64,000 nucleotides of DNA from an uncultured Fluviicola sp. (lineage in GTDB: Bacteria; Bacteroidota; Bacteroidia; Flavobacteriales_D; Crocinitomicaceae): NCBI RefSeq assembly GCF_902168135.1, contig NZ_CABHOL010000015.1, positions 434,001 through 498,000 on the forward strand, in the 5' to 3' direction. A program made the translations under genes and the position numbers. The stretch's first letter is position 1. Every line of letters begins with the position of its first letter. The notes under the pieces were generated by a model. That model was not told the DNA's origin, searched no databases, and saw only the letters and a program-made list of their open reading frames with translations. Below, one piece after another: positions 1 to 64,000 of this stretch.

Positions 1-27
1 TTTCAGTTGTCCCTCATCACATTCAGT

Positions 28-80
28 TCTCACACTCACACTGAAAAGAAAAAGAGATCAGAGCGAGTTTGAGTGTGAGA
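28..80. repeat. imperfect inverted repeat left of the tRNA
   Basis: Two 11-base arms (28-38 and 70-80) are exact reverse complements separated by 31 bases. The spacer is purine-rich. No coding region with recognisable features is visible in 1-89. It could be part of an intergenic repeat or a weak hairpin; its role is unknown. Confidence 0.35.
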
Positions 81-89
81 GAAGAGGGC

Positions 90-137
90 AAAAAGAAAAA
101 GAGCATTCAACTTGCGTCAAATGCTCTTTTTCTTTTT
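90..137 (-). terminator. strong hairpin terminator of tRNA-Leu
   Basis: An 18-base arm (90-107) is perfectly complementary to 120-137 around a 12-base loop. Read on the minus strand the hairpin starts at the final A of the tRNA CCA end and finishes in a T-rich arm (TTTTTCTTTTT). That is the expected form of a factor-independent terminator placed directly after the tRNA. Confidence 0.8.
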
Positions 138-221
138 GGTACCTCGGGCCGGAATCGAACCGGCACACCCGAAAGTACAGGATTTTGAATCCAGCGCGTC
201 TACCAGTTCCGCCACCGAGGC
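137..221 (-). tRNA. tRNA-Leu (anticodon CAA)
   Basis: Read on the minus strand from 221, the sequence folds as a class II tRNA. The acceptor arm is GCCTCGG/CCGAGGT with a G-U closing pair. The D arm contains GGTAGACGC, the anticodon loop is TTCAAAA with CAA at 185-187, the variable arm is long (Leu/Ser/Tyr type), and the T arm is GCCGG-TTCGATT-CCGGC. CCA is encoded. The anticodon CAA reads UUG, so this is tRNA-Leu. The anticodon stem has one T-T mismatch (second pair). A hairpin terminator follows immediately. Confidence 0.93.
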
Positions 222-323
222 ATTTCAATTTGCTGTCGGACTGACAGCATCACTTACCATTGTAAGCGGGTGCAAAAATAAGGAATTATTTTAATTCAGC
301 AAGCATATGAAAAAAAATCCTGC

Positions 324-2393
324 TTATTTAATAATTTTCAACATCGCCCGTTCATCGCCTTTTACCAGTTCTATGAAGTAAACGCCGTTCGATAATTCCT
401 GAAGATCAGTGATGGTTAATGATTTGTCATAAACGGATTCTTCAGAAATCTTCTGTGTTTTGATGATTCTCCCGGAACCGTCGCGGATTGCCAATTGCGC
501 ACCTGCTAAATCTCCCTGTGTCCATTCAATCGTAATAATCGAAGAAAAGGGGTTCGGATACGCTGTGATCTTGTTCGCATTTACCAAATCCTGCATTCCC
601 ATCATGCTGCATCCGTTCAATGTTCCGGGCATATTTGCATCCAGCCAGGTCAGTCTTCTGTGGAACCAGTCTTTCAAACGCTGTACTTCTTCTGCATAAG
701 TCTGACTTGGAGCTTGTACCTCCGGAGTTCCGGTTGCGCTTCCCAGATGTCCCCAGGTTTGATAGTGCCACGCCTGGCTTTCATTCACTGCTTGTGCAAC
801 GGAATCAATTTTCCCATTGATATAGGATTCTTTCAAAATACTTCTGCGCAAATCGTCATAGCGGCAACGCAATTCATTGGCAAAAAGGGTGTCTTCCAGC
901 AAACGGATGTACCATCCCGGAGCATCTACATCCTGGTCGCATGCTCCGTAAATAAATTGAGAACCGTCTTCCGAACCGCCCCACATGTCTTTTTCCGCCC
1001 AGTCAAAATCCCAAACCGGACCTGCCTTCAATTTCTTGACAGTTCCGTCACTCTTATCCTGATCTTTCGAGAAAAAGCGGCTTTTCTTAAATCCGTCGCC
1101 ATTTCTGCAAACTTCGTTAACGATAAAATAATCAATGAAAGAAGGAACGTCGATATAGGCGCGGTACCCCAAACCCGGATGCGCAAAATTGGATCCGTAC
1201 AAGGCATTTTCATAATCGTCGATAAAATTTTGGATATACGTTTTTTGCTGCAACACGATTTCATCCGGTTTCGGATAAACATATACCATGTGGATATCAA
1301 GACCCGGAAACCCAATCGGGCTGTGGCTCAATTGCCAGGAATTATCGTTGTCCCAGTAATCAATTTTCAAAATGTAACCGCCCGTCAGGTCAATACCCGT
1401 AATTTCCTGCGGTTCCAATTTGTTCACGTCCACCCGGTTGTTGTCTCGTTTAATCTTTTCTCCTAACAAATAGATTCCCTGGTATTCTCCATTCAATACC
1501 ACATCGACCAAACGCATGCGCGTGGCATAATTGCCCATTGAATCGAAGATGTGGAACGGAAGAATGTTGCGCGCGAAGGATTTATCATTGTAATTTGCCA
1601 GCAAAACCCAATCGCTCTCTGCAGGCATTCCAAGCAAAGAAGAGTCAATGACATTCCCGTTTACATCCCAGGTTTCAAAAGCATATGGTTTTTGCGGAAG
1701 TGACAGGGAATAATTCCCGCGGTACTCAATCCCGATCTTTCCGTTGTAATCGTTCGGTGCATCGGTCATGTAATTTCGAATGCCTTGTCCGTTGAAGCGG
1801 ATTTTCATGTCTGCCATGACTTTCGGGTCATTCTGAATGACGTTTCCGTTGGTGTTGATTTCTACAATAGGTAAAAGCGATGATGAAAAAGCAAAATATC
1901 CGGCCGGATTATTCCCGAAAGTGACTGAAAAAGAGATCACATTTCCCTCGTCAGCACCATAATTGTCGTTCACACGCAATTTCCAGCTTCCATTCGGGTT
2001 TTGTCCGTTGTTGACCAATCCCATTTGTCCCAAAGGTTTAAATGTCCCGGTAAATGGAGCTATTCCGGAAGATAGACTTGCCGCCGCATCAGCATTCAAA
2101 CAAGTATTGGTGAAATTGTCGTCTCCGCCGCCGATATTGGAAAAAAGTAAACCGGTAGTTCCGTCCGGAGCTACAATCCAAACAGTCAAATCGGCATTGT
2201 AAGTATGTTCGAGGTTGATACAGACAGTTTCCAACCCAAAATTGACGGTATCAATACTTGCCGGAAGGCCGGAAACGGTTACCGGAATGTCAATGGTTGC
2301 GTTGTCATTGATGGGACCGCTGCCGCCTGTAAATGTTTGGCAAAACACAGTGTATGAAATGCTTACGAATAAGCAAAGGAGAGTATGTTTCAT
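324..2393 (-). CDS. secreted CotH-kinase-family protein with P-domain and T9SS sorting domain
   Basis: A 689-residue exported protein. The signal peptide (1-18) is followed by Gln19. Residues about 25-160 resemble the P/homo-B domain of proprotein convertases (SWKLRVNDNYGADEG at 136-150). Residues about 175-600 match the CotH kinase family: NGEYQGIYLLGEKIKRD near 301-317 and GPVWDFDWAE near 460 are the expected conserved blocks. The C-terminus starts at YPNPFSS and ends KIIK, typical of the type A T9SS sorting domain, so the protein is probably delivered to the cell surface. CotH kinases phosphorylate proteins, as in Bacillus spore coats; the substrate here is unknown. It stands alone, ending about 100 bases upstream of the tRNA. 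Confidence 0.85.
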   Translation of the reverse strand: MKHTLLCLFVSISYTVFCQTFTGGSGPINDNATIDIPVTVSGLPASIDTVNFGLETVCINLEHTYNADLTVWIVAPDGTTGLLFSNIGGGDDNFTNTCLNADAAASLSSGIAPFTGTFKPLGQMGLVNNGQNPNGSWKLRVNDNYGADEGNVISFSVTFGNNPAGYFAFSSSLLPIVEINTNGNVIQNDPKVMADMKIRFNGQGIRNYMTDAPNDYNGKIGIEYRGNYSLSLPQKPYAFETWDVNGNVIDSSLLGMPAESDWVLLANYNDKSFARNILPFHIFDSMGNYATRMRLVDVVLNGEYQGIYLLGEKIKRDNNRVDVNKLEPQEITGIDLTGGYILKIDYWDNDNSWQLSHSPIGFPGLDIHMVYVYPKPDEIVLQQKTYIQNFIDDYENALYGSNFAHPGLGYRAYIDVPSFIDYFIVNEVCRNGDGFKKSRFFSKDQDKSDGTVKKLKAGPVWDFDWAEKDMWGGSEDGSQFIYGACDQDVDAPGWYIRLLEDTLFANELRCRYDDLRRSILKESYINGKIDSVAQAVNESQAWHYQTWGHLGSATGTPEVQAPSQTYAEEVQRLKDWFHRRLTWLDANMPGTLNGCSMMGMQDLVNANKITAYPNPFSSIITIEWTQGDLAGAQLAIRDGSGRIIKTQKISEESVYDKSLTITDLQELSNGVYFIELVKGDERAMLKIIK

Positions 2394-2497
2394 GTTTTCG
2401 TAGTTCGAAAGCGAATGTAATTAAAATTGACTTAACGATTTCTTAATATTGGGTTTTAACACTGTGAAATACAAAAGATCAGTAACTTTCATTCTTT

Positions 2498-2589
2498 ACC
2501 GTGAAGGGCGCGGAGTCGCAAAGAAAAGGAGAGTTAAATTATTCTGAATTCCTTCTCCGAATTCTTTGTGTTCTTTGTCTCTTTGCGGT
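2498..2589. repeat. degenerate intergenic inverted repeat (CTTTGTG/CTTTGCG type)
   Basis: Arms at 2498-2531 and 2555-2589 are imperfect reverse complements, with many matches over about 34 bases (ACCG..AAG....CAAAGAA..GGAG). The right arm is built from the short words TTCTTTGTG, TTCTTTGTC and TCTTTGCGG. The hairpin sits between the divergent CotH and hutI genes and ends about ten bases before the hutI promoter box. A similar, more decayed text occurs at 7257-7413. Confidence 0.5.
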
Positions 2590-2599
2590 TTCAGATTAG

Positions 2600-2607
2600 T
2601 ATCTTTG
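2600..2607 (+). promoter_or_regulatory. -7 box of hutI promoter
   Basis: TATCTTTG matches the Bacteroidota -7 consensus TAnnTTTG. A TTTG 22 bases upstream, inside the preceding repeat, could serve as the -33 element. The predicted start lies roughly 15 bases before the hutI ATG at 2628. This rests on consensus matching only. Confidence 0.5.
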
Positions 2608-2627
2608 AGGTCTGAAACACAAAAGCA

Positions 2628-3860
2628 ATGGCGAAAATCCTCATCAAAAATATTCATACGCTTTACCAGGCAGGAGAAGACTTTCCGGAAATGATCTGCG
2701 GTGACGCGATGAAACACGTTCCCAGTATTCAAAATGCTTTTTTGGCGTTGGAAGATGGTGTTATCATGGCATACGGTTCTATGGAAGACTGGGAAGGAAT
2801 CACGGACTGGCGGGGTGTGGAAGTTATCGATGCCGAAGGCCAGAGTGTAATGCCGGCATTTTGCGATCCGCACACACACACCGTTTTCGCACGCACACGT
2901 GAAGAAGAGTTCGTAGACCGGATCAACGGATTGACTTACGAAGAAATTGCCCTGAAAGGTGGTGGAATTTTGAACTCAGCTCGCAGACTGGGTGAACTTT
3001 CGGAAGAAGAATTGTTCCAGGAAGCCTTGAAGCGTATCCATAAAATGAAGGCAAACGGAACAGGTGCCGTTGAAATTAAATCCGGGTACGGACTTTCTGT
3101 AGAAGCTGAATTGAAGATCCTTCGTGTAATCAAGCGTTTGAAGCAGGAAGCAGGAATTGCAGTCAAAGCTACTTTTTTGGGAGCGCATGCTTTCCCGAAG
3201 GAATACAAGGAAAATCACCAGGCTTACATTGATTTGATCGTGAACGAAATGCTTCCGCTCATTGCGAAAGAAGGCCTTGCTGATTACATTGATGTGTTCT
3301 GTGAACGCAATTATTTCTCCGTGGAAGAAATGCAGTACATCCTCTCCGAAGGAAAAAAAGCAGGATTAATTCCGAAGGTGCACGTCAACCAGTTCTCCAT
3401 TATGGGTGGAGTAAAAGCAGCTGTTGAATTGGGAGCTCTTTCTGTGGATCATTTGGAAGAATCCAATGACGAAGATATTGAAGTGTTGAAAGGCAGTGGT
3501 TGTATGCCGACTTTCCTGCCGGGTTGTTCTCATTTCATCAGCATTCCATATGGAAATGCACGGAAATTCATAGCGGAAGGACTTCCGGTTGCACTGGCAA
3601 CAGATTACAATCCGGGAACCACTCCCTGCGACAATATGCAGCAAATCTTTTCACTGGCATGCGTTAAAATGCGCCTCACTCCGGAAGAAGCTCTGAATGC
3701 TCTGACCATCAATGCGGCTTACGCCATGGGATTATCCAAAACACACGGAACGATTTCACTTGGAAAGTCCACACCGGTCATTTTAACAAAACCGATTGAT
3801 TCTCTGGCATATATTCCTTATGCATTTGGAGAAAATCATGTAGACAGACTCATTTTTTAG
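2628..3860 (+). CDS. hutI: imidazolonepropionase
   Basis: A 410-residue amidohydrolase that opens 4-imidazolone-5-propionate to N-formimino-L-glutamate, the third step of histidine degradation, in the cytoplasm. The metal-binding HxH is in FCDPHTHTVF (His82, His84). Further family blocks are KVHVNQFS, SVDHLEE and ATDYNPGTTP near residues 250-330. Length is normal for HutI and the ATG start is supported by an upstream -7 box. hutH, hutU and hutG are not adjacent, so the rest of the pathway must be elsewhere. The next gene starts 65 bases downstream and is functionally unrelated. Confidence 0.93.
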   Translation: MAKILIKNIHTLYQAGEDFPEMICGDAMKHVPSIQNAFLALEDGVIMAYGSMEDWEGITDWRGVEVIDAEGQSVMPAFCDPHTHTVFARTREEEFVDRINGLTYEEIALKGGGILNSARRLGELSEEELFQEALKRIHKMKANGTGAVEIKSGYGLSVEAELKILRVIKRLKQEAGIAVKATFLGAHAFPKEYKENHQAYIDLIVNEMLPLIAKEGLADYIDVFCERNYFSVEEMQYILSEGKKAGLIPKVHVNQFSIMGGVKAAVELGALSVDHLEESNDEDIEVLKGSGCMPTFLPGCSHFISIPYGNARKFIAEGLPVALATDYNPGTTPCDNMQQIFSLACVKMRLTPEEALNALTINAAYAMGLSKTHGTISLGKSTPVILTKPIDSLAYIPYAFGENHVDRLIF

Positions 3861-3925
3861 TAATTTTGGGATTGTTTAACTTACTGGAAACAAACGACTA
3901 ATTGTTTTTTAGCACCTTAGCGACT

Positions 3926-5140
3926 ATGTACAAAATTGGATGTTTACTTTTTCTCCTCAGCTGCTTCCCCGTTTTTGGACAGGAAAGCGACAAAGAGTAC
4001 CAGTTGTTGTGGGAAGTCAAACCACCCAAATCGAAGAAAGTCAGCTATGTTTTCGGAAGTATGCATTCCAACGACCCGCGTCTGTTCAATTTTCCGGATT
4101 CCCTGTATACCGCTTTTGTCAGTGTGGAAGCAGTGGTGCTTGAAACGGATGTGACCCAGATTTACGATCAATATGACGTGCGGCTGAATTTGTTCAATTT
4201 TGACCTGTTCGATAAAAAACGCTCGTTTGCGAGTTCCCGGAAAGCTACTCAAACAGTTTATGGCTCCGAAGACGGAAGGCCGCAATTTTTGGATGCTTAT
4301 TTTCAACAAACGGGTTATTGCGGCGGAAAAGGGTTTTACCAGCTGGAAACGGTTCAGGACCAATTGAAACTGGCAGAGAATCCCGAACTTTTCAATACAC
4401 GGACAGCAATCAATGGCTTGTTCTTTACAAAGGAAGCTTTCATTCAAACCTACATCAACGGGGATATTGCTTCACTTACGAATATGTTGAAGTCGCAATT
4501 TAAAAGCTCTCCCGAAGCATACGACGAATTGATTACCAAACGGAATCAGACCATGGTAAAAGGATTGGATACATTAATGCGTAAACGAACCGTTTTCTGC
4601 GCTATAGGTTCCGGTCATTTATACGGATCAGACGGTGTTTTGCAGTTGCTGCGGCAGAAAGGATTCCAGGTCAGGGCTGTAAAAGCTACTTACAGCAACA
4701 TCGTTTCTGCGGAAAAAAAACTCGTTCAGTCGTGGAGGTCCTATGCCGTTGCCGATGAAGAAGACTCGTTTCGAATGACCTTCGGCGGAAAACCGACCAA
4801 ACTGGAAGAGGAGGATAAACAGCATTACATCTACCAGGAACTGGGGCAGGGAAATACTTTCGAGTTATTTATTCATACTTCTTCAGACTATTTGGATGAC
4901 AACCGCTACCGTTTCCTGGAGAATGAATTTGCACGGACCAGGGAGTTTGTATTGGATGAAGGAGCAAAGGGGATTGAAGGGTTGGTTTTGGACCCAATCA
5001 AGGGATACCAGTGGAAACGCCTGATCCAGTTTGGAAACGTATGTTACGAACTTGTCTGTTACGGCGGAAACAAATTCATGCATTCGGACCGACCAACCAA
5101 ATTCTTCCAAAAGTTTGAGATTCTGACAGAAAAGGAGTAA
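3926..5140 (+). CDS. TraB/GumN-family exported protein with extra C-terminal domain
   Basis: A 404-residue protein. The start is placed at the ATG at 3926 because it gives a clean signal peptide (MYKIGCLLFLLSCFPVFG, then Gln); a TTG eight codons upstream would extend it needlessly. Residues about 30-260 match the TraB/GumN family (YVFGSMHS near the start, AIGSGHLYGSDGV before the end), which carries paired Gly-His type motifs. About 140 further residues follow that I do not recognise (contains WRSYAVADEEDSFRMTF). Family function is poorly defined; a periplasmic metal-dependent hydrolase role has been suggested. A TAATTTTG box at 3861-3868, right after hutI, may be its promoter. Confidence 0.7.
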   Translation: MYKIGCLLFLLSCFPVFGQESDKEYQLLWEVKPPKSKKVSYVFGSMHSNDPRLFNFPDSLYTAFVSVEAVVLETDVTQIYDQYDVRLNLFNFDLFDKKRSFASSRKATQTVYGSEDGRPQFLDAYFQQTGYCGGKGFYQLETVQDQLKLAENPELFNTRTAINGLFFTKEAFIQTYINGDIASLTNMLKSQFKSSPEAYDELITKRNQTMVKGLDTLMRKRTVFCAIGSGHLYGSDGVLQLLRQKGFQVRAVKATYSNIVSAEKKLVQSWRSYAVADEEDSFRMTFGGKPTKLEEEDKQHYIYQELGQGNTFELFIHTSSDYLDDNRYRFLENEFARTREFVLDEGAKGIEGLVLDPIKGYQWKRLIQFGNVCYELVCYGGNKFMHSDRPTKFFQKFEILTEKE

Positions 5141-5225
5141 CCAACAACGCATTGTTTATTCATTTTTCGCAATCTTCAAATGAATTTATCGGATACCTGT
5201 AATTTCGATTCACTAATTGCGAATC

Positions 5226-6347
5226 ATGATTGAAAGAATACTCGAACCGATCCTCCGTAAAAAATGCGAAGAAAGTAAAATCGTTGTTCTGAAAGGGGCT
5301 CGAAGAACGGGAAGACTTACGCTTGTTTCCCGGATCATCAACCTGGAAGATCCCACAATAGGCATCATAGACTGTTCGAATAAAAAGGAGCGGAAAGCGA
5401 TGAACGAGCCGGAAGCATTGAGAGCCTTCAGCCGGGACAAGAAAGTAGTCATAATCCGCGATGCGCAATTGTTGGAAAACCTGCAGGAGTTTATTGATTT
5501 CGCTATCGAGCTCGACTCTTTGGAAAACCTGTTGCTGATCTGTTCCTTCGAACCGGAATTACACGAAGATTTGTGGGAAGCATTACGTGAACAGGGACTG
5601 GAATTAAATTTATTCCCGCTTTCTTACCCGGAAAGTGCTAAATTCCATGGCCTGGTGCAGGAAGATAAAATGCTGGAGCAGCGCTTGATTTACGGTTACT
5701 ACCCGGAAGTAGTTACGAACGAAGATCAGGCAGAGAAGCTGGTTTCTGAAATCATTGAATCAAGTATATTTACCCAATTGGGAGCTTCCGAGCGGATTAA
5801 TAAGAAAGAGAATCTCATCAAATTACTGAGGCACCTGGCCTTTAACATCGGGAAGGTTATCAGTTTCAATGATCTGGGAAAAAAATGCGGATTGGATAAT
5901 GAAACCGTGGAGCGCTATGTGAAATTATTCGCGAAAGCAAATTTGCTTGTACTGATCTCCTCTTACAACAACGGACATCGTTACGAATTGAAAAAAAGCC
6001 ACGTAGTCTATTTCCTGGATAATGGAATCCGCAATGCCCTGATCCGCGCATTTCAACCGCTTGAATTCCGCAATGATGCAGAAGAGCTCTGGAAGAATTT
6101 TGTGATCAGTGAGCGCTTTAAAGCCAATGAATATGCGGGTAGAAAACCGGAAGTGTTCTTTTGGCTCACGCATACCAAGCAGGAGGTCGATTATTTGGAG
6201 ATCACAAACGGTGAGGCCTTCGGTGCAAAAATGAGCTGGGAAGATTCGAAAAAGATCAAAATCCCGGCTTCGTTCAGTGAATTGTATCCGCAAATCAAAG
6301 TGACAGGAATTAACAAAAAGACTTTCTGGACATTCCTCCGAAAATAG
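5226..6347 (+). CDS. AAA-type ATP-binding protein with DUF4143, degenerate nucleotide motifs
   Basis: A 373-residue cytosolic protein. ATG at 5226 is preferred to TTG at 5217. The layout is that of the common AAA_14/DUF4143 ATPases: P-loop region at about 20-35, a Walker-B-like strand (KVVIIRDAQLL) near 80, a linker and helix-turn-helix-like region, and a C-terminal block (FFWLTHTKQEVDYLEI) matching the nuclease-like tail. The usual P-loop GPRQTGKTT reads GARRTGRLT, so the invariant Lys is Arg, and the Walker B acidic pair DE is DA. ATP hydrolysis is therefore doubtful. Substrate and role are unknown. It stands between unrelated genes. Confidence 0.7.
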   Translation: MIERILEPILRKKCEESKIVVLKGARRTGRLTLVSRIINLEDPTIGIIDCSNKKERKAMNEPEALRAFSRDKKVVIIRDAQLLENLQEFIDFAIELDSLENLLLICSFEPELHEDLWEALREQGLELNLFPLSYPESAKFHGLVQEDKMLEQRLIYGYYPEVVTNEDQAEKLVSEIIESSIFTQLGASERINKKENLIKLLRHLAFNIGKVISFNDLGKKCGLDNETVERYVKLFAKANLLVLISSYNNGHRYELKKSHVVYFLDNGIRNALIRAFQPLEFRNDAEELWKNFVISERFKANEYAGRKPEVFFWLTHTKQEVDYLEITNGEAFGAKMSWEDSKKIKIPASFSELYPQIKVTGINKKTFWTFLRK

Positions 6348-6480
6348 CTACCACGAAGCACCTTTAGGTTTCAAAGAATGAGCGGAGCGAAAAAGAATCG
6401 ATTTAGCTCCATTTTCACGAAAAAATAACACGACTTCTCGATTTTCTTCAGTAATTTCACTCAACTCGATAAATCACACA

Positions 6481-7251
6481 ATGAAGACAAAATCAGAAAT
6501 CGTAGAGAACTGGCTTCCGCGTTATACCGGAGAAGAACTGAAAAACTTCGGGGAATACATCCTTATCTGTAACTTTCTGAATTACGTGGAAAAGTTTGCA
6601 GACATGTACGAGGTAGAAGTTATCGGGAAAAATAAACCGATGCAGTGTGCAACAGCTCATGGAATTACCATTATCAATTTCGGAATGGGAAGTGCATCCG
6701 CAGCTACGGTAATGGACCTGTTGTCAGCAATCAAACCAAAAGCAGTTTTGTTTCTCGGAAAATGCGGTGGCTTGAAAAGTAAAAGTGAAGTCGGGGATTT
6801 GATCCTGCCGATTGCGGCCATTCGCGGAGAAGGAACAAGCAATGACTACTTTCCGTCGGAAGTACCGGCCCTGCCTGCCTTCGCATTGCAGAAAGCGATT
6901 TCTACAACCATTCGTGATTCCGGGTTCGATTACTGGACTGGAACGTGTTATACGACCAACCGCAGGGTTTGGGAACACGATGATAAGTTCAAGGAATATC
7001 TGAGCAGCATACGCGCAATGGCAATTGATATGGAAACAGCTACCATTTTCATGGTTGGTTTTGCCAATAAGATTCCAACTGGAGCATTGCTTTTGGTAAG
7101 TGATCAGCCAATGACACCGGAAGGAGTGAAAACCAGCGAAAGCGACTCAAAAGTAACTACCGGATTCGTAGATAAACATCTCATGATCGGGATTGACTCT
7201 TTGAAACAGCTTATCAATAACGGACATACGGTAAAACACCTGCGTTTCTAA
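6481..7251 (+). CDS. amn: AMP nucleosidase
   Basis: A 256-residue cytosolic enzyme of the purine nucleoside phosphorylase fold, hydrolysing AMP to adenine and ribose 5-phosphate. Visible family features are a Gly-rich strand (INFGMGSASAATVMDLL), AVLFLGKCGGL near 85-95, GDLILPIAAIRGEG, and the late segment MAIDMETATIFMVGFA, which carries the base- and ribose-binding Met-Glu pair. It is the short form common in Bacteroidota, lacking the long N-terminal regulatory domain of the Escherichia coli enzyme. Single gene with a TAATTTCA box about 25 bases upstream of the ATG. Confidence 0.9.
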   Translation: MKTKSEIVENWLPRYTGEELKNFGEYILICNFLNYVEKFADMYEVEVIGKNKPMQCATAHGITIINFGMGSASAATVMDLLSAIKPKAVLFLGKCGGLKSKSEVGDLILPIAAIRGEGTSNDYFPSEVPALPAFALQKAISTTIRDSGFDYWTGTCYTTNRRVWEHDDKFKEYLSSIRAMAIDMETATIFMVGFANKIPTGALLLVSDQPMTPEGVKTSESDSKVTTGFVDKHLMIGIDSLKQLINNGHTVKHLRF

Positions 7252-7256
7252 TGTTG

Positions 7257-7413
7257 AACCACTAAGCCCACGAGGTTATTTTAATGAACTTCTTTGTGTC
7301 TTTATAACATGCCTTTGCATCAGCATAGGATTGGTTTACCGTATATTCCTTGTGTGCTGGGTGTTCTTTTATGGTAAAAAATCTGCGTCTCTCTGCGCTC
7401 TTCTGCGGGAAAC
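7257..7413. repeat. decayed intergenic repeat text
   Basis: AACCACTAAGCCCACGAGG at 7257-7275 and CTTCTTTGTGTCTTTATAAC at 7289-7308 are loosely complementary. At 7379-7411 there is a run of TCTGCG words (TCTGCGTCTCTCTGCGCTC). These resemble the words in the 2498-2589 repeat. The rest of the amn-GH92 gap shows nothing recognisable. Confidence 0.35.
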
Positions 7414-7443
7414 AATTGGTATATTCGGGAAAAATCGAAGTCC

Positions 7444-9741
7444 ATGCGTTTCTCTCTTCTTACCGTAGGAATCTTTCTTTTTGCCGGTTCTGTTTCAGCA
7501 CAAAGCAAATTGAACTACGTCAATCCACTGATCGGAACTTCCAAAATGGGACATACCTTTCCCGGTGCAACAGTTCCCTTCGGATCGGTTCAGCTAAGTC
7601 CGGATACAGACACACTTTCTTATGCAGTTGATGGGAAATACAATCCCGATGTTTATAAATACTGCGCAGGATATCAATACGAAGATCCGACGATCGTAGG
7701 GTTCAGCCACACGCATTTCAGCGGTACAGGTCATTCGGATTTGGGAGATATCTTAATCATGCCCACAAGCGGTAGATTACAGCTTAATCCCGGTATTGCT
7801 TCCAATCCGAAAAGTGGTTTCCGATCGGCTTACAGTCATGACACTGAAAAGGCGTCACCGAATTATTATGCGGCTATGCTGGATGACCACAAAATCAAAG
7901 CGGAGTTAACAACTACAACGCGTGTGGGGATTCACCGCTATACCTTCGATAGAAAAGATTCTACCCACATTATTCTGGATTTGGTTTCAGGGATTTACAA
8001 TTACAACGGGAAGAACGTAAACACTTACGTTCGTGTTGTAGATGCACATCACATTGTTGGTTTTCGGCAGACTTCCGGTTGGGCAAGGAACAGAACGGTT
8101 TATTTTGCTATTGCATTTTCCCAACCGATCAAATCTTATGGATACGATGATTTGCAATCGAAAAAAGTGTACCAGGGATTCTGGCGGAAGTTTAACCTGA
8201 AAGATAATTTTCCCGAAATGTCGGCGGCCCAGCTAAGAGCCTTTTTCGATTTTGATTTGGAGTCTTCCAAAGAACTGATTCTAAAGGTCGCTTTGTCGCC
8301 GGTGAGCATGGAAGGTGCTGTTGAAAACATGAACCGCGAAGCTCCGGATTGGGATTTTGACCGGCATCGTAAAAACGGAGAAGATCTGTGGGAGCAGGAA
8401 CTCAATAAGTTTGATGTTCAAATGCTGAATGAAGAAGATCTGACGAATTTCTATACAGCTGTTTATCATACCTGTTTGGGACCAACCGTTTACCAGGATT
8501 TCGACGGTCAATACCGGGGACTGGATTTTGCCAATTGGTACAATAAGGATAAGAACGATATGAACTACACGACGTTCTCACTTTGGGATACTTACCGGGC
8601 TTTACATCCGCTGTTCAACCTGGTACAGCGCAAACGAAATGCAGATATGGTGAATTCCATGATTGCTCATCAGAAGCAAAGTGCTGAAAAAATGCTGCCT
8701 ATCTGGTCTCATTATGCGAATGAAAACTGGTGTATGATCGGATATCATTCCGTTTCTGTTATTTCGGATGCATACAACAAGGGATTGGAAGGAATTGATT
8801 ACAATCAGGCGCTTGATGCCTGTGTCCAGACTGCACGGACCCGTTATTTCGAAGGGATTGGTTCCTATATGGATCTGGGATATGTAGCAGAAGACAAAAG
8901 CGGAAGTTCGGTTTCCAAAACCCTGGAGTATGCTTACGATGATTGGTGTATTGCCCGGTTGGCGCTTGGCCTGAAGCGGATGGATATTTACGAGGAGTTC
9001 TCAAAGCGAAGTGAAAGCTACAAACTGGTGTTCGATCCGTCATCCGGGTTTATGCGTGCAAAAATGAGTTCCGGAAAGTTCATTGAAAAGTTTGATGCAC
9101 TGGAAACGCATCAGGCGGGTTATATTGAAGGAAATGCCTGGAATTATAGTTTGTACGTGCCTCACCAGGTTGATTCCATGATTAAGTTGATGGGTGGTAA
9201 AAAACGATTCGCCTTACACCTGGATTCCCTGTTTACCATGCAGCTGGCGGATAAATATTTTGAGCATACCGAAGACATTACCCGTGAAGGGATTATGGGT
9301 TCATACGTTCATGGGAACGAACCGTCGCACCACGTTATTTATTTGTTTGATTGGGTGGGAAGACCTGATTTGACTCAGAAATACATTCGTCAGGTACTGA
9401 GAACAAAATACCTTGCTAAGATTGATGGATTGAGTGGAAATGATGATTGCGGACAAATGAGTGCCTGGTATATTTTCAGTTCCTTAGGGTTTTATCCTGT
9501 TTGTCCGGGATCTGATGATTATATTTTGGGAAGTCCACTGGTGAGAAGTGCAAAGATCAATCTTGAGAACGGAGCCGTGATTGAGATCACTGCAAAAAAT
9601 CAAAATGAACAGAATAAATATGTGAAAGCTGTTTATTTGAATGGTATTAAAATGAAAGACTTCAGACTGAATTATCAAAACCTGAAAAACGGTGGAAAAT
9701 TGGTGTTTGAGATGACGAATAAGCCTTCAAAAACGTTTTAA
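7444..9741 (+). CDS. GH92 family exo-alpha-mannosidase
   Basis: A 765-residue exported glycosidase with a signal peptide ending SVSA before Gln. The N-terminal domain opens with the GH92 block VNPLIGTSKMGHTFPGATVP. The catalytic barrel contains FSLWDTYRALHPL (near 377) and ends with SGNDDCGQMSAWYIFSSLG (near 663-681), both diagnostic of GH92. Members are calcium-dependent exo-acting alpha-mannosidases that trim N-glycans or yeast mannans. Length matches the family. No T9SS tail is present, so periplasmic action is likely. It sits upstream of a secreted metalloprotease with 77 bases between the coding regions. Confidence 0.92.
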   Translation: MRFSLLTVGIFLFAGSVSAQSKLNYVNPLIGTSKMGHTFPGATVPFGSVQLSPDTDTLSYAVDGKYNPDVYKYCAGYQYEDPTIVGFSHTHFSGTGHSDLGDILIMPTSGRLQLNPGIASNPKSGFRSAYSHDTEKASPNYYAAMLDDHKIKAELTTTTRVGIHRYTFDRKDSTHIILDLVSGIYNYNGKNVNTYVRVVDAHHIVGFRQTSGWARNRTVYFAIAFSQPIKSYGYDDLQSKKVYQGFWRKFNLKDNFPEMSAAQLRAFFDFDLESSKELILKVALSPVSMEGAVENMNREAPDWDFDRHRKNGEDLWEQELNKFDVQMLNEEDLTNFYTAVYHTCLGPTVYQDFDGQYRGLDFANWYNKDKNDMNYTTFSLWDTYRALHPLFNLVQRKRNADMVNSMIAHQKQSAEKMLPIWSHYANENWCMIGYHSVSVISDAYNKGLEGIDYNQALDACVQTARTRYFEGIGSYMDLGYVAEDKSGSSVSKTLEYAYDDWCIARLALGLKRMDIYEEFSKRSESYKLVFDPSSGFMRAKMSSGKFIEKFDALETHQAGYIEGNAWNYSLYVPHQVDSMIKLMGGKKRFALHLDSLFTMQLADKYFEHTEDITREGIMGSYVHGNEPSHHVIYLFDWVGRPDLTQKYIRQVLRTKYLAKIDGLSGNDDCGQMSAWYIFSSLGFYPVCPGSDDYILGSPLVRSAKINLENGAVIEITAKNQNEQNKYVKAVYLNGIKMKDFRLNYQNLKNGGKLVFEMTNKPSKTF

Positions 9742-9818
9742 GAATTCAAGTTTAAGTGTTAATTGATAGTTAAAATATGGATTTAAGTAGTAAATTCAGA
9801 GCTCAAAATTACTCGCTT

Positions 9819-12521
9819 ATGAAAAAAATAATACTCCTCTCCAAGGTATTTTTTCTAAGTGTATCTTTAAGTTCTGTGGTTTTTTCACAAACTTCAAAAC
9901 TACCAAAAGGTACCTGGAAAACAATTGCTGAAAGTGAAATCGCTGCAAGCGGTACACGTTACATTAAACCCGCAAAATTCTTAACTTTTAAACTGGATGT
10001 TTCCAAAATGCGCCAGGTTTTATCCCAGGTTAAGCGCATAGATGATCCGAATTACATTCCTGTTTTTATTGAACTTCCGAAACCGGATGGGACTTTGGGA
10101 TCCTACCAGGTTCATGAAAATGAGACCATGTCGCCTGGATTGGCAGCACAATTTCCCGAAATCCGTTCTTATGATGGTGTTGCCATCGACAATTCGGGAG
10201 AAGTAGTAAAATTCGACCTGACTCCTCAGGGTTTCCATGCCATGACTTTGGTACCGGGACAACCTACATTCTTTATCGATCCATATTCATTTGGCGGTGG
10301 GGATATCGAGAATTACCTGGTTTATTCGAAAGCTGATTTCGCAACGGATAAATTCTTCGCATGTCACATGGAAGAAGAAATTGCTACGGAGATCAAAGAT
10401 GCCAACGATGACATGGTGAAGAGTTTTGGTAATTGTACGAAACGAACTTACCGTTTGGCATTGGCTGCAACGGGTGAATATACGATCTTCCACGGAGGAA
10501 CGGTTGTGTTAGCCCAGGCAGCCCAGGTTACAACTATGAATCGTGTAAACGGTGTTTATATGCGGGATCTTGCTGTTACGATGACAATTATTCCGAATAA
10601 TAATTTACTGATTTATACCAGTTCTTCCGATCCTTATTCCAATGGGGATGCATTTTCAATGCTCGGTGAGAATCAAAGCAACGTAACTTCGGTTATCGGC
10701 GGCGCAAATTACGACATTGGACACGTTTTCGGGACAAACTCCGGAGGTGTTGCTATGTTGGGATCTGTTTGCAGTTCTACCCAGAAAGCCCGGGGAGTTA
10801 CCGGTTCAGGAGCTCCGGTTGGTGATCCTTTCGATATTGATTATGTAGCGCATGAAATGGGGCACCAATTCTCAGGAAACCACTCCTTCAGATCGAATGC
10901 GGGTTCCTGTAACGGAAACGCGAATGGTACTACGGCAATGGAACCGGGTTCAGGTTCTACAATTATGGCTTACGCCGGAATCTGTTCCCCTCACAACGTA
11001 CAGCCTAATTCAGATGATCACTTCCACGGAGTGAACATGAATGAAATGCATATTTTTATCAACGGGTCAGGAAATGGCTGTGCTGTCTCAACTGCTATCC
11101 CGAACCAATCTTCTCCTACCATTACAGGAACAGTTGGAAACGTAACCATTCCAGCCGGAACACCTTTTGCGCTTACAGCTACTGCAACAGACCCGGACGG
11201 TGATGTGCTTACTTATTGCTGGGAGCAGATGAATAATCAGAATTCCACACAGCCGCCGGTTGGTACTTCTACAAACGGACCAAACTTCCGTTCAAGATCG
11301 CCGTTAACAAGCGGAACACGTTACTTTCCTTCTATTGCAAGCTTGTTATCAAACGGACCTTTCACATGGGAGGTACTTCCAACGGTTAGCCGAACAATGA
11401 ACTTCCGCTGCACGGTTCGTGATAATGAAGCAGAGGGTGGTTGTAACGACCACGAAGATATTGTGATCACAACAACCAATTCGGCTGGGCCGTTTATCGT
11501 GAATTATCCTTCAGCTACCGGGATTACCTGGTCGGGAAATACAACTGAAACAGTTACATGGTCTGTAGCAAATACAGATGTAGCACCGGTTTCATGTGCA
11601 AATGTGGACATTTTGATTTCACTGGATGCCGGGGTAACATTTACGGTTTTGGCAAATGACGTACCGAACGACGGTTCTCACGCTGTTACAGTTCCGGATG
11701 TTGCAACTACGAATGCAATTATCATGGTCATGTGTGAGAACGGAACTTTCTTCGATATTTCCAATAATAAGTTTACCATTACTACCGGTGGAACACCATG
11801 TAATAATCCGACGTTACCTACATTGTCCGGAAATACAACCATTTGTCCGGGAGGAAGCACAACTATCACTGTTACTGCAGGTACTTTGAATGATGCAACA
11901 GATTGGAGCTGGACTTCCGGTTCTTGTGGCGGAACGAGTGTCGGAACAGGAAACTCACTGGTATTATCCGCGGCCGGAACTTATTACGTTCGTGGAACAG
12001 GAGGTTGTGTTGCCGGCGGGGCTTGCCAAACGATTACTATTACACAAACGAATGTAAACACAGCAACTTCCGTAAGCGGGATCACGATTACAGCTTCACA
12101 GGGAGGTGCCCAATACCAGTGGTTGAACTGTGGAACAGGAAATAGCCCGATCGCGGGAGCTACTGCTCAGTCCTTTACTCCGACTGCAAATGGTTCTTAT
12201 GCTGTAACTGTAACAGCTAACGGATGTTCCGCAACCAGCACTTGTGTAAATATTACTAACCTGGGAATCGATGATTTGAACTTTGAAGATGTTTCGGTTT
12301 ATCCAAACCCGACAAACGGAAAAATCACCGTTTCATTCAACAAAGAGGTGAACTTGAAATCATTTGTAATCCGTGATGTAACAGGAAGATTGATCCGTGA
12401 AGAAAAACCACAGGTAACCAATGGAATTACTTTCGATATTTCTGCGGAAGCTCAGGGAGTTTATTTCCTGAATATTGAAGTGGGCGGAGCAACGCAATCA
12501 TTCAAGTTGATTAAGAATTAA
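9819..12521 (+). CDS. reprolysin-like zinc metalloprotease, T9SS secreted
   Basis: A 900-residue secreted protease. ATG at 9819 is chosen over 9777 because it begins a normal signal peptide (MKKIILLSKVFFLSVSLSS, cleaved before Gln). A pro-region of roughly 150 residues precedes the catalytic domain, whose motif HEMGHQFSGNH (His345, His349, His355) is the extended metzincin zinc site; IMAYAGIC about 35 residues later fits the Met-turn. Ig-like and PKD-like beta domains follow (about 430-810). The C-terminus (VYPNPTNGKITV to FKLIKN) is a type A T9SS sorting domain. It probably digests extracellular protein. A strong hairpin terminator follows. Confidence 0.88.
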   Translation: MKKIILLSKVFFLSVSLSSVVFSQTSKLPKGTWKTIAESEIAASGTRYIKPAKFLTFKLDVSKMRQVLSQVKRIDDPNYIPVFIELPKPDGTLGSYQVHENETMSPGLAAQFPEIRSYDGVAIDNSGEVVKFDLTPQGFHAMTLVPGQPTFFIDPYSFGGGDIENYLVYSKADFATDKFFACHMEEEIATEIKDANDDMVKSFGNCTKRTYRLALAATGEYTIFHGGTVVLAQAAQVTTMNRVNGVYMRDLAVTMTIIPNNNLLIYTSSSDPYSNGDAFSMLGENQSNVTSVIGGANYDIGHVFGTNSGGVAMLGSVCSSTQKARGVTGSGAPVGDPFDIDYVAHEMGHQFSGNHSFRSNAGSCNGNANGTTAMEPGSGSTIMAYAGICSPHNVQPNSDDHFHGVNMNEMHIFINGSGNGCAVSTAIPNQSSPTITGTVGNVTIPAGTPFALTATATDPDGDVLTYCWEQMNNQNSTQPPVGTSTNGPNFRSRSPLTSGTRYFPSIASLLSNGPFTWEVLPTVSRTMNFRCTVRDNEAEGGCNDHEDIVITTTNSAGPFIVNYPSATGITWSGNTTETVTWSVANTDVAPVSCANVDILISLDAGVTFTVLANDVPNDGSHAVTVPDVATTNAIIMVMCENGTFFDISNNKFTITTGGTPCNNPTLPTLSGNTTICPGGSTTITVTAGTLNDATDWSWTSGSCGGTSVGTGNSLVLSAAGTYYVRGTGGCVAGGACQTITITQTNVNTATSVSGITITASQGGAQYQWLNCGTGNSPIAGATAQSFTPTANGSYAVTVTANGCSATSTCVNITNLGIDDLNFEDVSVYPNPTNGKITVSFNKEVNLKSFVIRDVTGRLIREEKPQVTNGITFDISAEAQGVYFLNIEVGGATQSFKLIKN

Positions 12522-12583
12522 GAAGACATCAGGATGTTAAGATTCTGGAATATCAGGACTTAAATCCTTCTGTTCGGATAAAA

Positions 12584-12623
12584 AAAAACCCTGAAGCGAT
12601 GGAATATCCGCTTCAGGGTTTTT
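12584..12623. terminator. bidirectional hairpin terminator
   Basis: A perfect 15-base stem (12584-12598 with 12609-12623) around a 10-base loop, A-tract on the left and TTTTTCTTTTTT on the right. It lies between the convergent metalloprotease and cutC genes and can stop transcription from both sides. Confidence 0.85.
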
Positions 12624-12719
12624 CTTTTTTGCAATGTGTTGAAAATGAAAAATGAAAACAGAATATTCTGTTTTAATGATATCGTGATTTCACGAATTCG
12701 TGTGTTTTTCGAAGAGTAA

Positions 12720-13418
12720 TCAGGCTTGGATCGCAGCCAAAATTGCTGTCAATTTATTCTCATCCGGCAGCAAAAGCGTCTCTTCGAAAGCAGTCCCCGA
12801 CTCAACAGTTACTTTGGATGTTCCTGAAAAATGAATGGCATGAACGCCTGCTGATTTCAGTTCCGGAATCAATTCTTCTTTTACTCCGCCGCCAGCCATG
12901 ATCTCAATACGTCCGTTTGCGTATGAAACCAGCTCTCTCAGACGATTCATTCCATGAGCCACACTCAGGTCAGAACCGCTGGTTAAAATGCGCTTAAAAC
13001 CAAGTTTTACAAGTTGGTCCATAGCAGTTCTCCAATCGTCTACGTTGTCAAAAGCACGATGAAAAGTAAAATCAATATTTGGAGCCGTTCGTTTCCAGGT
13101 TTCCAAAGCTTCCATATTCAGTTTGAAATCTTTTGTCAAAGCACCTACCACCAAACCAGTTATACCGGTATCTTTCAACTCAAGGATTTGGTCTCGCATC
13201 ACCACGATTTCATCGTAGTTGTAAACGAATCCGCCTGCACGGACACGGATCAGGGCGTGTTGCTCCAAATGAAAGGTGTTTTGGATCCATGAGACCATCG
13301 CTTTGGAAGGAGTCAAACCGCCCTGCTCCAGCGCAATACAAGTTTCAATGCGGTCTATCGGTTGTTTGCTGACAATGCGGGCAGCCTCCAATGTGCCGAC
13401 ACAAATTTCTACTTTCAT
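12720..13418 (-). CDS. cutC: CutC family protein
   Basis: A 232-residue cytosolic TIM-barrel protein matching the CutC family: RIETCIALEQGGLTPS near the N-terminus, GLVVGAL near 95 and IEIMAGGGVKEE near 170. It was first linked to copper homeostasis in E. coli, but that role is disputed and the biochemical activity is not settled. Its start codon overlaps the stop of the upstream GH20 gene (ATGA), so it is the last gene of an operon with the hexosaminidase and the TPR-SpoIIE protein. The bidirectional terminator at 12584-12623 lies downstream. Confidence 0.88.
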   Translation of the reverse strand: MKVEICVGTLEAARIVSKQPIDRIETCIALEQGGLTPSKAMVSWIQNTFHLEQHALIRVRAGGFVYNYDEIVVMRDQILELKDTGITGLVVGALTKDFKLNMEALETWKRTAPNIDFTFHRAFDNVDDWRTAMDQLVKLGFKRILTSGSDLSVAHGMNRLRELVSYANGRIEIMAGGGVKEELIPELKSAGVHAIHFSGTSKVTVESGTAFEETLLLPDENKLTAILAAIQA

Positions 13419-15619
13419 TTGGTTAGGATAATTTCATTAATAAATGTCCACGGTGTGAAACCTGCTCCGGTTTGTCCCGGTGGAATAAGCTCTTTATTGA
13501 AAATCGTGACTTTGATATAACGCGCTTTCATCTTTTTAGTTAACAAGATGGGGTCACCGTTTAAGTTCGATTTTTTTGCAGTCTTGAATTTCTTCCCGTC
13601 TTTGCTAAGCTGGATGACAAATCTTTCCGGACGATAGATCCAGGAACCGGGATCATTCAGGGTTTCGATCTGCAGTTTCCCGAAAGAAGTAAGCGCTTCC
13701 AGGTCTAGTGTGAATTGAACGGTATCGTTGTTGAATCCGAGCCATTCGTTTCCTTTCCATGGTTTTTTCCCGACAACTCCGTCGGTTAGGCCAAGACTGC
13801 CGTTGTGATCGTATTTTTCATGCGGCTTGGTAGCAAAAGAAACTGGTTTTCCCAATGCCAGGTGAGAAATGAAGGTATAATCGCAAACCCGCAGTTCCTG
13901 GTCCCCGATATTGGAATGGATAAGGTAACGTTGCCCCCGGACCTGGTCTGTCCGTTCAATAGAGATTCCGGTAACGATTTCATTGTTTACAGAAAACACC
14001 ACATCTTCAACCGGTTTGATCAATCCATAGCTCACACCTGCTTGGTTAGGTCTGATCTCCAGTTTCGGATCCAGGAAAGAAGTGGAAAAACGAACACCGT
14101 CATTGCGTAATTGCTGTAGGTAGTTACCTGAAAGCGCTTCCACAAAATCGGCATAGGGCACTTTGCCTTTGTTCCACAAAATTTCCGCCATGGCTACTAA
14201 ACGTGGAAAAGCATTGTATTCGACCGCCTGGATGTTTGGCAGGTATTCCGTCCAGAGGTTTGCCTGAGCTCCCAGGATATATCGTTTGTATTCATCTTCC
14301 AATCCTTTCACCGGGTCAAACTGGTACACTTTTTCCAGGGGAAGGTAACCACCGATTGCCAGCGGTTCGGAAGGATGCCCGCTCTGGTAATAATCAAAAT
14401 AGCAATAAGAGGTAGGAGTCATTACAACCTGGTGCTTGAGTTTAGCAGCCGCAATTCCGCCTTCCATTCCCTGCCACGACATGACTTGCGCATTCGGTGC
14501 AAGACCTCCTTCCAGGATTTCATCCCAGCCGATAATTGTTCTTCCTTTTGCATTGACGTGTTTCTCGATGTCCCGGATAAAGAAACTTTGGAGCTCGTGG
14601 CTTGTTTTCAGGTTGTTTTGTTCCATGATCGATTGGCATTTCGGGCATTTCTCCCAATTCACTTTCGGGCATTCATCTCCGCCAATATGGATCACTTTAG
14701 AAGGGAAAATTTCGATGATTTCGTCCAGCACATCTTTCAGGAAAGAGCGTGTTTTCTCCTGGCTGCAGAACACATCGTCAAAAACACCCCAGGTGCCAAC
14801 AACCGGGATTTGTTTTTCCGTACAGCTCAATTCCGGGTAGGCAGCAATCGCCGCACTCGCATGTCCGGGCATTTCAATTTCAGGAATGATCTCGATCCCG
14901 CGTATACGTGCATACGTTACCAAATCCTTTGCCTCTTGCTGCGTGTAATAACCGCCATATTTGGAACGGTCCCATTCAGCAGGCTGTTTGCTGAAGTGAC
15001 CAATGAGTGTGCTGTCTCTCCATGCCCCGATACTGGTCAGTTTAGGATACTTCTTAATTTCAATTCTCCAGCCCTGGTCGTCTGTTAAATGCCAGTGGAA
15101 GCGGTTGAATTTCAGTTTAGCCATCTGGTCGATGAACTTTCTCAATTCAAGGATTGTGAAATAATGGCGGCTGCAATCCAGGTGAACACCTCTGTAAGCA
15201 TAAGCAGGCTGATCGGAGATGCGTATTCCCGCTAACTCTTTCGGATTTTGGATCAATTGGTTCAGTGTCTGGAAAGCATTACATAAGCTTTGATAACTGC
15301 TGTATTTGATATCAATTCCGGAATTGGCAACTTCCAATTGATACCCTTCTGTGTAAACAAAAGTCTGTATCTGCTGCAGATGAATGCTGGCATCTTTTGA
15401 AGCTGACGGTTCCAGGTGAATAGACTGCCGTCCGAACAATTGCTGCAAGTAAGGGAACAGATCCTCCGGGATTTTTGTGCGGTCGACCGTCAATCGACCG
15501 TTAAAAACAAATTTATCGGTTGTCTGCTCCACATTGGAAGGCTCAGGGAATACAAGACTGTGTTGAGCTGATAATTGGGTTGTAAAAATGAACAACAAAC
15601 CAGCAAGTGTAATTTTCAT
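13415..15619 (-). CDS. GH20 beta-N-acetylhexosaminidase
   Basis: A 734-residue exported glycosidase with a signal peptide ending QLSA before Gln. An N-terminal GH20b-like domain (about 25-140) precedes the catalytic barrel, which begins at AYRGVHLDCSRHYF and carries HWHLTDDQGWR and the catalytic pair Asp315-Glu316 in IHIGGDECP. These enzymes remove terminal beta-linked GlcNAc or GalNAc by substrate-assisted catalysis. The C-terminal 150 residues look like a discoidin (F5/8 type C) carbohydrate-binding module. It is translationally coupled to cutC and starts three bases after the TPR-SpoIIE stop. There is no T9SS tail. Confidence 0.92.
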   Translation of the reverse strand: MKITLAGLLFIFTTQLSAQHSLVFPEPSNVEQTTDKFVFNGRLTVDRTKIPEDLFPYLQQLFGRQSIHLEPSASKDASIHLQQIQTFVYTEGYQLEVANSGIDIKYSSYQSLCNAFQTLNQLIQNPKELAGIRISDQPAYAYRGVHLDCSRHYFTILELRKFIDQMAKLKFNRFHWHLTDDQGWRIEIKKYPKLTSIGAWRDSTLIGHFSKQPAEWDRSKYGGYYTQQEAKDLVTYARIRGIEIIPEIEMPGHASAAIAAYPELSCTEKQIPVVGTWGVFDDVFCSQEKTRSFLKDVLDEIIEIFPSKVIHIGGDECPKVNWEKCPKCQSIMEQNNLKTSHELQSFFIRDIEKHVNAKGRTIIGWDEILEGGLAPNAQVMSWQGMEGGIAAAKLKHQVVMTPTSYCYFDYYQSGHPSEPLAIGGYLPLEKVYQFDPVKGLEDEYKRYILGAQANLWTEYLPNIQAVEYNAFPRLVAMAEILWNKGKVPYADFVEALSGNYLQQLRNDGVRFSTSFLDPKLEIRPNQAGVSYGLIKPVEDVVFSVNNEIVTGISIERTDQVRGQRYLIHSNIGDQELRVCDYTFISHLALGKPVSFATKPHEKYDHNGSLGLTDGVVGKKPWKGNEWLGFNNDTVQFTLDLEALTSFGKLQIETLNDPGSWIYRPERFVIQLSKDGKKFKTAKKSNLNGDPILLTKKMKARYIKVTIFNKELIPPGQTGAGFTPWTFINEIILTK

Positions 15620-15622
15620 GCA

Positions 15623-17731
15623 TTAAAGTTTAATTCCTACGAGGATTATATCATCAATTTGGGGGAAAGAGCCTTTCCAGTTATGTAAACTTTTTTGAAG
15701 GATAGCTTCCTGTTCTCTAGCCGAAAGGTGCGTAATTTCCAAAAGAAGCTGTTTTAGGTTTTTGGTCATAAACTTTTTATTTCGTTCACCGCCAAACTGG
15801 TCCGGGTATCCGTCGGAGAAAAGATAAATGGAATCCCCTTTCTGAAGCGGGATAGTGATTTCATTGAATTCATAATCCGAATAATTGTTTCCTCCGATGG
15901 ACATTTTATCCGGTGAATACTGGATCAGTTCTTTATCACGAATGAGCCAAAGCGGTCTGTTCGCCCCCGCATATTTTACGGTGCTAAGGTCCTTTTCGAA
16001 AATACAGATTGCCGTATCCATGCCGTCTTTGTTCTTAACGGTAGCCAGGTCCTGTTTCAATGATTCGATGATGAATTTATTAACGTGATTCAGGATCTGA
16101 GAAGAACTTTCGATCCGTTTTTCCAGGATTGCGTAGTTCAGTCCATCGATTCCCATCATACTCATAAAAGCTCCCGGGATTCCATGCCCGGTGCAGTCAG
16201 AAACCGCAAAGATCTTCTTGCCGTTCTCTGTTTCGGTGAACCAATAAAAATCGCCGCTTACGATATCCCGCGGAAGATACATCACAAAGAATTCCGGGAA
16301 GGACTGCTGGATTGTTTCCACATGCGGAAGCCTGGCCTGCTGGATTTGCAGGGCATATTCGATACTGTCGGAAATATCTTTGTTCTTGATCTCAATTTCC
16401 TGGTAAGCCTTAGCGATAAGCTGGTTGTCTTTTTTTTTTCGCAGAAATGAACGGTAAATAAAAAAACCGAAGAGGAACAGGAATAGAATAATAATAATCA
16501 GGAAAATCTTGAAATTGCGTTCACGTCCTAATTGTGCGTCTGATAGCTTTTGTTCCTGTTCCAGCGATTTGATCTGGAGTTTGTTTTGTTCATACTCGAG
16601 CCTGGCGCCCATTTCCTGGATGTAATCGCGGTTATTCCTCGCATTTACGGAATCGTTGGTTTGAGCGTAAAGTTCCATGTAATCATACGCTTTTGCCATG
16701 TTTTTCTGCGCATGATAGATTTTAGATGCGGCATAATATCCTTCAGCGAGCTCCGGTGGGAAGTTGTGTGCTTTGGCAAGTTTGATCGCTTTCTCAAACA
16801 GCGGGAGTGCTTCGGATAATTTCCCCTGTTGGTTTTTTACCTTTCCCAAGCCCAAATAGCCCAAACAAAGATTGTAGGATTCATTCGGTACTTTTACCAA
16901 TATCCCGATTCCTTCCTTGTAATCTTTTTCAGCTTCTGATAAACGTTTTAATTCGAAATTGAGTTGTGCAATGGTAATATGAATGGTTCCGATTGCATCC
17001 AAAAACCGGTGTTTTTTTGCCAGTTCAAGCGATTTTTCACACGATTTCAGGCCTTTCTCGTATTGTTTGGATGTCAGGTACAAATTTGCCAGGTCATCGT
17101 AATTGATGATGATGCGTTTTTTGTTGTCAAGTTTGAGATTCAGGTTTAAAGACTTCAATAAATACTCTTCCGAAAGATCGTATTTCTCCTGTCCAAGGTA
17201 GATCCAGCCGATATTGCGGTAGCATTCTGCAATTTGGGCCTGGTTATCGGTTTTTTGAAAATTCTTAAGTGCATTGATGTAATACTCGGAAGCATGGGTG
17301 TAATCGCCGGAAAACCAATAGAGATTCCCCATCGTGTTTTGAGCTTTTCCGATCAGTTCCTTGTCCTTGGTTGACTCTGCGATCTGCATGGCTTCCTTGG
17401 TCAGTTTGAAGGCCTTTTTGTAGTCCGAATGGGCAATGGGCTGGGCGGCATTGAGTAATTTCAATACAGCAATACTATCATTGGCGGCAGTTTTTTTTTC
17501 GATACCGGAGATTTTTTTTCCGGGTGTTTCATCCGCCGTTTCGGTATCTGCCGGATCAATCAGATTGAATAATTCGATGGGTGAAACGGGCCTTGCAACG
17601 GAATTTGTACGGATATTCGATTCGGATTTTGGAATTTCATAAGAAAATGCAGCGGATTGGAATACCCAGAGTATAATAATTACCAAAATTATTCCTTTTC
17701 GCAGGATCATATCTTTTATGAATTGAGTCAC
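15623..17731 (-). CDS. TPR-containing membrane protein with SpoIIE/PP2C phosphatase domain
   Basis: A 702-residue sensor-like protein. An N-terminal hydrophobic segment (IILVIIILWVFQSAAF) acts as signal or anchor; Met8 (17710) is an alternative start. Residues about 85-400 are tetratricopeptide repeats (motifs such as AQNTMGNLYWFSGDYTHA and AECYRNIGWIYLGQEKYD). A coiled-coil and a single membrane span (FKIFLIIIILFLFLFGFFIY, near 410-430) lead to a SpoIIE-type PP2C domain (SGDFYWF, AVSDCTGHGIPGAFMSMMG, ending DDIILVGI). The visible Asp residues of the metal site are intact. Such proteins dephosphorylate anti-sigma-factor antagonists. It is first in an operon with GH20 and cutC and divergent from an S9 peptidase. 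Confidence 0.88.
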   Translation of the reverse strand: MTQFIKDMILRKGIILVIIILWVFQSAAFSYEIPKSESNIRTNSVARPVSPIELFNLIDPADTETADETPGKKISGIEKKTAANDSIAVLKLLNAAQPIAHSDYKKAFKLTKEAMQIAESTKDKELIGKAQNTMGNLYWFSGDYTHASEYYINALKNFQKTDNQAQIAECYRNIGWIYLGQEKYDLSEEYLLKSLNLNLKLDNKKRIIINYDDLANLYLTSKQYEKGLKSCEKSLELAKKHRFLDAIGTIHITIAQLNFELKRLSEAEKDYKEGIGILVKVPNESYNLCLGYLGLGKVKNQQGKLSEALPLFEKAIKLAKAHNFPPELAEGYYAASKIYHAQKNMAKAYDYMELYAQTNDSVNARNNRDYIQEMGARLEYEQNKLQIKSLEQEQKLSDAQLGRERNFKIFLIIIILFLFLFGFFIYRSFLRKKKDNQLIAKAYQEIEIKNKDISDSIEYALQIQQARLPHVETIQQSFPEFFVMYLPRDIVSGDFYWFTETENGKKIFAVSDCTGHGIPGAFMSMMGIDGLNYAILEKRIESSSQILNHVNKFIIESLKQDLATVKNKDGMDTAICIFEKDLSTVKYAGANRPLWLIRDKELIQYSPDKMSIGGNNYSDYEFNEITIPLQKGDSIYLFSDGYPDQFGGERNKKFMTKNLKQLLLEITHLSAREQEAILQKSLHNWKGSFPQIDDIILVGIKL

Positions 17732-17779
17732 AAATTAAGTATTTATATTTAACCTTTAGTTTAAAATTACTTGGTTTTC

Positions 17780-20587
17780 ATGAAAGTTTCGATTGGATTT
17801 AGTGTTTTAGCCGCCTTGTTTTTAGGGCTTCAGACCTTTGGTCAAAAGAAAATTTTGGGTCCTGAGGTTTACAACTCCTGGAACAGAATAGGTGATGTAC
17901 AGCTTTCCCAGGACGGTAAGTTTAGTGTATATTCCGTGAAACCTTACCGCGGAGATGGTTTTCTATACCTGGTGAATCTGGAAACGGGTAAAAAGGATTC
18001 TGTTGCCAGGGGATATGAACCAAAATTCGATGAAAGCGGCAGTTTTGTCGTTTTTAAGATCCATCCTGGTTTTGACACACTTCGGAAAGCAGAGCTTGCA
18101 AAAGTGAATAAGGAAAAATGGCCGAAGGACTCGTTAGGGATTTGGTATGTTTCAGACGGTTCCCTGACCAGATACGATCAGTTAAAAGAGTTCAAACTTT
18201 CTGAAAAAGGGAACTCCCTGGGCTTTCTTTCCAATAAGAATGACTGGCCGAAAGGATATCTGAGCAAAAGCGAATCCAAAAAGGAGGCGAAGCAGGAAAA
18301 GAAAAAAGGAAAGGTTAAAACGGATGGGAAGCTTTTAACACTCATCGATCCCGTTACGAAAGAAAAGAAATGCTTTAGGCATGTGACCCAGTTTGAGTTA
18401 AGCAGTGACGGGAAATACGCCGTTTTCATCCAGCAGGAGAAATTTAAGAAAGACTCTGTCCGCCTTGGAATGTATGATTTCAGTAAAAAAGAAGTGTGGA
18501 CTGATAAAAAACGTGTTTCGGAATATGCCGGGATCACTTTCTCCGGCAAGAGTACCACTTTATTGGGACTGGCAACAGTCGATACCGTGTCCAACAAACG
18601 CTGGTCTTTGTTTATGATCAATCCTGAAACGAAAGCATTTAAACAGTTGATCGATACTTCTGCTCAGTTTGCAAACGATGAGGTCCTGTCATCTAATTTC
18701 AAGCCGTATTTAAACAATAACGATGCAGATGTGTTTTTCGGAGTGGCAGACCGCCCGGAAAAGCCATTCAAAGATACTTTGCTGGAAAGCGAAAAATCAA
18801 AAGTGGATGTTTGGCACTGGAAAGATACGCGTTTACAACCGCAGCAATTGGTCGAATTGAAACGAGATCAGAACCGGACGAACCTGGCTGTTTACCACCT
18901 GAACTCCGGGCAGGCAGTGGTACTTGGAAACGATAGTTTGCAATTGCAGTCGTCCGAACGTTACAACCAGGAAGTAATCCTGGCGAATTGTGGTGAACAA
19001 TACCGCTACCGAACCTGGAATACTATCAATCCGACAAACTATTATTTGATCCGGGTCTCGGACGGGAAAATTACGGGTCTGAGAGAGAAAGTATATACGC
19101 GGGGATATTTGTCTCCGAAAGGGAAGCAGTTTGTTTATTGGAATGATTTAGTCAAGGAGTATTACCTGATGAATACCGATTCCCAGGTGGAAGAATGCCT
19201 TACATGCACCTGGAAGGGCAATTTCTTCGAGGATAAGAACGGAATGATCGAAGAAGATGATCCGATGGGGATTATCGGCTGGGGGCCAAATGACAGAAAT
19301 ATCTTTATTCAGGCTGAAAAAGACATTCTTTCTTATGATGTGGCTTCCAAAAAGCTTCGTTCGGTTACCAGCTATTTGCAGAGTTCGGAACAGGATACGA
19401 ATTACAATTATGCGATCTACAACCTGAATGCAGATTCAGTGAATTTTTATCCGGAGAATATGTTATTGACGCGTTTCAGCAAAATAACCAAAGTAATGGA
19501 TGTTTACCGCGTGAATGAATCCCCCGATAAGGTTCCGTTCGAACTGATTTCCGGCTCCGGGCATCATTATTTCAATTTCATGAAGGCGAAAAAGGGCAGC
19601 CGGATACTTTTTAACCGCTCCTCCAACAGCGATTTCCCGGATTTGTTTGCGACCACCAAACCAGGCGCTGAAGTTATACAGATATCTAAAGCGAATCCGC
19701 AGCAAAGCCAGTACAACTGGTCGACGGTAGAACTAATCAAATGGAACAGCTATTCCGGTATTCCGCTGGAAGGATTGGTCTATAAACCGGAAAATTTCGA
19801 TCCGAACCAGGAATATCCGCTGCTGGTATATTTCTACGAAATGTATTCGGACGATATCCATAATCATTACGCACCGAAGCCCACAGCATCAATCATTTAT
19901 CCTACAGAATACGCCTCAGCCGGTTATGTGGTCTTCATCCCGAATATCCGTTACACCGCCGGACATCCTGCGAACAGTGCATATGATTGTATTTTGAGCG
20001 GAACGGATGCAGTTTTGAAGAAGTATTCGAATATCGATTCCGAAAGAATGGGATTACAGGGTCAAAGTTGGGGAGGATACCAGACAGCACAGCTGATTAC
20101 CATGACCGATCGTTTTGCAGCTGCAATGGCCGGTGCACCGGTCGGAAATATGTTCTCGGCTTACGGCGGAATCCGTTGGGGATCCGGTTACAGCAGACAG
20201 TTCCAATATGAGCACTCTCAAAGCCGTATCGGGAAGACCATTTGGGACGCTCCGGAATTGTATGTAGAGAACAGCCCGATCTTCGGCTTGCCGAAAGTGA
20301 AAACCCCGTTATTGATCATGCACAACGATGAAGACGGTGCAGTTCCGTGGTACCAGGGAATTGAGTTGTATACCGGTCTGCGCCGCTTACAAAAACCGGT
20401 TTGGTTATTGAATTACAACGGAGATGACCACAACCTGATGAAGCCTGCAAACCGGATGGATTTAAGTATTCGTATGCGTCAGTTCTTTGATTTTTACCTC
20501 TTGAATAAACCGGAGCCTTTGTGGTTGAAGGAAGGAATCCCTGCTATCCGGAAAGGGAAGGATTATAAATATGAGTTAACCGAGTAA
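17780..20587 (+). CDS. S9 family prolyl-oligopeptidase-like peptidase
   Basis: A 935-residue exported serine peptidase; ATG at 17780 gives the signal peptide MKVSIGFSVLAALFLGLQTFG followed by Gln. An N-terminal beta-propeller (about 30-640) covers a C-terminal alpha/beta hydrolase domain. The nucleophile is Ser763 in GQSWGGYQ, the acid is the second Asp of HNDEDGAVP, and the histidine is in GDDHNLM. A Lys-rich insertion (KKEAKQEKKKGKVK) sits near residue 170. Members cleave short peptides, probably in the periplasm. It is transcribed alone, divergent from the TPR-SpoIIE gene 48 bases away, with a strong terminator behind it. Confidence 0.9.
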   Translation: MKVSIGFSVLAALFLGLQTFGQKKILGPEVYNSWNRIGDVQLSQDGKFSVYSVKPYRGDGFLYLVNLETGKKDSVARGYEPKFDESGSFVVFKIHPGFDTLRKAELAKVNKEKWPKDSLGIWYVSDGSLTRYDQLKEFKLSEKGNSLGFLSNKNDWPKGYLSKSESKKEAKQEKKKGKVKTDGKLLTLIDPVTKEKKCFRHVTQFELSSDGKYAVFIQQEKFKKDSVRLGMYDFSKKEVWTDKKRVSEYAGITFSGKSTTLLGLATVDTVSNKRWSLFMINPETKAFKQLIDTSAQFANDEVLSSNFKPYLNNNDADVFFGVADRPEKPFKDTLLESEKSKVDVWHWKDTRLQPQQLVELKRDQNRTNLAVYHLNSGQAVVLGNDSLQLQSSERYNQEVILANCGEQYRYRTWNTINPTNYYLIRVSDGKITGLREKVYTRGYLSPKGKQFVYWNDLVKEYYLMNTDSQVEECLTCTWKGNFFEDKNGMIEEDDPMGIIGWGPNDRNIFIQAEKDILSYDVASKKLRSVTSYLQSSEQDTNYNYAIYNLNADSVNFYPENMLLTRFSKITKVMDVYRVNESPDKVPFELISGSGHHYFNFMKAKKGSRILFNRSSNSDFPDLFATTKPGAEVIQISKANPQQSQYNWSTVELIKWNSYSGIPLEGLVYKPENFDPNQEYPLLVYFYEMYSDDIHNHYAPKPTASIIYPTEYASAGYVVFIPNIRYTAGHPANSAYDCILSGTDAVLKKYSNIDSERMGLQGQSWGGYQTAQLITMTDRFAAAMAGAPVGNMFSAYGGIRWGSGYSRQFQYEHSQSRIGKTIWDAPELYVENSPIFGLPKVKTPLLIMHNDEDGAVPWYQGIELYTGLRRLQKPVWLLNYNGDDHNLMKPANRMDLSIRMRQFFDFYLLNKPEPLWLKEGIPAIRKGKDYKYELTE

Positions 20588-20593
20588 AAACAG

Positions 20594-20634
20594 AAAAGGC
20601 ATCCGGATTATTCGCGTTTATCCGGATGCCTTTT
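20594..20634. terminator. bidirectional hairpin terminator
   Basis: Perfect 15-base stem, 20594-20608 with 20620-20634, 11-base loop, AAAA on the left arm and TTTTT on the right. It separates the convergent S9 peptidase and lipoprotein genes. Confidence 0.85.
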
Positions 20635-20656
20635 TATAAATAAAATAAACTGTTTC

Positions 20657-21013
20657 TCAGATAAACACAGTTTCTTCGGTTGTCTCTTCCTGTTCAACTT
20701 TGATGATGCCGTGACCCACGGCACCACCCAAGCTTGCTTTTATTTTAAATATGGCAACGCCACACTGCCCCAACTGATAGATATCGTTGTAATTGAATGT
20801 GGCCTCACCCTGCTCATTAGTCGTTGCTGTTTTCGGTTCCCGGACCGTTCCTTCTGATCCTTCACCGATCAGTTCTACTGTTGCACCTGATACCCGGCTG
20901 TTATTTTGGTCGAGCACATAAACCTTCGCAATGGTATCTTCTTTCTTTCTGCAAGAACCGATACTGATGATTGCTGCGCCGATAGCTAAGGTTAAAATTG
21001 AACGTGATAACAT
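20657..21013 (-). CDS. small lipoprotein, paralogue A
   Basis: A 118-residue predicted lipoprotein. The signal peptide ends at lipobox SIGSC (Cys21), followed by RKKED. The remainder (KVYVLDQNNSRVSGATVEL, then AKVYV..ATTNEQGEATFNYND) resembles a single carboxypeptidase-regulatory/Ig-like beta sandwich of about 90 residues. It shares layout and wording with the next two genes (V-Y-V-L-D-x-N-N, G-x-A-x-F-N-x-N-D-I/V-Y-Q-L-G-Q). Function unknown; probably inner face of the outer membrane or surface. It is separated from its paralogues by a terminator. Confidence 0.75.
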   Translation of the reverse strand: MLSRSILTLAIGAAIISIGSCRKKEDTIAKVYVLDQNNSRVSGATVELIGEGSEGTVREPKTATTNEQGEATFNYNDIYQLGQCGVAIFKIKASLGGAVGHGIIKVEQEETTEETVFI

Positions 21014-21118
21014 AGTATAACTGATTTAATACCTGCAATTTCAGTTATAAATCGAGATGAGTGCTTTTAAAATGAATAAAAGCACCCTGCGAATGTTCCT
21101 TTTTGAAGTTTGTATGAA

Positions 21119-21153
21119 TAAAAAAACCCTGACGTTCTTGCGAAGTCAGGGTT
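21119..21153 (-). terminator. hairpin terminator behind lipoprotein B
   Basis: Stem 21125-21133 with 21145-21153 (AACCCTGAC/GTCAGGGTT), 11-base loop. On the minus strand it is followed by TTTTTTTATT, so it ends the two-gene unit 21937-21175. Confidence 0.8.
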
Positions 21154-21174
21154 CAGGTATCTGAAATTTAGGAA

Positions 21175-21558
21175 TTACTGGATAAACACCGTTTCCTGGT
21201 TTTCTACTTCTTGTTCAATTTTAATAATTGCTTCACCGGAAAGCGCGTCTTTTCTTGCTTCGATATTTAGCACTGCAACACCTGCCTGCCCTAATTGGTA
21301 AACATCATTGAAATTAAAAGAAGCCACACCGGAAGCATCGCTTAGAGTTGTGTCAAAAAGAACAACGGGTGGAGAATTCGGAACTGTTGATTCGCCTTTC
21401 AATACAACCTGTGCACCTGCAACCCTTGCATTGTTAGCGTCCAACACATAAATAAGAGCAGTTGTATCTTTTTTCTTTCTGCACCCGGTAGATGAAAAGA
21501 TAACACCCATACCAATAACAAGTGCTCCGAAAAATGCTGTTTTAATAAGTGTATTCAT
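21175..21558 (-). CDS. small lipoprotein, paralogue B
   Basis: A 127-residue predicted lipoprotein with lipobox SSTGC (Cys26) and then RKKKD. The body is one Ig-like/carboxypeptidase-regulatory sandwich (LIYVLDANNARVAGAQVVL, then SGVASFNFNDVYQLGQAGV), clearly related to the 20657-21013 product. It ends ETVFIQ where paralogue A ends ETVFI. It starts one base after the stop of paralogue C, so the two are co-transcribed, and a terminator lies 22 bases downstream. Function unknown. Confidence 0.75.
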   Translation of the reverse strand: MNTLIKTAFFGALVIGMGVIFSSTGCRKKKDTTALIYVLDANNARVAGAQVVLKGESTVPNSPPVVLFDTTLSDASGVASFNFNDVYQLGQAGVAVLNIEARKDALSGEAIIKIEQEVENQETVFIQ

Positions 21559-21559
21559 G

Positions 21560-21937
21560 TTAGTCTGGTATAATTACTGTTATAACGTTTGTAATGTGCT
21601 TTCTACAACGAATGTAGCCATCACCCTGTTTAGGGTCTTGTTTCGCAAGTACGTCGAAATAACCTACCGTCTCTTTTTTACCCATTTTGGCATAAAAGTC
21701 CTCCAGGTCAAAATAAGCGAAACCGGATCCGTTTGTCTGAACTGTGTCAACATATTCAGGAGTTGGCGGGTCAGAATTCACGTCAGCGATGATAATCACT
21801 TTCGCATTCTCAACCAGCTGATTGTTCTCTGAACGTACAAAAACCTTTAAAACAGAAGGATCTTTCTTACAGGAAGACAATACAATCAGTATTGAAATCA
21901 GCGAAAAATACCCAATGTTGCGTACCATTTTGTTCAT
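21560..21937 (-). CDS. small lipoprotein, paralogue C
   Basis: A 125-residue predicted lipoprotein: signal peptide with lipobox VLSSC (Cys23) followed by KKD. The body (LKVFVRSENNQLVENAKVII, then GSGFAYFDLEDFYAKMGK) keeps the beta-sandwich layout of paralogues A and B but has diverged further. First gene of the two-gene unit with paralogue B and divergent from pheS. Function unknown; the domain type suggests a structural or binding role in the cell envelope. Confidence 0.7.
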   Translation of the reverse strand: MNKMVRNIGYFSLISILIVLSSCKKDPSVLKVFVRSENNQLVENAKVIIIADVNSDPPTPEYVDTVQTNGSGFAYFDLEDFYAKMGKKETVGYFDVLAKQDPKQGDGYIRCRKHITNVITVIIPD

Positions 21938-22026
21938 AGTGTTGTTTTATTTCGTTGGTAAATATAATCTTTTTGCGTTTATAATCTGATTCTCCACAAT
22001 TTCGTAACTTCGTTGCTCAAAAAAGT

Positions 22027-22095
22027 ATGTTTTTAAACATCAAATTAAAAGAAAAAGTTACATTTCTGGTAATTTTTTTTCAGATAGACGTTTAA
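22027..22095 (+). other. possible Phe-containing leader mini-ORF upstream of pheS
   Basis: An ATG at 22027 opens a 22-codon frame ending TAA at 22093-22095, 24 bases before pheS. Four of its 22 codons are TTT (Phe), two in tandem near the end. This recalls phe-operon leader peptides, but I see no terminator/antiterminator hairpin between it and pheS, so attenuation is unsupported. A TAACTTCG box at 22005-22012 could drive it. Confidence 0.25.
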
Positions 22096-22119
22096 AAAGT
22101 AAAAAGGTTGTAAAAAAGA

Positions 22120-23145
22120 ATGAAAGAGCAAATCGCTGCAGCTAAGGAAGCTATTGAAAATTATGCCTTGACAGACCTCAATTCTGTAGAAGCATTCCGG
22201 ATTCACTTTTTGGGCTCCAAAGGAGAATTGAAGAATCTTTTCGGAGAGTTGAAAAACGTTCCGAACGAGGATAAGAAGGAAGTAGGACAACTTTTGAATG
22301 GTTTGAGAATCCTGGCTGAGGAAAAATGGATGCTTTCCAAGGAGAGCCTGGAGAATGTGCAGGGTGCAGACTCCAATGTGGATGTTACGAGACCTGCTGA
22401 ACCGATTGCACTTGGAGCAAGACACCCGCTTTCTATTGTACGCAGTGAGATTATTGCCATTTTTGAACGAATTGGTTATTCGGTTTCCGAAGGACCGGAA
22501 ATAGAGGATGACTGGCACAACTTCTCTGCCTTGAATTTCCCGCCGGAACACCCGGCAAGAGATATGCAGGATACTTTTTTCATTGAAAAAGGCGAGCGCG
22601 AAATGGCATTGAGAACACATACATCATCGGTTCAGGTGCGTGTGATGGAATCTTCAACACCGCCTATTCGTACCATTTCCCCGGGAAGGGTTTACCGCAA
22701 CGAAGCAATTTCTGCCCGTGCGCATTGTTTCTTCCATCAGGTAGAAGGATTGTACATTGATAAAAATGTTTCTTTCGCAGATTTGAAACAAACATTGGAT
22801 TATTTTGCAAAATCCCTGTTTGGTGACAAAGCAAAGATCCGTCTTCGCCCATCCTATTTCCCGTTTACGGAGCCAAGTGCTGAAGTGGATGTTTCGTGTA
22901 CGATTTGTAACTCCAAGGGGTGCAACGTTTGTAAATACACAGGCTGGCTCGAAATCCTGGGCTGCGGAATGGTGGATCCGAATGTTCTGGAAGCTTCCGG
23001 GATAGATTCGGAAACATATACCGGTTTTGCTTTCGGGATGGGAATTGAACGCATTGCCCAATTGAAATTCCGGGTGAACGATTTGAGATTATATTCGGAA
23101 AACGACGTGCGCTTCCTGGATCAATTTAAAGGAGTGAATTTCTGA
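22120..23145 (+). CDS. pheS: phenylalanine--tRNA ligase alpha subunit
   Basis: A 341-residue cytosolic class II synthetase subunit that charges tRNA-Phe together with PheT. An N-terminal coiled-coil (1-90) precedes the catalytic core. Motif 2 lies around FRTISPGRVYRNEAISARAH..FHQVEG (residues about 185-210) and motif 3 is GFAFGMGIERIAQLKF near 305. Length is typical. pheT is not adjacent. It heads a tight four-gene run (pheS, ytxJ, glutaminyl cyclase, tadA) with gaps of one or two bases. Confidence 0.95.
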   Translation: MKEQIAAAKEAIENYALTDLNSVEAFRIHFLGSKGELKNLFGELKNVPNEDKKEVGQLLNGLRILAEEKWMLSKESLENVQGADSNVDVTRPAEPIALGARHPLSIVRSEIIAIFERIGYSVSEGPEIEDDWHNFSALNFPPEHPARDMQDTFFIEKGEREMALRTHTSSVQVRVMESSTPPIRTISPGRVYRNEAISARAHCFFHQVEGLYIDKNVSFADLKQTLDYFAKSLFGDKAKIRLRPSYFPFTEPSAEVDVSCTICNSKGCNVCKYTGWLEILGCGMVDPNVLEASGIDSETYTGFAFGMGIERIAQLKFRVNDLRLYSENDVRFLDQFKGVNF

Positions 23146-23146
23146 T

Positions 23147-23506
23147 ATGGGACTTTTTTCAAGCAAACAGAAAGCCGAATTTCCATGGGTGAAATTGACG
23201 AGCTCCGAACAGCTGCAGGAATTATTGAAATCTTCCGAAACGAAACCGGTATTGCTGTTTAAACACAGTACACGCTGCAGCATTTCTGCCATGGCAATCA
23301 ACCGTTTTGAGAACAACATGGACCCCGAAAAAGCTACTTGTGTCTATTTGGATCTGTTAGCATACCGTTCCTTGTCGAATGAAATCGAAGAACTGACGAA
23401 AGTGCAGCACCAATCGCCGCAGGCCATTTTAATTAGTAATCACGAAGTCATTTATACCGAAACACACAATGGAATAAATGCATTAGACATATTGAAACTC
23501 ATCTGA
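23147..23506 (+). CDS. ytxJ: bacillithiol-system redox protein YtxJ
   Basis: A 119-residue cytosolic thioredoxin-fold protein matching the YtxJ (monothiol bacilliredoxin) family. The N-terminal PWVKLTSSEQLQELL is followed by LLFKHSTRCSISAMA, in which Cys44 takes the place of the CxxC of thioredoxins, and the domain ends with a cis-Pro-like SPQAILI segment. It is thought to reduce protein-bacillithiol mixed disulfides. Its presence suggests the host makes bacillithiol, as many Bacteroidota do. It starts one base after the pheS stop. Confidence 0.9.
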   Translation: MGLFSSKQKAEFPWVKLTSSEQLQELLKSSETKPVLLFKHSTRCSISAMAINRFENNMDPEKATCVYLDLLAYRSLSNEIEELTKVQHQSPQAILISNHEVIYTETHNGINALDILKLI

Positions 23507-23508
23507 CT

Positions 23509-24585
23509 ATGAAAAGAAGATACGGAATTATTATCCTTCTCCTATTGGTATTGGCAGCCTTTATCCTTGTTCCTTTGATGAAATCGGGAGGTGGATCCGA
23601 AGAACTTGAAATGGCAAAATTTGATGTTCCGGGAGATTTGCAAGCGAAGTACGGAGATGATATTGCCATTAAATTCATTATTCCGGAAGGATTGGTTAAA
23701 GTAGAACTGCTTTACAATGATTCCGTATTTGATACCTGGAATAATCCGAAAGCACAGCAGAGAACGGTGGCATTGAAAACAAATTACTATGGAGTTGGTA
23801 CCAGAACACTGGTGCTTCGCTCCACATTCAAGGACGGGACCGTTTTGGATAATTCCATGTTTGTGAGGGTAACTTCGGATATTGCTCCGGAATTGTTATT
23901 TGCTAAGATTGTCAATGAATTGCCGCATAACCCGGAGAACTATACACAGGGGTATGAATTTGACGGAAACCAGCTGTATGAAGGTACGGGAGATCCGGGG
24001 CAGCAGGGGAAAACCATGATCGGGCCGGTTTCTTTGCAGACAGGAGCATTCATGGAACCAAAGAACGGATTGGACCCGACTTATTTCGGAGAAGGAATTA
24101 CGATCTTAGGGGATTTGATTTACCAGGTTACCTGGCAAAACAGCAAGTGTTTTGTGTACTACAAGAAAACCATGCAGCTGAAGAATGAGTTTACTTATGC
24201 GGGTCAGGGTTGGGGATTGTGCAACGACGGAAAATCGATTATCATGTCGGATGGTTCGGAGCGCATTACTTTCAGAGATCCTAAATCATTCCAGGCGACC
24301 AGGGTGATCGAAGTGTATGATAACGTAGGGCCGAGAGCATACCTGAATGAATTGGAATACATTGACGGGAAGATTTACGCAAATGTTTATCAAACCGGAA
24401 CCGTTTTGGTGATCGAACCGACTACAGGACGCGTATTGCAGGAGATTGATGCGAATGAATTGGTAGTTCGCGGGAAAGGTACCGGGGATGTTCTAAATGG
24501 AATTGCTCACAACAAATTGACGAACAAGACTTACATGACCGGGAAATACTGGGCGAAAACCTTCGAAGTTCAATTCAGTAAATAA
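23509..24585 (+). CDS. glutaminyl-peptide cyclotransferase (plant/bacterial type)
   Basis: A 358-residue enzyme that converts N-terminal Gln to pyroglutamate, releasing ammonia. Residues 5-25 are a hydrophobic signal anchor, so the catalytic part faces the periplasm. After a beta-rich N-terminal domain (about 35-130), the five-bladed propeller of the glutamine cyclotransferase family begins at LPHNPENYTQGYEFDGNQLYEGTG and runs to WAKTFEVQF; LNELEYIDGKIYANVYQT is another family block. Many exported proteins in this window are predicted to start with Gln after signal cleavage and are natural substrates. It lies in the pheS operon, two bases after ytxJ. Confidence 0.9.
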   Translation: MKRRYGIIILLLLVLAAFILVPLMKSGGGSEELEMAKFDVPGDLQAKYGDDIAIKFIIPEGLVKVELLYNDSVFDTWNNPKAQQRTVALKTNYYGVGTRTLVLRSTFKDGTVLDNSMFVRVTSDIAPELLFAKIVNELPHNPENYTQGYEFDGNQLYEGTGDPGQQGKTMIGPVSLQTGAFMEPKNGLDPTYFGEGITILGDLIYQVTWQNSKCFVYYKKTMQLKNEFTYAGQGWGLCNDGKSIIMSDGSERITFRDPKSFQATRVIEVYDNVGPRAYLNELEYIDGKIYANVYQTGTVLVIEPTTGRVLQEIDANELVVRGKGTGDVLNGIAHNKLTNKTYMTGKYWAKTFEVQFSK

Positions 24586-24587
24586 GC

Positions 24588-25034
24588 ATGATTTCTCCTT
24601 ACAACGACGAGTATTTCATGCGTCAGGCCTATATGGAGGCGCAAAAAGCTTTCGAGCTGGGAGAAATTCCCGTTGGAGCTGTTGTGGTTGTCAATAACCA
24701 AATCATTGCGCGGGCACACAACCTCACTGAAAGGTTACACGATGTGACTGCACATGCGGAAATGCAGGCAATTACAGCTGCTTCGGAATACCTGGGGGCA
24801 AAGTACCTGAAAGATTGTACGCTGTATGTAACGCTTGAGCCCTGCGTCATGTGTGCCGGAGCATTGTATTGGTCGCAGCTGGATAAGATCATTTTTGCCG
24901 CCCGTGACGAAAAACGCGGAGCAGGACGTTTCCAAAACGAATTATATCACCCCAAAACGGTTGTGAGCAAAGGACCATTGGAAAATGAGTGCTCGCAGTT
25001 GATGCTTGATTTCTTCAAGAATAAAAGATCTTGA
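24588..25034 (+). CDS. tadA: tRNA-specific adenosine deaminase
   Basis: A 148-residue zinc-dependent deaminase that changes A34 of tRNA-Arg(ACG) to inosine. The HAE motif (His56, Glu58) and PCVMC (Cys86, Cys89) form the zinc and catalytic site; GEIPVGAVVV and RDEKRGAG are typical of TadA. Length is normal. It is the last gene of the pheS operon, two bases after the cyclotransferase, and a palindromic hairpin follows. Confidence 0.93.
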   Translation: MISPYNDEYFMRQAYMEAQKAFELGEIPVGAVVVVNNQIIARAHNLTERLHDVTAHAEMQAITAASEYLGAKYLKDCTLYVTLEPCVMCAGALYWSQLDKIIFAARDEKRGAGRFQNELYHPKTVVSKGPLENECSQLMLDFFKNKRS

Positions 25035-25037
25035 TAA

Positions 25038-25074
25038 AAACAGTAGGGGTGTAAAATTTTACATCCTGCTGTTT
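25038..25074 (+). terminator. probable hairpin terminator of the pheS operon
   Basis: A long near-palindrome centred on AAAATTTT: AAACAG.AGG.TGTAAAA pairs with TTTTACATCCTGCTGTTT. The following T-tract is weak (GGTGTTT), so termination strength is uncertain. Confidence 0.55.
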
Positions 25075-25168
25075 GGTGTTTATCAAATGATCATCTTCAC
25101 ATAAAAAAATCGGATCAAATAAGTTTATAACCGATTTAAGGGTCTTTTTTGCCACTCGCGTATCATTT

Positions 25169-25201
25169 TTTGATTGTAATTAAGAACATTTGCTAGATTT
25201 G
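25169..25201 (+). promoter_or_regulatory. Bacteroidota-type promoter of the ABC exporter
   Basis: TTTG (25169-25172), 21-base spacer, then TAGATTTG (25194-25201), matching the -33/-7 consensus TTTG and TAnnTTTG in order and about the right spacing. Predicted start is about a dozen bases before the ATG at 25218. Confidence 0.65.
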
Positions 25202-25217
25202 GTTCAAAATCCAGCGT

Positions 25218-26117
25218 ATGTCAGAGATTGTTTTACAAGTAGATAATTTATCCAAAAAGTATAAAAAGGTAGATGCCGTAAAAGGTGTTTCTTTTGATAT
25301 CAAAAAAGGAAATGTTTACGGTCTTCTCGGTCCGAACGGTAGCGGTAAAACCACCACTTTGGCCATGTTAATGGGTATTCTGCACCCAACTCAGGGATCA
25401 TTCTCCTGGTTCGGGAACGGACAGGAAGATCGTAATAGGTTACGAATAGGATGTTTGTTGGAAACACCTAACTTTTATCCGTATTTGAATGCATACGATA
25501 ATTTGCGGGTAACCGCAACGATCAAAAACATGCAGAATCCAAAGGCGCGGATTGAAGAGGTTTTGGAATACGTCGATTTGAAAGAGCGTGGAAAACGTAC
25601 ATTTCGTACTTATTCCCTGGGGATGAAACAGCGTTTGGCTGTTGCTGCGGCTTTGCTTTCAGATCCGGAAGTTCTTGTTTTGGATGAACCGACCAACGGA
25701 CTGGATCCGGAAGGTATTGCGGAAATGAGAGAGTTGATTCTCAAGATCGGTTCCGAAGGAAAAACCATTATCCTGGCATCGCACATTTTGGATGAGGTGC
25801 AAAAGATCTGTTCTCATGTTGTGATGCTGAAGCAGGGCGAGATGGTTTACAACGGAAGTATGTCCGACCTTTTGCTGCAGCGTAAATCATACAGGCTGAT
25901 GGCTGATGATCGGGAAAAGCTGCTTTCTGTACTGGGCAGTTTACAACAGGTAAAAATCCTTACCAATGAGCCGGATTCACTAATGGTAGAACTGGATGAA
26001 AACCTGACAGGTGCCGATTTGAACCGCCTGGTTGCAGAAAAAGGGATATACCTTTCGGAACTGCATGCTTACCAAAAAAGTTTAGAGACGATTTTCTTAG
26101 AAAGAATGAAATTATGA
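25218..26117 (+). CDS. ABC transporter ATP-binding protein
   Basis: A 299-residue cytosolic ATPase of the ABC-2 (drug/lipid export, CcmA-like) class. Walker A is GPNGSGKTT (38-46), the signature is YSLGMKQRL, Walker B is VLVLDEPTNGLD, and the switch His is in ILASHILDE. About 80 extra C-terminal residues follow the core, as is usual for this class. It overlaps the permease gene by four bases (ATGA), so the two form one transporter. Substrate not predictable from sequence. Confidence 0.92.
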   Translation: MSEIVLQVDNLSKKYKKVDAVKGVSFDIKKGNVYGLLGPNGSGKTTTLAMLMGILHPTQGSFSWFGNGQEDRNRLRIGCLLETPNFYPYLNAYDNLRVTATIKNMQNPKARIEEVLEYVDLKERGKRTFRTYSLGMKQRLAVAAALLSDPEVLVLDEPTNGLDPEGIAEMRELILKIGSEGKTIILASHILDEVQKICSHVVMLKQGEMVYNGSMSDLLLQRKSYRLMADDREKLLSVLGSLQQVKILTNEPDSLMVELDENLTGADLNRLVAEKGIYLSELHAYQKSLETIFLERMKL

Positions 26118-26905
26118 GACAGATTATAGCATTGGAGTATGCGAAATTGAGAAAATTCCATACCCTTAAAATATTGTTCGCAGTTTATATGGTAGTCGTT
26201 CCGTGCTGGATGTACTTCATGAACTTTTTCTTCCAGATGAATCCCGGGCTCAAAGCCATTTTCACACAGGAAAACCCGTTTGATTTCCCGCATATATGGA
26301 GTTTTATTACCTATAGTGCAAGTTTCTTTAATATCCTGCTTGCGGTTTCGGTGGTTACTATCACTACCAACGATATCCAGTTCAAGACTATGAGGCAGAA
26401 TATCATTGAGGGATTGACCAAAAGACAGGTCATTTTCGGTAAGTTCATTTTTGTTATTTTTCTGAGTGCGGCAGCGACCTTGTATACTTTTCTCTGTGGA
26501 CTGGTAATCGGTTTGATTGAATCTGCAAATTCGGATTTCTACCAGAATATACACCTGAACGTGCTTTACTTCATCCAAACTATCGGTTATTTCAGCTTTG
26601 CTTTTCTCTTTGCAATTCTGGTTAAAAGACCCGCCATTGCAATTGTTACTTTCATTATTTATTTTCCGGTCGAAACGATTGTAGGGAATATCATTTCCCA
26701 GAAAATGTACCAATTCTTTCCGCTAAAAGTTTATGCAGACCTGACACCTATTCCGTTCTTCAAAGCCGTGATCAACTCCGGTCCGAAGAATGCCAATAAT
26801 GATGTGTTCCTATTGAGCTTAAGTGAGCAGCTATCCTTGGCGGGAGTGTATATTGTGGTGTGTTTTACTATAACTTATTTCATCCTGAAACGAAGGGACT
26901 TGTAG
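26114..26905 (+). CDS. ABC-2 type transporter permease
   Basis: A 263-residue integral membrane protein with about six hydrophobic segments (for example near residues 20-40, 75-95, 110-135, 150-175 and the last 25). The loop TTNDIQFKTMRQNIIEGLTKRQVIFGKF is typical of ABC-2 permeases that follow a CcmA-like ATPase. It partners the overlapping upstream ATPase. Substrate unknown. Confidence 0.87.
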   Translation: MRQIIALEYAKLRKFHTLKILFAVYMVVVPCWMYFMNFFFQMNPGLKAIFTQENPFDFPHIWSFITYSASFFNILLAVSVVTITTNDIQFKTMRQNIIEGLTKRQVIFGKFIFVIFLSAAATLYTFLCGLVIGLIESANSDFYQNIHLNVLYFIQTIGYFSFAFLFAILVKRPAIAIVTFIIYFPVETIVGNIISQKMYQFFPLKVYADLTPIPFFKAVINSGPKNANNDVFLLSLSEQLSLAGVYIVVCFTITYFILKRRDL

Positions 26906-26950
26906 ATAAAGCTAACTGGTTAAGATTCATTCTGTTAACAAACTAACAAG

Positions 26951-26982
26951 TTTGGAAATTAGAAGTCTGTGTCCTAAATTGC
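26951..26982 (+). promoter_or_regulatory. candidate promoter of the T9SS protein gene
   Basis: TTTG (26951-26954), 20-base spacer, TAAATTGC (26975-26982), a partial match to TAnnTTTG. The ATG is at 27002, about 20 bases on. Confidence 0.45.
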
Positions 26983-27001
26983 GGCACATTAAACTTCTAC
27001 T

Positions 27002-28720
27002 ATGAATAAACTATTACTATGTGGAGCCCTTTTTGCGGGCTTATCGGCTCATGCCCAAACAACCCTTTTCCAGGACAATTTTGAATCAGGTGCAGGAAAC
27101 TGGACTTTGAACTCTGCTGATATGAGCGGAGTTTATACTGCTAATCATTGGGTGGTTAACAATTCTTACACCGGGGGAACCGGTTCGTTTGTATGTTTTG
27201 GATTCCCTTTTTCTTTTACTGTTGGAGTAACTCCGGCACAACCTGCCGGAATAACAACTCCAAATGGGAATTACATGCATATCTCCAGTTTAGCGGGAGA
27301 AACCAGTGGAATCACCAATGCTAACTTTCTTGCAGCAGATGGGCTTTGTACTTTAGATGAAAGTAATTTTACAAAAATGACGAATTCTGTTTCTACAGTT
27401 GGGTATTCGAATGTGACACTCTCTTTTTGGGATCTTGTTGGAGGAGAAGCCGGAACGGTTGTAGGCGAGGTATATTATTCGCTTGATAATGGTTCTTCCT
27501 GGGTTTTAAAAACAGGAGGGTTAAATAATATAACTACCTGGACAAGTAACACCTTAACAGATGCTGCCTGGGATAATGTCGCTTCCTTAAAAATAGCATT
27601 TCGTTTTTTGAATACAGTGGCAAGTGCTCCGATTGATCCATCGTTTTCCATTGACGATGTTAAAATCACCGGATCAACCGGAGCCTCCGCTTCTCTTGCT
27701 ACGGGAACAATTACTTCAACAACCTATTGCTCCAATCAAACAACAAATGTTTCCGTACCTTTTACAGTAACCGGAACTGTAAATGCTGGAAACGTATATA
27801 CCGCTCAATTGTCGGATAATACGGGATCTTTTGCAGCTCCTACAGCAATCGGTACTTTGTCTTCTACAGGAACAGGGAGTTTAACCATTTCAGCAGTTAT
27901 TCCAAGCGGATTGACAGCAGGAACAGGATACCGCATTCGTGTGGATGCTTCTAACCCGGCTACAACTGGAACGGATAACGGAATGAATCTGACTGTTGCG
28001 GCGTCGCCATCCATTACTGCAACTCCTTCTATGGGAACAATTTGTGCCGGAAATTCCACTACAATAACAGCTTCCGGTGCGAATTCATACACCTGGAGTC
28101 CTGCCGGAACGTTGAGCAGTTCAACAGGGGCCAGTGTGACTGCGACTCCTTTATCAACACAGGTTTATACTTTAATAGGAACTGATGGAAATGGGTGTTC
28201 GACTAGCACACCTGTAACCATAAATGTTGCGGCGCTTCCTTCTGTAACTACAGCTCCGTCTACCGGAATAATTTGTATTGGGAACTCCACTACAATAACA
28301 GCTTCCGGTGCGAATTCATACACCTGGAGTCCTGCCGGAACATTGAGCAGTTCAACAGGGGCCAGTGTGACTGCTACCCCAACATCAACACAGGTTTATA
28401 TTGTAACCGGAACAGACGGAAACGGGTGTTCGAACAGCACGACTGTTACAATAACTGTTGAAAGTTGTGCCGGGTTGGAAGAGGAAACATTCGGAGATTT
28501 TGAATTATATCCGAATCCGGCGAATCAACAACTGATAGTAAACTTCGGTGAATTGAAAAACATCGAAACAATTGTCGTTTTGGATCTTTGCGGAAGAAAA
28601 GTGCTTGCAACCAAAGCAGTTTCCAACACAATAGATGTAAGCTCTTTGCAAAGCGGGAAATACTTTCTGGTAATTGAACATGAAGCGGGAGTTTCTGTAA
28701 AAAGTTTCATGAAACGATAA
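27002..28720 (+). CDS. T9SS-secreted protein with internal Ig-like repeats
   Basis: A 572-residue secreted protein. Signal peptide ends SAHA before Gln. Residues about 25-220 resemble a jelly-roll/MAM-like binding domain (FQDNFESGAGNW, SFSIDDVKITG). Two beta-sandwich units of 77 residues follow (about 337-413 and 414-490); both contain NSTTITASGANSYTWSPAG almost unchanged. The C-terminus (LYPNPANQQLIV to SFMKR) is a type A T9SS sorting domain. Role probably adhesive or structural at the cell surface; no catalytic motif seen. A terminator-like hairpin follows. Confidence 0.82.
   Translation: MNKLLLCGALFAGLSAHAQTTLFQDNFESGAGNWTLNSADMSGVYTANHWVVNNSYTGGTGSFVCFGFPFSFTVGVTPAQPAGITTPNGNYMHISSLAGETSGITNANFLAADGLCTLDESNFTKMTNSVSTVGYSNVTLSFWDLVGGEAGTVVGEVYYSLDNGSSWVLKTGGLNNITTWTSNTLTDAAWDNVASLKIAFRFLNTVASAPIDPSFSIDDVKITGSTGASASLATGTITSTTYCSNQTTNVSVPFTVTGTVNAGNVYTAQLSDNTGSFAAPTAIGTLSSTGTGSLTISAVIPSGLTAGTGYRIRVDASNPATTGTDNGMNLTVAASPSITATPSMGTICAGNSTTITASGANSYTWSPAGTLSSSTGASVTATPLSTQVYTLIGTDGNGCSTSTPVTINVAALPSVTTAPSTGIICIGNSTTITASGANSYTWSPAGTLSSSTGASVTATPTSTQVYIVTGTDGNGCSNSTTVTITVESCAGLEEETFGDFELYPNPANQQLIVNFGELKNIETIVVLDLCGRKVLATKAVSNTIDVSSLQSGKYFLVIEHEAGVSVKSFMKR
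28010..28471 (+). repeat. tandem 231-bp coding repeat
   Basis: Two in-frame units offset by exactly 231 bases (77 codons). Bases 28055-28150 and 28286-28381 are almost identical (one visible difference, GTT/ATT, before the 3' end diverges), while flanking parts of the unit have drifted. This is a recent duplication or a gene-conversion tract inside an Ig-like domain. Confidence 0.85.
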
Positions 28721-28737
28721 GTGGAAAACCAAGATAA

Positions 28738-28778
28738 AGCAACGTCGGGTGGAGAAATCTATCCGATGTTGCTGTTTT
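28738..28778 (+). terminator. hairpin terminator
   Basis: AGCAACGTCGG (28738-28748) pairs with CCGATGTTGCT (28763-28773), with one G-U pair, followed by GTTTTAG. It lies just after the T9SS gene stop. Confidence 0.65.
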
Positions 28779-28790
28779 AGATCCCTTCTA

Positions 28791-28983
28791 ATCCTCCCCC
28801 TTAGCACCTACGCTGAAGCTCCGGCGTAAGCGTTAGTCCCCCTCCGAAGGGGGAGACTTTAATTCTCCTTTCAAGGAAAATAATTTTTAATCTTACAAGT
28901 TTAGATTTGAATTTTCGGAGATAAGTTCGACTTATTGAACGGATCCAATTCCCCCCTTTGGAGGGGAACGCAAGGGGGAGGAT
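28791..28983. repeat. MITE-like inverted-repeat element upstream of mnmE
   Basis: This 193-bp element fills most of the only gene-free stretch over 300 bases. Its ends are a perfect 12-base inverted repeat (28791-28802 ATCCTCCCCCTT and 28972-28983). Inside are more G/C-run hairpins: TCCCCC-TCCGAA-GGGGGA (28837-28854), TACGC/GCGTA (28809-28828) and TTCCCC/GGGGAA near 28948-28968; the middle is A/T-rich. No coding capacity is evident. The form suggests a non-autonomous mobile element or a structured intergenic repeat; no target-site duplication is obvious. Confidence 0.5.
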
Positions 28984-29026
28984 AACCACAATCAATACCC
29001 ATGACCCATCGCAACATACAATTATG

Positions 29027-29034
29027 TAATTTTG
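29027..29034 (+). promoter_or_regulatory. -7 box directly before mnmE
   Basis: TAATTTTG fits TAnnTTTG and its last base is 5 bases from the mnmE ATG, so transcription would begin at or next to the start codon. No clear TTTG -33 element is seen. Confidence 0.5.
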
Positions 29035-29038
29035 TAGC

Positions 29039-30445
29039 ATGAATCTTTCTCCAAAAACCATTTGTGCGTTATCGACAGCTCCGGGCATGGGTGCAATTGC
29101 TTTGATCCGTTTATCGGGTCCGGATGCTATTTCAATTCTGTCAAAAATTGCCGGCAGATCTTTCGATAAGGCTGCTTCCCACAGTGCACATTTCGTTCGG
29201 TTGAAGAACACCGATGGCTCCGTTTTGGATGAAGTGGTAGTGACCATTTTCCATGAAGGGCACAGTTTTACAGGAGAGAATACGGTTGAAATTGCTTGTC
29301 ATGGATCCGTTTTTATTCAACAGGAGATCATCCGTCTGCTTTTGGCGAATGGTTGTGAACTGGCAAAACCGGGTGAATTTACCATGCGGGCTTTCCTGAA
29401 TGGAAGAATGGACCTTAGCCAGGCAGAAGCTGTTTCCGATCTGATTGCATCGGAATCTGCCCGTTCACACGAAGTAGCGATGAACCAGATGCGCGGTTCG
29501 TTTTCCAGTGAATTACGAGATTTGCGCGAAAAACTGATCCATTTTGCTTCATTGGTGGAATTGGAATTGGATTTCGCGGAAGAGGATGTGGAGTTTGCAG
29601 ACCGCAGAGAACTCTTGGCGTTGGTAACCGAGGTTTTGGCTTATGTCAACAGGTTAATCAAATCCTTCGAACTGGGAAATGTGCTGAAGAACGGAGTTCC
29701 GGTAGCCATTGTGGGTGCGCCGAATACGGGGAAAAGTACCCTGCTGAACCAGCTTTTGGGAGAAGATCGCGCCATCGTAAGCAGCATTGCCGGAACCACA
29801 CGTGATGTGATTGAAGAAACACTAAACATCGATGGTATCCTGTTCCGTTTAATTGACACAGCCGGGATACGTGAAGATGCTGCCGAAGAAATCGAAGCTT
29901 TGGGGATTCAGCGTTCGCTGGATAAGATCAAACAGGCCAAAATTGTATTGATGCTGAGTGATTTCAGCGGAAATAATGCTTCAGCGGAAGGTCATTTATC
30001 CATGAGTTCCGAAGAAACCGGGCGCTGGGCAGACGAACAGGCCAAAGTACATCCGGGAACGCATTTTTTGGTGATCGGAAACAAATACGATCTGCGTTCG
30101 GAGCAAGCGAATACTCCCTGGGAATTCCAAACGCCGTTCCTGCCTATCAGTGCCAAGAACGGAAGTGGAATAGAGGACCTGAAGTCCTGGTTATCCCAAC
30201 AGATTTTAGGTTCCTTCAATACCCAATCAGATACCATCGTGACCAATGCCCGTCATTTGGACGCCCTTGAAAAGACACGAGACTCACTCGAGAAAGCTAA
30301 ATGGGGACTGGAAACAAATGTCACCGGTGATTTTGTAGCCATGGATATCCGCCAGGCCATGTTCTGGCTGGGAAGCATTACGGGCCAGATTTCGGAAGAC
30401 GATCTATTGGCGAATATCTTCAGTAAGTTTTGTATCGGGAAGTGA
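29039..30445 (+). CDS. mnmE: tRNA uridine-5-carboxymethylaminomethyl modification GTPase
   Basis: A 468-residue cytosolic GTPase that, with MnmG, makes the cmnm5U34 modification. The N-terminal tetrahydrofolate-binding domain starts TICALSTAPGMGAIALIRLSG; the inserted G domain has G1 GAPNTGKST (about 226-234), G3 DTAGIRE and G4 NKYD; the C-terminus is the family signature FCIGK, whose Cys is needed for activity. Length is typical. The predicted promoter abuts the ATG, with no ribosome-binding site. Confidence 0.96.
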   Translation: MNLSPKTICALSTAPGMGAIALIRLSGPDAISILSKIAGRSFDKAASHSAHFVRLKNTDGSVLDEVVVTIFHEGHSFTGENTVEIACHGSVFIQQEIIRLLLANGCELAKPGEFTMRAFLNGRMDLSQAEAVSDLIASESARSHEVAMNQMRGSFSSELRDLREKLIHFASLVELELDFAEEDVEFADRRELLALVTEVLAYVNRLIKSFELGNVLKNGVPVAIVGAPNTGKSTLLNQLLGEDRAIVSSIAGTTRDVIEETLNIDGILFRLIDTAGIREDAAEEIEALGIQRSLDKIKQAKIVLMLSDFSGNNASAEGHLSMSSEETGRWADEQAKVHPGTHFLVIGNKYDLRSEQANTPWEFQTPFLPISAKNGSGIEDLKSWLSQQILGSFNTQSDTIVTNARHLDALEKTRDSLEKAKWGLETNVTGDFVAMDIRQAMFWLGSITGQISEDDLLANIFSKFCIGK

Positions 30446-30508
30446 TTGAAACACAAGAATCGGGATTAGACCAAAAAATGTATATTTATCCGCCTAAAGA
30501 TCAAACTA

Positions 30509-31894
30509 ATGGGATTATTCAACCTTTTCAATAAAAAAAATAAGCACGAAACTTCAAAAAGTACTGCAGCATCAGCTAATCAGGAACCTGTTAAACCGGA
30601 AGTTCCTAAAAGCGTACTTTATACGGCATTCAGTAAATACAACGAATATGTTGTGCGGTATCTTGGCATGCAGCAACAGGGAAATTACGCTCCGATTTCA
30701 GCTTATGAAAATCCGAACGGGGAGATCATTGGTTTTCTGTATGTAATGGGTGATGATGATTCGTATTCGCTTTCCGCTGATGAGGTTATTGAGCGAATGG
30801 AAAAGTCATTCGAGCAAAAAATGGCAAATAGGGATATTAAATCTTACGTCATTTTGTACCATTCCCAATTTGCTAATGATAACAATCATGCACTTGCAAA
30901 TAATGACGATGAATTGAAGGCAATCACGATTTCATACCATTTTGAACAAGGCGAAAAGGGGAAAGTAGGACTGCCTTATTTCTTCGAGGATGATTCGATT
31001 ACTTACCAGGGAATTACAAACTTTACGCAATCGGAAAATAATGCACTTTTCAGTACGCAGTTAGAACAGGGGAAAGATTATTTCCAGGACCGGAAAGAAA
31101 TTACTCCACCGCTCATTGAAAATGAAATCGGGCTAATAATCAAACGATCCAATAATTCGGATTTGAGCAATACCTGGTGCGGAATAGTTGGTTTTGAAAA
31201 TTACCGGAATCAAACAGGAAGCCAGGTATTAAAAGAACATTTTGCACTGGCAATGATGTTTGAGCCGGTTTTGGTCAAAGAGAATATAACGATCAGGCAG
31301 CTGGAATACGATTCTGTAATCCTGAAAGGAATTTTATGGGATGAAAAACCATTCGGCATTATACCGGTGATTAAAACAACTTATTCGCTTGACATTGTAA
31401 ACAAACAAATTACCGAATGGGAAAACGTAAATAACCTGCATGCAATCATTTCCGGCGGCGGACGGGATACTTTCGGACTGGAATACCTGGCAACAGATTA
31501 TGTGGAGAACAGGGAAAGGTATCATTCTCAGAAAGCCCATCAAATGAATATCAGTGGAATAGCATTTGTATTGGACAAGAGTAAGCCTCACGATCCGAAT
31601 GAGGAACTGAAATACAGTGAGGACTTTACAGCTTATATGCCGAGCCAGGACCTGAAGAATTATGCCTGTTTTGATTTCATCGGTGAACTGGAAGATTTTA
31701 AAGAAACAGTTTTACTCGAGAATGAAGCTTTGAAAGGCTACCTGATGAAAGTCAGACTGATTACAAATTCCGATTTTAAAGACTTTTTCACTATTGACAT
31801 GTTTGTGACACCGGAAAACATGCGTTTTAAAGAGCTGTCCATAGGTATGAAACTGACCGGAATGGTTCAGCTTCAGGGTCAAATTGCGGAGTAA
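30509..31894 (+). CDS. unrecognised cytosolic protein (461 aa)
   Basis: I do not recognise this family with confidence. No signal peptide; the N-terminus MGLFNLFNKKNKHE is followed by a low-complexity linker (about 15-35). The remainder looks like two or three globular alpha/beta modules (about 36-215, 216-350 and 351-461), rich in acidic residues and aromatic strands, for example WCGIVGFENYR and ISGGGRDTFGLEYLA. No catalytic motif stands out. It follows mnmE by 63 bases and faces a convergent small gene. Being long and free of disruption it is surely a real gene. Confidence 0.7.
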   Translation: MGLFNLFNKKNKHETSKSTAASANQEPVKPEVPKSVLYTAFSKYNEYVVRYLGMQQQGNYAPISAYENPNGEIIGFLYVMGDDDSYSLSADEVIERMEKSFEQKMANRDIKSYVILYHSQFANDNNHALANNDDELKAITISYHFEQGEKGKVGLPYFFEDDSITYQGITNFTQSENNALFSTQLEQGKDYFQDRKEITPPLIENEIGLIIKRSNNSDLSNTWCGIVGFENYRNQTGSQVLKEHFALAMMFEPVLVKENITIRQLEYDSVILKGILWDEKPFGIIPVIKTTYSLDIVNKQITEWENVNNLHAIISGGGRDTFGLEYLATDYVENRERYHSQKAHQMNISGIAFVLDKSKPHDPNEELKYSEDFTAYMPSQDLKNYACFDFIGELEDFKETVLLENEALKGYLMKVRLITNSDFKDFFTIDMFVTPENMRFKELSIGMKLTGMVQLQGQIAE

Positions 31895-31950
31895 GACAAA
31901 TGAATACCTGTTTCCAAAAAGCAACGGGTATCAGTAGCAGATGTTAATCC

Positions 31951-32289
31951 TTAATGCTTACAATTACATAGGGTGTAAAAAGCAAAATTCTTTCTTGTTT
32001 TGATGCACAATCCATCGCGGACGATCGTGTATCGTTTGTTCAGATGTGCTTTAGAGCTTGGCTGAAGAACCAATTCGTTGGATTCAACAGACCAGGTGCC
32101 TTCCGCAACAATCGGCTTGGATTTTTTCGTCAGGTCCGTATAAACAAACGTGTGATTTTCATGCAGCTGTAAACTGGGAGCGTTGTTCCCGTCACCACCG
32201 TAATTTCCCGCAGGTACGTGGATCATGTTTTGCGCGTTGGAGCTAAAACTCAGGATCGTTCCGCTGAAAAGTATAAAGAGTGTTTTCAT
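31951..32289 (-). CDS. small exported protein, unknown function
   Basis: A 112-residue protein starting at the ATG 32289-32287, which gives a good signal peptide (MKTLFILFSGTILSFSSNA, then Gln); an upstream in-frame start at 32325 would add twelve residues in front of it. The mature part has the pattern of a small beta-barrel sensor of the kind 'xLxLxxNxTFxYxxxxxxxxxxxGTWxVxxxxLVLxP', seen in many Bacteroidota exported proteins. Two Cys lie in the C-terminus (LCNCKH). Single gene, convergent with the 461-residue protein. Confidence 0.6.
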   Translation of the reverse strand: MKTLFILFSGTILSFSSNAQNMIHVPAGNYGGDGNNAPSLQLHENHTFVYTDLTKKSKPIVAEGTWSVESNELVLQPSSKAHLNKRYTIVRDGLCIKTRKNFAFYTLCNCKH

Positions 32290-32436
32290 AATTGATTCAT
32301 TCATAATGCAATATAAGAATACCAATCGAAACGGTGAGTTTGTTTAAGAAATTTGAAATAGAAAATAAACCGATTGTTAAATTTATTGTGCGCTCATAGA
32401 TTTTTAGTTATCTTACTCCCCATAAACGCATCAACT

Positions 32437-33660
32437 ATGCATAAATTAGTACTACTTTCCTGCAGCCTTTGGGCTGTAACTTCCGCTTATTCACAAGGAT
32501 TTCAAGTGAATTTCCAGGGACAAAAACAACAAGGAATGGGCCTTGCGGGAACTGCATTGTCGGAAGATGCATCTGCGTTATTTTACAATCCGGGCGGTGT
32601 AGCATTTGTCAAAAAGAGTGAAGTGAATGCGGGTTTTTCCCCCATTTTCGCAAATACCTTGTTTGTTGACTCTGCATCCGGAGACGGATACCGCACAAAA
32701 TCCCCGATGGGAACACCTTTTTCTGCTTATGCACTTTTCGGGTTCAAGAAATTAGAATCGCTGAAAGTCGGATTGGCGGTATATACTCCATTCGGAAGTA
32801 CAATCCAGTACGAAGATGCATGGATCGGAAGATTTGCCCTAACAAAGCTTTCCCTGAAATCGATCTATTTTCAGCCAACGGTTTCTTACAAAATCAATGA
32901 GCATTTCGGAATAGGAGCGGGTTTTATTGTTTCCACTGGGGCAGTTGACCTGCAAAAAGATATTCCCGTTCAGGATGCAGACGGCACATTCGGTCATGCC
33001 GAGCTAACCGGTAAAGCACTTGGGTTTGGGTATAATGTAGGCGTGAACGCAAAGATTGACAATCATTTTTCCCTTGGTTTAACTTACCGGTCGAAGGTTT
33101 CTATGAAAGTAAAAGAAGGTGAGGCAACATTCACCGTTCCCGAATCCCTGAGTGCTAATTTTCCAAGCGGAGCTTTTACTTCATCACTTCCGCTGCCAAG
33201 TGTTTTGACTCTCGGTGCTTCCTATGATTCCGAAAAAAGATGGCAGGCCGTACTGGATATCAACTATGTTGGCTGGAAGGCTTATGATACGCTGGCTTTT
33301 GATTATGAATCCAATACCACCAGTTTGACGGATACGAAATCCGCAAGGAAATACAAAAGCATTATCGCTTTCAGGGGCGGTGTTAATTTCAAAGCAACGG
33401 AAATGATTGCCGTTCGATTGGGCGGCGGTTACGGGTTTTCTCCGGTACAATCGGGTTATGTGACCCCGGAATCTCCGGATGGAAACCGCATTTACGGGAC
33501 CGCCGGTTTAGGTTTTAAGTTCAATGAGCATTTCAATCTCGACCTTTCATTTTACTACACACATATCAAGCGCACCGACCGAAACCTGGAATCAAACTTA
33601 AGCGGAACATTCACTACAATCGCCATTTCCCCGGGAATTGGATTAAGCTATAAATGGTAA
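32437..33660 (+). CDS. OmpP1/FadL/TodX family outer-membrane transporter
   Basis: A 407-residue beta-barrel. ATG at 32437 gives the signal peptide MHKLVLLSCSLWAVTSAYS before Gln; the longer frame from 32374 has no such start. The mature N-terminus GFQVNFQGQKQQGMGLAGTA and the ALFYNPGGVAF block are hallmarks of FadL-type channels for long-chain fatty acids or hydrophobic compounds. The C-terminus ends in an aromatic residue (SYKW), as outer-membrane barrels do. First gene of an operon with an SGNH lipoprotein (4 bases on) and a T9SS esterase. Confidence 0.9.
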   Translation: MHKLVLLSCSLWAVTSAYSQGFQVNFQGQKQQGMGLAGTALSEDASALFYNPGGVAFVKKSEVNAGFSPIFANTLFVDSASGDGYRTKSPMGTPFSAYALFGFKKLESLKVGLAVYTPFGSTIQYEDAWIGRFALTKLSLKSIYFQPTVSYKINEHFGIGAGFIVSTGAVDLQKDIPVQDADGTFGHAELTGKALGFGYNVGVNAKIDNHFSLGLTYRSKVSMKVKEGEATFTVPESLSANFPSGAFTSSLPLPSVLTLGASYDSEKRWQAVLDINYVGWKAYDTLAFDYESNTTSLTDTKSARKYKSIIAFRGGVNFKATEMIAVRLGGGYGFSPVQSGYVTPESPDGNRIYGTAGLGFKFNEHFNLDLSFYYTHIKRTDRNLESNLSGTFTTIAISPGIGLSYKW

Positions 33661-33664
33661 GAAC

Positions 33665-34984
33665 ATGAAACAGGCATTAAACATATTTATTCCGTTAGTT
33701 ATCGGAATCGGGACTCTTACACTGGGTTCCTGCAAGCCCAAGTACAAAGAACCGGAAACATCTGCCGGAGAGTTGGACCCGACGCGTTTTGTTATGATCG
33801 GCGGATCACATACAGCAGGTTATATGGATGATGCGCTGTATTACGACGGCCAGCAGTATTCCATTGCGAATTTGTTGAACAATCAGTTGCAAAAAGTAGG
33901 TGCGGGAGCATTTTATCAGCCATACATGCCTGCAAATTCTGTTGGTGTAAATGCTTCCGGAATGTCGCGGTTTAAACTCGGCTATAAAACAGATTGTTTG
34001 GGAGTAACGGCTTTGTCCCCTGTTCGTTTGGCAGCAAGTGGAGATGGAGCAGCTTTGAATACAAATGTTTACAATGCTTCACAGCCATTCGGGAATTTTG
34101 GTGTTCCCGGAATGACCGTTTCGGTTATCAATGTTCCCGGGTACGGAATGTTTAATCCTTTTTTCGGGCGGATGAGTTCTTCAACTACTGCCAGCGTATT
34201 AGATGATGCATTGGCTTCAGACCCAACTTGTTTTGCCCTGTTTGTGGGAACCGAGGACATTCTTCCTTATGCCCAGGGAGGCGCAGGCAGCGGAACTTAT
34301 ATCAATCCGGCAACGTTCAGTGCCGCTTACGAACAATTGGTTGTTTCCATGATCGGAAGCGGTAGGAAAGGAGTACTATCTTTAATTCCGGATGTGACTG
34401 AGATGCCCTATTTTACCACCATTCCATGGAACGGGTTGAACCTGACACCGGACAAGGTAACAGCTTTGAATAACATTTATAATCCAATCGGGATTTCTTT
34501 CCAGGAAGGGCCGAATGGATTTATGATCCAGGATCCGGGAGCCGGTGCATTCGGAGTAAGACACATGGTAGAAGGAGAATTGGTACTGCTGAGCACTCCC
34601 TTGGATTCCGTGAAATGCAATTCAATGGGTTCCGTGTTTCCCTTCAGAGACCAGCTGGTGCTGACACTCGATGAACTCACAGAGATCAGAGGGATAATCG
34701 CCCAATACAATGCTGCGATTACAGCAATCGCTCAGAACTACAACCTGGCGCTGGCAAAGCCTAACGAATTGGTAGCCAACATGCAGGCCGGGATCATTTA
34801 TAACGGAGTTACGCTGAGTACAAAATTTGTTTCCGGCGGAGCATTCTCACTGGACGGGATCCATTTTAACCCGAGAGGAAACGCCGTTATTACCAATGAA
34901 TTTATACGTGCACTGAACGTGAAATACAATGCAAAAATTCCAGCTATAAATGCTGTGAATTACCCATCAGTTATATTCCCTTAA
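33665..34984 (+). CDS. SGNH/GDSL-like surface lipoprotein
   Basis: A 439-residue lipoprotein with lipobox LGSC (Cys23). Block I of the SGNH hydrolases appears as FVMIGGSHTAGY with Ser48 as nucleophile; the last block is LDGIHFNPRGNAV near 395-405, supplying the Asp/His pair. The middle is enlarged relative to simple GDSL enzymes. An esterase or lipase acting with the adjacent FadL channel, releasing fatty acids for uptake, is a reasonable inference from the four-base spacing. Block II/III residues are not clearly assigned, so activity is uncertain. Confidence 0.8.
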   Translation: MKQALNIFIPLVIGIGTLTLGSCKPKYKEPETSAGELDPTRFVMIGGSHTAGYMDDALYYDGQQYSIANLLNNQLQKVGAGAFYQPYMPANSVGVNASGMSRFKLGYKTDCLGVTALSPVRLAASGDGAALNTNVYNASQPFGNFGVPGMTVSVINVPGYGMFNPFFGRMSSSTTASVLDDALASDPTCFALFVGTEDILPYAQGGAGSGTYINPATFSAAYEQLVVSMIGSGRKGVLSLIPDVTEMPYFTTIPWNGLNLTPDKVTALNNIYNPIGISFQEGPNGFMIQDPGAGAFGVRHMVEGELVLLSTPLDSVKCNSMGSVFPFRDQLVLTLDELTEIRGIIAQYNAAITAIAQNYNLALAKPNELVANMQAGIIYNGVTLSTKFVSGGAFSLDGIHFNPRGNAVITNEFIRALNVKYNAKIPAINAVNYPSVIFP

Positions 34985-34999
34985 TTTAAAAATCAACAC

Positions 35000-36316
35000 A
35001 TGAAAATTTCTACATTACTACTATCCGTTGGTTTATCAGCTGCTGCTTTCGGACAAACTCCTTGTCAAAGTGGAAGATATGCCAGCGATGTTTATTCCAA
35101 TGTAACCGTTACAAGTGATATCGTCTACGGATCGAATGTCTCTTTTTCGGGAGCTACTACTTCCTTGACTTTAGACTTTTATGAACCCACTGCAGATACA
35201 GCTGTTGCAAGACCGTTGATCATTTGGGTCCATGGAGGAAGTTTTCAATTCGGTACAAAAACAGATGTGGATGTACAGGAATTATCCAACCGTTTTGCAA
35301 AAAAAGGATATGCATGTGCTTCTATCAATTACCGCCTGGGTTTCTTCCCGGTTGATTCGGTGAATGCAATTAAAGCAGTTCTTCGTGCAACCCAGGATTT
35401 GAAAGCTTCCATCCGTTTCTTTTACAAAGACAGGGCAACCACCAATGCTTATAAGATCGATACAACCCGGATTTTTATCGGGGGAAGTTCTGCAGGGGCA
35501 ATTACCGCTTTGCATGTAGGTTACCTTGACCAGGATTGTGAGATCGAGGACTATATCGATGCATCCGGTCTTGCGGCTCTGGGTGGAATGGAAGGTGCGA
35601 GCGGAAACCCGGGGTATTCGACAAAAGTAGCAGGAGTAATAAACCTTTGCGGGGCATTGGGCCGATACAGCTGGATTGAGTCAGGAGACATTCCTTTGGT
35701 ATCTGTTCACGGTACTGCTGATGCTACTGTGAAATACAACCGTGGTGTTGTAAATCCGGGAGTTCCGATCATGTACCTGGATGGAAGCCGTATGCTTTTG
35801 GAAAGAAGCTGTGCTTTGAGTCATCCTCATAAATTATATACCTTCCAGGGTGCTCCGCACGTTCCTTATGCCGGATCGGGCGCAGCTCAGATTGCTTATA
35901 TGGATACAACTTCAAACTTTATCAGGGATTTCCTGGTTCAGCAGCTGGGTTGTACGGATATGGACCTTCAGCCTGCAAATCCGCCGGCTGAAATGGCAAA
36001 TCTTTACCCGATCGATTACTGCGACGGAAGCCCGGTAAATGAAACATGCGTTTTGGGACTTGCTGAAAACACGAAAGAGAGTGAGCTGATCCTTTATCCG
36101 AATCCTGCTTCAAATCAGGTAACCATTCACTGCGATTCCGAAGGATCAAAAACAGTTTCAGTGATTGATGTTTCAGGAAGAACAGTGATGACCCGGGAAA
36201 TGAATGAACACGCGTATGTATTGCCTGTTCAGGATCTGAAGAAAGGAACTTATTTCATTCATGTTTCGGATCACAACAGCCAGCATTCGATGGTGAAGCA
36301 ATTGATTATTGAATAA
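35000..36316 (+). CDS. T9SS-secreted alpha/beta hydrolase (carboxylesterase-like)
   Basis: A 438-residue secreted esterase. Signal peptide ends AFG before Gln. The oxyanion-hole motif is WVHGGSFQFG (His78-Gly80) and the nucleophile elbow is GGSSAG with Ser164, as in hormone-sensitive-lipase/carboxylesterase types. The acid is likely in VHGTADATV, the histidine in APHVPYAG. The tail (LYPNPASNQVTI to VKQLIIE) is a T9SS type A sorting domain. Third gene of the FadL-SGNH operon, 15 bases after the lipoprotein, followed by a terminator; together they suggest extracellular ester cleavage and uptake of the released hydrophobic products. Confidence 0.85.
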   Translation: MKISTLLLSVGLSAAAFGQTPCQSGRYASDVYSNVTVTSDIVYGSNVSFSGATTSLTLDFYEPTADTAVARPLIIWVHGGSFQFGTKTDVDVQELSNRFAKKGYACASINYRLGFFPVDSVNAIKAVLRATQDLKASIRFFYKDRATTNAYKIDTTRIFIGGSSAGAITALHVGYLDQDCEIEDYIDASGLAALGGMEGASGNPGYSTKVAGVINLCGALGRYSWIESGDIPLVSVHGTADATVKYNRGVVNPGVPIMYLDGSRMLLERSCALSHPHKLYTFQGAPHVPYAGSGAAQIAYMDTTSNFIRDFLVQQLGCTDMDLQPANPPAEMANLYPIDYCDGSPVNETCVLGLAENTKESELILYPNPASNQVTIHCDSEGSKTVSVIDVSGRTVMTREMNEHAYVLPVQDLKKGTYFIHVSDHNSQHSMVKQLIIE

Positions 36317-36337
36317 GAAGGATAAATCTTTCCGAAT

Positions 36338-36365
36338 AAAGCTTCCTTCGGGGAGCTTTTTTTAT
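36338..36365 (+). terminator. hairpin terminator of the FadL operon
   Basis: Stem AAAGCTTCC (36338-36346) with GGGAGCTTT (36351-36359), TTCG tetraloop, followed by a run of T. A textbook form. Confidence 0.85.
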
Positions 36366-36426
36366 ATTCGCGGGTATGCCGAAAAGTTTGGCAGCAAATT
36401 TGTAAATTGAGGACAAAATAAATGTT

Positions 36427-37488
36427 ATGAAAAACATCGGTTTATTAGCGATTCTTTTGCTTACCCAAACAACTCTGTTAGGGCAGAAGACCATTCGAAT
36501 GACTATTAAGGAAGAATGTGTTCCCTGCCGCCGGATGATGGCACAGGAATGTTTCCAGGTCATGAAAGAAGGCTCCAAAACATGGGAATTATTCTATGAA
36601 CGTATTAAAGGATTTGAGTATGTTCCCGGAAACCGGTATGTGATCGATGTGATTGAAACAGAGCGTCCCGAGCCTGTTCCGCAGGATTTGTCCAAATACT
36701 TGTATAAATTGGATAAAGTAATTTCCGTAACACCTATGATCAGCGGAAGTGAAAGGGTAATTTACAAAGTAGTACGCATGAACGGAAAAGAGGTGGTAGA
36801 TGCAGATGTTTCGTTGAGTTTCGACAGTACATTCCAGCACATTTCAGGGAAAAGCGGCTGCAATAACTTTACGGCACCAATCAAGATGAATAAAAAGCAG
36901 ACCAAGATTTGTGTAAAAGCGGGTGCATCGACAAAGATGGCTTGTCCGGATGTGCAAAGTGCCATTGAAGATGAGTTCCTGAAGTCCATATCCAATAAAT
37001 CCTTTAAGGTTTCCCACAATGGAAATTCAATGATTTGGAAATCAAAGAAAAAGGAAGTGTTCCTTTTTGAAGCAGGCACGAAGCCACTTCCGCAGGATCC
37101 GGGAGCGGTGTCCGGAGGCAGGCCTGAGAAAACACCCTGGAATTATTTCAACCAGCAGAACCTGAAGCTGATCCAGATTGACGGGGTAACGGTTAAGAAT
37201 TCCAATGCTTCTTTGAAAATGGATATGTCTAATAATTCCTTCACGGGCAGCAACGGCTGCAACCGTATTTCAGGTACGATGACTACAACCAGAAATACGG
37301 TGGTTTTCTCAGAGGTTATTTCTACAAAAATGCTTTGTGCGGATGAATTGGTTGCCAGTACGGAGCGCCGATTTATGGAGATTTTGGGAAGTCGTGGTCT
37401 TACGGTTGATTTTGCCGAACAGGTTTTTAACATATACGATGCTTCCGGGAAGCTGGTGATGATGTTTGCGGTAGACCCGACCAAATAA
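36427..37488 (+). CDS. exported DUF4377 protein with two META (HslJ-like) domains
   Basis: A 353-residue exported protein; signal peptide ends LLG before Gln. Residues about 25-85 fit DUF4377 (CVPCRRMM..CFQVMKEG..WELFYERIKGFEYVPG). Two META/HslJ-like domains follow (about 100-215 and 240-350); each has the SGxxGCNxF/R-type core: ISGKSGCNNFTAP and FTGSNGCNRISG, plus the MACPD/MLCADE segment. HslJ-type proteins are linked to heat or drug tolerance, with no known enzymatic role. Single gene between two terminators. Confidence 0.8.
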   Translation: MKNIGLLAILLLTQTTLLGQKTIRMTIKEECVPCRRMMAQECFQVMKEGSKTWELFYERIKGFEYVPGNRYVIDVIETERPEPVPQDLSKYLYKLDKVISVTPMISGSERVIYKVVRMNGKEVVDADVSLSFDSTFQHISGKSGCNNFTAPIKMNKKQTKICVKAGASTKMACPDVQSAIEDEFLKSISNKSFKVSHNGNSMIWKSKKKEVFLFEAGTKPLPQDPGAVSGGRPEKTPWNYFNQQNLKLIQIDGVTVKNSNASLKMDMSNNSFTGSNGCNRISGTMTTTRNTVVFSEVISTKMLCADELVASTERRFMEILGSRGLTVDFAEQVFNIYDASGKLVMMFAVDPTK

Positions 37489-37547
37489 ATTTATTTAGAC
37501 TTTTAATTTCAGTTTTCATATATTTATACACCAAAAATTTTTTTACT

Positions 37548-37877
37548 ATGAAAAAGCTAATCAAGATTTCTGCGTTTGCAACATTGGCATTTGTTGGAGC
37601 ATTGGGAATTCAGTCATTTACTTCTGCGAAGACATCTTCTTCCGAGAGAGTATTAGGAAATATCGAATTTAAAGTTATCAACGATTCTTCTTCAGAATAC
37701 AAGTATTGTGTGAATGGAGGTCACAACTACATCAGTGCAGGTGCATCCAAAGGATTCAGCTACAGTGAAGGGACAGAGATTAAGCGTTTGGACGGAAGCA
37801 ACTGTGGAGGGGTTTGGTTTAAAGTAACAAGCTCAATGCATGGTAAATCATTTAAACTTTCAGAATTACCGAAATAA
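37548..37877 (+). CDS. small exported protein, unknown function
   Basis: A 109-residue protein with an N-terminal signal segment (MKKLIKISAFATLAFVGALG) that differs from its neighbours in not ending before Gln. The mature part has two Cys (YKYCVNGGH, GSNCGGVWFK) that may form a disulfide, and a beta-rich pattern. I do not recognise it. Followed by a hairpin terminator. Confidence 0.6.
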   Translation: MKKLIKISAFATLAFVGALGIQSFTSAKTSSSERVLGNIEFKVINDSSSEYKYCVNGGHNYISAGASKGFSYSEGTEIKRLDGSNCGGVWFKVTSSMHGKSFKLSELPK

Positions 37878-37901
37878 TCATTTCTTGAAATAATGAACAG
37901 A

Positions 37902-37933
37902 AACCCTGACATTTATCGTCGGGGTTTTTTGTT
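37902..37933 (+). terminator. hairpin terminator (loop shared with 48357-48381)
   Basis: Stem AACCCTGAC (37902-37910) with GTCGGGGTT (37918-37926), one G-U pair, loop ATTTATC, followed by TTTTTTG. The same loop and right arm occur at 48366-48381. Confidence 0.85.
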
Positions 37934-38028
37934 TTCATACCTTTTATTTTGGGTTTTTACGGTAAATATGGTTAATTCTCTATCTGATTTCATTGAATTC
38001 CGTTAATTTCGTGTATTGATTTTTGAAT

Positions 38029-39369
38029 ATGAAACGAATTTTGCTTTTAGGTGCCGGACTCTCTGCTTCCACACTTATTAAATACCTGCTTGATCACGCC
38101 GTTGAGAATAACTGGCAGCTGCGCGTTGTCGATCAGTCCCTGGATTTAGTGAAGCATAAGCTGGGAAATCACCCGAATGGTATAGCACTTTCGTTTAATG
38201 CATTGGACAGGAATGAGCGTTGGGAAGAATTACAACAGGCTGATCTGGTTATTTCCATGCTCCCGGCGAGATTCCATATTGAGATAGCGAAGGATTGCCT
38301 GGAATTGAAGAAACATTTGATCACTCCTTCTTATGTTTCCCCTGAAATGAAAGAACTGGATGAAGAAGTCCGAAAAGCCGGATTGATCTTTATGAATGAG
38401 ATCGGAGTAGATCCGGGACTGGATCATATGAGTGCAATGCGCATTATTGATTCCATTAAAGAGCAGGGCGGTGAAATTACCGGGTTTAAATCCTATTGCG
38501 GAGGGTTAGTAGCTCCTGAAAGTGATACCAATCCCTGGAACTATAAATTTACCTGGAATCCCAGAAATGTCGTTTTGGCGGCTCAGGGAGGAATGGCTTG
38601 TTATATTGACAGACATCAGTATAAATACATTCCCTATTCACAGGTTTTTAAGCGTTTGGATAAGATCTCGGTTGATGGGTATGGGGATTTCGACGGATAT
38701 GCGAACAGGGATTCGCTATCTTATCGCCAGATTTACGGTTTGGAAGATATTCCTACCATGTACCGCGGTACTTTGCGGAAACCGGATTTTTGTAAATACT
38801 GGAACGTATTTGTTCAGTTAGGTATGACAGATGACCAAGTAATTCTGCAGGATTCGGAAGACCTGACACCGCGAACTTTCGTCAATGCTTTTCTTCCTTA
38901 CGATGAGACCATGCCTGTAGAGGAAAAATGGATGAATGCCTGCAAACCTTATGGTATAACAGATATTTCCAAATTTGAATGGTTGGGATTGTTTGACGGC
39001 GAAACCAGGCTGGGATTGAAAAATGCCACTGCTGCCCAGATCCTGGAGAGGATTTTGGTGAATAAATGGGTTTTAGAGCCCGGAGACAAAGACATGCTGG
39101 TAATGGTGCATCAATTTACGTATTTATTGAACGGGGAAAAGCGTTTCATCGAATCTTCCATGGTAAATCTCGGAGATGACCAGGTCCATACAGCGATGTC
39201 GAAAACGGTTGGTTATCCGGTCGGGATCTGTGCTAAACTGATCTTACAGGACCAGATTTCTGACCGCGGGGTTCTATTGCCAACGAAAGCTCAGATGTAT
39301 AATCCGATCCTGGATGAATTGGAGGATTTGGGAATTGTTTTCCGGGAGTTGGAGAAAGCGGTTAGTTAA
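38029..39369 (+). CDS. saccharopine dehydrogenase family protein
   Basis: A 446-residue cytosolic oxidoreductase. ATG at 38029 is used; TTG at 38023 adds only two residues. The Rossmann motif is LLLGAGLSAST at the N-terminus. NEIGVDPGLDHMSAMRIID near 125-143 and the block SYCGGLVAPESDTNPWNYKFTWNP match saccharopine reductases of the glutamate-forming (yeast Lys9-like) type. The reaction interconverts saccharopine with alpha-aminoadipate semialdehyde and glutamate (or lysine and 2-oxoglutarate for other members). An ALDH7-type aldehyde dehydrogenase that would use the semialdehyde is at 56053-57609. Single gene, with TAATTTCG at 38004-38011 as a possible -7 box. Confidence 0.9.
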   Translation: MKRILLLGAGLSASTLIKYLLDHAVENNWQLRVVDQSLDLVKHKLGNHPNGIALSFNALDRNERWEELQQADLVISMLPARFHIEIAKDCLELKKHLITPSYVSPEMKELDEEVRKAGLIFMNEIGVDPGLDHMSAMRIIDSIKEQGGEITGFKSYCGGLVAPESDTNPWNYKFTWNPRNVVLAAQGGMACYIDRHQYKYIPYSQVFKRLDKISVDGYGDFDGYANRDSLSYRQIYGLEDIPTMYRGTLRKPDFCKYWNVFVQLGMTDDQVILQDSEDLTPRTFVNAFLPYDETMPVEEKWMNACKPYGITDISKFEWLGLFDGETRLGLKNATAAQILERILVNKWVLEPGDKDMLVMVHQFTYLLNGEKRFIESSMVNLGDDQVHTAMSKTVGYPVGICAKLILQDQISDRGVLLPTKAQMYNPILDELEDLGIVFRELEKAVS

Positions 39370-39374
39370 TTCCT

Positions 39375-39392
39375 AATTCGGAGTTCCGAATT
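39375..39392. terminator. short hairpin between convergent genes
   Basis: AATTCGGA (39375-39382) and TCCGAATT (39385-39392) are perfect complements with a two-base loop. Located between convergent genes ending at 39369 and 39409. It may act as a weak terminator or be a small repeat; no long T-run follows. Confidence 0.35.
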
Positions 39393-39408
39393 GAATTGTA
39401 AATCCTTC

Positions 39409-40017
39409 TTAGGAAATCAGGCTGTTTCTGGTAATTAAACGATAAGCTATTACTCCGGCTACGGTTCCGAAAAGGAGCACTTCGTCCGGGAATTTCACAA
39501 AATGTGATACCAGCAGACAGATCCCATATACCAGGGAAAGAATAATACCTTGCTTAACAGTTTCGCGAGTGAAAAAGCTAACGGGATATTTCCTGTAAAG
39601 CTGAGGAAGCAGGAATTGTTGTTTGTATGCAAGGTAACCGCTTAAGATCATTAAAGGGATCAAAATGATTCCCTGTTGGATTCCCATATCACTGTAAGTC
39701 AAAAAGGCCCATATGCGCTCAGTCCATTCGAAATGTGGGTGAATATTCGGAAGAATATAGAAAACGGCCAGAGAAGTGCTTAAAATGCATAAAAATCCGA
39801 TTCCAAGGTGTTTTATGGCCAGTTGTTTTTCAGCGTTGTTCTCGCTGAATAGAATGCGTTTTTTGGCTTTCAATAAACTGAGCGACCAAAACAGGCACCA
39901 ATCAATCAGGAAGAACAGGAGGATGAAACTTGCATCCCAGTTCCAATAGAAATATCCAAGGACCGGAATTAGTCCCTCGATCAGCGTTTGAAAGAGAAGG
40001 GCCTTTTTGGGCGTCAT
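39409..40017 (-). CDS. integral membrane protein, unknown function
   Basis: A 202-residue protein with about five to six hydrophobic segments (near 8-28, 30-48, 72-92, 110-135, 155-175 and 180-198) and short polar loops. No known motif recognised. Its start codon overlaps the stop of the upstream TPR lipoprotein gene by four bases (ATGA), so the two are translationally coupled and may act together. Confidence 0.65.
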   Translation of the reverse strand: MTPKKALLFQTLIEGLIPVLGYFYWNWDASFILLFFLIDWCLFWSLSLLKAKKRILFSENNAEKQLAIKHLGIGFLCILSTSLAVFYILPNIHPHFEWTERIWAFLTYSDMGIQQGIILIPLMILSGYLAYKQQFLLPQLYRKYPVSFFTRETVKQGIILSLVYGICLLVSHFVKFPDEVLLFGTVAGVIAYRLITRNSLIS

Positions 40018-41009
40018 TTTGTTTTGGATAAACGCTTGATCGCATCTCCCGAAATGGTGAATTCAGGATTGTATTTAAGTGCTTTTCGGTAATACTGGAT
40101 TGCCTGGTACTTTTCACCCTTTGTTTCGTAGATCAATCCCAGGTTATGCCATGCTTCTACATAACGAGGCTCTTTTTGCAGCGTTTCATTGTAGAAGTAA
40201 ATGGCACTGTCTATCTCGTTTTGTTTGAATTGTTTGATCCAGCCCAATTGGAACAGGGGAGGAGTAAAAGTGGGGTCTTTTTTCAGCATTTCACGGTAAG
40301 TCTGCTGGGCTTCCGGTATTTTGTCAAATTCCTGGTATGCATAAGCCAGGTTATAATAGGCTTCGATATTGTTCGGACGGATCTGAGTCGCAGTAATGAA
40401 ATATTGGATACATAAAGGATCATTTTCCTCCTGGTAAATCAGTCCCAGTTTGACATACGCAGCAAAGAAATCCGGGTCCTGATCAATCGCTGTCTGGTAA
40501 GATGATTTTGCCAGTTCACGATTGTCCAGACTCAGATAAATACTTCCTTTCAGGATATAAGCATCTCTGTAACGTTTATTGATACGAAGCGCTTCGTTGG
40601 TATAATAGAAGGCCTTTTCATTATCACCCTGCTGGGCATAGGTGGTTGCCAGTGCAACTAAAGCTGCCGGATTTTTCGGGTCTTTTTTTACCACGAACTT
40701 AAAATGTGACTGGGCAGCCATCACATCACTCGGTGTGCGATTTGCTCGGTTATTTAATGCGTTTGCATACAAGAAACGTGCTTCTATATTTCCCTGCTGC
40801 ATCCGGTATGCTTTCGCTCCGTCCTGAAGTGCTTTATCATAATCATAACGATCCAGCATCAGGTTTCCGTGCTGAATAATGATTGGAACACTATCCGGAT
40901 ATTTTTTATATAACTGATCGATAGAAAGTTCTTTTTGAGGTTTTTTCGAGCTGTTTCCGCCACAAGAGCTTAATAAACCAAGAAAACCAATGAAAAATAG
41001 AATGCGCAT
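40014..41009 (-). CDS. TPR-repeat lipoprotein
   Basis: A 331-residue lipoprotein with signal peptide MRILFFIGFLGLLSSC (Cys16). The rest is a chain of about eight tetratricopeptide repeats, for example ALVALATTYAQQGDNEKAF, AAYVKLGLIYQEEND, AYYNLAYAYQEFDKIPEAQ and AWHNLGLIYETKGEKYQAI. Such solenoids bind other proteins, in this location probably in the periplasm or at the outer membrane. Coupled to the downstream membrane protein gene. No enzymatic domain. Confidence 0.85.
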   Translation of the reverse strand: MRILFFIGFLGLLSSCGGNSSKKPQKELSIDQLYKKYPDSVPIIIQHGNLMLDRYDYDKALQDGAKAYRMQQGNIEARFLYANALNNRANRTPSDVMAAQSHFKFVVKKDPKNPAALVALATTYAQQGDNEKAFYYTNEALRINKRYRDAYILKGSIYLSLDNRELAKSSYQTAIDQDPDFFAAYVKLGLIYQEENDPLCIQYFITATQIRPNNIEAYYNLAYAYQEFDKIPEAQQTYREMLKKDPTFTPPLFQLGWIKQFKQNEIDSAIYFYNETLQKEPRYVEAWHNLGLIYETKGEKYQAIQYYRKALKYNPEFTISGDAIKRLSKTK

Positions 41010-41251
41010 ACTTAAATGAATCTGGAAACAAAAATAAGGAAATGTATTTAGCTATATACAGAAACGTATGCTTCTTATGAAACGTTGGATTTTTTCGTGT
41101 TCTGTGAAAATAGATACCGCGGGAGATATTATCCTGGGTAATGTTAGCCTGGAATACAAAAATGCTCATCTTCAGCGAACTTCTATTCATCTATAAATGA
41201 ATGTTTTAGTAGTGTTGTTAGTTTTAGACCACTATAACTTAATTTGAAACG

Positions 41252-41593
41252 ATGAACAATTTATTACTAATTGTTCTTCTGACTCTTGCGACATTTTCCT
41301 TTGGTCAGGGCAATTCAGCCTATGACCAGAGGTTAATGATCCATTTTACAGAAGAGCAACTTGCGCAGATGCCGCGATCAAAACTGGAAGCCATTACCTA
41401 CTACTACTGTGAAAGCTATTATTTGGATGATTCCCACGTGATCGGATTTGACATCCAATCCTTTGATGTTTCGAAGTATGAAGAATTGAGAAGAGAATCC
41501 GTGGATTTTTCATTTACCAATGATCAGGGCCTTATCATAACACTGATTGCTAAAGAAAAGTACCTGCCGAAAGCAGCACCTAAGAAATCATGA
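41252..41593 (+). CDS. small exported protein, unknown function
   Basis: A 113-residue protein with signal peptide MNNLLLIVLLTLATFSFG, then Gln. The mature part is acidic and aromatic (EAITYYYCESYYLDDSH) and ends PKAAPKKS. Not recognised. Its stop overlaps the start of the next gene (ATGA), so the two exported proteins are co-translated. A TTAATTTG box ends six bases before the ATG. Confidence 0.6.
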   Translation: MNNLLLIVLLTLATFSFGQGNSAYDQRLMIHFTEEQLAQMPRSKLEAITYYYCESYYLDDSHVIGFDIQSFDVSKYEELRRESVDFSFTNDQGLIITLIAKEKYLPKAAPKKS

Positions 41594-42522
41594 GAAGGTT
41601 TTTAACTGGTTTGATAGCAGTAACGGGTTTTACTGCTTTCGGACAATTGCCCTATACCTGGAGTTCAGGTGTCAATCCCGGCTGGACAAGTGACGGAAAT
41701 GGACTGCAATGGAGAGGAGGTTGTGGTTATGTTACTACTAACTGCAATAGCAACTACTCAAACAACATGAATACTACGTATACTTCGCCGGTTATTGATG
41801 CGAGCTGTTCGAATGCTACAACGATTTCTGTAACTTTCACAGCATTTGGGAACGCCGAATACCTTTATGACTTCATGTTTATTGAGTATTCAATTAATAA
41901 CGGTGCAACGTGGATCAATCCTTATGGAGTTGGAACCGGGTGGACCGGTAATTTTGGAGCTTCCCCGGGAGGAACGATTCCTGCAATTGTATTGCCGGCA
42001 TCTTCCAATATGCGTTTTCGTTTTAATTTCCAGTCGGACAATTCGTTTGTTTACAATGGATACAAACTAACCGATTTCGATGTGGTATGTAATGTTGTAA
42101 TGCCGGTTGAAATTTACAGTTTTACCGGAAAAAGAATTGGGAGTGAAAATCAATTGGAATGGATCACACTTTCGGAAAAGGACAATGATCATTTCGAAGT
42201 CGAATGGTCCACGAGGCCGGAAACCGAGATCTGGACTAATCTTGCTGTCGTTCAATCGAAAGGAAACAGCTCAGAAAAACAGCAATACTCATTTTTGCAT
42301 TCCAATCCGTCTGTAAGTGAAAAGAATTATTACCGGATTTCGCAGGTTGATAAGGATGGAACACGAAGAACCTTTGATGAATTGGTGCTTGTGGATAATA
42401 CCATGAAGGAGAACCCGGTAAAAGAGGTTGTAAATATCATGGGGCAAACAGTGGATGAAGCTACCCCGGGATTGGTCATTTACATTTATGAAGACGGTAC
42501 GAAAGTGAAGAAGTTTAACTAG
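41590..42522 (+). CDS. exported protein with T9SS-associated C-terminal module
   Basis: A 310-residue protein with signal peptide ending AFG before Gln. Residues about 20-170 form a Cys-containing jelly-roll-like domain (WSSGVNPGWTSDGNGLQWRG, YNGYKLTDFDVVC). Residues about 175-265 (PVEIYSFTGKR..NQLEWITLSEKDNDHFEVEWS..NYYRISQVDKDG) match the beta-sandwich often placed before T9SS sorting signals. The last 35 residues are short and unlike a full type A domain, though they retain the pattern 'VxNIMGQxV..YIYEDGTKVKKF'. Co-translated with the upstream small protein; two terminators follow. Confidence 0.7.
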   Translation: MRRFLTGLIAVTGFTAFGQLPYTWSSGVNPGWTSDGNGLQWRGGCGYVTTNCNSNYSNNMNTTYTSPVIDASCSNATTISVTFTAFGNAEYLYDFMFIEYSINNGATWINPYGVGTGWTGNFGASPGGTIPAIVLPASSNMRFRFNFQSDNSFVYNGYKLTDFDVVCNVVMPVEIYSFTGKRIGSENQLEWITLSEKDNDHFEVEWSTRPETEIWTNLAVVQSKGNSSEKQQYSFLHSNPSVSEKNYYRISQVDKDGTRRTFDELVLVDNTMKENPVKEVVNIMGQTVDEATPGLVIYIYEDGTKVKKFN

Positions 42523-42553
42523 TCAGTAACCTGGCTGACTTGCGTAAGAAAGG

Positions 42554-42582
42554 CCGGTGCAGAATTTCTGTGCCGGTTTTTT
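42554..42582 (+). terminator. hairpin terminator
   Basis: Nine-base stem 42554-42562 with 42568-42576 (two G-U pairs), loop AATTT, followed by six T. Confidence 0.75.
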
Positions 42583-42610
42583 GGAACACATTTGAACGTG
42601 CGGAAATGAA

Positions 42611-42639
42611 AAACCCCGCTCACAATGCAAACGGGGTTT
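42611..42639. terminator. hairpin terminator of odhAB (bidirectional)
   Basis: AAACCCCG (42611-42618) pairs with CGGGGTTT (42632-42639). On the minus strand the stem is followed by TTTTTCATTT, fitting the end of odhB; on the plus strand by TT. Confidence 0.75.
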
Positions 42640-42658
42640 TGATATCAATTGTTTGTAA

Positions 42659-43939
42659 TTACAATCCTAAAAGTACAGCGTAAGGATCTTTTCCTCCGAA
42701 AATAATTCTTTCCGGATTTTCGATCATTTCTTTCACTTTAACAAGGAAACTTACAGATTCCTTACCATCAATGATTCTGTGGTCGTATGATAACGCCAGG
42801 TACATCATCGGGCGAATTTCAACTTTCCCGTCAATTGCTACAGGGCGCTCAATGATGTTGTGCATTCCCAGAATCGCGGATTGAGGAGGATTGATAATAG
42901 GCGTAGACATCATAGAACCAAAAACACCACCATTGGTGATTGTAAAGGTTCCGCCAGTCATGTCTTCCGGGGCGATTTTCCCGTCACGGGCTTTCACCGC
43001 CAGGCGCTTGATTTCTCTTTCGATTTCTGCCAGGCTCATTTGCTCCGCATTGCGTACAACCGGTACCATCAATCCTTTTGGAGATGAAACGGCGATACCA
43101 ACATCCGCATAATTGTGGAATACGATTTCGTTTCCGTCAATCTGTGCATTTACCGCCGGGAACAAGTTCAAAGCTTCAGTTACGGCTTTCGTAAAGAAAG
43201 ACATAAATCCAAGGTTTACATCGTGGAATTTTGCGAACTGATCTTTGTATTTTGCACGCAGGTCCATGATTGGTTTCATGTCCACCTCGTTGAAAGTCGT
43301 CAACATCGCTGTTTCGTTCTTCACAGAAACCAGGCGTTCTGCGATCTTACGGCGAAGCATAGACATTTTTTCGCGGTTTTGGTCACGGGTACCTCCCCAT
43401 CCCTGAGCAGCATCGGCAGGAATACCTGCAGCCATTGCACTTACCACATCTTGTTTGGTGATACGTCCGTCTTTTCCGGTACCATTGATCTTAGCTCCGG
43501 AAACACCGTTCTCAGCCATAATCTTCGCAGCTGCCGGTGAAGGCGTTCCTTTCGCATAACTATCATTTACCGGTCCCGGATTCGGAGCAGGTGTACTTGT
43601 TTTTTCAGCAGCAGGAGTTGGCTGTGCTGCCGGAGCAGCTACTTTCTCTTCTGTTTTCGGAGTTTCCGCAACAGGAGCCGCAGATCCTGCAGGTCTTTCA
43701 GCTGAAGTATCGATCAGACAAACAACCTGACCAACTTTTACGACATCGCCTTCCGCGGCTTTCAAAGTAATGATACCTGATTGCTCAGCAGGTAATTCCA
43801 AGGTTGCTTTATCGGAATCTACTTCTGCGATTGCCTGGTCTTTTTCTACATAGTCACCGTCCGAAACCAGCCAGGTAGCAATTTCTACTTCAGAAATTGA
43901 TTCTCCCGGACTTGGTACTTTCATTTCAAGGATTGGCAT
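42659..43939 (-). CDS. odhB: 2-oxoglutarate dehydrogenase E2, dihydrolipoyl succinyltransferase
   Basis: A 426-residue subunit of the 2-oxoglutarate dehydrogenase complex (TCA cycle). One lipoyl domain (1-75) with the modified Lys44 in [10 protein letters not shown], an Ala/Pro-rich linker (about 85-125), the peripheral subunit-binding domain ([24 protein letters not shown]), and the catalytic domain (about 190-426) with the active-site block [10 protein letters not shown] near the end. Follows odhA by 30 bases on the same strand and is followed by a terminator, so odhA-odhB is an operon. The E3 subunit is not in this window. Confidence 0.95.
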
Positions 43940-43969
43940 AATTGAATCGTATTTAGTTTTGTAATAATC

Positions 43970-46693
43970 TTATTTAGCTGCTACAGAAGCGAATTGAAAT
44001 ACGTCTGCAAACAATTGTTTCAAGCGGCGCTCGTGTAATTTCTTAGAACCTTCTGCCGCAGCTGCTGATGCAGGTCTGGTAATTCCTTTAAACGGAATAT
44101 GTCTCAGGTTCATTGCAATGTATGTCCATGCTCCCATGTTAGCAGGTTCTTCCTGAGCCCACACGACATTTTTCGCATTGTATTTTGCAACGATCGCATC
44201 AATTTGTTTTTGCGGTAAGGGGTACAATTGTTCAATACGAACAAACGCCATATTGTCAACACCCATATCTGCAGCTTTCTCTTTTAGTTCGTAATAGAAT
44301 TTCCCGGAGCAGAAAACCAACGTATCCACCTGGCCAACTTTTCCGTTCGGATCATCAATTACTTCCTGGAAAGAACCGCTTGCCATTTCTTCCAGGGTGG
44401 AAGTCGCGGCAGGTAAACGCAGGATCATCTTCGGAGAGAAAACCACCAATGGTTTACGGAACGGACGAGCTAATTGTCGGCGAAGCAAATGGAAATGGTT
44501 TGCCGGCGTAGAGGTATTTACGACCTGGATATTTTCATCGGCGCATTGCTGCAACCAGCGTTCCATGCGGCCACTTGAGTGTTCAGCTCCCTGACCTTCG
44601 TATCCGTGAGGAAGAAGCATAACCAAACCACTTTGAGTAGACCATTTGTCTTCACCCGCAGTGATGAACTGGTCGATCATAATCTGTGCACCGTTGAAGA
44701 AATCCCCGAATTGCGCTTCCCAGATCGTTAATCCTTTCGGAGTAGCTAACGAATAACCGTACTCAAAACCAAGAACTGCGTATTCGGATAACAAAGAGTT
44801 GTAAACCGTAAACGGAGCCTGCTTGTCTGAAAGCATGTTCAGGGTTTCGATCTCTTCCTCGTTGTCTTCTGTTTTTACAACTGCATGACGGTGGGAGAAT
44901 GTTCCGCGCTCTACATCTTGTCCCGAAATACGAACAGGAATTCCTTCTTCCAAAAGCGTTGCATACGCAAGCATTTCTGCAGTTCCCCAATCCAGGTTGT
45001 TGTTTTCAATTGCCGCCAGACGGTCCTTGAAGATTTTCTGGATCTTGGTGAAATATTTTTTTCCTTCCGGAAGCGTTGCTAGTTTTTTTCCAAGCTCGTA
45101 TAATTTGTCCTTTTGAATACCGGTTTCAGGGCTTGAATCAAAATCTGCAAGAGTACTGTGGCGGAAACCTTCCCAGGTTTTGCTTAAGAAATCCCAAACG
45201 ACAGCTTTTTCATTCTTACGGGCTGTTTCGAACTCATTTTCCAAATATTCGCTGTACTCATCTTCGATTTTTTTCGCTTCCGATTCTGTTAAAATACCTT
45301 CCGCAATTAGCTGCTTTTGGTAAATCACCTTCGGGTTCGGATGTTTTTTTATAATATCGTACAAGTTCGGCTGCGTGAATTTAGGCTCATCACCTTCGTT
45401 ATGTCCGTATTTACGGTAGCACAACAAATCGATGAATACATCACGGTGGAATTTCTGACGATATTCCATGGCGATCTCAATGGTCTGGATCACCGCTTCA
45501 ATATCGTCTCCGTTTACGTGAAAAACGGGAGTTAATGTCGTTTTTGCTACGTCAGTACAATAAGTGGATGAACGTGCGTCGTGGAAGTTTGTTGTAAAAC
45601 CGACCTGGTTGTTTACCACAATGTGGATAGTTCCGCCGGCTCTGTATCCGTCAAGCAATGCCATCTGAATTACTTCATATACGATTCCCTGTCCTGCAAC
45701 TGCTGCATCACCGTGGATCATCACCGGACAAACTTTGTTTTCATCTTTGAAATGAGCATCCAGTTTTGCGCGTGCAATTCCCTGAACAACCGGGTCAACG
45801 GCTTCCAGGTGGGATGGGTTCGGAGCCAAGGTCAAACCAACTTCTTTTCCATCCTTTGTAGTTGTGGAACTGGTATATCCCTGGTGGTATTTTACGTCTC
45901 CGTCAAAAGCACCGTCAGCATCAAATTCTTTTCCTTCAAATTCGGAGAAGATGTCCTGAGGGCGTTTTTGGAAGATGTTCGTTAATGTGTTCAAACGTCC
46001 GCGGTGAGCCATTCCCATTACGAAATACTCCACTCCCAGGCTCGAACCTTTTTCAACCAAAGCATCCAATGCCGGAATTAATGATTCACCACCTTCAACG
46101 GAGAAACGTTTCTGACCTACATATTTTTTACCCAAAAAGGCTTCAAAATTGGAAGTCTGAACTAATTTTTTATAAATGTGTTTTTTACGCTCAGCATCAA
46201 AAACCGGGCGGTTTTTAACTTCGATGCTGTTTCTGAACCATTCCAAACGTTCCGGCTCACGCATAAACATGTACTCAATACCGATGGATTGACAATAACA
46301 CTGCTCCAGGTCCTGGATAATATCACGCAATGTTGCTGCTCCGATGCCGATTTGCTCCCCTGCCTGGAAAACAGTGTCCAAATCAGATGCATCCAATCCG
46401 AAATTTTCGATTGCCAACGTGGGTTCGTACTTTCTGCGCTCACGAACAGGATTGGTCTTCGTAAACAAATGTCCGCGGGTTCTGTACCCGTTGATCAGGT
46501 TTATTACTTTAAATTCTTTCTGAAAATTTTCAGGAATATCACCGCCGTCTTCGAAGTTCGTGCGGGCAAAATCAAATCCTTCAAAGAATTTTTGCCAGCT
46601 AAGATCCACGCTTTCAGGGTCTTTCAAATAGGACTGATATAAATGATCTATCGCATTTACATCTGCATTTCCGACGTACGTCACTTTATCCAT
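43970..46693 (-). CDS. odhA: 2-oxoglutarate dehydrogenase E1 component
   Basis: A 907-residue thiamine-diphosphate-dependent decarboxylase. The short N-terminal E2-binding segment (HLYQSYLKDPESVDLSWQKF) is present; MAHRGRLN and the region HGDAAVAGQGIVYE contain the cofactor and metal-binding residues; the C-terminal transketolase-like part has SGQDVERGTFSHRHAV and HGYEGQGAEHSS. Length is typical of Gram-negative SucA. A TAACTTTA box on the minus strand (46716-46723) may be its -7 element. Confidence 0.96.
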   Translation of the reverse strand: MDKVTYVGNADVNAIDHLYQSYLKDPESVDLSWQKFFEGFDFARTNFEDGGDIPENFQKEFKVINLINGYRTRGHLFTKTNPVRERRKYEPTLAIENFGLDASDLDTVFQAGEQIGIGAATLRDIIQDLEQCYCQSIGIEYMFMREPERLEWFRNSIEVKNRPVFDAERKKHIYKKLVQTSNFEAFLGKKYVGQKRFSVEGGESLIPALDALVEKGSSLGVEYFVMGMAHRGRLNTLTNIFQKRPQDIFSEFEGKEFDADGAFDGDVKYHQGYTSSTTTKDGKEVGLTLAPNPSHLEAVDPVVQGIARAKLDAHFKDENKVCPVMIHGDAAVAGQGIVYEVIQMALLDGYRAGGTIHIVVNNQVGFTTNFHDARSSTYCTDVAKTTLTPVFHVNGDDIEAVIQTIEIAMEYRQKFHRDVFIDLLCYRKYGHNEGDEPKFTQPNLYDIIKKHPNPKVIYQKQLIAEGILTESEAKKIEDEYSEYLENEFETARKNEKAVVWDFLSKTWEGFRHSTLADFDSSPETGIQKDKLYELGKKLATLPEGKKYFTKIQKIFKDRLAAIENNNLDWGTAEMLAYATLLEEGIPVRISGQDVERGTFSHRHAVVKTEDNEEEIETLNMLSDKQAPFTVYNSLLSEYAVLGFEYGYSLATPKGLTIWEAQFGDFFNGAQIMIDQFITAGEDKWSTQSGLVMLLPHGYEGQGAEHSSGRMERWLQQCADENIQVVNTSTPANHFHLLRRQLARPFRKPLVVFSPKMILRLPAATSTLEEMASGSFQEVIDDPNGKVGQVDTLVFCSGKFYYELKEKAADMGVDNMAFVRIEQLYPLPQKQIDAIVAKYNAKNVVWAQEEPANMGAWTYIAMNLRHIPFKGITRPASAAAAEGSKKLHERRLKQLFADVFQFASVAAK

Positions 46694-46850
46694 GTTGGTG
46701 CACTATAATGGTGGGTAAAGTTATAACTTTTAGTCCAAGCGCGAGTAGGAAATCACTATAAAAAAATGCAAAAATGGTATATATTGTTCGAAGGCTGAAA
46801 GATTGTTCGTTTATCACGGATTAAATCTCAATTCTGCCCCCGTTTTTCTT

Positions 46851-47195
46851 TTATTTAAACTGGATTTGGTAGAACACTTTCATCAATTCGCGGTGCAGAA
46901 TAGCATTGGAAAGATAAAAGAGCCGGTTTTCATGGTCATTGGTTTGTACCAGGATCAGTTCCGGGATGTCGATTAAATAGAGCAGGTGCTGCAATTCGCT
47001 TTCGCTGAGTTTTTGAAGCACGGTCCGGATTTCCTGGTTCCATGCTGCAGGATCGGCGCTCCTGAGCTCGAATTCACCTATTCCCGAACGCTGAAAGTCT
47101 TTTTGGATTTGGGCCTGCAGTTTTTCAAGCAGTTTGCGCTGGCTCAATCGCAATTGAAGTTTCCGGACGAGTGCGTTTAAATCTTTTTCTTCCAT
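46851..47195 (-). CDS. small cytosolic protein, unknown function
   Basis: A 114-residue mostly helical protein without signal peptide (KLQLRLSQRKLLEKLQAQIQKDF looks like a coiled coil; SELQHLLYLIDIPELIL is amphipathic). Not recognised. It is divergent from the HAD phosphatase gene, 37 bases between starts. Confidence 0.6.
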   Translation of the reverse strand: MEEKDLNALVRKLQLRLSQRKLLEKLQAQIQKDFQRSGIGEFELRSADPAAWNQEIRTVLQKLSESELQHLLYLIDIPELILVQTNDHENRLFYLSNAILHRELMKVFYQIQFK

Positions 47196-47220
47196 AATCC
47201 AGTCATTGATGTGAACTTGC

Positions 47221-47228
47221 TACCTTTG
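47221..47228 (+). promoter_or_regulatory. -7 box directly before the HAD gene
   Basis: TACCTTTG is an exact TAnnTTTG match; its last base is 5 bases before the ATG at 47233, predicting a leaderless transcript. No TTTG at the -33 distance. Confidence 0.55.
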
Positions 47229-47232
47229 CATC

Positions 47233-47862
47233 ATGATTAATAACTCAAAAGAAGCAATCATTTTTGATTTGGGAGGAGTTTTGTTGAATTTGGATTACGA
47301 TTTAACAGAAAAAGCCTTTATTTCTCTTGGAATGGCCAATTTTGGCGAGTCCTATTCCCAACTGCAGCAAGTAAACCTCTTTGATCGTTACGAAATCGGT
47401 GAAATTTCTTCTTTCCACTTTGTGAACCGCCTGCTGGATTTATTACCTCCCGGAACTACCGCAAACCAGGTGGTGCATGCCTGGGAAGCAATGATCCTTG
47501 ACTTTCCGGCAGAAAGGCTGCGGTTTTTGGAAGAGCTTTCCGGGAAATACCGTCTTTTTCTATTGAGTAACACCAATGATCTGCACATTGATGCCGTTAG
47601 AAGATCTTTGGAAAAAACGGTTGGACATAAAAACCTGGAGCAGTATTTTGAGAAAACATACTTCTCATCTGCTGTCGGGATGCGTAAACCGGATTCCAGA
47701 ATCTTTGAGTTTGTCTGTTCGGAGAATAATCTCGATCCGGCAAAGACCATTTTCATTGATGACAGTCCGCAACATATCGAAGGAGCAAAGTTAGCCGGAA
47801 TAGAGGCTTTTTTGTTGGAAAAAAACCAGGATGTTTTCGAACTGCCTTTTTTTCGTTCTTAA
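47233..47862 (+). CDS. HAD-superfamily phosphatase (YihX-like)
   Basis: A 209-residue cytosolic hydrolase. Motif I is IIFDLGGVLLNLD with nucleophile Asp12, in the D-L-G form of the YihX/epoxide-hydrolase-N branch; motif II is LFLLSNTND; motif III Lys is in VGMRKPDSRIF; motif IV is TIFIDDSPQHIEGA. A four-helix cap sits between motifs I and II. YihX-type enzymes dephosphorylate sugar phosphates such as glucose 1-phosphate; the substrate here is not known. Confidence 0.87.
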   Translation: MINNSKEAIIFDLGGVLLNLDYDLTEKAFISLGMANFGESYSQLQQVNLFDRYEIGEISSFHFVNRLLDLLPPGTTANQVVHAWEAMILDFPAERLRFLEELSGKYRLFLLSNTNDLHIDAVRRSLEKTVGHKNLEQYFEKTYFSSAVGMRKPDSRIFEFVCSENNLDPAKTIFIDDSPQHIEGAKLAGIEAFLLEKNQDVFELPFFRS

Positions 47863-47887
47863 TCTAAACCAGAAGAGTTTTATCTCC

Positions 47888-48286
47888 TTACTTTTCCTGG
47901 CAAAGCTCCACCAATACTCCGTTGGAAGATTTCGGATGCAGAAATGCTACTAATTTGTTATCTGCTCCATTCTTCGGCTGTTCATTTAATAATTGAAATC
48001 CTTTCGACGCCAGATTATTCATGGATTGCTTGATATCTGTTACATCGAAGGCAATGTGATGGATTCCTTCGCCTTTCTTTTCGATGAATTTAGCGATGGG
48101 ACTGTTTTCATTACTTGCTTCCAGCAATTCGATCTTTGATTCTCCCACCCGGAAGAAAGCGGTTTTCACACCTTCGCTTTCTACTGCTTCGGTCTTATAA
48201 CATTCGGTACCAAGAAGCTCGGTGTATGTCTTGATTGCTTCGTCGAGGTTTTTGACAGCAATTCCAATGTGTTCGATTTTATTCAT
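47888..48286 (-). CDS. mce: methylmalonyl-CoA epimerase
   Basis: A 132-residue cytosolic enzyme of the vicinal-oxygen-chelate fold that interconverts (R)- and (S)-methylmalonyl-CoA in propionate metabolism. Metal-binding residues are visible in IEHIGIAV (His6), EGIHHIAFDV and GVLVELCQE; KTAFFRVGESKIELLE is a family block. No mutase is adjacent. A TATCTTCG box on the minus strand (48292-48299) ends six bases before the ATG, so the leader is probably very short. Confidence 0.93.
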   Translation of the reverse strand: MNKIEHIGIAVKNLDEAIKTYTELLGTECYKTEAVESEGVKTAFFRVGESKIELLEASNENSPIAKFIEKKGEGIHHIAFDVTDIKQSMNNLASKGFQLLNEQPKNGADNKLVAFLHPKSSNGVLVELCQEK

Positions 48287-48312
48287 GGATTCGAAGATAA
48301 GAAAAGTATCAA

Positions 48313-48342
48313 AGTTGTCACGCGATTAATCGCGTGACAACT
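48313..48342. repeat. palindromic repeat, copy 1 (core CGCGATTAATCGCG)
   Basis: A 30-base perfect palindrome: outer arms AGTTGT/ACAACT around the core CACGCGATTAATCGCGTG. It lies upstream of mce. The same core occurs at 55995-56034, and a variant at 54488-54514. Confidence 0.85.
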
Positions 48343-48348
48343 GATTAT

Positions 48349-48381
48349 AAAACAAAAACCCCGACATTTATCGTCGGGGTT
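48349..48381 (-). terminator. hairpin terminator (loop shared with 37902-37926)
   Basis: AACCCCGAC (48357-48365) pairs perfectly with GTCGGGGTT (48373-48381), loop ATTTATC. On the minus strand it is followed by TTTGTTTT, so it ends the gene at 48403-49209. Confidence 0.85.
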
Positions 48382-48402
48382 CAATATGATTTTCAAAGGT
48401 TT

Positions 48403-49209
48403 TTATCCCTTAAAGAATTTCTCTGTTTTGTTGTCGAAGTTGATGTAATAAGCTCCTTTCAATAGGTTTGAACATGGAACTGAAGAACCGATTCCTTTTT
48501 TGACGATGTTCCCGTAGGCGTCGTAGATCTCATACTTTGTTTCGATCGGTTTTCCGGAAGCTGTAAAGTTGATTTGATCTTTAACCTTGACCGGATTCTT
48601 GACAACCACTGGTACCGAAGAAGTAAACTTCACGTCTTTGGAATTTCTTTTAGCTCCTGAGTGGTCGATTTGAACCACACGAACCGTGTTTTCTCCTGAA
48701 TGAGGTGCAACGAGGAATTCGTAGCTGTTTGTTCCCGGTGTGCCTTTTCCCTGAACTTCCCCGATCTTCACCCATTTGTTCCAGCGGTACTGTTCAATAA
48801 TAAATGGAAGTTTTCCTTGTTCGTTAGTGGTTTTCCAGGTAAGCATTCCGTTGTTCTGAATCTGGATGTCAACGGTATTAAAAGTACTTCTTGGAAGTAA
48901 TACTTCCGGATTTAAGATTTTTGGTTTGCATCCATCGTTATGTTCTATAACTATAAATACAGGTTCACCTATTTCTATATTGAAAAGAGAAAAGTCAATT
49001 TCGAATGCCGATATGGCTGTTCCACCAGGAAGGATGTCACCGTTTACTGTAACCTTTGTCGCACAAAAACCAAAACCGTCACCGTCTTCCGGATTTTGAA
49101 CGTAAAGATTTTTACCCTGATAACTTCCTTCAATGGAAAGAACCGCTGAGCTTGAAAAGCTTAGCAGTAACGCAAAAGAGCAAAGTAAGATTAATTTTAA
49201 TTGTTTCAT
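48403..49209 (-). CDS. exported protein with T9SS-like C-terminal tail
   Basis: A 268-residue protein with signal peptide MKQLKLILLCSFALLLSFSS(SA); unlike most exports here it is not cleaved before Gln. The N-terminal half (YQGKNLYVQNPEDGDGFGFC, VTVNGDILPGGTAISAFEID) looks like a beta-sandwich often found in Bacteroidota surface proteins; a fibronectin-like segment follows. The C-terminal 75 residues (KYEIYDAYGNIVKKGIGSS..LKGAYYINFDNKTEKFFKG) follow the T9SS sorting-domain pattern. Function unknown. A terminator follows. Confidence 0.7.
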   Translation of the reverse strand: MKQLKLILLCSFALLLSFSSSAVLSIEGSYQGKNLYVQNPEDGDGFGFCATKVTVNGDILPGGTAISAFEIDFSLFNIEIGEPVFIVIEHNDGCKPKILNPEVLLPRSTFNTVDIQIQNNGMLTWKTTNEQGKLPFIIEQYRWNKWVKIGEVQGKGTPGTNSYEFLVAPHSGENTVRVVQIDHSGAKRNSKDVKFTSSVPVVVKNPVKVKDQINFTASGKPIETKYEIYDAYGNIVKKGIGSSVPCSNLLKGAYYINFDNKTEKFFKG

Positions 49210-49462
49210 TTTTATCTAGTAGCTACACTAAAAACTGTGGCAAGTATAATAGCTATTTTTTACATTACCAACATTTTACATTACGAAATTACAATTTTTT
49301 TTCTTTTCAACCACCCGAAAAGTTAATTTATCATGAAATATTGACCGTTCGTCGATTATATGGCCCAAAAACTTAATATTTGGTATATGGACATTTTGTT
49401 TTTTTAAGTTATTTTAGTAAAAGATTTTTTCTATTCTTGTATTGATAAATCCTTCATCTACT

Positions 49463-51181
49463 ATGAAATTAGTTCCTGTAGTTTTACTTATTCTTATTCT
49501 TACATCATGCGGTTCAGATAAAAAACAATTTGAGTTTGCAGGAGGAAGTTTTAAAATGGCTTTGGATAATACGCCATCGACATTTATTGCCAGGGAAGTA
49601 AATGATGTTTACTCTTTTGAATTGCTTTCACAGGTCATGGAAGGATTGGTAAGTTTCAATGCGGAAGATCTTTCCCTGCAGCCGCAAATCGCCGAAAAAT
49701 GGAGTATTAATGGAGATGGAACTGTTTTTACCTTCACCATTCGGGATGATGTATTCTTTCACGACAACCCGGTTTTCGGATCCATGGATGACAGAAAGCT
49801 GACTGTTGATGATGTCCTGTTCACTTTTGAAAAAGCCTGTAAGCCGAATGCGGAAGGAAATCCAACAGCCGCGTATTTGTTCCTGCTTTCCAACCAGGTC
49901 AAAGGAGCGAAGGAATTCTACGAGGGAAAAGCAAAATCCATCAGTGGAATAAAAGTCAAGAAGAACCAGTTCGAAATCACTTTATTGAATCCGGACCAAA
50001 CATACATCAATAAATTGGCTAACCTGAGTGCGAGCATTGTTTCGAGAAAAATCGTTGAAGCGAATAAGGAAACAGATGTGGTAGGAACCGGACCGTTTTG
50101 TTTTACCAAGCCTTCTGAGGATGAAACGTATATTCTGTTAAAGAACCGGGATTATTACATGGTTGATAACAAAGGAAATGCACTTCCATACCTGGATTCG
50201 GTAGTTTTCTATGTTCAGACCAGGAAACTGGAGCAACTGGAAATGTTCGAACAGGGAAAGACTTCACTGATTTCCGGATTACCTACTTCGCGAATTACGG
50301 AAATGCTGGAAGGACGAATTTCAGATTTTAATGCACAGCCTCCATTGAAGGAGTTGTACAATAATCCTTTATTAACTACTCAGTACTATTTCTTCAATAT
50401 GAATGATCCGCGTTTTAAGGATGTTCGCGTAAGACAGGCATTCAACTATGCAATTGACCGCAAACGTCTGGCAGATAATGTATTGCGAAATCAATATTAC
50501 GAATATGGGATTTATGGAATTACTCCGCCAATCGGTTCTGTGTTCAAGGGATACAATTTTTCAGAAATCAAAAAGTACGGTTATGATTACAATCCTGAAA
50601 TGGCTAAAAAACTATTGGCCGAAGCAGGTTACCCGGATGGGAAAGGATTTGGAAGTGTGGACCTGAGATTGGATATTAGTGATTTGAATACGGCTGTTGC
50701 GGAAGAATTGGCCGACCAGATCTACCAGACTTTGGGAATTAATGTAAACATTGACGGTTCAAATTTCGAGCAGCGAAATGAAGACGGAAACATGGGAAGG
50801 GGAGATATGTTCCGCACAGCATGGGTAGCAGACTATTCAAGTCCGGAAACGTTCCTGGGGAATTTTTACGGAAAAATCGTCCCGAAATCCAAAGACGAAC
50901 CATCCAGCGGAAACCAATCCCGTTACGTGAATCCATTGTTCGATAAGTATTTTGAGCAAGGCCGTTCGGCAGATACGAAGAAAAGACTGGAATTGTTCTC
51001 CAAAGCCGAAATTGAGTTGATGAAAGATCCTCCGATCATTCCGCTTTGGTATGCCAACGATTTCACACTCAGCTATTCGCGTGTACGCAACCTGAAGAAT
51101 AATCCGATGGAATTTTTGGACCTGCGCCGGGTATATATCAAAGAGTGGACGAAAGAAGAATATTTGAAGTCTATTCAATAA
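49463..51181 (+). CDS. family 5 peptide/nickel-type substrate-binding lipoprotein
   Basis: A 572-residue lipoprotein. ATG at 49463 gives signal peptide and lipobox ILTSC; the TTG at 49442 is not needed. The SBP_bac_5 pattern is clear: LLSQVMEGLVSFN, IAEKWSINGDGTVFTFTIRDDVFFHD near 80-105, VRQAFNYAIDRKRLADNV near 320 and an ending with RRVYIKEWTKEEY. These proteins bind oligopeptides or metal complexes for ABC importers. No permease or ATPase genes are adjacent; instead a TonB-dependent receptor begins 31 bases downstream, suggesting a shared substrate. Confidence 0.88.
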   Translation: MKLVPVVLLILILTSCGSDKKQFEFAGGSFKMALDNTPSTFIAREVNDVYSFELLSQVMEGLVSFNAEDLSLQPQIAEKWSINGDGTVFTFTIRDDVFFHDNPVFGSMDDRKLTVDDVLFTFEKACKPNAEGNPTAAYLFLLSNQVKGAKEFYEGKAKSISGIKVKKNQFEITLLNPDQTYINKLANLSASIVSRKIVEANKETDVVGTGPFCFTKPSEDETYILLKNRDYYMVDNKGNALPYLDSVVFYVQTRKLEQLEMFEQGKTSLISGLPTSRITEMLEGRISDFNAQPPLKELYNNPLLTTQYYFFNMNDPRFKDVRVRQAFNYAIDRKRLADNVLRNQYYEYGIYGITPPIGSVFKGYNFSEIKKYGYDYNPEMAKKLLAEAGYPDGKGFGSVDLRLDISDLNTAVAEELADQIYQTLGINVNIDGSNFEQRNEDGNMGRGDMFRTAWVADYSSPETFLGNFYGKIVPKSKDEPSSGNQSRYVNPLFDKYFEQGRSADTKKRLELFSKAEIELMKDPPIIPLWYANDFTLSYSRVRNLKNNPMEFLDLRRVYIKEWTKEEYLKSIQ

Positions 51182-51212
51182 GTGTATATTTACGGGTTGA
51201 TATAACCAAAGA

Positions 51213-53660
51213 ATGAAAACTATCCTTACCGTATTGTTTTGTGCGTTCGTATCCGTATTGATCGCACAGCCTACCCAAACTGTTCGTGGTACTGTTTTGG
51301 ACTCGGAATCGGATTTCCCGGTTTTTGGAGCACAGGTCATCATCAGTCTTTCCGATAGTTCGAAATTGAAAACAATGACCAACAATGATGGTGTTTTCGA
51401 ATTCCTGAATGTTCCGGTGGGAAAATATCTTTTAGCCGTTAAATCTACGATCTATGAAAATTACTCGGCATCCGTGGAAGTCAATTCAGGGAGGCAGACT
51501 GTTTTGGAGATCAAGGTCAAAGAACGGATAAGTGAAGTAGAAGAAGTGGTTGTTGTAGCACAGAAACAGGGAGAAGTCAAAAATGAAATGGCTACTGTTT
51601 CGGCGCAACAGTTTTCGGTAGAAGAAACAGAACGGTATGCCGGATCACGTGGAGATCCCGCTCGTATGGCCAGCAATTTTGCGGGTGTCCAGGGTGCGGA
51701 TGATTCCCGCAATGATATTGTGGTTCGTGGAAATTCTCCGCTTGGAGTGGTGTACAAAGTCGAAGGAATAGATATTCCGAACCCCTCCCATTTCTCCGTT
51801 TCCGGAAGTTCGGGCGGACCGGTTTCTATCATCAACAACAAAAGCTTAGCGAATTCGGATTTCTTTATGTCGGCTTTCCCGGCTGAATATGGAAACTCTA
51901 TTTCGGGAATTTTCGATTTGAAATTGCGAAACGGGAACTCCAAACAACATGAGTTTACAGGTCAGTTCGGTTTCCTTGGAACGGAAGTATTGGCAGAGGG
52001 TCCGCTGAGCAAAAAAACGAATGCGAGTTACCTGATCATGGGCCGTTATTCGACATTGAGCTTGTTCCAGTTTATGGGAATCCGCATCGGGACGGATGCT
52101 GTTCCGGTTTATGGTGACGGTGCCTTTAAATTCAATTTCCCGCTTAAAAAAGGTGGACAGCTTTCGCTTTGGGGAATCGGCGGGAAAAGTGATATCAAGA
52201 TCCTGGTTTCCGAACAAACAGAGTATACGAAAGAATTATACGGAGAGGGTGACCGCGATCAGTATTTCGGGACGGGAATGGCTGTTGCCGGCTTGACTTA
52301 TAAGAAATCGCTTTCCGAAAGAACCTTCCTGACAACTACTTTTTCAGGAAGTATTGAAGATCAGCATTCACACCACGATTTGCTGAACCGTTCTTTGGAT
52401 ACGACCCATAATGGTGGTGAACCGGAAGTCAAAATTTCCGTTGACAGTATTTACCCCATCATGGGATATGATTTCAAGATCGCTAAGTATTCCGGAATGT
52501 TCAGCATCAACCACAAGATCGGGAAACAGCACATTATCAAAGTAGGATTGAATGCCGATTTCTTAACCTTCAAAATGATAGACAGTGTTTTGAATACCTT
52601 GGGAACAGGATTCATCAACCGCTGGGATTACAAAGGTCAGGGTGGTGTTTTGGTACAGCCTTTCTTCCAGTGGAAATACCGCATCACGGAAAACATGGAT
52701 TTCACAGCCGGACTCCATGCGCAGTATTATTCATTCAGCAATTCTTTGAGCCCTGTTGAACCGCGTTTAGGTTGGAAATGGTCCATGAAAGGAAATCAGA
52801 AATTGTTCGCAGGTGCAGGACTTCACAGCCAAACTCAGCCATATTATATCTATACCTACCATTTAAAGGATGCCTCCGGAAATAAGATTTACCACAATAA
52901 GAATATGGGGTTCACCCGATCAATGCATTCGGCGTTGGGTTACGAGAAGAATTTCAAAAAAGGGTTCCAGTTCAAGACGGAAATCTATTACCAGTACTTG
53001 TTTGAAGTTCCGGTTACCGTTCAACCGTCTTCTTTCTCCATGATCAACCAGGGAAGCGGATTTGCCCGTTTCTTCCCGGATACTTTGAAAAATACCGGAA
53101 CGGGTATGAACTATGGATTGGAGTTGACCCTGCAAAAGTTCTTCGACAAGAGTTTTTATGTGCTGACAACCGTTTCCATCTACGACAGTAAATACAAAGG
53201 AAGTGACGGTATTGAACGAAATACCAGCTACAACGGATTGTATACGGCAAACGTGTTGTTCGGGAAGGAATTCAAATTGGGGAAAAAGCACACGCTTGGT
53301 TTGGGCGGGAAAGTAACAGTAGCAGGTGGAAAACGCTATGGTTATATCAATCTTCCGGCTACAACAGCTCAAAAAGAATTGATCTTCAGTGATTCCGCTT
53401 TCAATACGCGTCAGTTCAAGGATTATTTCCGGGCAGATTTAAAGATCAGCTGGAAAATGAACGCGAAGAAAGTAACCCATGAAATCGGTTTGGATTTGGT
53501 GAATATCCTGAACACACGAAATATCCTTGGTTTGGCTTACGCGCCTGACCTGGCAGATCCGAGCAAAGAGCCGTTGGCTGAGAAGACGCAATTGGGATTC
53601 CTGCCGATTTTCTATTACCGGATCAGTTTTAAGCTGGCAAGTGGGAAAAGGATGGAATAA
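51213..53660 (+). CDS. TonB-dependent outer-membrane receptor
   Basis: An 815-residue receptor; signal peptide ends LIA before Gln. Residues about 25-110 are the carboxypeptidase-regulatory-like beta-sandwich typical of Bacteroidota receptors (VRGTVLDSESDFPVFGAQV). The plug domain follows (EVEEVVVVAQKQGE, NDIVVRGNSPLGVVYKVEGIDI), then a 22-strand barrel ending FYYRISFKLASGKRME. No SusD partner is adjacent, so it is not a glycan-utilisation SusCD pair. Probably co-transcribed with the upstream binding lipoprotein; substrate unknown. Confidence 0.9.
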   Translation: MKTILTVLFCAFVSVLIAQPTQTVRGTVLDSESDFPVFGAQVIISLSDSSKLKTMTNNDGVFEFLNVPVGKYLLAVKSTIYENYSASVEVNSGRQTVLEIKVKERISEVEEVVVVAQKQGEVKNEMATVSAQQFSVEETERYAGSRGDPARMASNFAGVQGADDSRNDIVVRGNSPLGVVYKVEGIDIPNPSHFSVSGSSGGPVSIINNKSLANSDFFMSAFPAEYGNSISGIFDLKLRNGNSKQHEFTGQFGFLGTEVLAEGPLSKKTNASYLIMGRYSTLSLFQFMGIRIGTDAVPVYGDGAFKFNFPLKKGGQLSLWGIGGKSDIKILVSEQTEYTKELYGEGDRDQYFGTGMAVAGLTYKKSLSERTFLTTTFSGSIEDQHSHHDLLNRSLDTTHNGGEPEVKISVDSIYPIMGYDFKIAKYSGMFSINHKIGKQHIIKVGLNADFLTFKMIDSVLNTLGTGFINRWDYKGQGGVLVQPFFQWKYRITENMDFTAGLHAQYYSFSNSLSPVEPRLGWKWSMKGNQKLFAGAGLHSQTQPYYIYTYHLKDASGNKIYHNKNMGFTRSMHSALGYEKNFKKGFQFKTEIYYQYLFEVPVTVQPSSFSMINQGSGFARFFPDTLKNTGTGMNYGLELTLQKFFDKSFYVLTTVSIYDSKYKGSDGIERNTSYNGLYTANVLFGKEFKLGKKHTLGLGGKVTVAGGKRYGYINLPATTAQKELIFSDSAFNTRQFKDYFRADLKISWKMNAKKVTHEIGLDLVNILNTRNILGLAYAPDLADPSKEPLAEKTQLGFLPIFYYRISFKLASGKRME

Positions 53661-53756
53661 TTCAAAATGATGAATTAAAAATTCAAAAGTTTTAGTACTT
53701 TAATGTGATATGCGCCTCTGACAATGATTAGGATGCGGTAGGCTTTTGAGATCAAC

Positions 53757-54491
53757 ATGAGAAACAGCTGGATATACGGATTACTCGTTTTTGTATTGAT
53801 TTTTTCCTGCAACAGCCCCAAAAGGCAAAGGAAGATCAACGACGGAAAGCTCTTTGAGAAACTCAAAGAACAGAAAGGCTATCTGAATGCCGAAGAACTA
53901 AAGCGACTGGAGCGCGATTTCTCACTCAAATTGTTGAATAAGTACGATCTTTCCGGTTATGACGAAGCAGATACTTTAGCATCGTTTTTAAGAGTTGGTA
54001 CGGATGTTTGGATAGCAAGCTGCTATTTGGAGAATGCTGTGGAAACGCATTACCCGTTTTTCCGCATGACCGAAACCAGGGAAAAAGGATTCAGAATGGT
54101 TAGTCATGGATTAATTCCGATAGCGAATGGAGAATGTGGGTATGAATTGAACAAATTGCTGATTCGGTCGGGAGACTACATTTTTCTTTCCCGAATAATT
54201 ACTGAAGGCAGGAATTGTATTAATTCACCGGTGGTGTTTAGCTTGAATGGAAAAATGGTTGACAGAGGTCTTGATTTCGCTGTTGCTGTATGGAAAAGCT
54301 CTAACCGGGAAAATAATCCTGTTCGATGCGATTTTACCATAGAGTCTAAATCCCCGCAAAATATTGTGATGCACGTTCATGAAAGAGTCCGGGATACCGA
54401 AATGGATGAGGAAATCGGTTCGCGGAAGTATGATCTTCGTTTTGAGGTGAAAAACAACACGATTTATTTCAGAGATACGGTTTATAAGTAG
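53757..54491 (+). CDS. lipoprotein, unknown function
   Basis: A 244-residue predicted lipoprotein with lipobox LIFSC (Cys18). No domain recognised; the body mixes an N-terminal helical region (KLFEKLKEQKGYLNAEELKR) with a beta-rich remainder. Its TAG stop (54489-54491) lies inside the palindromic repeat copy 2, whose other arm supplies the stop of the convergent CHAP gene. Confidence 0.6.
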   Translation: MRNSWIYGLLVFVLIFSCNSPKRQRKINDGKLFEKLKEQKGYLNAEELKRLERDFSLKLLNKYDLSGYDEADTLASFLRVGTDVWIASCYLENAVETHYPFFRMTETREKGFRMVSHGLIPIANGECGYELNKLLIRSGDYIFLSRIITEGRNCINSPVVFSLNGKMVDRGLDFAVAVWKSSNRENNPVRCDFTIESKSPQNIVMHVHERVRDTEMDEEIGSRKYDLRFEVKNNTIYFRDTVYK

Positions 54492-54514
54492 GTACGTGAT
54501 TAATCGCGTCCTAC
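54488..54514. repeat. palindromic repeat, copy 2, containing both stop codons
   Basis: An imperfect palindrome GTAGG.TACG.TGATTAATCGCG.TCCTAC, related to copies at 48313 and 55995. The left arm holds TAG, the stop of the plus-strand gene (54489-54491), and the right arm holds CTA, the stop of the minus-strand gene (54511-54513). The hairpin can also act as a bidirectional terminator. Confidence 0.75.
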
Positions 54515-55104
54515 CTCATACGCAACCACCCCAAAATTCGCGAGTGGTCAATTTCCCACAATCCATCTGCTTGTTCGAGGTCGAACACATCCCTGGGATG
54601 ATCCGGATTCCCGGCATTTTGTTGGATGATCTCCACTTCGTCGTCTGTGACGTTGGAAACAATCACCACATGCCCGTATTCATTCGTTAAGGTGGCATCC
54701 ATGATGATCAGATCACCGACCTGTGGCTTGCTCTTACTCGGATTGGTATATTGGATCAGGCCGCGATCTTTGTTTAATGCTCCGTCTTTCAGTCCCCTGT
54801 CAAAGAAGTCAATGGCATTTCCGTAAGCATTCGGCATTTTGTGCTTGTAATACTCGTAGTAGTACCTTTTGACAAACTCTACGCATTGATACTTCAGACC
54901 GATGTTATATCCGTCGGGAGAAGTGTTCCTTCCGCTGACATTTCCCATTCCGCCGTTGTAGTATACGATTACGTGGTTGAGACTGTCGAGTCGGTCACCG
55001 ATTTTATAATTATGCGGGGAATAACCTGCATTTCTTTGGTAAAGGAAAATGACCAGCGCACTCGTGGCTGCAATAGCGAGTAATAGGAAGAGGGCTTTTT
55101 TCAT
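54511..55104 (-). CDS. CHAP-domain amidase-like protein
   Basis: A 197-residue protein with an N-terminal membrane anchor (about 4-22). The CHAP (cysteine-histidine amidohydrolase/peptidase) fold is indicated by the Cys in YQCVEFVKRYYYEYY near 75 and the His in YGHVVIVSN about 90 residues later, plus the PQVGDLIIMDA segment. CHAP enzymes cut peptidoglycan peptides or glutathionylspermidine-type amides. Translationally coupled to the upstream DUF1990 gene by a four-base overlap. Confidence 0.8.
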   Translation of the reverse strand: MKKALFLLLAIAATSALVIFLYQRNAGYSPHNYKIGDRLDSLNHVIVYYNGGMGNVSGRNTSPDGYNIGLKYQCVEFVKRYYYEYYKHKMPNAYGNAIDFFDRGLKDGALNKDRGLIQYTNPSKSKPQVGDLIIMDATLTNEYGHVVIVSNVTDDEVEIIQQNAGNPDHPRDVFDLEQADGLWEIDHSRILGWLRMR

Positions 55105-55682
55105 GTGTGAGGAAGTTGAAGTTCGATGCTCTTTTTAACGTGTTTCAGAGCCTTTTTAGTGCAGTAAGTTTGGTAGGGAATGGAGAAAACGGGTCCTAGC
55201 ATCCGGGTGAGGAGATTTCCAGGTTTGGAGAAAGTTTGGATTCTGAAAAAGATCTTTCCGGCCGTTTCTTCCATTATGAAATACGAAATCCCGCATTCCA
55301 CGTGCCCTTTTAGTGTTTCGTAACTAAAGCCCAAACGGTTTTCTTCCCGGATAACTTCCTTGATCCGAACTCCGAATAGTGCTTTTTGAGAAAATTTCGG
55401 GATAGGAGGAAGGTAAACCTGCTGCAAAATGGTGTCGCCGGCCTGGATGCTTCTTTGTTCGTCGCGCCATTGCGGGTATCCGGACAAAATGTTTTCAGGG
55501 AAAATCCGGTAATCGAAGAAAAATGCTAGATTCAGCTGGTTTAAATGCGAGACACCCGAGATCTTGATAGAACTGATTTTTTCAATCAGAGCGCTTCGTT
55601 CATAAGCTATAACAGGAACTTGTTTCAGTTCTTCCAAGTACTTTTTGAAACGATTTTTCTGGTTGAATAAAGCGATTTTCAT
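55101..55682 (-). CDS. DUF1990 family protein
   Basis: A 193-residue soluble protein. The block AGDTILQQVYLPP followed by FGVRIKEVIREENRLGFSYETLKGHVECGISYF matches the DUF1990 pattern. Function of the family is not established. It overlaps the downstream CHAP gene by four bases, so both are made from one mRNA. Confidence 0.8.
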   Translation of the reverse strand: MKIALFNQKNRFKKYLEELKQVPVIAYERSALIEKISSIKISGVSHLNQLNLAFFFDYRIFPENILSGYPQWRDEQRSIQAGDTILQQVYLPPIPKFSQKALFGVRIKEVIREENRLGFSYETLKGHVECGISYFIMEETAGKIFFRIQTFSKPGNLLTRMLGPVFSIPYQTYCTKKALKHVKKSIELQLPHT

Positions 55683-55769
55683 GGAAAGGGATATTTTATG
55701 TAATCATTGCTTCAAATATACTATTCTGAATAATTTTTTAGTCATGAAAAATTTTTCATCACTACTCTG

Positions 55770-55777
55770 TAACTTTG
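55770..55777 (+). promoter_or_regulatory. -7 box directly before ywbE
   Basis: TAACTTTG matches TAnnTTTG and ends 5 bases before the ATG at 55782, predicting a leaderless mRNA. A small palindrome (ATGAAAAATTTTTCAT) lies just upstream at 55744-55759. Confidence 0.55.
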
Positions 55778-55781
55778 AATC

Positions 55782-55985
55782 ATGAAACCATTGAGAAAAG
55801 ACATCAAACCGGGTATGCTGGTATTATTTGTTCAGAAGAAACACCAGGCAAGTGGTGAGCTGACGGAAGGAATTGTGAAATCAATCCTTACAAGCGCGCC
55901 TTCCCATCCACATGGGATCAAAATCATGACGGTGGATAAACTCGTTGGTCGTGTGACCGAAATCCTGGAGAGTGACGTGGATTGA
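55782..55985 (+). CDS. ywbE: YwbE family small protein
   Basis: A 67-residue soluble protein matching YwbE (DUF2196): R-x-D-I-K-P-G-M-L-V at the N-terminus, then LTEGIVKSILTSAPSHPHGIKIM and GRVTEIL. A small beta-barrel, possibly nucleic-acid binding; the function is not known. Single gene with a promoter next to its ATG; palindromic repeat copy 3 starts ten bases after the stop. Confidence 0.88.
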   Translation: MKPLRKDIKPGMLVLFVQKKHQASGELTEGIVKSILTSAPSHPHGIKIMTVDKLVGRVTEILESDVD

Positions 55986-55994
55986 ACTTTTATA

Positions 55995-56034
55995 AAACAC
56001 GTAGGCACGCGATTAATCGCGTGCCTACGTGTTT
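55995..56034. repeat. palindromic repeat, copy 3 (40-bp perfect palindrome)
   Basis: A 40-base perfect palindrome: core CGCGATTAATCGCG at the centre (56014/56015), flanked by AAACACGTAGGCA and its complement. It lies between the convergent ywbE and aldehyde dehydrogenase genes and would form a 20-bp hairpin in either transcript. Shares core with copies at 48313 and 54488. Confidence 0.9.
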
Positions 56035-56052
56035 ATTGATATTGAATTTATT

Positions 56053-57609
56053 TTACAAATCAAATTTGATTCCCTGTGCCAATGGCAATGAATCCGTGTA
56101 ATTGATCGTGTTTGTCTGACGACGCATGTATACTTTCCATGCATCGGATCCTGACTCACGTCCGCCACCGGTTTCTTTTTCACCACCAAAAGCTCCGCCG
56201 ATCTCAGCACCTGAAGTACCGATGTTTACGTTTGCAATTCCACAGTCAGATCCTGCTTGTGACAAGAAAGCTTCTGCTTCTTTCAGGTTGTTGGTCATAA
56301 TTGCCGAAGACAATCCTTGCGGAACTCCGTTTTGAAGTGCGATTGCGTTCTCAACACCACCCGAATACTTCATTAAGTACAATACCGGTGCGAATGTTTC
56401 GTGCTGAACGATCTTGAATGTATTTTGAGCTTCTGCGATTGCAGGTTTTACATAGCATCCGCTTTCGTATCCTTCTCCTGAAAGAACACCGCCTTCAACC
56501 AATACTTTTCCACCTTCTTCAACAACTTGTACCAATGCATTCTGGTAAGCAGCTACAGCATCTTTATCGATAAGCGGCCCCACGTGGTTGTTTTGGTCCA
56601 AAGGATTCCCGATTTTCAATTGCTTGTATGCATTTACCAACGCATCTCTTACTTTATCGTAAACAGATTCGTGGATGATCAAACGGCGTGTAGAAGTACA
56701 ACGTTGTCCTGCTGTTCCTACTGCACCGAATACAGCTCCCGGAACTACAATTTTCAAATCAGCACTTTCTGTAATGATTACCGCGTTGTTTCCGCCCAAT
56801 TCCAATAAGTGACGTCCCAAACGTTTTCCAACTGCTTCACCAACCGCTTTACCCATACGAGTAGAACCGGTTGCGGAAACCAATGGAATGCGTGTATCGT
56901 TTGACATCAGTTTTCCCAGTTCGGCATCACCGATCAATAAACAGGAAACTCCTTCCGGAACTCCGTTTGCTTCGAAAACTTCCTGAGTCAATTTTTGACA
57001 AGCGATTGCTGTCAAAGGTGTTTTTTCGGATGGTTTCCAGATACAAACGTCACCACAAACCCAAGCCAGGGCCGTGTTCCAATTCCAAACCGCTACCGGG
57101 AAATTAAATGCAGAAATAATCCCTACAATCCCAAGCGGGTGGTACTGCTCGTACATTCTGTGTCCCGGACGCTCAGAGTGCATAGTTAGACCATATAATT
57201 GACGGGAAAGACCTACTGCGAAATCACAGATATCGATCATTTCCTGAACTTCTCCTAAACCTTCCTGTAATGATTTCCCCATTTCGTAAGAAACCAATTC
57301 ACCCAGAGCTTGTTTCTTTTCACGGATTTTTTCTGCCAATTGGCGAATCACTTCTCCGCGTTTTGGAGCAGGGATCATTCTCCAGTATTTGAATGCTTCC
57401 TGGGCTTTCAAAACAACTGCTTCGTATTCTGCTTCTGTTGCAGAAGAAACCGATGCGATCACCTGTCCGTCAACCGGTGAAATTGAATCGATCTGAGCTC
57501 CACGTGTGTTAAACCAATATCCTCCTGTGGAAGCTCCGCGGTTTACCGCTTCAATTCCCAATGTTTTTAATGTTTCTTGTATTCCAAGATCTGTTGCTGT
57601 TGCTGACAT
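56053..57609 (-). CDS. ALDH7-type aldehyde dehydrogenase (aminoadipate-semialdehyde dehydrogenase-like)
   Basis: A 518-residue NAD-dependent enzyme. ATG 57609-57607 is chosen because a -7 box lies just upstream; an in-frame ATG at 57642 would overlap that promoter. The active-site Glu is in LLELGGNNAVI and the nucleophile Cys in GTAGQRCTSTRR; GSDAWKVYMRRQTNTINY near the end is characteristic of the antiquitin/ALDH7 branch, which oxidises alpha-aminoadipate semialdehyde to 2-aminoadipate in lysine degradation. A saccharopine dehydrogenase gene is about 17 kb away. The downstream palindromic hairpin probably terminates it. Confidence 0.9.
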   Translation of the reverse strand: MSATATDLGIQETLKTLGIEAVNRGASTGGYWFNTRGAQIDSISPVDGQVIASVSSATEAEYEAVVLKAQEAFKYWRMIPAPKRGEVIRQLAEKIREKKQALGELVSYEMGKSLQEGLGEVQEMIDICDFAVGLSRQLYGLTMHSERPGHRMYEQYHPLGIVGIISAFNFPVAVWNWNTALAWVCGDVCIWKPSEKTPLTAIACQKLTQEVFEANGVPEGVSCLLIGDAELGKLMSNDTRIPLVSATGSTRMGKAVGEAVGKRLGRHLLELGGNNAVIITESADLKIVVPGAVFGAVGTAGQRCTSTRRLIIHESVYDKVRDALVNAYKQLKIGNPLDQNNHVGPLIDKDAVAAYQNALVQVVEEGGKVLVEGGVLSGEGYESGCYVKPAIAEAQNTFKIVQHETFAPVLYLMKYSGGVENAIALQNGVPQGLSSAIMTNNLKEAEAFLSQAGSDCGIANVNIGTSGAEIGGAFGGEKETGGGRESGSDAWKVYMRRQTNTINYTDSLPLAQGIKFDL

Positions 57610-57629
57610 TCCTTTTCGATTAGTTTGTG

Positions 57630-57637
57630 CAAAATTA
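57630..57637 (-). promoter_or_regulatory. -7 box of the aldehyde dehydrogenase promoter
   Basis: On the minus strand the sequence reads TAATTTTG, a match to TAnnTTTG, about 20 bases before the ATG at 57609. Confidence 0.5.
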
Positions 57638-57689
57638 CACAATTTTACGGACTAATAGTTTGTAACTTATGTTAAGCTTTCGCTCCGGG

Positions 57690-60600
57690 TCAATCTTTTA
57701 GAATGGAGATCGGCGCGATGGAAATACCTGAGTTCAGTTTCCCTGTCAGCAGGTAATATCCGCGGGCAAGATCTTCGATGTAAATACGCACAAAATGCGT
57801 GTTCTCAGTATGTTGAGTCAATACAACCTTTCCATTCAGATCAGTTAGCTGCAGATCGATTTCTGCGTAATCAGCTGATAGATCAACCATTAAATAATCC
57901 CTGCCCGGATTCGGGTAAACAGTGATCTCCAATTCGTTTTCTTCCAGTGAAAGATTGGAGCAGGCATCAACCAGAATCTGATCTGTGAACGCACATCCGC
58001 TCATATCTTCTCCGTTGATATATACGGTAAAATATCCATTGGTAGTAATGGCATTTGCCGGAATGTATAAAGGATTGTTTGTGTATTGGTTTGAGAAGAT
58101 TGTCCACTCAATATTTTGGAAAGAGTTGGTGTCGACATACAACTGCAGTGGATAACCGCAAATCAAATCCATGTTAGCCGGAAGATTTGGAGTTACCGGT
58201 GCTTCTGTTAGTTTAAGTACTTCAAATTCCTGTGTGCCGAAACATCCCTGGAAATCCTGGGTTGTCAGATAAACGGTTACCGGGATATTCAGTGTTAACC
58301 CGGAGGTAGAAACATAGAATGACTGACCGCTGGTAATGCTGCCGTTGAAATTCCATTCGTAATTGGTGATGCCCGGGTCTGATAAATATACACTTAGGCC
58401 AGGCTGGCATTCCAGCGTATACAACGAATCAATATCCGGATAATACATTTGTTTGATAACGTAATTAAAGGAATCGATCAATGTGTTCTGAGGATTAAAC
58501 AGTTCCAGTGTGAACCCGTTGTTTGGATTTGGTGCCGACCCGATGATGAGGTTATTCTCTATTGGGAAATACCCGGAATTTGAAACTCCGTTGGCGTGAA
58601 TCGTGTAAGCTATGGAATCCATTTGGGAAGCATAGTTCAAATAGAATGAATTATCTGAATTACAGATTTCAAAAGTATCCTGCTGCGTCAAACAGTTATT
58701 GGTCGACATTTTTAGTACGAAACTACTGTCTATAGGAACTACTTCTCCGTTAAAAGGAAGCAGAATCGTATCTGAAAGATTAAAGTTTTTTACAGATACA
58801 TAGATGTTGTTGCTATTTGCGTTTACAACAGGATATAAATAATTGACAGATAATCCCAGGTTAGTTCCTTTTACCAGAGAACAAGTAGTATCAAGAGTTG
58901 CAATTCCCAGACCGTATGCGTGTGACGAAACTGCGTTTTTCAGGGATTGAAAGTTATTGGTTCGTTTTAGCTTTAAACCATCATAACTAATGCCCGATAA
59001 CAGGAACTGATCATCTTTCCAATATTCGATCTTTCCACTGAGAAGGTTGGTTTCCGTGAGAGATAGCAGATTAAACTCATCATCCGTTTTCACAAGGAAG
59101 CTTTTAAAAGGTCCGTTCCCCAAATAGATTATACTATCCATAATTTCAAGTTCCTGGTTTCCATAAGTGAATTCACTCACCAAAAAGTAGCAGTTGTTTT
59201 GAGTGTCAAGAGCGATTGAATGGATAAGTGGAACATTTCCAACAGTAGTGGTAGCCAAAACTTTTTGATTGGAGAACCCACTGGAAAGTGAAAGTTTAGC
59301 TCCGACAAGCATCGTTCCGAGATAAGGGTAAGGTCCTGCCGTAAAGCCGTTAATTTCAATGCTATAGTTCATGGTACGGGCTGCATAGATGAAATTGTCG
59401 TGGTCTATTTTCTTCAAAAAGAAATGATCGTTATTACCCGAAAGACCCTGGATATAGGTAGGGAATGACTGTATCAGACTGAAGGAAAGATTCGGTGTAT
59501 ATTGGATTGCGTAAACATGAACGCCTAATCTATTGGTGAATAGTAAGCGGGAATCATCGACAATAATTTCACTAATCTCCAGGTTGTTAGATGTAGGAGG
59601 ACCGCCAAGCTGATTTCCATAGCTGTCAAAAACATAGATTGCTGCAAAAGTATTGGTTAATCGTGCGAAATAAGTATTTCCCAAACTGTCTATTGCTCCT
59701 GCTGTAAAGCGGTTAGATGCATTCTGTGTCCAATCCTCAAGAGCTTTCTGCCAGAGAATGGTCCCGTATGAACTGATTTTCCGGATAATTGCTGTGGAAT
59801 ACAACCCGTATTGCGCATACCCATACTCATAAAGGTTGTCGTCTTCATCCACCATAGAACCAACGACAGTCATTTTTTGGAATTCTTTATCGAAACAGTA
59901 AACAAGGGATGTATCGTTTGCAACAGGGTCCAGGAAAGTATGTGTTTTTGTAATAGTATCCGAACAGCCATAACTGCTTTCGTTGATCAGGGTAATTTGT
60001 TCCTCACCGGATTGATAGGATCCCATGATCGGGACGGTGTCGCTTAGCTGGTTCATAAAACCGTTACTGATGGTACCTGACCATGTTTGAGCAGCATTAA
60101 TCTGATCATTGAAAATTTCTACGGTGTCGTTAATCTGCGTCCCGAATGTATGGTGGAACATGGCGTGCGGATTCTGAACGGTAAAGCTGGCCAATTCAAA
60201 AGTTTGCGAAGGACAACCGTTGTAAACAATCTCTATGGCAATTTTGTTGATGTATTCCGGATGTGTGTACTGGAAAATCGTACCGAATTGACCCGCGTAA
60301 ATTTCAGCTCCATAGTCCGGGTAGAACACGCTGTTATTGGGCAATTGGAAAGTAGAAGTGCCAACCGTGGAAACAGTAGGCGGATTAAGGGTCGTGGTTG
60401 TTGGGAAAGCCGACCCCGGAATGTAATTGTTATTCTTTATGGTATAGTTTATTCCGGGTAGGTTGGATACCACCTGGAATTGAATACTGTCGGCGGGAAA
60501 ACAATAGGTTGGTTGGGAGCTTGTAACACTGAATGCACCGGACGTCTGCGGGTAAACGAATACCGGGTGAGGATACACAGAAACCAGGGTGTCACCACAA

Positions 60601-62063
60601 GCATTGTGTTGTGTGTATTCAACAAATACAGTGTCGGCAGCAGTTAAGTTTGCCAGGTATACACTATATGTCCCGTTCTGACTCGCAGGATTGACCAGAT
60701 TGTTGAGCACATTCGTGGTTGTTCTTATCCGGATTCTATCGACTGCATAAGCTGTCGTATTGTGGAATGTTCCGTTTGCCGAAGTTCCGTAACAAACCGT
60801 ATCGGGGAAGTTTAAATTAAAAGTAGTGTTAAGGTAACCGCTGTATTCCGTATACGAACTTTTGGAGATGCTGTCTTTGACTCCCTGATAGTTCGTCACC
60901 AGGCTGATGGTGTGATTTCCGAAAGCAGGATCAAAAAAATGATTGAGTGTGTCATTGGTGCTGATCAGGTTTGAATCGAAATACCATTGGTAGGAGTCCG
61001 CATTGGAATTGAGAGCAATGGCGGTAAAAGGTTCCCCGGCGCATGCATGGTCTTCGGAAAGGTAGAATGTTGCCGGTACGTAATAAGTAGAAATAAAAGG
61101 AAGACTTCGATAACCGAGAGCACCATCCGGTCCTACGGCATATCCCACAGAATTCAGGAATACCATTTCGTTCACATGTTCGGGCAAAGAGCTGCTTAAA
61201 TTGTGAATAGAATCCGGTGAAACCAGGATACTGTTGTCTACTGCCGATAATACTGCAAATTTAGTACCCGCAGTAAGCAGATTCCCATCCGGAAGAAAAT
61301 CGGTGGTATTTACGGAGAATGGTACCACATATGTATTCAAAATGCTTCCCGTTCCGGTTTTCTTAACAACGGTGCTGTGAGTGCCAATTGCGTTCGTATA
61401 ACCGATATAAGTTGTTTCCAGCAGAAAACCGTTCTCGTAGCTGATATCAAAAATTTCTCCCGGTACAGTTGCAGATGTGTAGCTAAGTCCGTTATCGAAA
61501 GAGGTGAGTTTTTTATTGTAACCCCCAATATACCATTGGTTTAATGCGGGATTGTAACATACCGTATGAAAATCTGTGGTTGTTCCGGACGGAATGCTGC
61601 TCCAGGTAGCTCCGTCATTAGTAGAACGGTATATTTTTCCCCATGTTCCTACGGCAACCAGCGTACTTCCGTTCCGGGCCACATCGGTCAATTCGTCTGC
61701 AACATTGCCAAGGCTGATATTCGTCCAGTTTGCACCGCCGTTATAGGTGAACATCACACCCGCGCTGTACGGACTATAAGACTTACCAACCGAAAGAATG
61801 TGGTTATTGTCGTAGACAATTACCGAGTTATGCTTAAAAAAATTGTTTGTATTGTTGGTAATATTCGTCCAGGATGCCGGGCTTCCGGTATTTTTGAAAA
61901 GATTAAAAGCACCTGCTACGCAAAAGCTGTTGGTCGGATCTTTCGCAATGCAATTAATGTCCAAATGCTGGGTGAAAAGCGTTTGATGGTTCCACTGCGC
62001 ATGCGTGAAAGTTGTCAGACATAGAAATAAACCAATGAGAAATGATTTGAATGAAGCGGGCAT
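57690..62063 (-). CDS. giant T9SS-secreted surface protein
   Basis: A 1457-residue exported protein; signal peptide ends THA before Gln. Residues about 25-330 are a beta-propeller with BNR/sortilin-type Asp-box repeats (FTYNGGANWTNI, YRSTNDGATWSS). PKD-like and Ig-like beta domains follow (about 340-720, for example DSYQWYFDSNLIS). A second propeller-like region (about 730-1090) has ILWQKALEDW-type strands. More PKD/Ig-like units precede the C-terminal type A T9SS sorting domain (YPNPGRDYLMVDL to SILKD). No catalytic motif; likely adhesin or surface structural protein. Single gene. Confidence 0.85.
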   Translation of the reverse strand: MPASFKSFLIGLFLCLTTFTHAQWNHQTLFTQHLDINCIAKDPTNSFCVAGAFNLFKNTGSPASWTNITNNTNNFFKHNSVIVYDNNHILSVGKSYSPYSAGVMFTYNGGANWTNISLGNVADELTDVARNGSTLVAVGTWGKIYRSTNDGATWSSIPSGTTTDFHTVCYNPALNQWYIGGYNKKLTSFDNGLSYTSATVPGEIFDISYENGFLLETTYIGYTNAIGTHSTVVKKTGTGSILNTYVVPFSVNTTDFLPDGNLLTAGTKFAVLSAVDNSILVSPDSIHNLSSSLPEHVNEMVFLNSVGYAVGPDGALGYRSLPFISTYYVPATFYLSEDHACAGEPFTAIALNSNADSYQWYFDSNLISTNDTLNHFFDPAFGNHTISLVTNYQGVKDSISKSSYTEYSGYLNTTFNLNFPDTVCYGTSANGTFHNTTAYAVDRIRIRTTTNVLNNLVNPASQNGTYSVYLANLTAADTVFVEYTQHNACGDTLVSVYPHPVFVYPQTSGAFSVTSSQPTYCFPADSIQFQVVSNLPGINYTIKNNNYIPGSAFPTTTTLNPPTVSTVGTSTFQLPNNSVFYPDYGAEIYAGQFGTIFQYTHPEYINKIAIEIVYNGCPSQTFELASFTVQNPHAMFHHTFGTQINDTVEIFNDQINAAQTWSGTISNGFMNQLSDTVPIMGSYQSGEEQITLINESSYGCSDTITKTHTFLDPVANDTSLVYCFDKEFQKMTVVGSMVDEDDNLYEYGYAQYGLYSTAIIRKISSYGTILWQKALEDWTQNASNRFTAGAIDSLGNTYFARLTNTFAAIYVFDSYGNQLGGPPTSNNLEISEIIVDDSRLLFTNRLGVHVYAIQYTPNLSFSLIQSFPTYIQGLSGNNDHFFLKKIDHDNFIYAARTMNYSIEINGFTAGPYPYLGTMLVGAKLSLSSGFSNQKVLATTTVGNVPLIHSIALDTQNNCYFLVSEFTYGNQELEIMDSIIYLGNGPFKSFLVKTDDEFNLLSLTETNLLSGKIEYWKDDQFLLSGISYDGLKLKRTNNFQSLKNAVSSHAYGLGIATLDTTCSLVKGTNLGLSVNYLYPVVNANSNNIYVSVKNFNLSDTILLPFNGEVVPIDSSFVLKMSTNNCLTQQDTFEICNSDNSFYLNYASQMDSIAYTIHANGVSNSGYFPIENNLIIGSAPNPNNGFTLELFNPQNTLIDSFNYVIKQMYYPDIDSLYTLECQPGLSVYLSDPGITNYEWNFNGSITSGQSFYVSTSGLTLNIPVTVYLTTQDFQGCFGTQEFEVLKLTEAPVTPNLPANMDLICGYPLQLYVDTNSFQNIEWTIFSNQYTNNPLYIPANAITTNGYFTVYINGEDMSGCAFTDQILVDACSNLSLEENELEITVYPNPGRDYLMVDLSADYAEIDLQLTDLNGKVVLTQHTENTHFVRIYIEDLARGYYLLTGKLNSGISIAPISILKD

Positions 62064-62214
62064 ACAGTTGATATTTACCAGACAAAGGTAATACTATTTT
62101 GGATTGGTCGCCTCGTTTTGGAAAGTTCGAATAGCGTTGCTCCGCTCATTAACTTCATAACCCAGGTTCCTTTCCGGATTGCGTTGCCCAATGCTTGCTT
62201 TAAAAGCAGTGAAG

Positions 62215-62754
62215 TTATTGTTTTTCATCCTTCAGCCATTCATCGTAATTTCTTTTGAAATCATTGTGACGCTTTTGGATGTTCCATAAGTAGCTTTCAA
62301 TATCCAGGTCGAATGGTGGCGTGCATTGCTGAATTCCTACAACCCGGGCAATTGGGATGGGTTTGATTTCACTGGCGGCAATAATGGCTATTTCCCCGAT
62401 TGTCAAAGTTCGTTTGTTTCGATCCGAATACACCCTGGTATCGGTTGAATCACTAAAATGCGCTTTTAAATACGGAAGGATTTCTGTTCCGCTGCCGATC
62501 AGTTTGCGACCGCTTTTGCAGGTTTCGATCTGGTCCGAATCGGTTATTTCCGCTGCGATTCCGGAAAGGGATTGTTTGATTTCGGAAGCAATACGCAGCT
62601 CTTTATCGGGTTCCGGCAGCAATCTGCCTTCAGAAGTGTCTATGTTGTTAGCGTCACAGGCTGTTAGCGTCATGAATAAACCACATAGGATTCCGAAAGA
62701 TTTTAGCAGGTCTTTTTCGAAGTATAGAGAAAATGGTTTTTGGAGGTGTTTCAT
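62215..62754 (-). CDS. lipoprotein, unknown function, in the toxin-antitoxin unit
   Basis: A 179-residue predicted lipoprotein: after an unusually long polar start (1-15) comes a hydrophobic stretch ending in lipobox TLTAC. The mature part is charged and helical with two further Cys (IETCKSG, IQQCTPP). Not recognised. It begins five bases after the parE-like stop, so it is probably read from the toxin-antitoxin promoter; whether it matters to that module is unknown. Confidence 0.6.
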   Translation of the reverse strand: MKHLQKPFSLYFEKDLLKSFGILCGLFMTLTACDANNIDTSEGRLLPEPDKELRIASEIKQSLSGIAAEITDSDQIETCKSGRKLIGSGTEILPYLKAHFSDSTDTRVYSDRNKRTLTIGEIAIIAASEIKPIPIARVVGIQQCTPPFDLDIESYLWNIQKRHNDFKRNYDEWLKDEKQ

Positions 62755-62759
62755 GACAT

Positions 62760-63047
62760 TTATATCAATTGATTCAGATCTTGTCTTCCGATAATTGTCA
62801 TTATCTCAACAAAATCACCATTGGCCTTAAAGAATATACTATCAACACCGCAAACACAACGCCTGTATCCAGGTTTAATAAAATCAACAGATTCGAATAA
62901 GTGTGGGTTTTTCGCAATTAATTCAAAGTAATCGAAGAAAGATTCAAAATACTTATCAGCTTGTTTTATACCAAACTGTTTTACACCATAGTGGTGAATT
63001 CGTATCAAATCTTCCTTTGCAATGTTGCTTAATTTGTACTTACTCAC
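62760..63047 (-). CDS. ParE/RelE-family toxin
   Basis: A 95-residue protein with the ParE pattern: KYKLSNIAKEDLIRIHHYGVKQFG at the start, YFELIAKNPHLFESVDFIKPGYRRCVCGVDSIFF in the middle and VEIMTIIGRQDLNQLI at the end. ParE toxins inhibit DNA gyrase; related RelE toxins cut mRNA, and sequence alone does not decide which. Its start overlaps the antitoxin gene end by eight bases, as usual for such pairs. Confidence 0.88.
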   Translation of the reverse strand: MSKYKLSNIAKEDLIRIHHYGVKQFGIKQADKYFESFFDYFELIAKNPHLFESVDFIKPGYRRCVCGVDSIFFKANGDFVEIMTIIGRQDLNQLI

Positions 63048-63279
63048 TAAGTAAGCTTTTGGACTGCTTCAGGATGTCAGATTTGGATTCAGTTGTAAAT
63101 CCGGAGCTTTCAGCTCTTTCTAACTTTAATCTAATGAAGTCGATTTGTTTTTGTTGATTTCTTGCTTGTCGAATTAAATCATTGACCAATTCACTCTTGC
63201 TTGAATATTCTTTATTCTCAATTTGGCTTTTTAACCATTCATCATTTGGTTCTGTAAAGGAAATGCTTTGTCTTCTCAT
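63040..63279 (-). CDS. ParD-like antitoxin
   Basis: A 79-residue protein resembling ParD (CopG/ribbon-helix-helix type): SISFTEPNDEWLKSQIENKEYSSKSELVNDLIRQ fits the DNA-binding strand and helices, and the charged C-terminal tail would wrap the toxin. Located upstream of the toxin gene with an eight-base overlap. An 18-bp palindrome starts 14 bases upstream of the ATG and is a likely operator. Confidence 0.87.
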   Translation of the reverse strand: MRRQSISFTEPNDEWLKSQIENKEYSSKSELVNDLIRQARNQQKQIDFIRLKLERAESSGFTTESKSDILKQSKSLLSE

Positions 63280-63292
63280 GATACACGTGTTG

Positions 63293-63310
63293 TGGTGTAA
63301 ATTTACACCA
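63293..63310. promoter_or_regulatory. palindromic operator candidate of the parDE-like operon
   Basis: TGGTGTAAATTTACACCA is an 18-base perfect palindrome. A second small palindrome ACACGTGT (63283-63290) lies between it and the antitoxin ATG. Antitoxins of this type repress their own promoter by binding such sites. Confidence 0.65.
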
Positions 63311-63333
63311 ATTCTGCATCAATTGCAAAAGTT

Positions 63334-64000
63334 CTATTCAACTCCCTCAATCTGCTTCAAATGCTGTTCCACCTGGTATTGATTGAAATTGTCCCACTTA
63401 GGAACCGTTTTCGGTTTATCACCCAGCATGCTGTCGATGCAGGTATTGTGGTCTTTGTATTTCTCGTGCAATACTTCAATGATCCGGAAGAAAAAGGCAT
63501 CCAGCATTGTAATTGCGTCGAATTCGGATTGGAGCGCTGAAAGGTTTAGTACTTCCAGTACTTCCTGTTTTTCTTCGGAAGTAATTTCTGTTTGATAACC
63601 GAACTTCAGCGATTTGAACACGAGATTGTTCCATACCACACTGTCGTGGCACCACGGCACATCCGGAACGTGTAAGGAGTGTTCGCAAACGATAATAATA
63701 GCATGAAGCAGATCCGGCAGATAACTTGCCGGGAATTCGTCGAAACTTCGGAACTCGAAACCACTTTGGTACATTTTTTCCTGGTTGAAGTCCAAACCGA
63801 TATCTGAAAGCAGCTCGTAGTCAAAGTCTGATTCTACCTGGTCGCGCCACCAAATGTTTTCTTCTTTTTCAAACCTCAGGAGTTTCCGGAATTCTTCTAC
63901 CTGGTAAGTCAGGATCTTTCCTTTCGCCATGACTTTGTTGAAGGTTCCCACTCCGGTGTATCGCGACATGGCATTGCGCATGGAACCGCCGGCGAATTGG
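63334..64000 (-). CDS. protein of unknown function, cut by the right window edge
   Basis: On the minus strand the frame is open from the window edge to the TAA at 63334; an internal ATG lies at 63981 but the six codons before it (QFAGGS) stay open, so the true start is probably beyond 64000. The visible 221 residues have no signal peptide. Striking parts are AMSRYTGVGTFNKVMAKGKI, ENIWWRDQVESDFDYELL and the aromatic, acidic C-terminus. Not recognised. Confidence 0.6.
   Translation of the reverse strand, partial: QFAGGSMRNAMSRYTGVGTFNKVMAKGKILTYQVEEFRKLLRFEKEENIWWRDQVESDFDYELLSDIGLDFNQEKMYQSGFEFRSFDEFPASYLPDLLHAIIIVCEHSLHVPDVPWCHDSVVWNNLVFKSLKFGYQTEITSEEKQEVLEVLNLSALQSEFDAITMLDAFFFRIIEVLHEKYKDHNTCIDSMLGDKPKTVPKWDNFNQYQVEQHLKQIEGVE

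Follow-up and report, generated by a model that had tools for sequence, protein, structure and literature searches.

Double-foot REP elements, whose 5' terminus is GT[AG]G and whose 3' terminus is C[TC]AC, are described for TnpAREP subclass 2.4 (RAYT group 4) in the part of Quentin et al. (2018, PMC6006769) available to us. The subclass is abundant in Bacteroidetes and Cyanobacteria; its REPs flank the RAYT gene, and those within the gene keep the frame, generally lying between the HUH and Tyr motifs (PMC6006769). The second close system is the GTAG super-family, for which the accessible part of Di Nocera et al. (2013, PMC3733652) describes palindromes of 20-40 bp near 3' ends, between convergent or unidirectional ORFs, with GTAG at one end and outside the base pairing, a TAG within GTAG that may act as a stop codon, and subfamilies with complementary stem changes. 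The same text records GTAG repeats from Proteobacteria, Cyanobacteria, Chloroflexi and PVC, and from Bacteroidetes repeats of the CGTC type.

The palindromes described here, from an uncultured Fluviicola sp., are very probably double-foot REP elements, present in about 60 copies, spread by a RAYT and kept as 3'-end hairpins. They resemble subclass 2.4, as far as it is set out in the available text, in their GT[AG]G and C[TC]AC ends and in that the RAYT genes of relatives are flanked by the palindrome or contain it; the ends match those described for the subclass, to which the partner proteins may belong. They differ from it in that the host genome yielded no RAYT of that group. With the GTAG super-family, as defined in the accessible part of that paper, they share a dispersed unit (28 bp, in 59 copies) and a location at 3' ends in convergent or unidirectional settings, whereas the Fluviicola foot is base paired. 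This is a refinement of the picture, the GTRG foot pairing with CYAC at the far end rather than forming one unpaired tag. The element type is already known and the REP family is new: in the open-licence literature we found no earlier report of a Fluviicola double-foot REP family and no paper containing the core sequence, and neither this loop and arm family nor its sharing among some ten phyla is met with in the available part of Quentin et al. (2018).

The window (the whole stretch of 64,000 nucleotides that was analysed) holds three copies, placed just where an earlier note on this DNA had put them, two of them perfect palindromes (30 and 40 bp) and one imperfect; none is assigned a strand. 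Copy 1 (48313..48342) is the 30-bp palindrome, with the 28-bp unit GTTGTCACGCGATTAATCGCGTGACAAC at 48314-48341. It is flanked by two minus-strand genes and adjoined by an ordinary terminator-like hairpin on the minus strand (48356..48382, from the terminator scan), and its plus strand is predicted to fold as RNA at -21.9 kcal/mol (z -6.3). The other two both lie between convergent genes, as the earlier note had said. Copy 2 (54488..54514), in which by reading one arm is one base short, is set between 53757..54491(+) and 54511..55104(-), and its own GTAG provides the TAG stop codon of the former, a 244-aa ORF with no NCBIfam or Pfam match at E 0.01. Copy 3 (55995..56034) is the 40-bp palindrome, with the unit GTAGGCACGCGATTAATCGCGTGCCTAC at 56001-56028 and a predicted plus-strand fold of -32.9 kcal/mol (z -8.3); a 67-aa ORF (55782..55985, +) ends 9 nt ahead of it, and 56053..57642(-) converges from the other side. 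With up to two mismatches the core occurs three times in the window against 0.12 expected, a count reached in 0 of 100 shuffles.

The family unit can be written GTRGGNN-CGCGA-TTAA-TCGCG-NNCCYAC, that is, a 12-bp stem with a TTAA tetraloop, one end of which reads GT[AG]G while the opposite end is complementary to it. At up to two mismatches the 28-bp unit is found at 53 sites in the 4.38-Mb genome, against none for the reversed pattern, and the 10-base core at 61 sites, again against none for the reversed control. There were 65 candidate sites, and six that scored below 18 of 24 against the consensus (C9:86763, C15:518300, C21:278475, C22:43468, C36:8938 and C48:5873) were excluded from the counts, the family being the 59 copies read and counted; about five of the 61 core sites lie outside the set listed and read. 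The dozens of copies that the earlier note had expected of a mobile family are therefore present. A REPIN is a closely spaced inverted pair of REPs, and no such pair occurs here, the closest two of the 59 copies being 536 bp apart (C48:70832 and 71368). It is worth adding that four neighbouring copies at C15:507-518k have an extended arm in common.

Counted from the centre, positions 1-14 are paired in 93-100% of copies (93-95% for positions 11-14, the foot and its opposite end) and positions 15-19 in 58-71%, with background from position 20. The inner core CGCGATTAATCGCG is nearly fixed, as is the TTAA loop. The compensatory arm changes first seen in three copies hold for the whole family: covariation is 0.451 against 0.149 in shuffles (0 of 500 shuffles as high), and 9 of the 12 pairs are altered on both sides. 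This set comprised 58 of the 59 copies (38 distinct), copy 2 of the window being omitted because it lacks one base. Uncompensated single changes and G-T states are also present, for example at C43:3864.

Compensation is also seen at orthologous sites. At the copy-1 site G000 and G002 differ by a double change, GTTGTCACG against GTGGTCACG; at C41:16093 they do so again, with GTAGTTG against GTAGTGG; and at C17:130339 the outer pair is changed on both sides. The two genomes differ in the whole loop at C22:41483 and at the L259/L040 site, and two sites have, in one or the other of G000 and G002, the loop AGCA or TGCT in place of the core. Imperfectly matching arms are found at the copy-1 site in G007 and G012 and at the copy-3 site in G008, and the copy-3 site holds an unrelated hairpin in G003 and a different palindrome in G013. 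Copies turn over between close relatives: G002, which is about 95% alike, has 8 of the 20 fetched copies in common with the window's genome, a comparison that covered 20 of its 28 exact-core copies and in which shared sites are favoured, since the G002 DNA was picked around its own copies. The G002 orthologue of the copy-2 site has no copy. No clean empty site was found, the sites without a copy differing in their surroundings too.

By ORF-based gene calls, which miss short genes, 37 of the 59 copies are in tandem settings, 20 in convergent and none in divergent settings, with one within an ORF and one at a contig edge; copy 3 is tallied as tandem because the 67-aa ORF ahead of it was missed. 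Divergent settings thus account for 0 of 57 classified copies against 21% of control positions, the only divergent site among the six excluded low-scoring candidates being C48:5873. On the 3' side of a stop codon and within 40 nt of it lie 50 of 58 copies, against 45% of the control positions that are 3' of a stop, so that the location at gene ends proposed from three copies extends to the whole genome. Taken together, copies, compensated arms and position at gene ends support the REP-type reading of the earlier note.

These features raise the alternative of ordinary bidirectional intrinsic terminators that are alike through convergent selection, without any mobile element. The likeness is real: a stable hairpin sits between convergent genes, shortly past stop codons, and is followed on either strand by a T-rich tail (about 5.8 T in the 12 nt past the stem, against 3.95), and the replacement of copy 3 by another hairpin in G003 and another palindrome in G013 would fit it. 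However, a stem and loop whose sequence is kept throughout the family, with linkage to RAYTs, are unlike such terminators: the common 28-bp sequence, the GTRG ends and the near-fixed TTAA loop far exceed what termination needs, and the 28-mer is met again inside RAYT genes and in records from other phyla. A terminator scan of 46000-58000 listed copy 3 (+ strand), which speaks for this alternative, but neither copy 1, which has its separate terminator-like hairpin beside it, nor copy 2, and its total of 15 did not exceed that of shuffles (11.7, sd 3.2). If each copy were tuned as the terminator of the preceding gene a T bias on the sense strand would be expected, and the tandem copies have none (sense higher in 17 of 37, lower in 18 of 37). 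The lack of a T bias and the result of the scan for copies 1 and 2 and for the total also weigh against the REP explanation favoured here. We regard the explanation by terminators alone as improbable. Still more so, to the point of being very hard to credit, is the idea that a nucleoid or regulatory protein binds the palindrome as duplex DNA: the nearly fixed inner core would suit it, but the arms co-vary like a hairpin, the core is exchanged for other loops at two sites, and divergent intergenic regions are avoided.

A different kind of alternative accepts a REP-like family and attributes the paired arm changes mainly to template-switch (quasi-palindrome) repair, or to gene conversion between copies, rather than to hairpin selection. 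It concerns only one step and can be combined with the REP/RAYT explanation. The double changes between G000 and G002 at three sites, their whole-loop differences and the extended arm common to neighbouring copies are consistent with it, while the single, uncompensated and G-T states are what stepwise compensation predicts; on balance we consider it rather unlikely.

Linkage to a RAYT is found outside the window's genome. The RAYT gene is flanked by the palindrome, the arrangement termed a REPtron, in G007, in G012 (where a further hairpin interrupts the copy at the stop) and in G022 (where the gene is interrupted by it as well), and not in the window's genome. The palindrome lies within the RAYT gene in G010, G009 and G025 (the last in a frame with a stop) and in records of WOR-1, Caldithrix and Torokbacteria, with in-frame copies between the HUH and Tyr motifs. 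Among 53 RAYT rows, which hold one gene twice (L248 = L298, from G002), seven have the core inside the gene (L132, L138, L151, L231, L242, L255 and L283), with frames free of stops except in L255. Of the 9 rows with the motif RW[YF]KGR, 7 have the core within the gene or close to it, against 3 of 44 other rows; once the three loci picked for holding the palindrome are set aside, the figures are 4 of 6 and 3 of 44 (p 0.002). A tree of 46 RAYTs, the motif filter having skipped 7 of the 53 rows (and 4 of 33 loci in another RAYT analysis), shows this label to be only moderately clustered, with 6 changes against a shuffled mean of 8.5 (10 of 500 as low). The identical 28-mer is found in records from about ten phyla.

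Across genomes, a RAYT match is present in 14 of 15 that bear the core (in G001 as a fragment only) against 27 of 84 that do not (p 1e-5); outside the genus the figures are 4 of 4 and 25 of 81 (p 0.012). Within the genus, copy number does not strictly follow RAYT presence: G008 and G012 have 20-21 copies, yet no RW[YF]KGR RAYT was among the loci read, and RAYTs are present in G003 and G006, which lack the exact core. Pfam Y1_Tnp alone is misleading here, as the RAYTs of G012 and G002 escaped it and were recovered by sub-group alignment. NCBIfam REP_Tyr_transpos matches three of the partner RAYTs at 57-62 bits, the cut-off being 80.

The earlier note had seen no RAYT in the window, and a whole-genome Y1_Tnp search agrees; its proposed RAYT test is thus answered positively in relatives and negatively in the window's own genome: the search there turned up no RAYT of the matching group, and present-day mobility is for that reason not demonstrated. 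The nearest Y1_Tnp match (C15:505210-505422) lies about 7 kb beyond C15:498000, where the window ends, and does not belong to the matching kind: it scores above the REP_Tyr_transpos cut-off, groups by eye elsewhere with L080 and L096, and was rejected as partner, its adjoining hairpin being its own and unlike the family. Nor is a Y1_Tnp gene on C36 supported, as its presence does not track copy number. It is found in 9 of 14 Fluviicola genomes, the window's own included (counting a broken G007 copy and leaving out a short G002 fragment), among them G003 and G006 without exact core, and is absent from G012 with its 21 copies; its reading frame contains its own palindrome, AAGGGGATTAATCCCCTT, with arms unlike the family's.

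We propose that an HUH/Y1 transposase (RAYT) would recognise the hairpin and GTRG foot in single-stranded DNA and copy or move the REP in trans. The REP and RAYT may have arrived as a pair by horizontal transfer, and in the window's genome the RAYT would since have been lost, or never have been present, making the copies an orphan family. Copies would persist chiefly at places that tolerate or benefit from a hairpin followed by T-rich sequence on either strand, presumably as bidirectional terminator or 3'-end protector, the stem being upheld by hairpin selection, by palindrome-restoring template-switch repair, or by both.

A wider and more tentative suggestion, plausible rather than probable, is that the RW[YF]KGR RAYT sub-group and the GATTAATC double-foot REP travelled between phyla, candidate phyla included, as a pair, that REPs in the recipients serve as exchangeable bidirectional terminator cassettes, and that the family persists after its transposase has been lost. 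If this is true, one 3'-end slot would hold, depending on the species, this REP, REPs with other loops or an ordinary terminator. Fluviicola now has a well-defined family of double-foot REPs whose partner RAYT motif can be named. Its sister species differ in copy number and in whether they carry the RAYT, so that both the spreading by RAYT and a possible terminator role of the REP can be tested by comparison and in vitro.

The three palindromes at 48313-48342 (copy 1, a perfect palindrome of 30 bp), 54488-54514 (copy 2, imperfect) and 55995-56034 (copy 3, perfect over 40 bp) are present in the window sequence as the earlier note described them. Allowing up to two mismatches, their core occurs at three places in the window, a number never reached in 100 shuffles (mean 0.12). 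The whole genome of 4,379,353 bases, in which the window occupies C15:434001-498000 (contig C15), contains 53 places matching ACGCGATTAATCGCGT at two mismatches or fewer and 61 matching CGATTAATCG, with none for the reversed control of either. These dozens of matches bear out the proposal of a dispersed family. From the DNA around them 65 candidate sites were read, and the 59 with a consensus score of at least 18/24 were counted as copies. The family unit is 28 bp long, GTRGGNNCGCGATTAATCGCGNNCCYAC.

Moving outwards from the centre, the arms are 93-100% paired through position 14 and 58-71% paired at positions 15-19, with pairing at background level from position 20 on. Across 58 copies (38 distinct), 95.8% of stem cells are paired, and both-sided changes are seen in 9 of the 12 stem pairs. 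The covariation score of the stem is 0.451, compared with 0.149 when shuffled; none of 500 shuffles was as high, and an offset of one to three columns between partners gave at most 0.123. The idea that the arms change together and so preserve the stem thus extends from three copies to the family as a whole. For the perfect copies 1 and 3, predicted RNA folding energies lie far lower than those of shuffled sequences (z -6.3 to -10.2); for the imperfect copy 2 they are also lower (z -3.4 and -3.9).

Seven copies, including the three in the window, fall within about 36 kb (Poisson 8e-7, for a cluster chosen after the fact). Four neighbouring copies at C15:507-518 kb (positions 12431, 15983 and 18503 of stretch L018 and 2560 of stretch L019) all have the longer arm TAATAACCC, which was not noticed in the remaining listed copies. 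The grouping and the common arm may reflect local copying or conversion.

The copies are found in a restricted set of positions relative to genes, as judged from ORF-based gene calls. Their settings are tandem (37), convergent (20), within an ORF (1) and at a contig edge (1), and none is divergent, compared with 21% of all random intergenic control positions in the same stretches. Of the 58 copies with a measured distance, 50 are no more than 40 nt downstream of a stop codon (median 18.5), in agreement with the earlier description of them as intergenic or at gene ends; for random intergenic positions 3' of a stop, the proportion is 45%. In three copies, including copy 2, an open frame of more than 200 codons meets its first in-frame stop in the TAG of the foot, a habit already reported for GTAG REPs (PMC3733652). 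The 12 bases after the stem contain about 5.8 T on either strand, compared with 3.95 in the control, and no sense-strand preference was found in this T tail. A terminator scan of 12 kb picked out copy 3 and neither copy 1, which is adjoined by an ordinary terminator-like hairpin, nor copy 2; its total of 15 listed hairpins is no excess over shuffles (11.7, sd 3.2). Place, hairpin and T tails together suggest that the copies act as terminators.

Among 14 genomes of the genus Fluviicola the number of exact cores ranges from 0 to 40, and 15 of 99 genomes (the window's own and 98 relatives) have at least one. At the copy-1 site the family palindrome is present with different arms in three relatives, fully matching in G002 and imperfectly in G007 and G012, and is absent from G001, G003, G008 and G013. 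At the copy-3 site it is unchanged in G002 and has different, largely matching arms in G008, G001 and G012; an unrelated hairpin occupies this site in G003 and a different palindrome, GAAGGGACGCCATGCGTGGCGTCCCTTC, in G013 (stretch L126). Flanks of 11 of the 59 copies were located in the G002 DNA compared, with a copy present at eight and absent at three: window copy 2, C48:21884, and C22:41483, where G002 holds GTAGGGACGCGATGCTTCGCGTCCCTAC. Conversely, of 20 G002 copies, eight are shared with the window's genome, nine were unlocated, and three correspond to located sites without a copy, one of which holds GTAGGGACGCGAAGCATCGCGTCCCTAC instead. Paired double changes between the two genomes are seen at copy 1, at C41:16093 and, for the outer pair, at C17:130339, and a single change at C43:3864. 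Because sites in the two genomes differ in copy presence or in loop, it follows that there is turnover of copies between close relatives and that one slot can hold different loops, but no clean empty site was seen. G002 also has a second double-foot family (on C5, C52, C66, C78 and others) with mostly constant arms, GTAGGGACGCGA, and highly variable tetraloops (AGCA, TGCT, GGCA, CGCA, ACAC), opposite to the pattern of the window family, in which the loop is constant and the arms vary.

The presence of the core goes with that of a RAYT (TnpAREP transposase). A RAYT match was found in 14 of 15 genomes with the core and 27 of 84 without (p 1e-5), and outside the genus in 4 of 4 and 25 of 81, respectively (p 0.012). 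G007, which has 40 exact cores, carries an intact RAYT with a copy of the palindrome on either side. Of such a RAYT, G001 retains just 92 residues from the rear part. In a motif comparison of 53 rows, representing 52 genes, the core is within the gene or no more than 200 bp away in 7 of the 9 rows with RW[YF]KGR and in 3 of the 44 others (p 2.5e-5); omitting three loci found via the palindrome, the numbers are 4/6 and 3/44 (p 0.002). A tree of 29 RAYTs, built with the middle part omitted, clusters those of G007, G010, WOR-1, Caldithrix and Torokbacteria with support 96/98. In a 46-row tree the support is 86/97 and the group takes in one G009 RAYT without the core; over that whole tree the core label clusters just moderately (10 of 500 shuffles as low). 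Other Fluviicola RAYTs have different double-foot palindromes adjoining or inside them, for example GTGGGGACGCGATGCATCGCGTCCCCAC (G005) and GTAGGGGCGAAAAATTTTTCGCCCCTAC (G012). The G010 RAYT (L242 1480-2274) has a long ASN/NAS repeat run in its variable region, beside the in-frame REP.

A RAYT of the kind that the earlier note proposed to search for was found, linked to the palindrome, in relatives, but none of the matching group was found in the window's own genome. An alignment search of 99 genomes (34 of 50 candidates scored) detected the palindrome-linked group in 41 of them, including 12 of 14 Fluviicola genomes (G001 with its fragment), and not in that of the window. A second alignment, of RAYTs picked to exclude an in-frame core, matched only one gene there, on C36 (9e-5), with all 27 candidates scored. 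The genome has two Y1_Tnp matches in all, and its match to the RAYT locus of G002 stops about 100 bases short of the RAYT start. The family looks like an orphan in this genome. A RAYT of another group lies 7 kb past the window (L018 9944-10495), adjoined by its own hairpin, CCAAGCTAGCGCGAGTC-TCT-GACTCGTGCTAGCTTGG; two similar hairpins flank its relative in G032 (L096).

In the Y1_Tnp group of the C36 gene (L020 8675-9274), and also at L082 1476-1501, a KGINPLD stretch is encoded by the palindrome AAGGGGATTAATCCCCTT, whose centre, GATTAATC, is that of the window family; the G007 version is a perfect palindrome of 26 bp. Possibly, these genes form a second group of RAYTs that carry a REP in frame. 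Another relative (L106, G026:C18:35387-35890) has a C36-type Y1_Tnp domain directly before an NPPY motif (FPEIFKEK...FKGGFDVIIGNPPYV) in a frame open for more than 1,100 codons, which on our own reading of the sequence, rather than by a database match, resembles a DNA methylase or restriction protein. A search for literature on such fusions gave nothing relevant by title.

A pattern scan of named genomes for the 28-mer gave at least 96 stretches. The 80 matches listed include Fluviicola, Aequorivita and other Bacteroidota; records titled WOR-1, Fibrimonadaceae/Chitinispirillales, Torokbacteria, Gracilibacteria, Uhrbacteria, Chloroflexi, Deltaproteobacteria, Nitrospirae, Spirochaetes and Caldithrix, or just 'bacterium' or 'proteobacterium'; and the isolate Nodosilinea nodulosa, a cyanobacterium. 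By our own arithmetic about 0.004 places would be expected by chance (46 bits, 257 billion bases). Since many of these records are MAG contigs, single phylum labels may be wrong. A RAYT-like gene is present in four of the 80 listed stretches, each time at the palindrome. In the WOR-1, Caldithrix and Torokbacteria records the reading frame of the gene runs through the palindrome, which separates the HUH part from the Tyr part. In F. chungangensis the palindrome precedes the start, and at the stop there is a copy split by another hairpin. This arrangement is the one that Quentin et al. (PMC6006769) report for subclass 2.4, with double-foot REPs and in-frame REPs within the RAYT.

No earlier report of this family in Fluviicola was found in the open-licence literature, judged by titles and the starts of abstracts. 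The canonical GTAG REP has an unpaired tag, a defining feature that the window family lacks; the characters of the window family agree with those of double-foot REPs belonging to RAYT subclass 2.4. Linkage and co-occurrence suggest that the family would have been spread by a RAYT, by analogy with TnpAREP work (PMC8266576).
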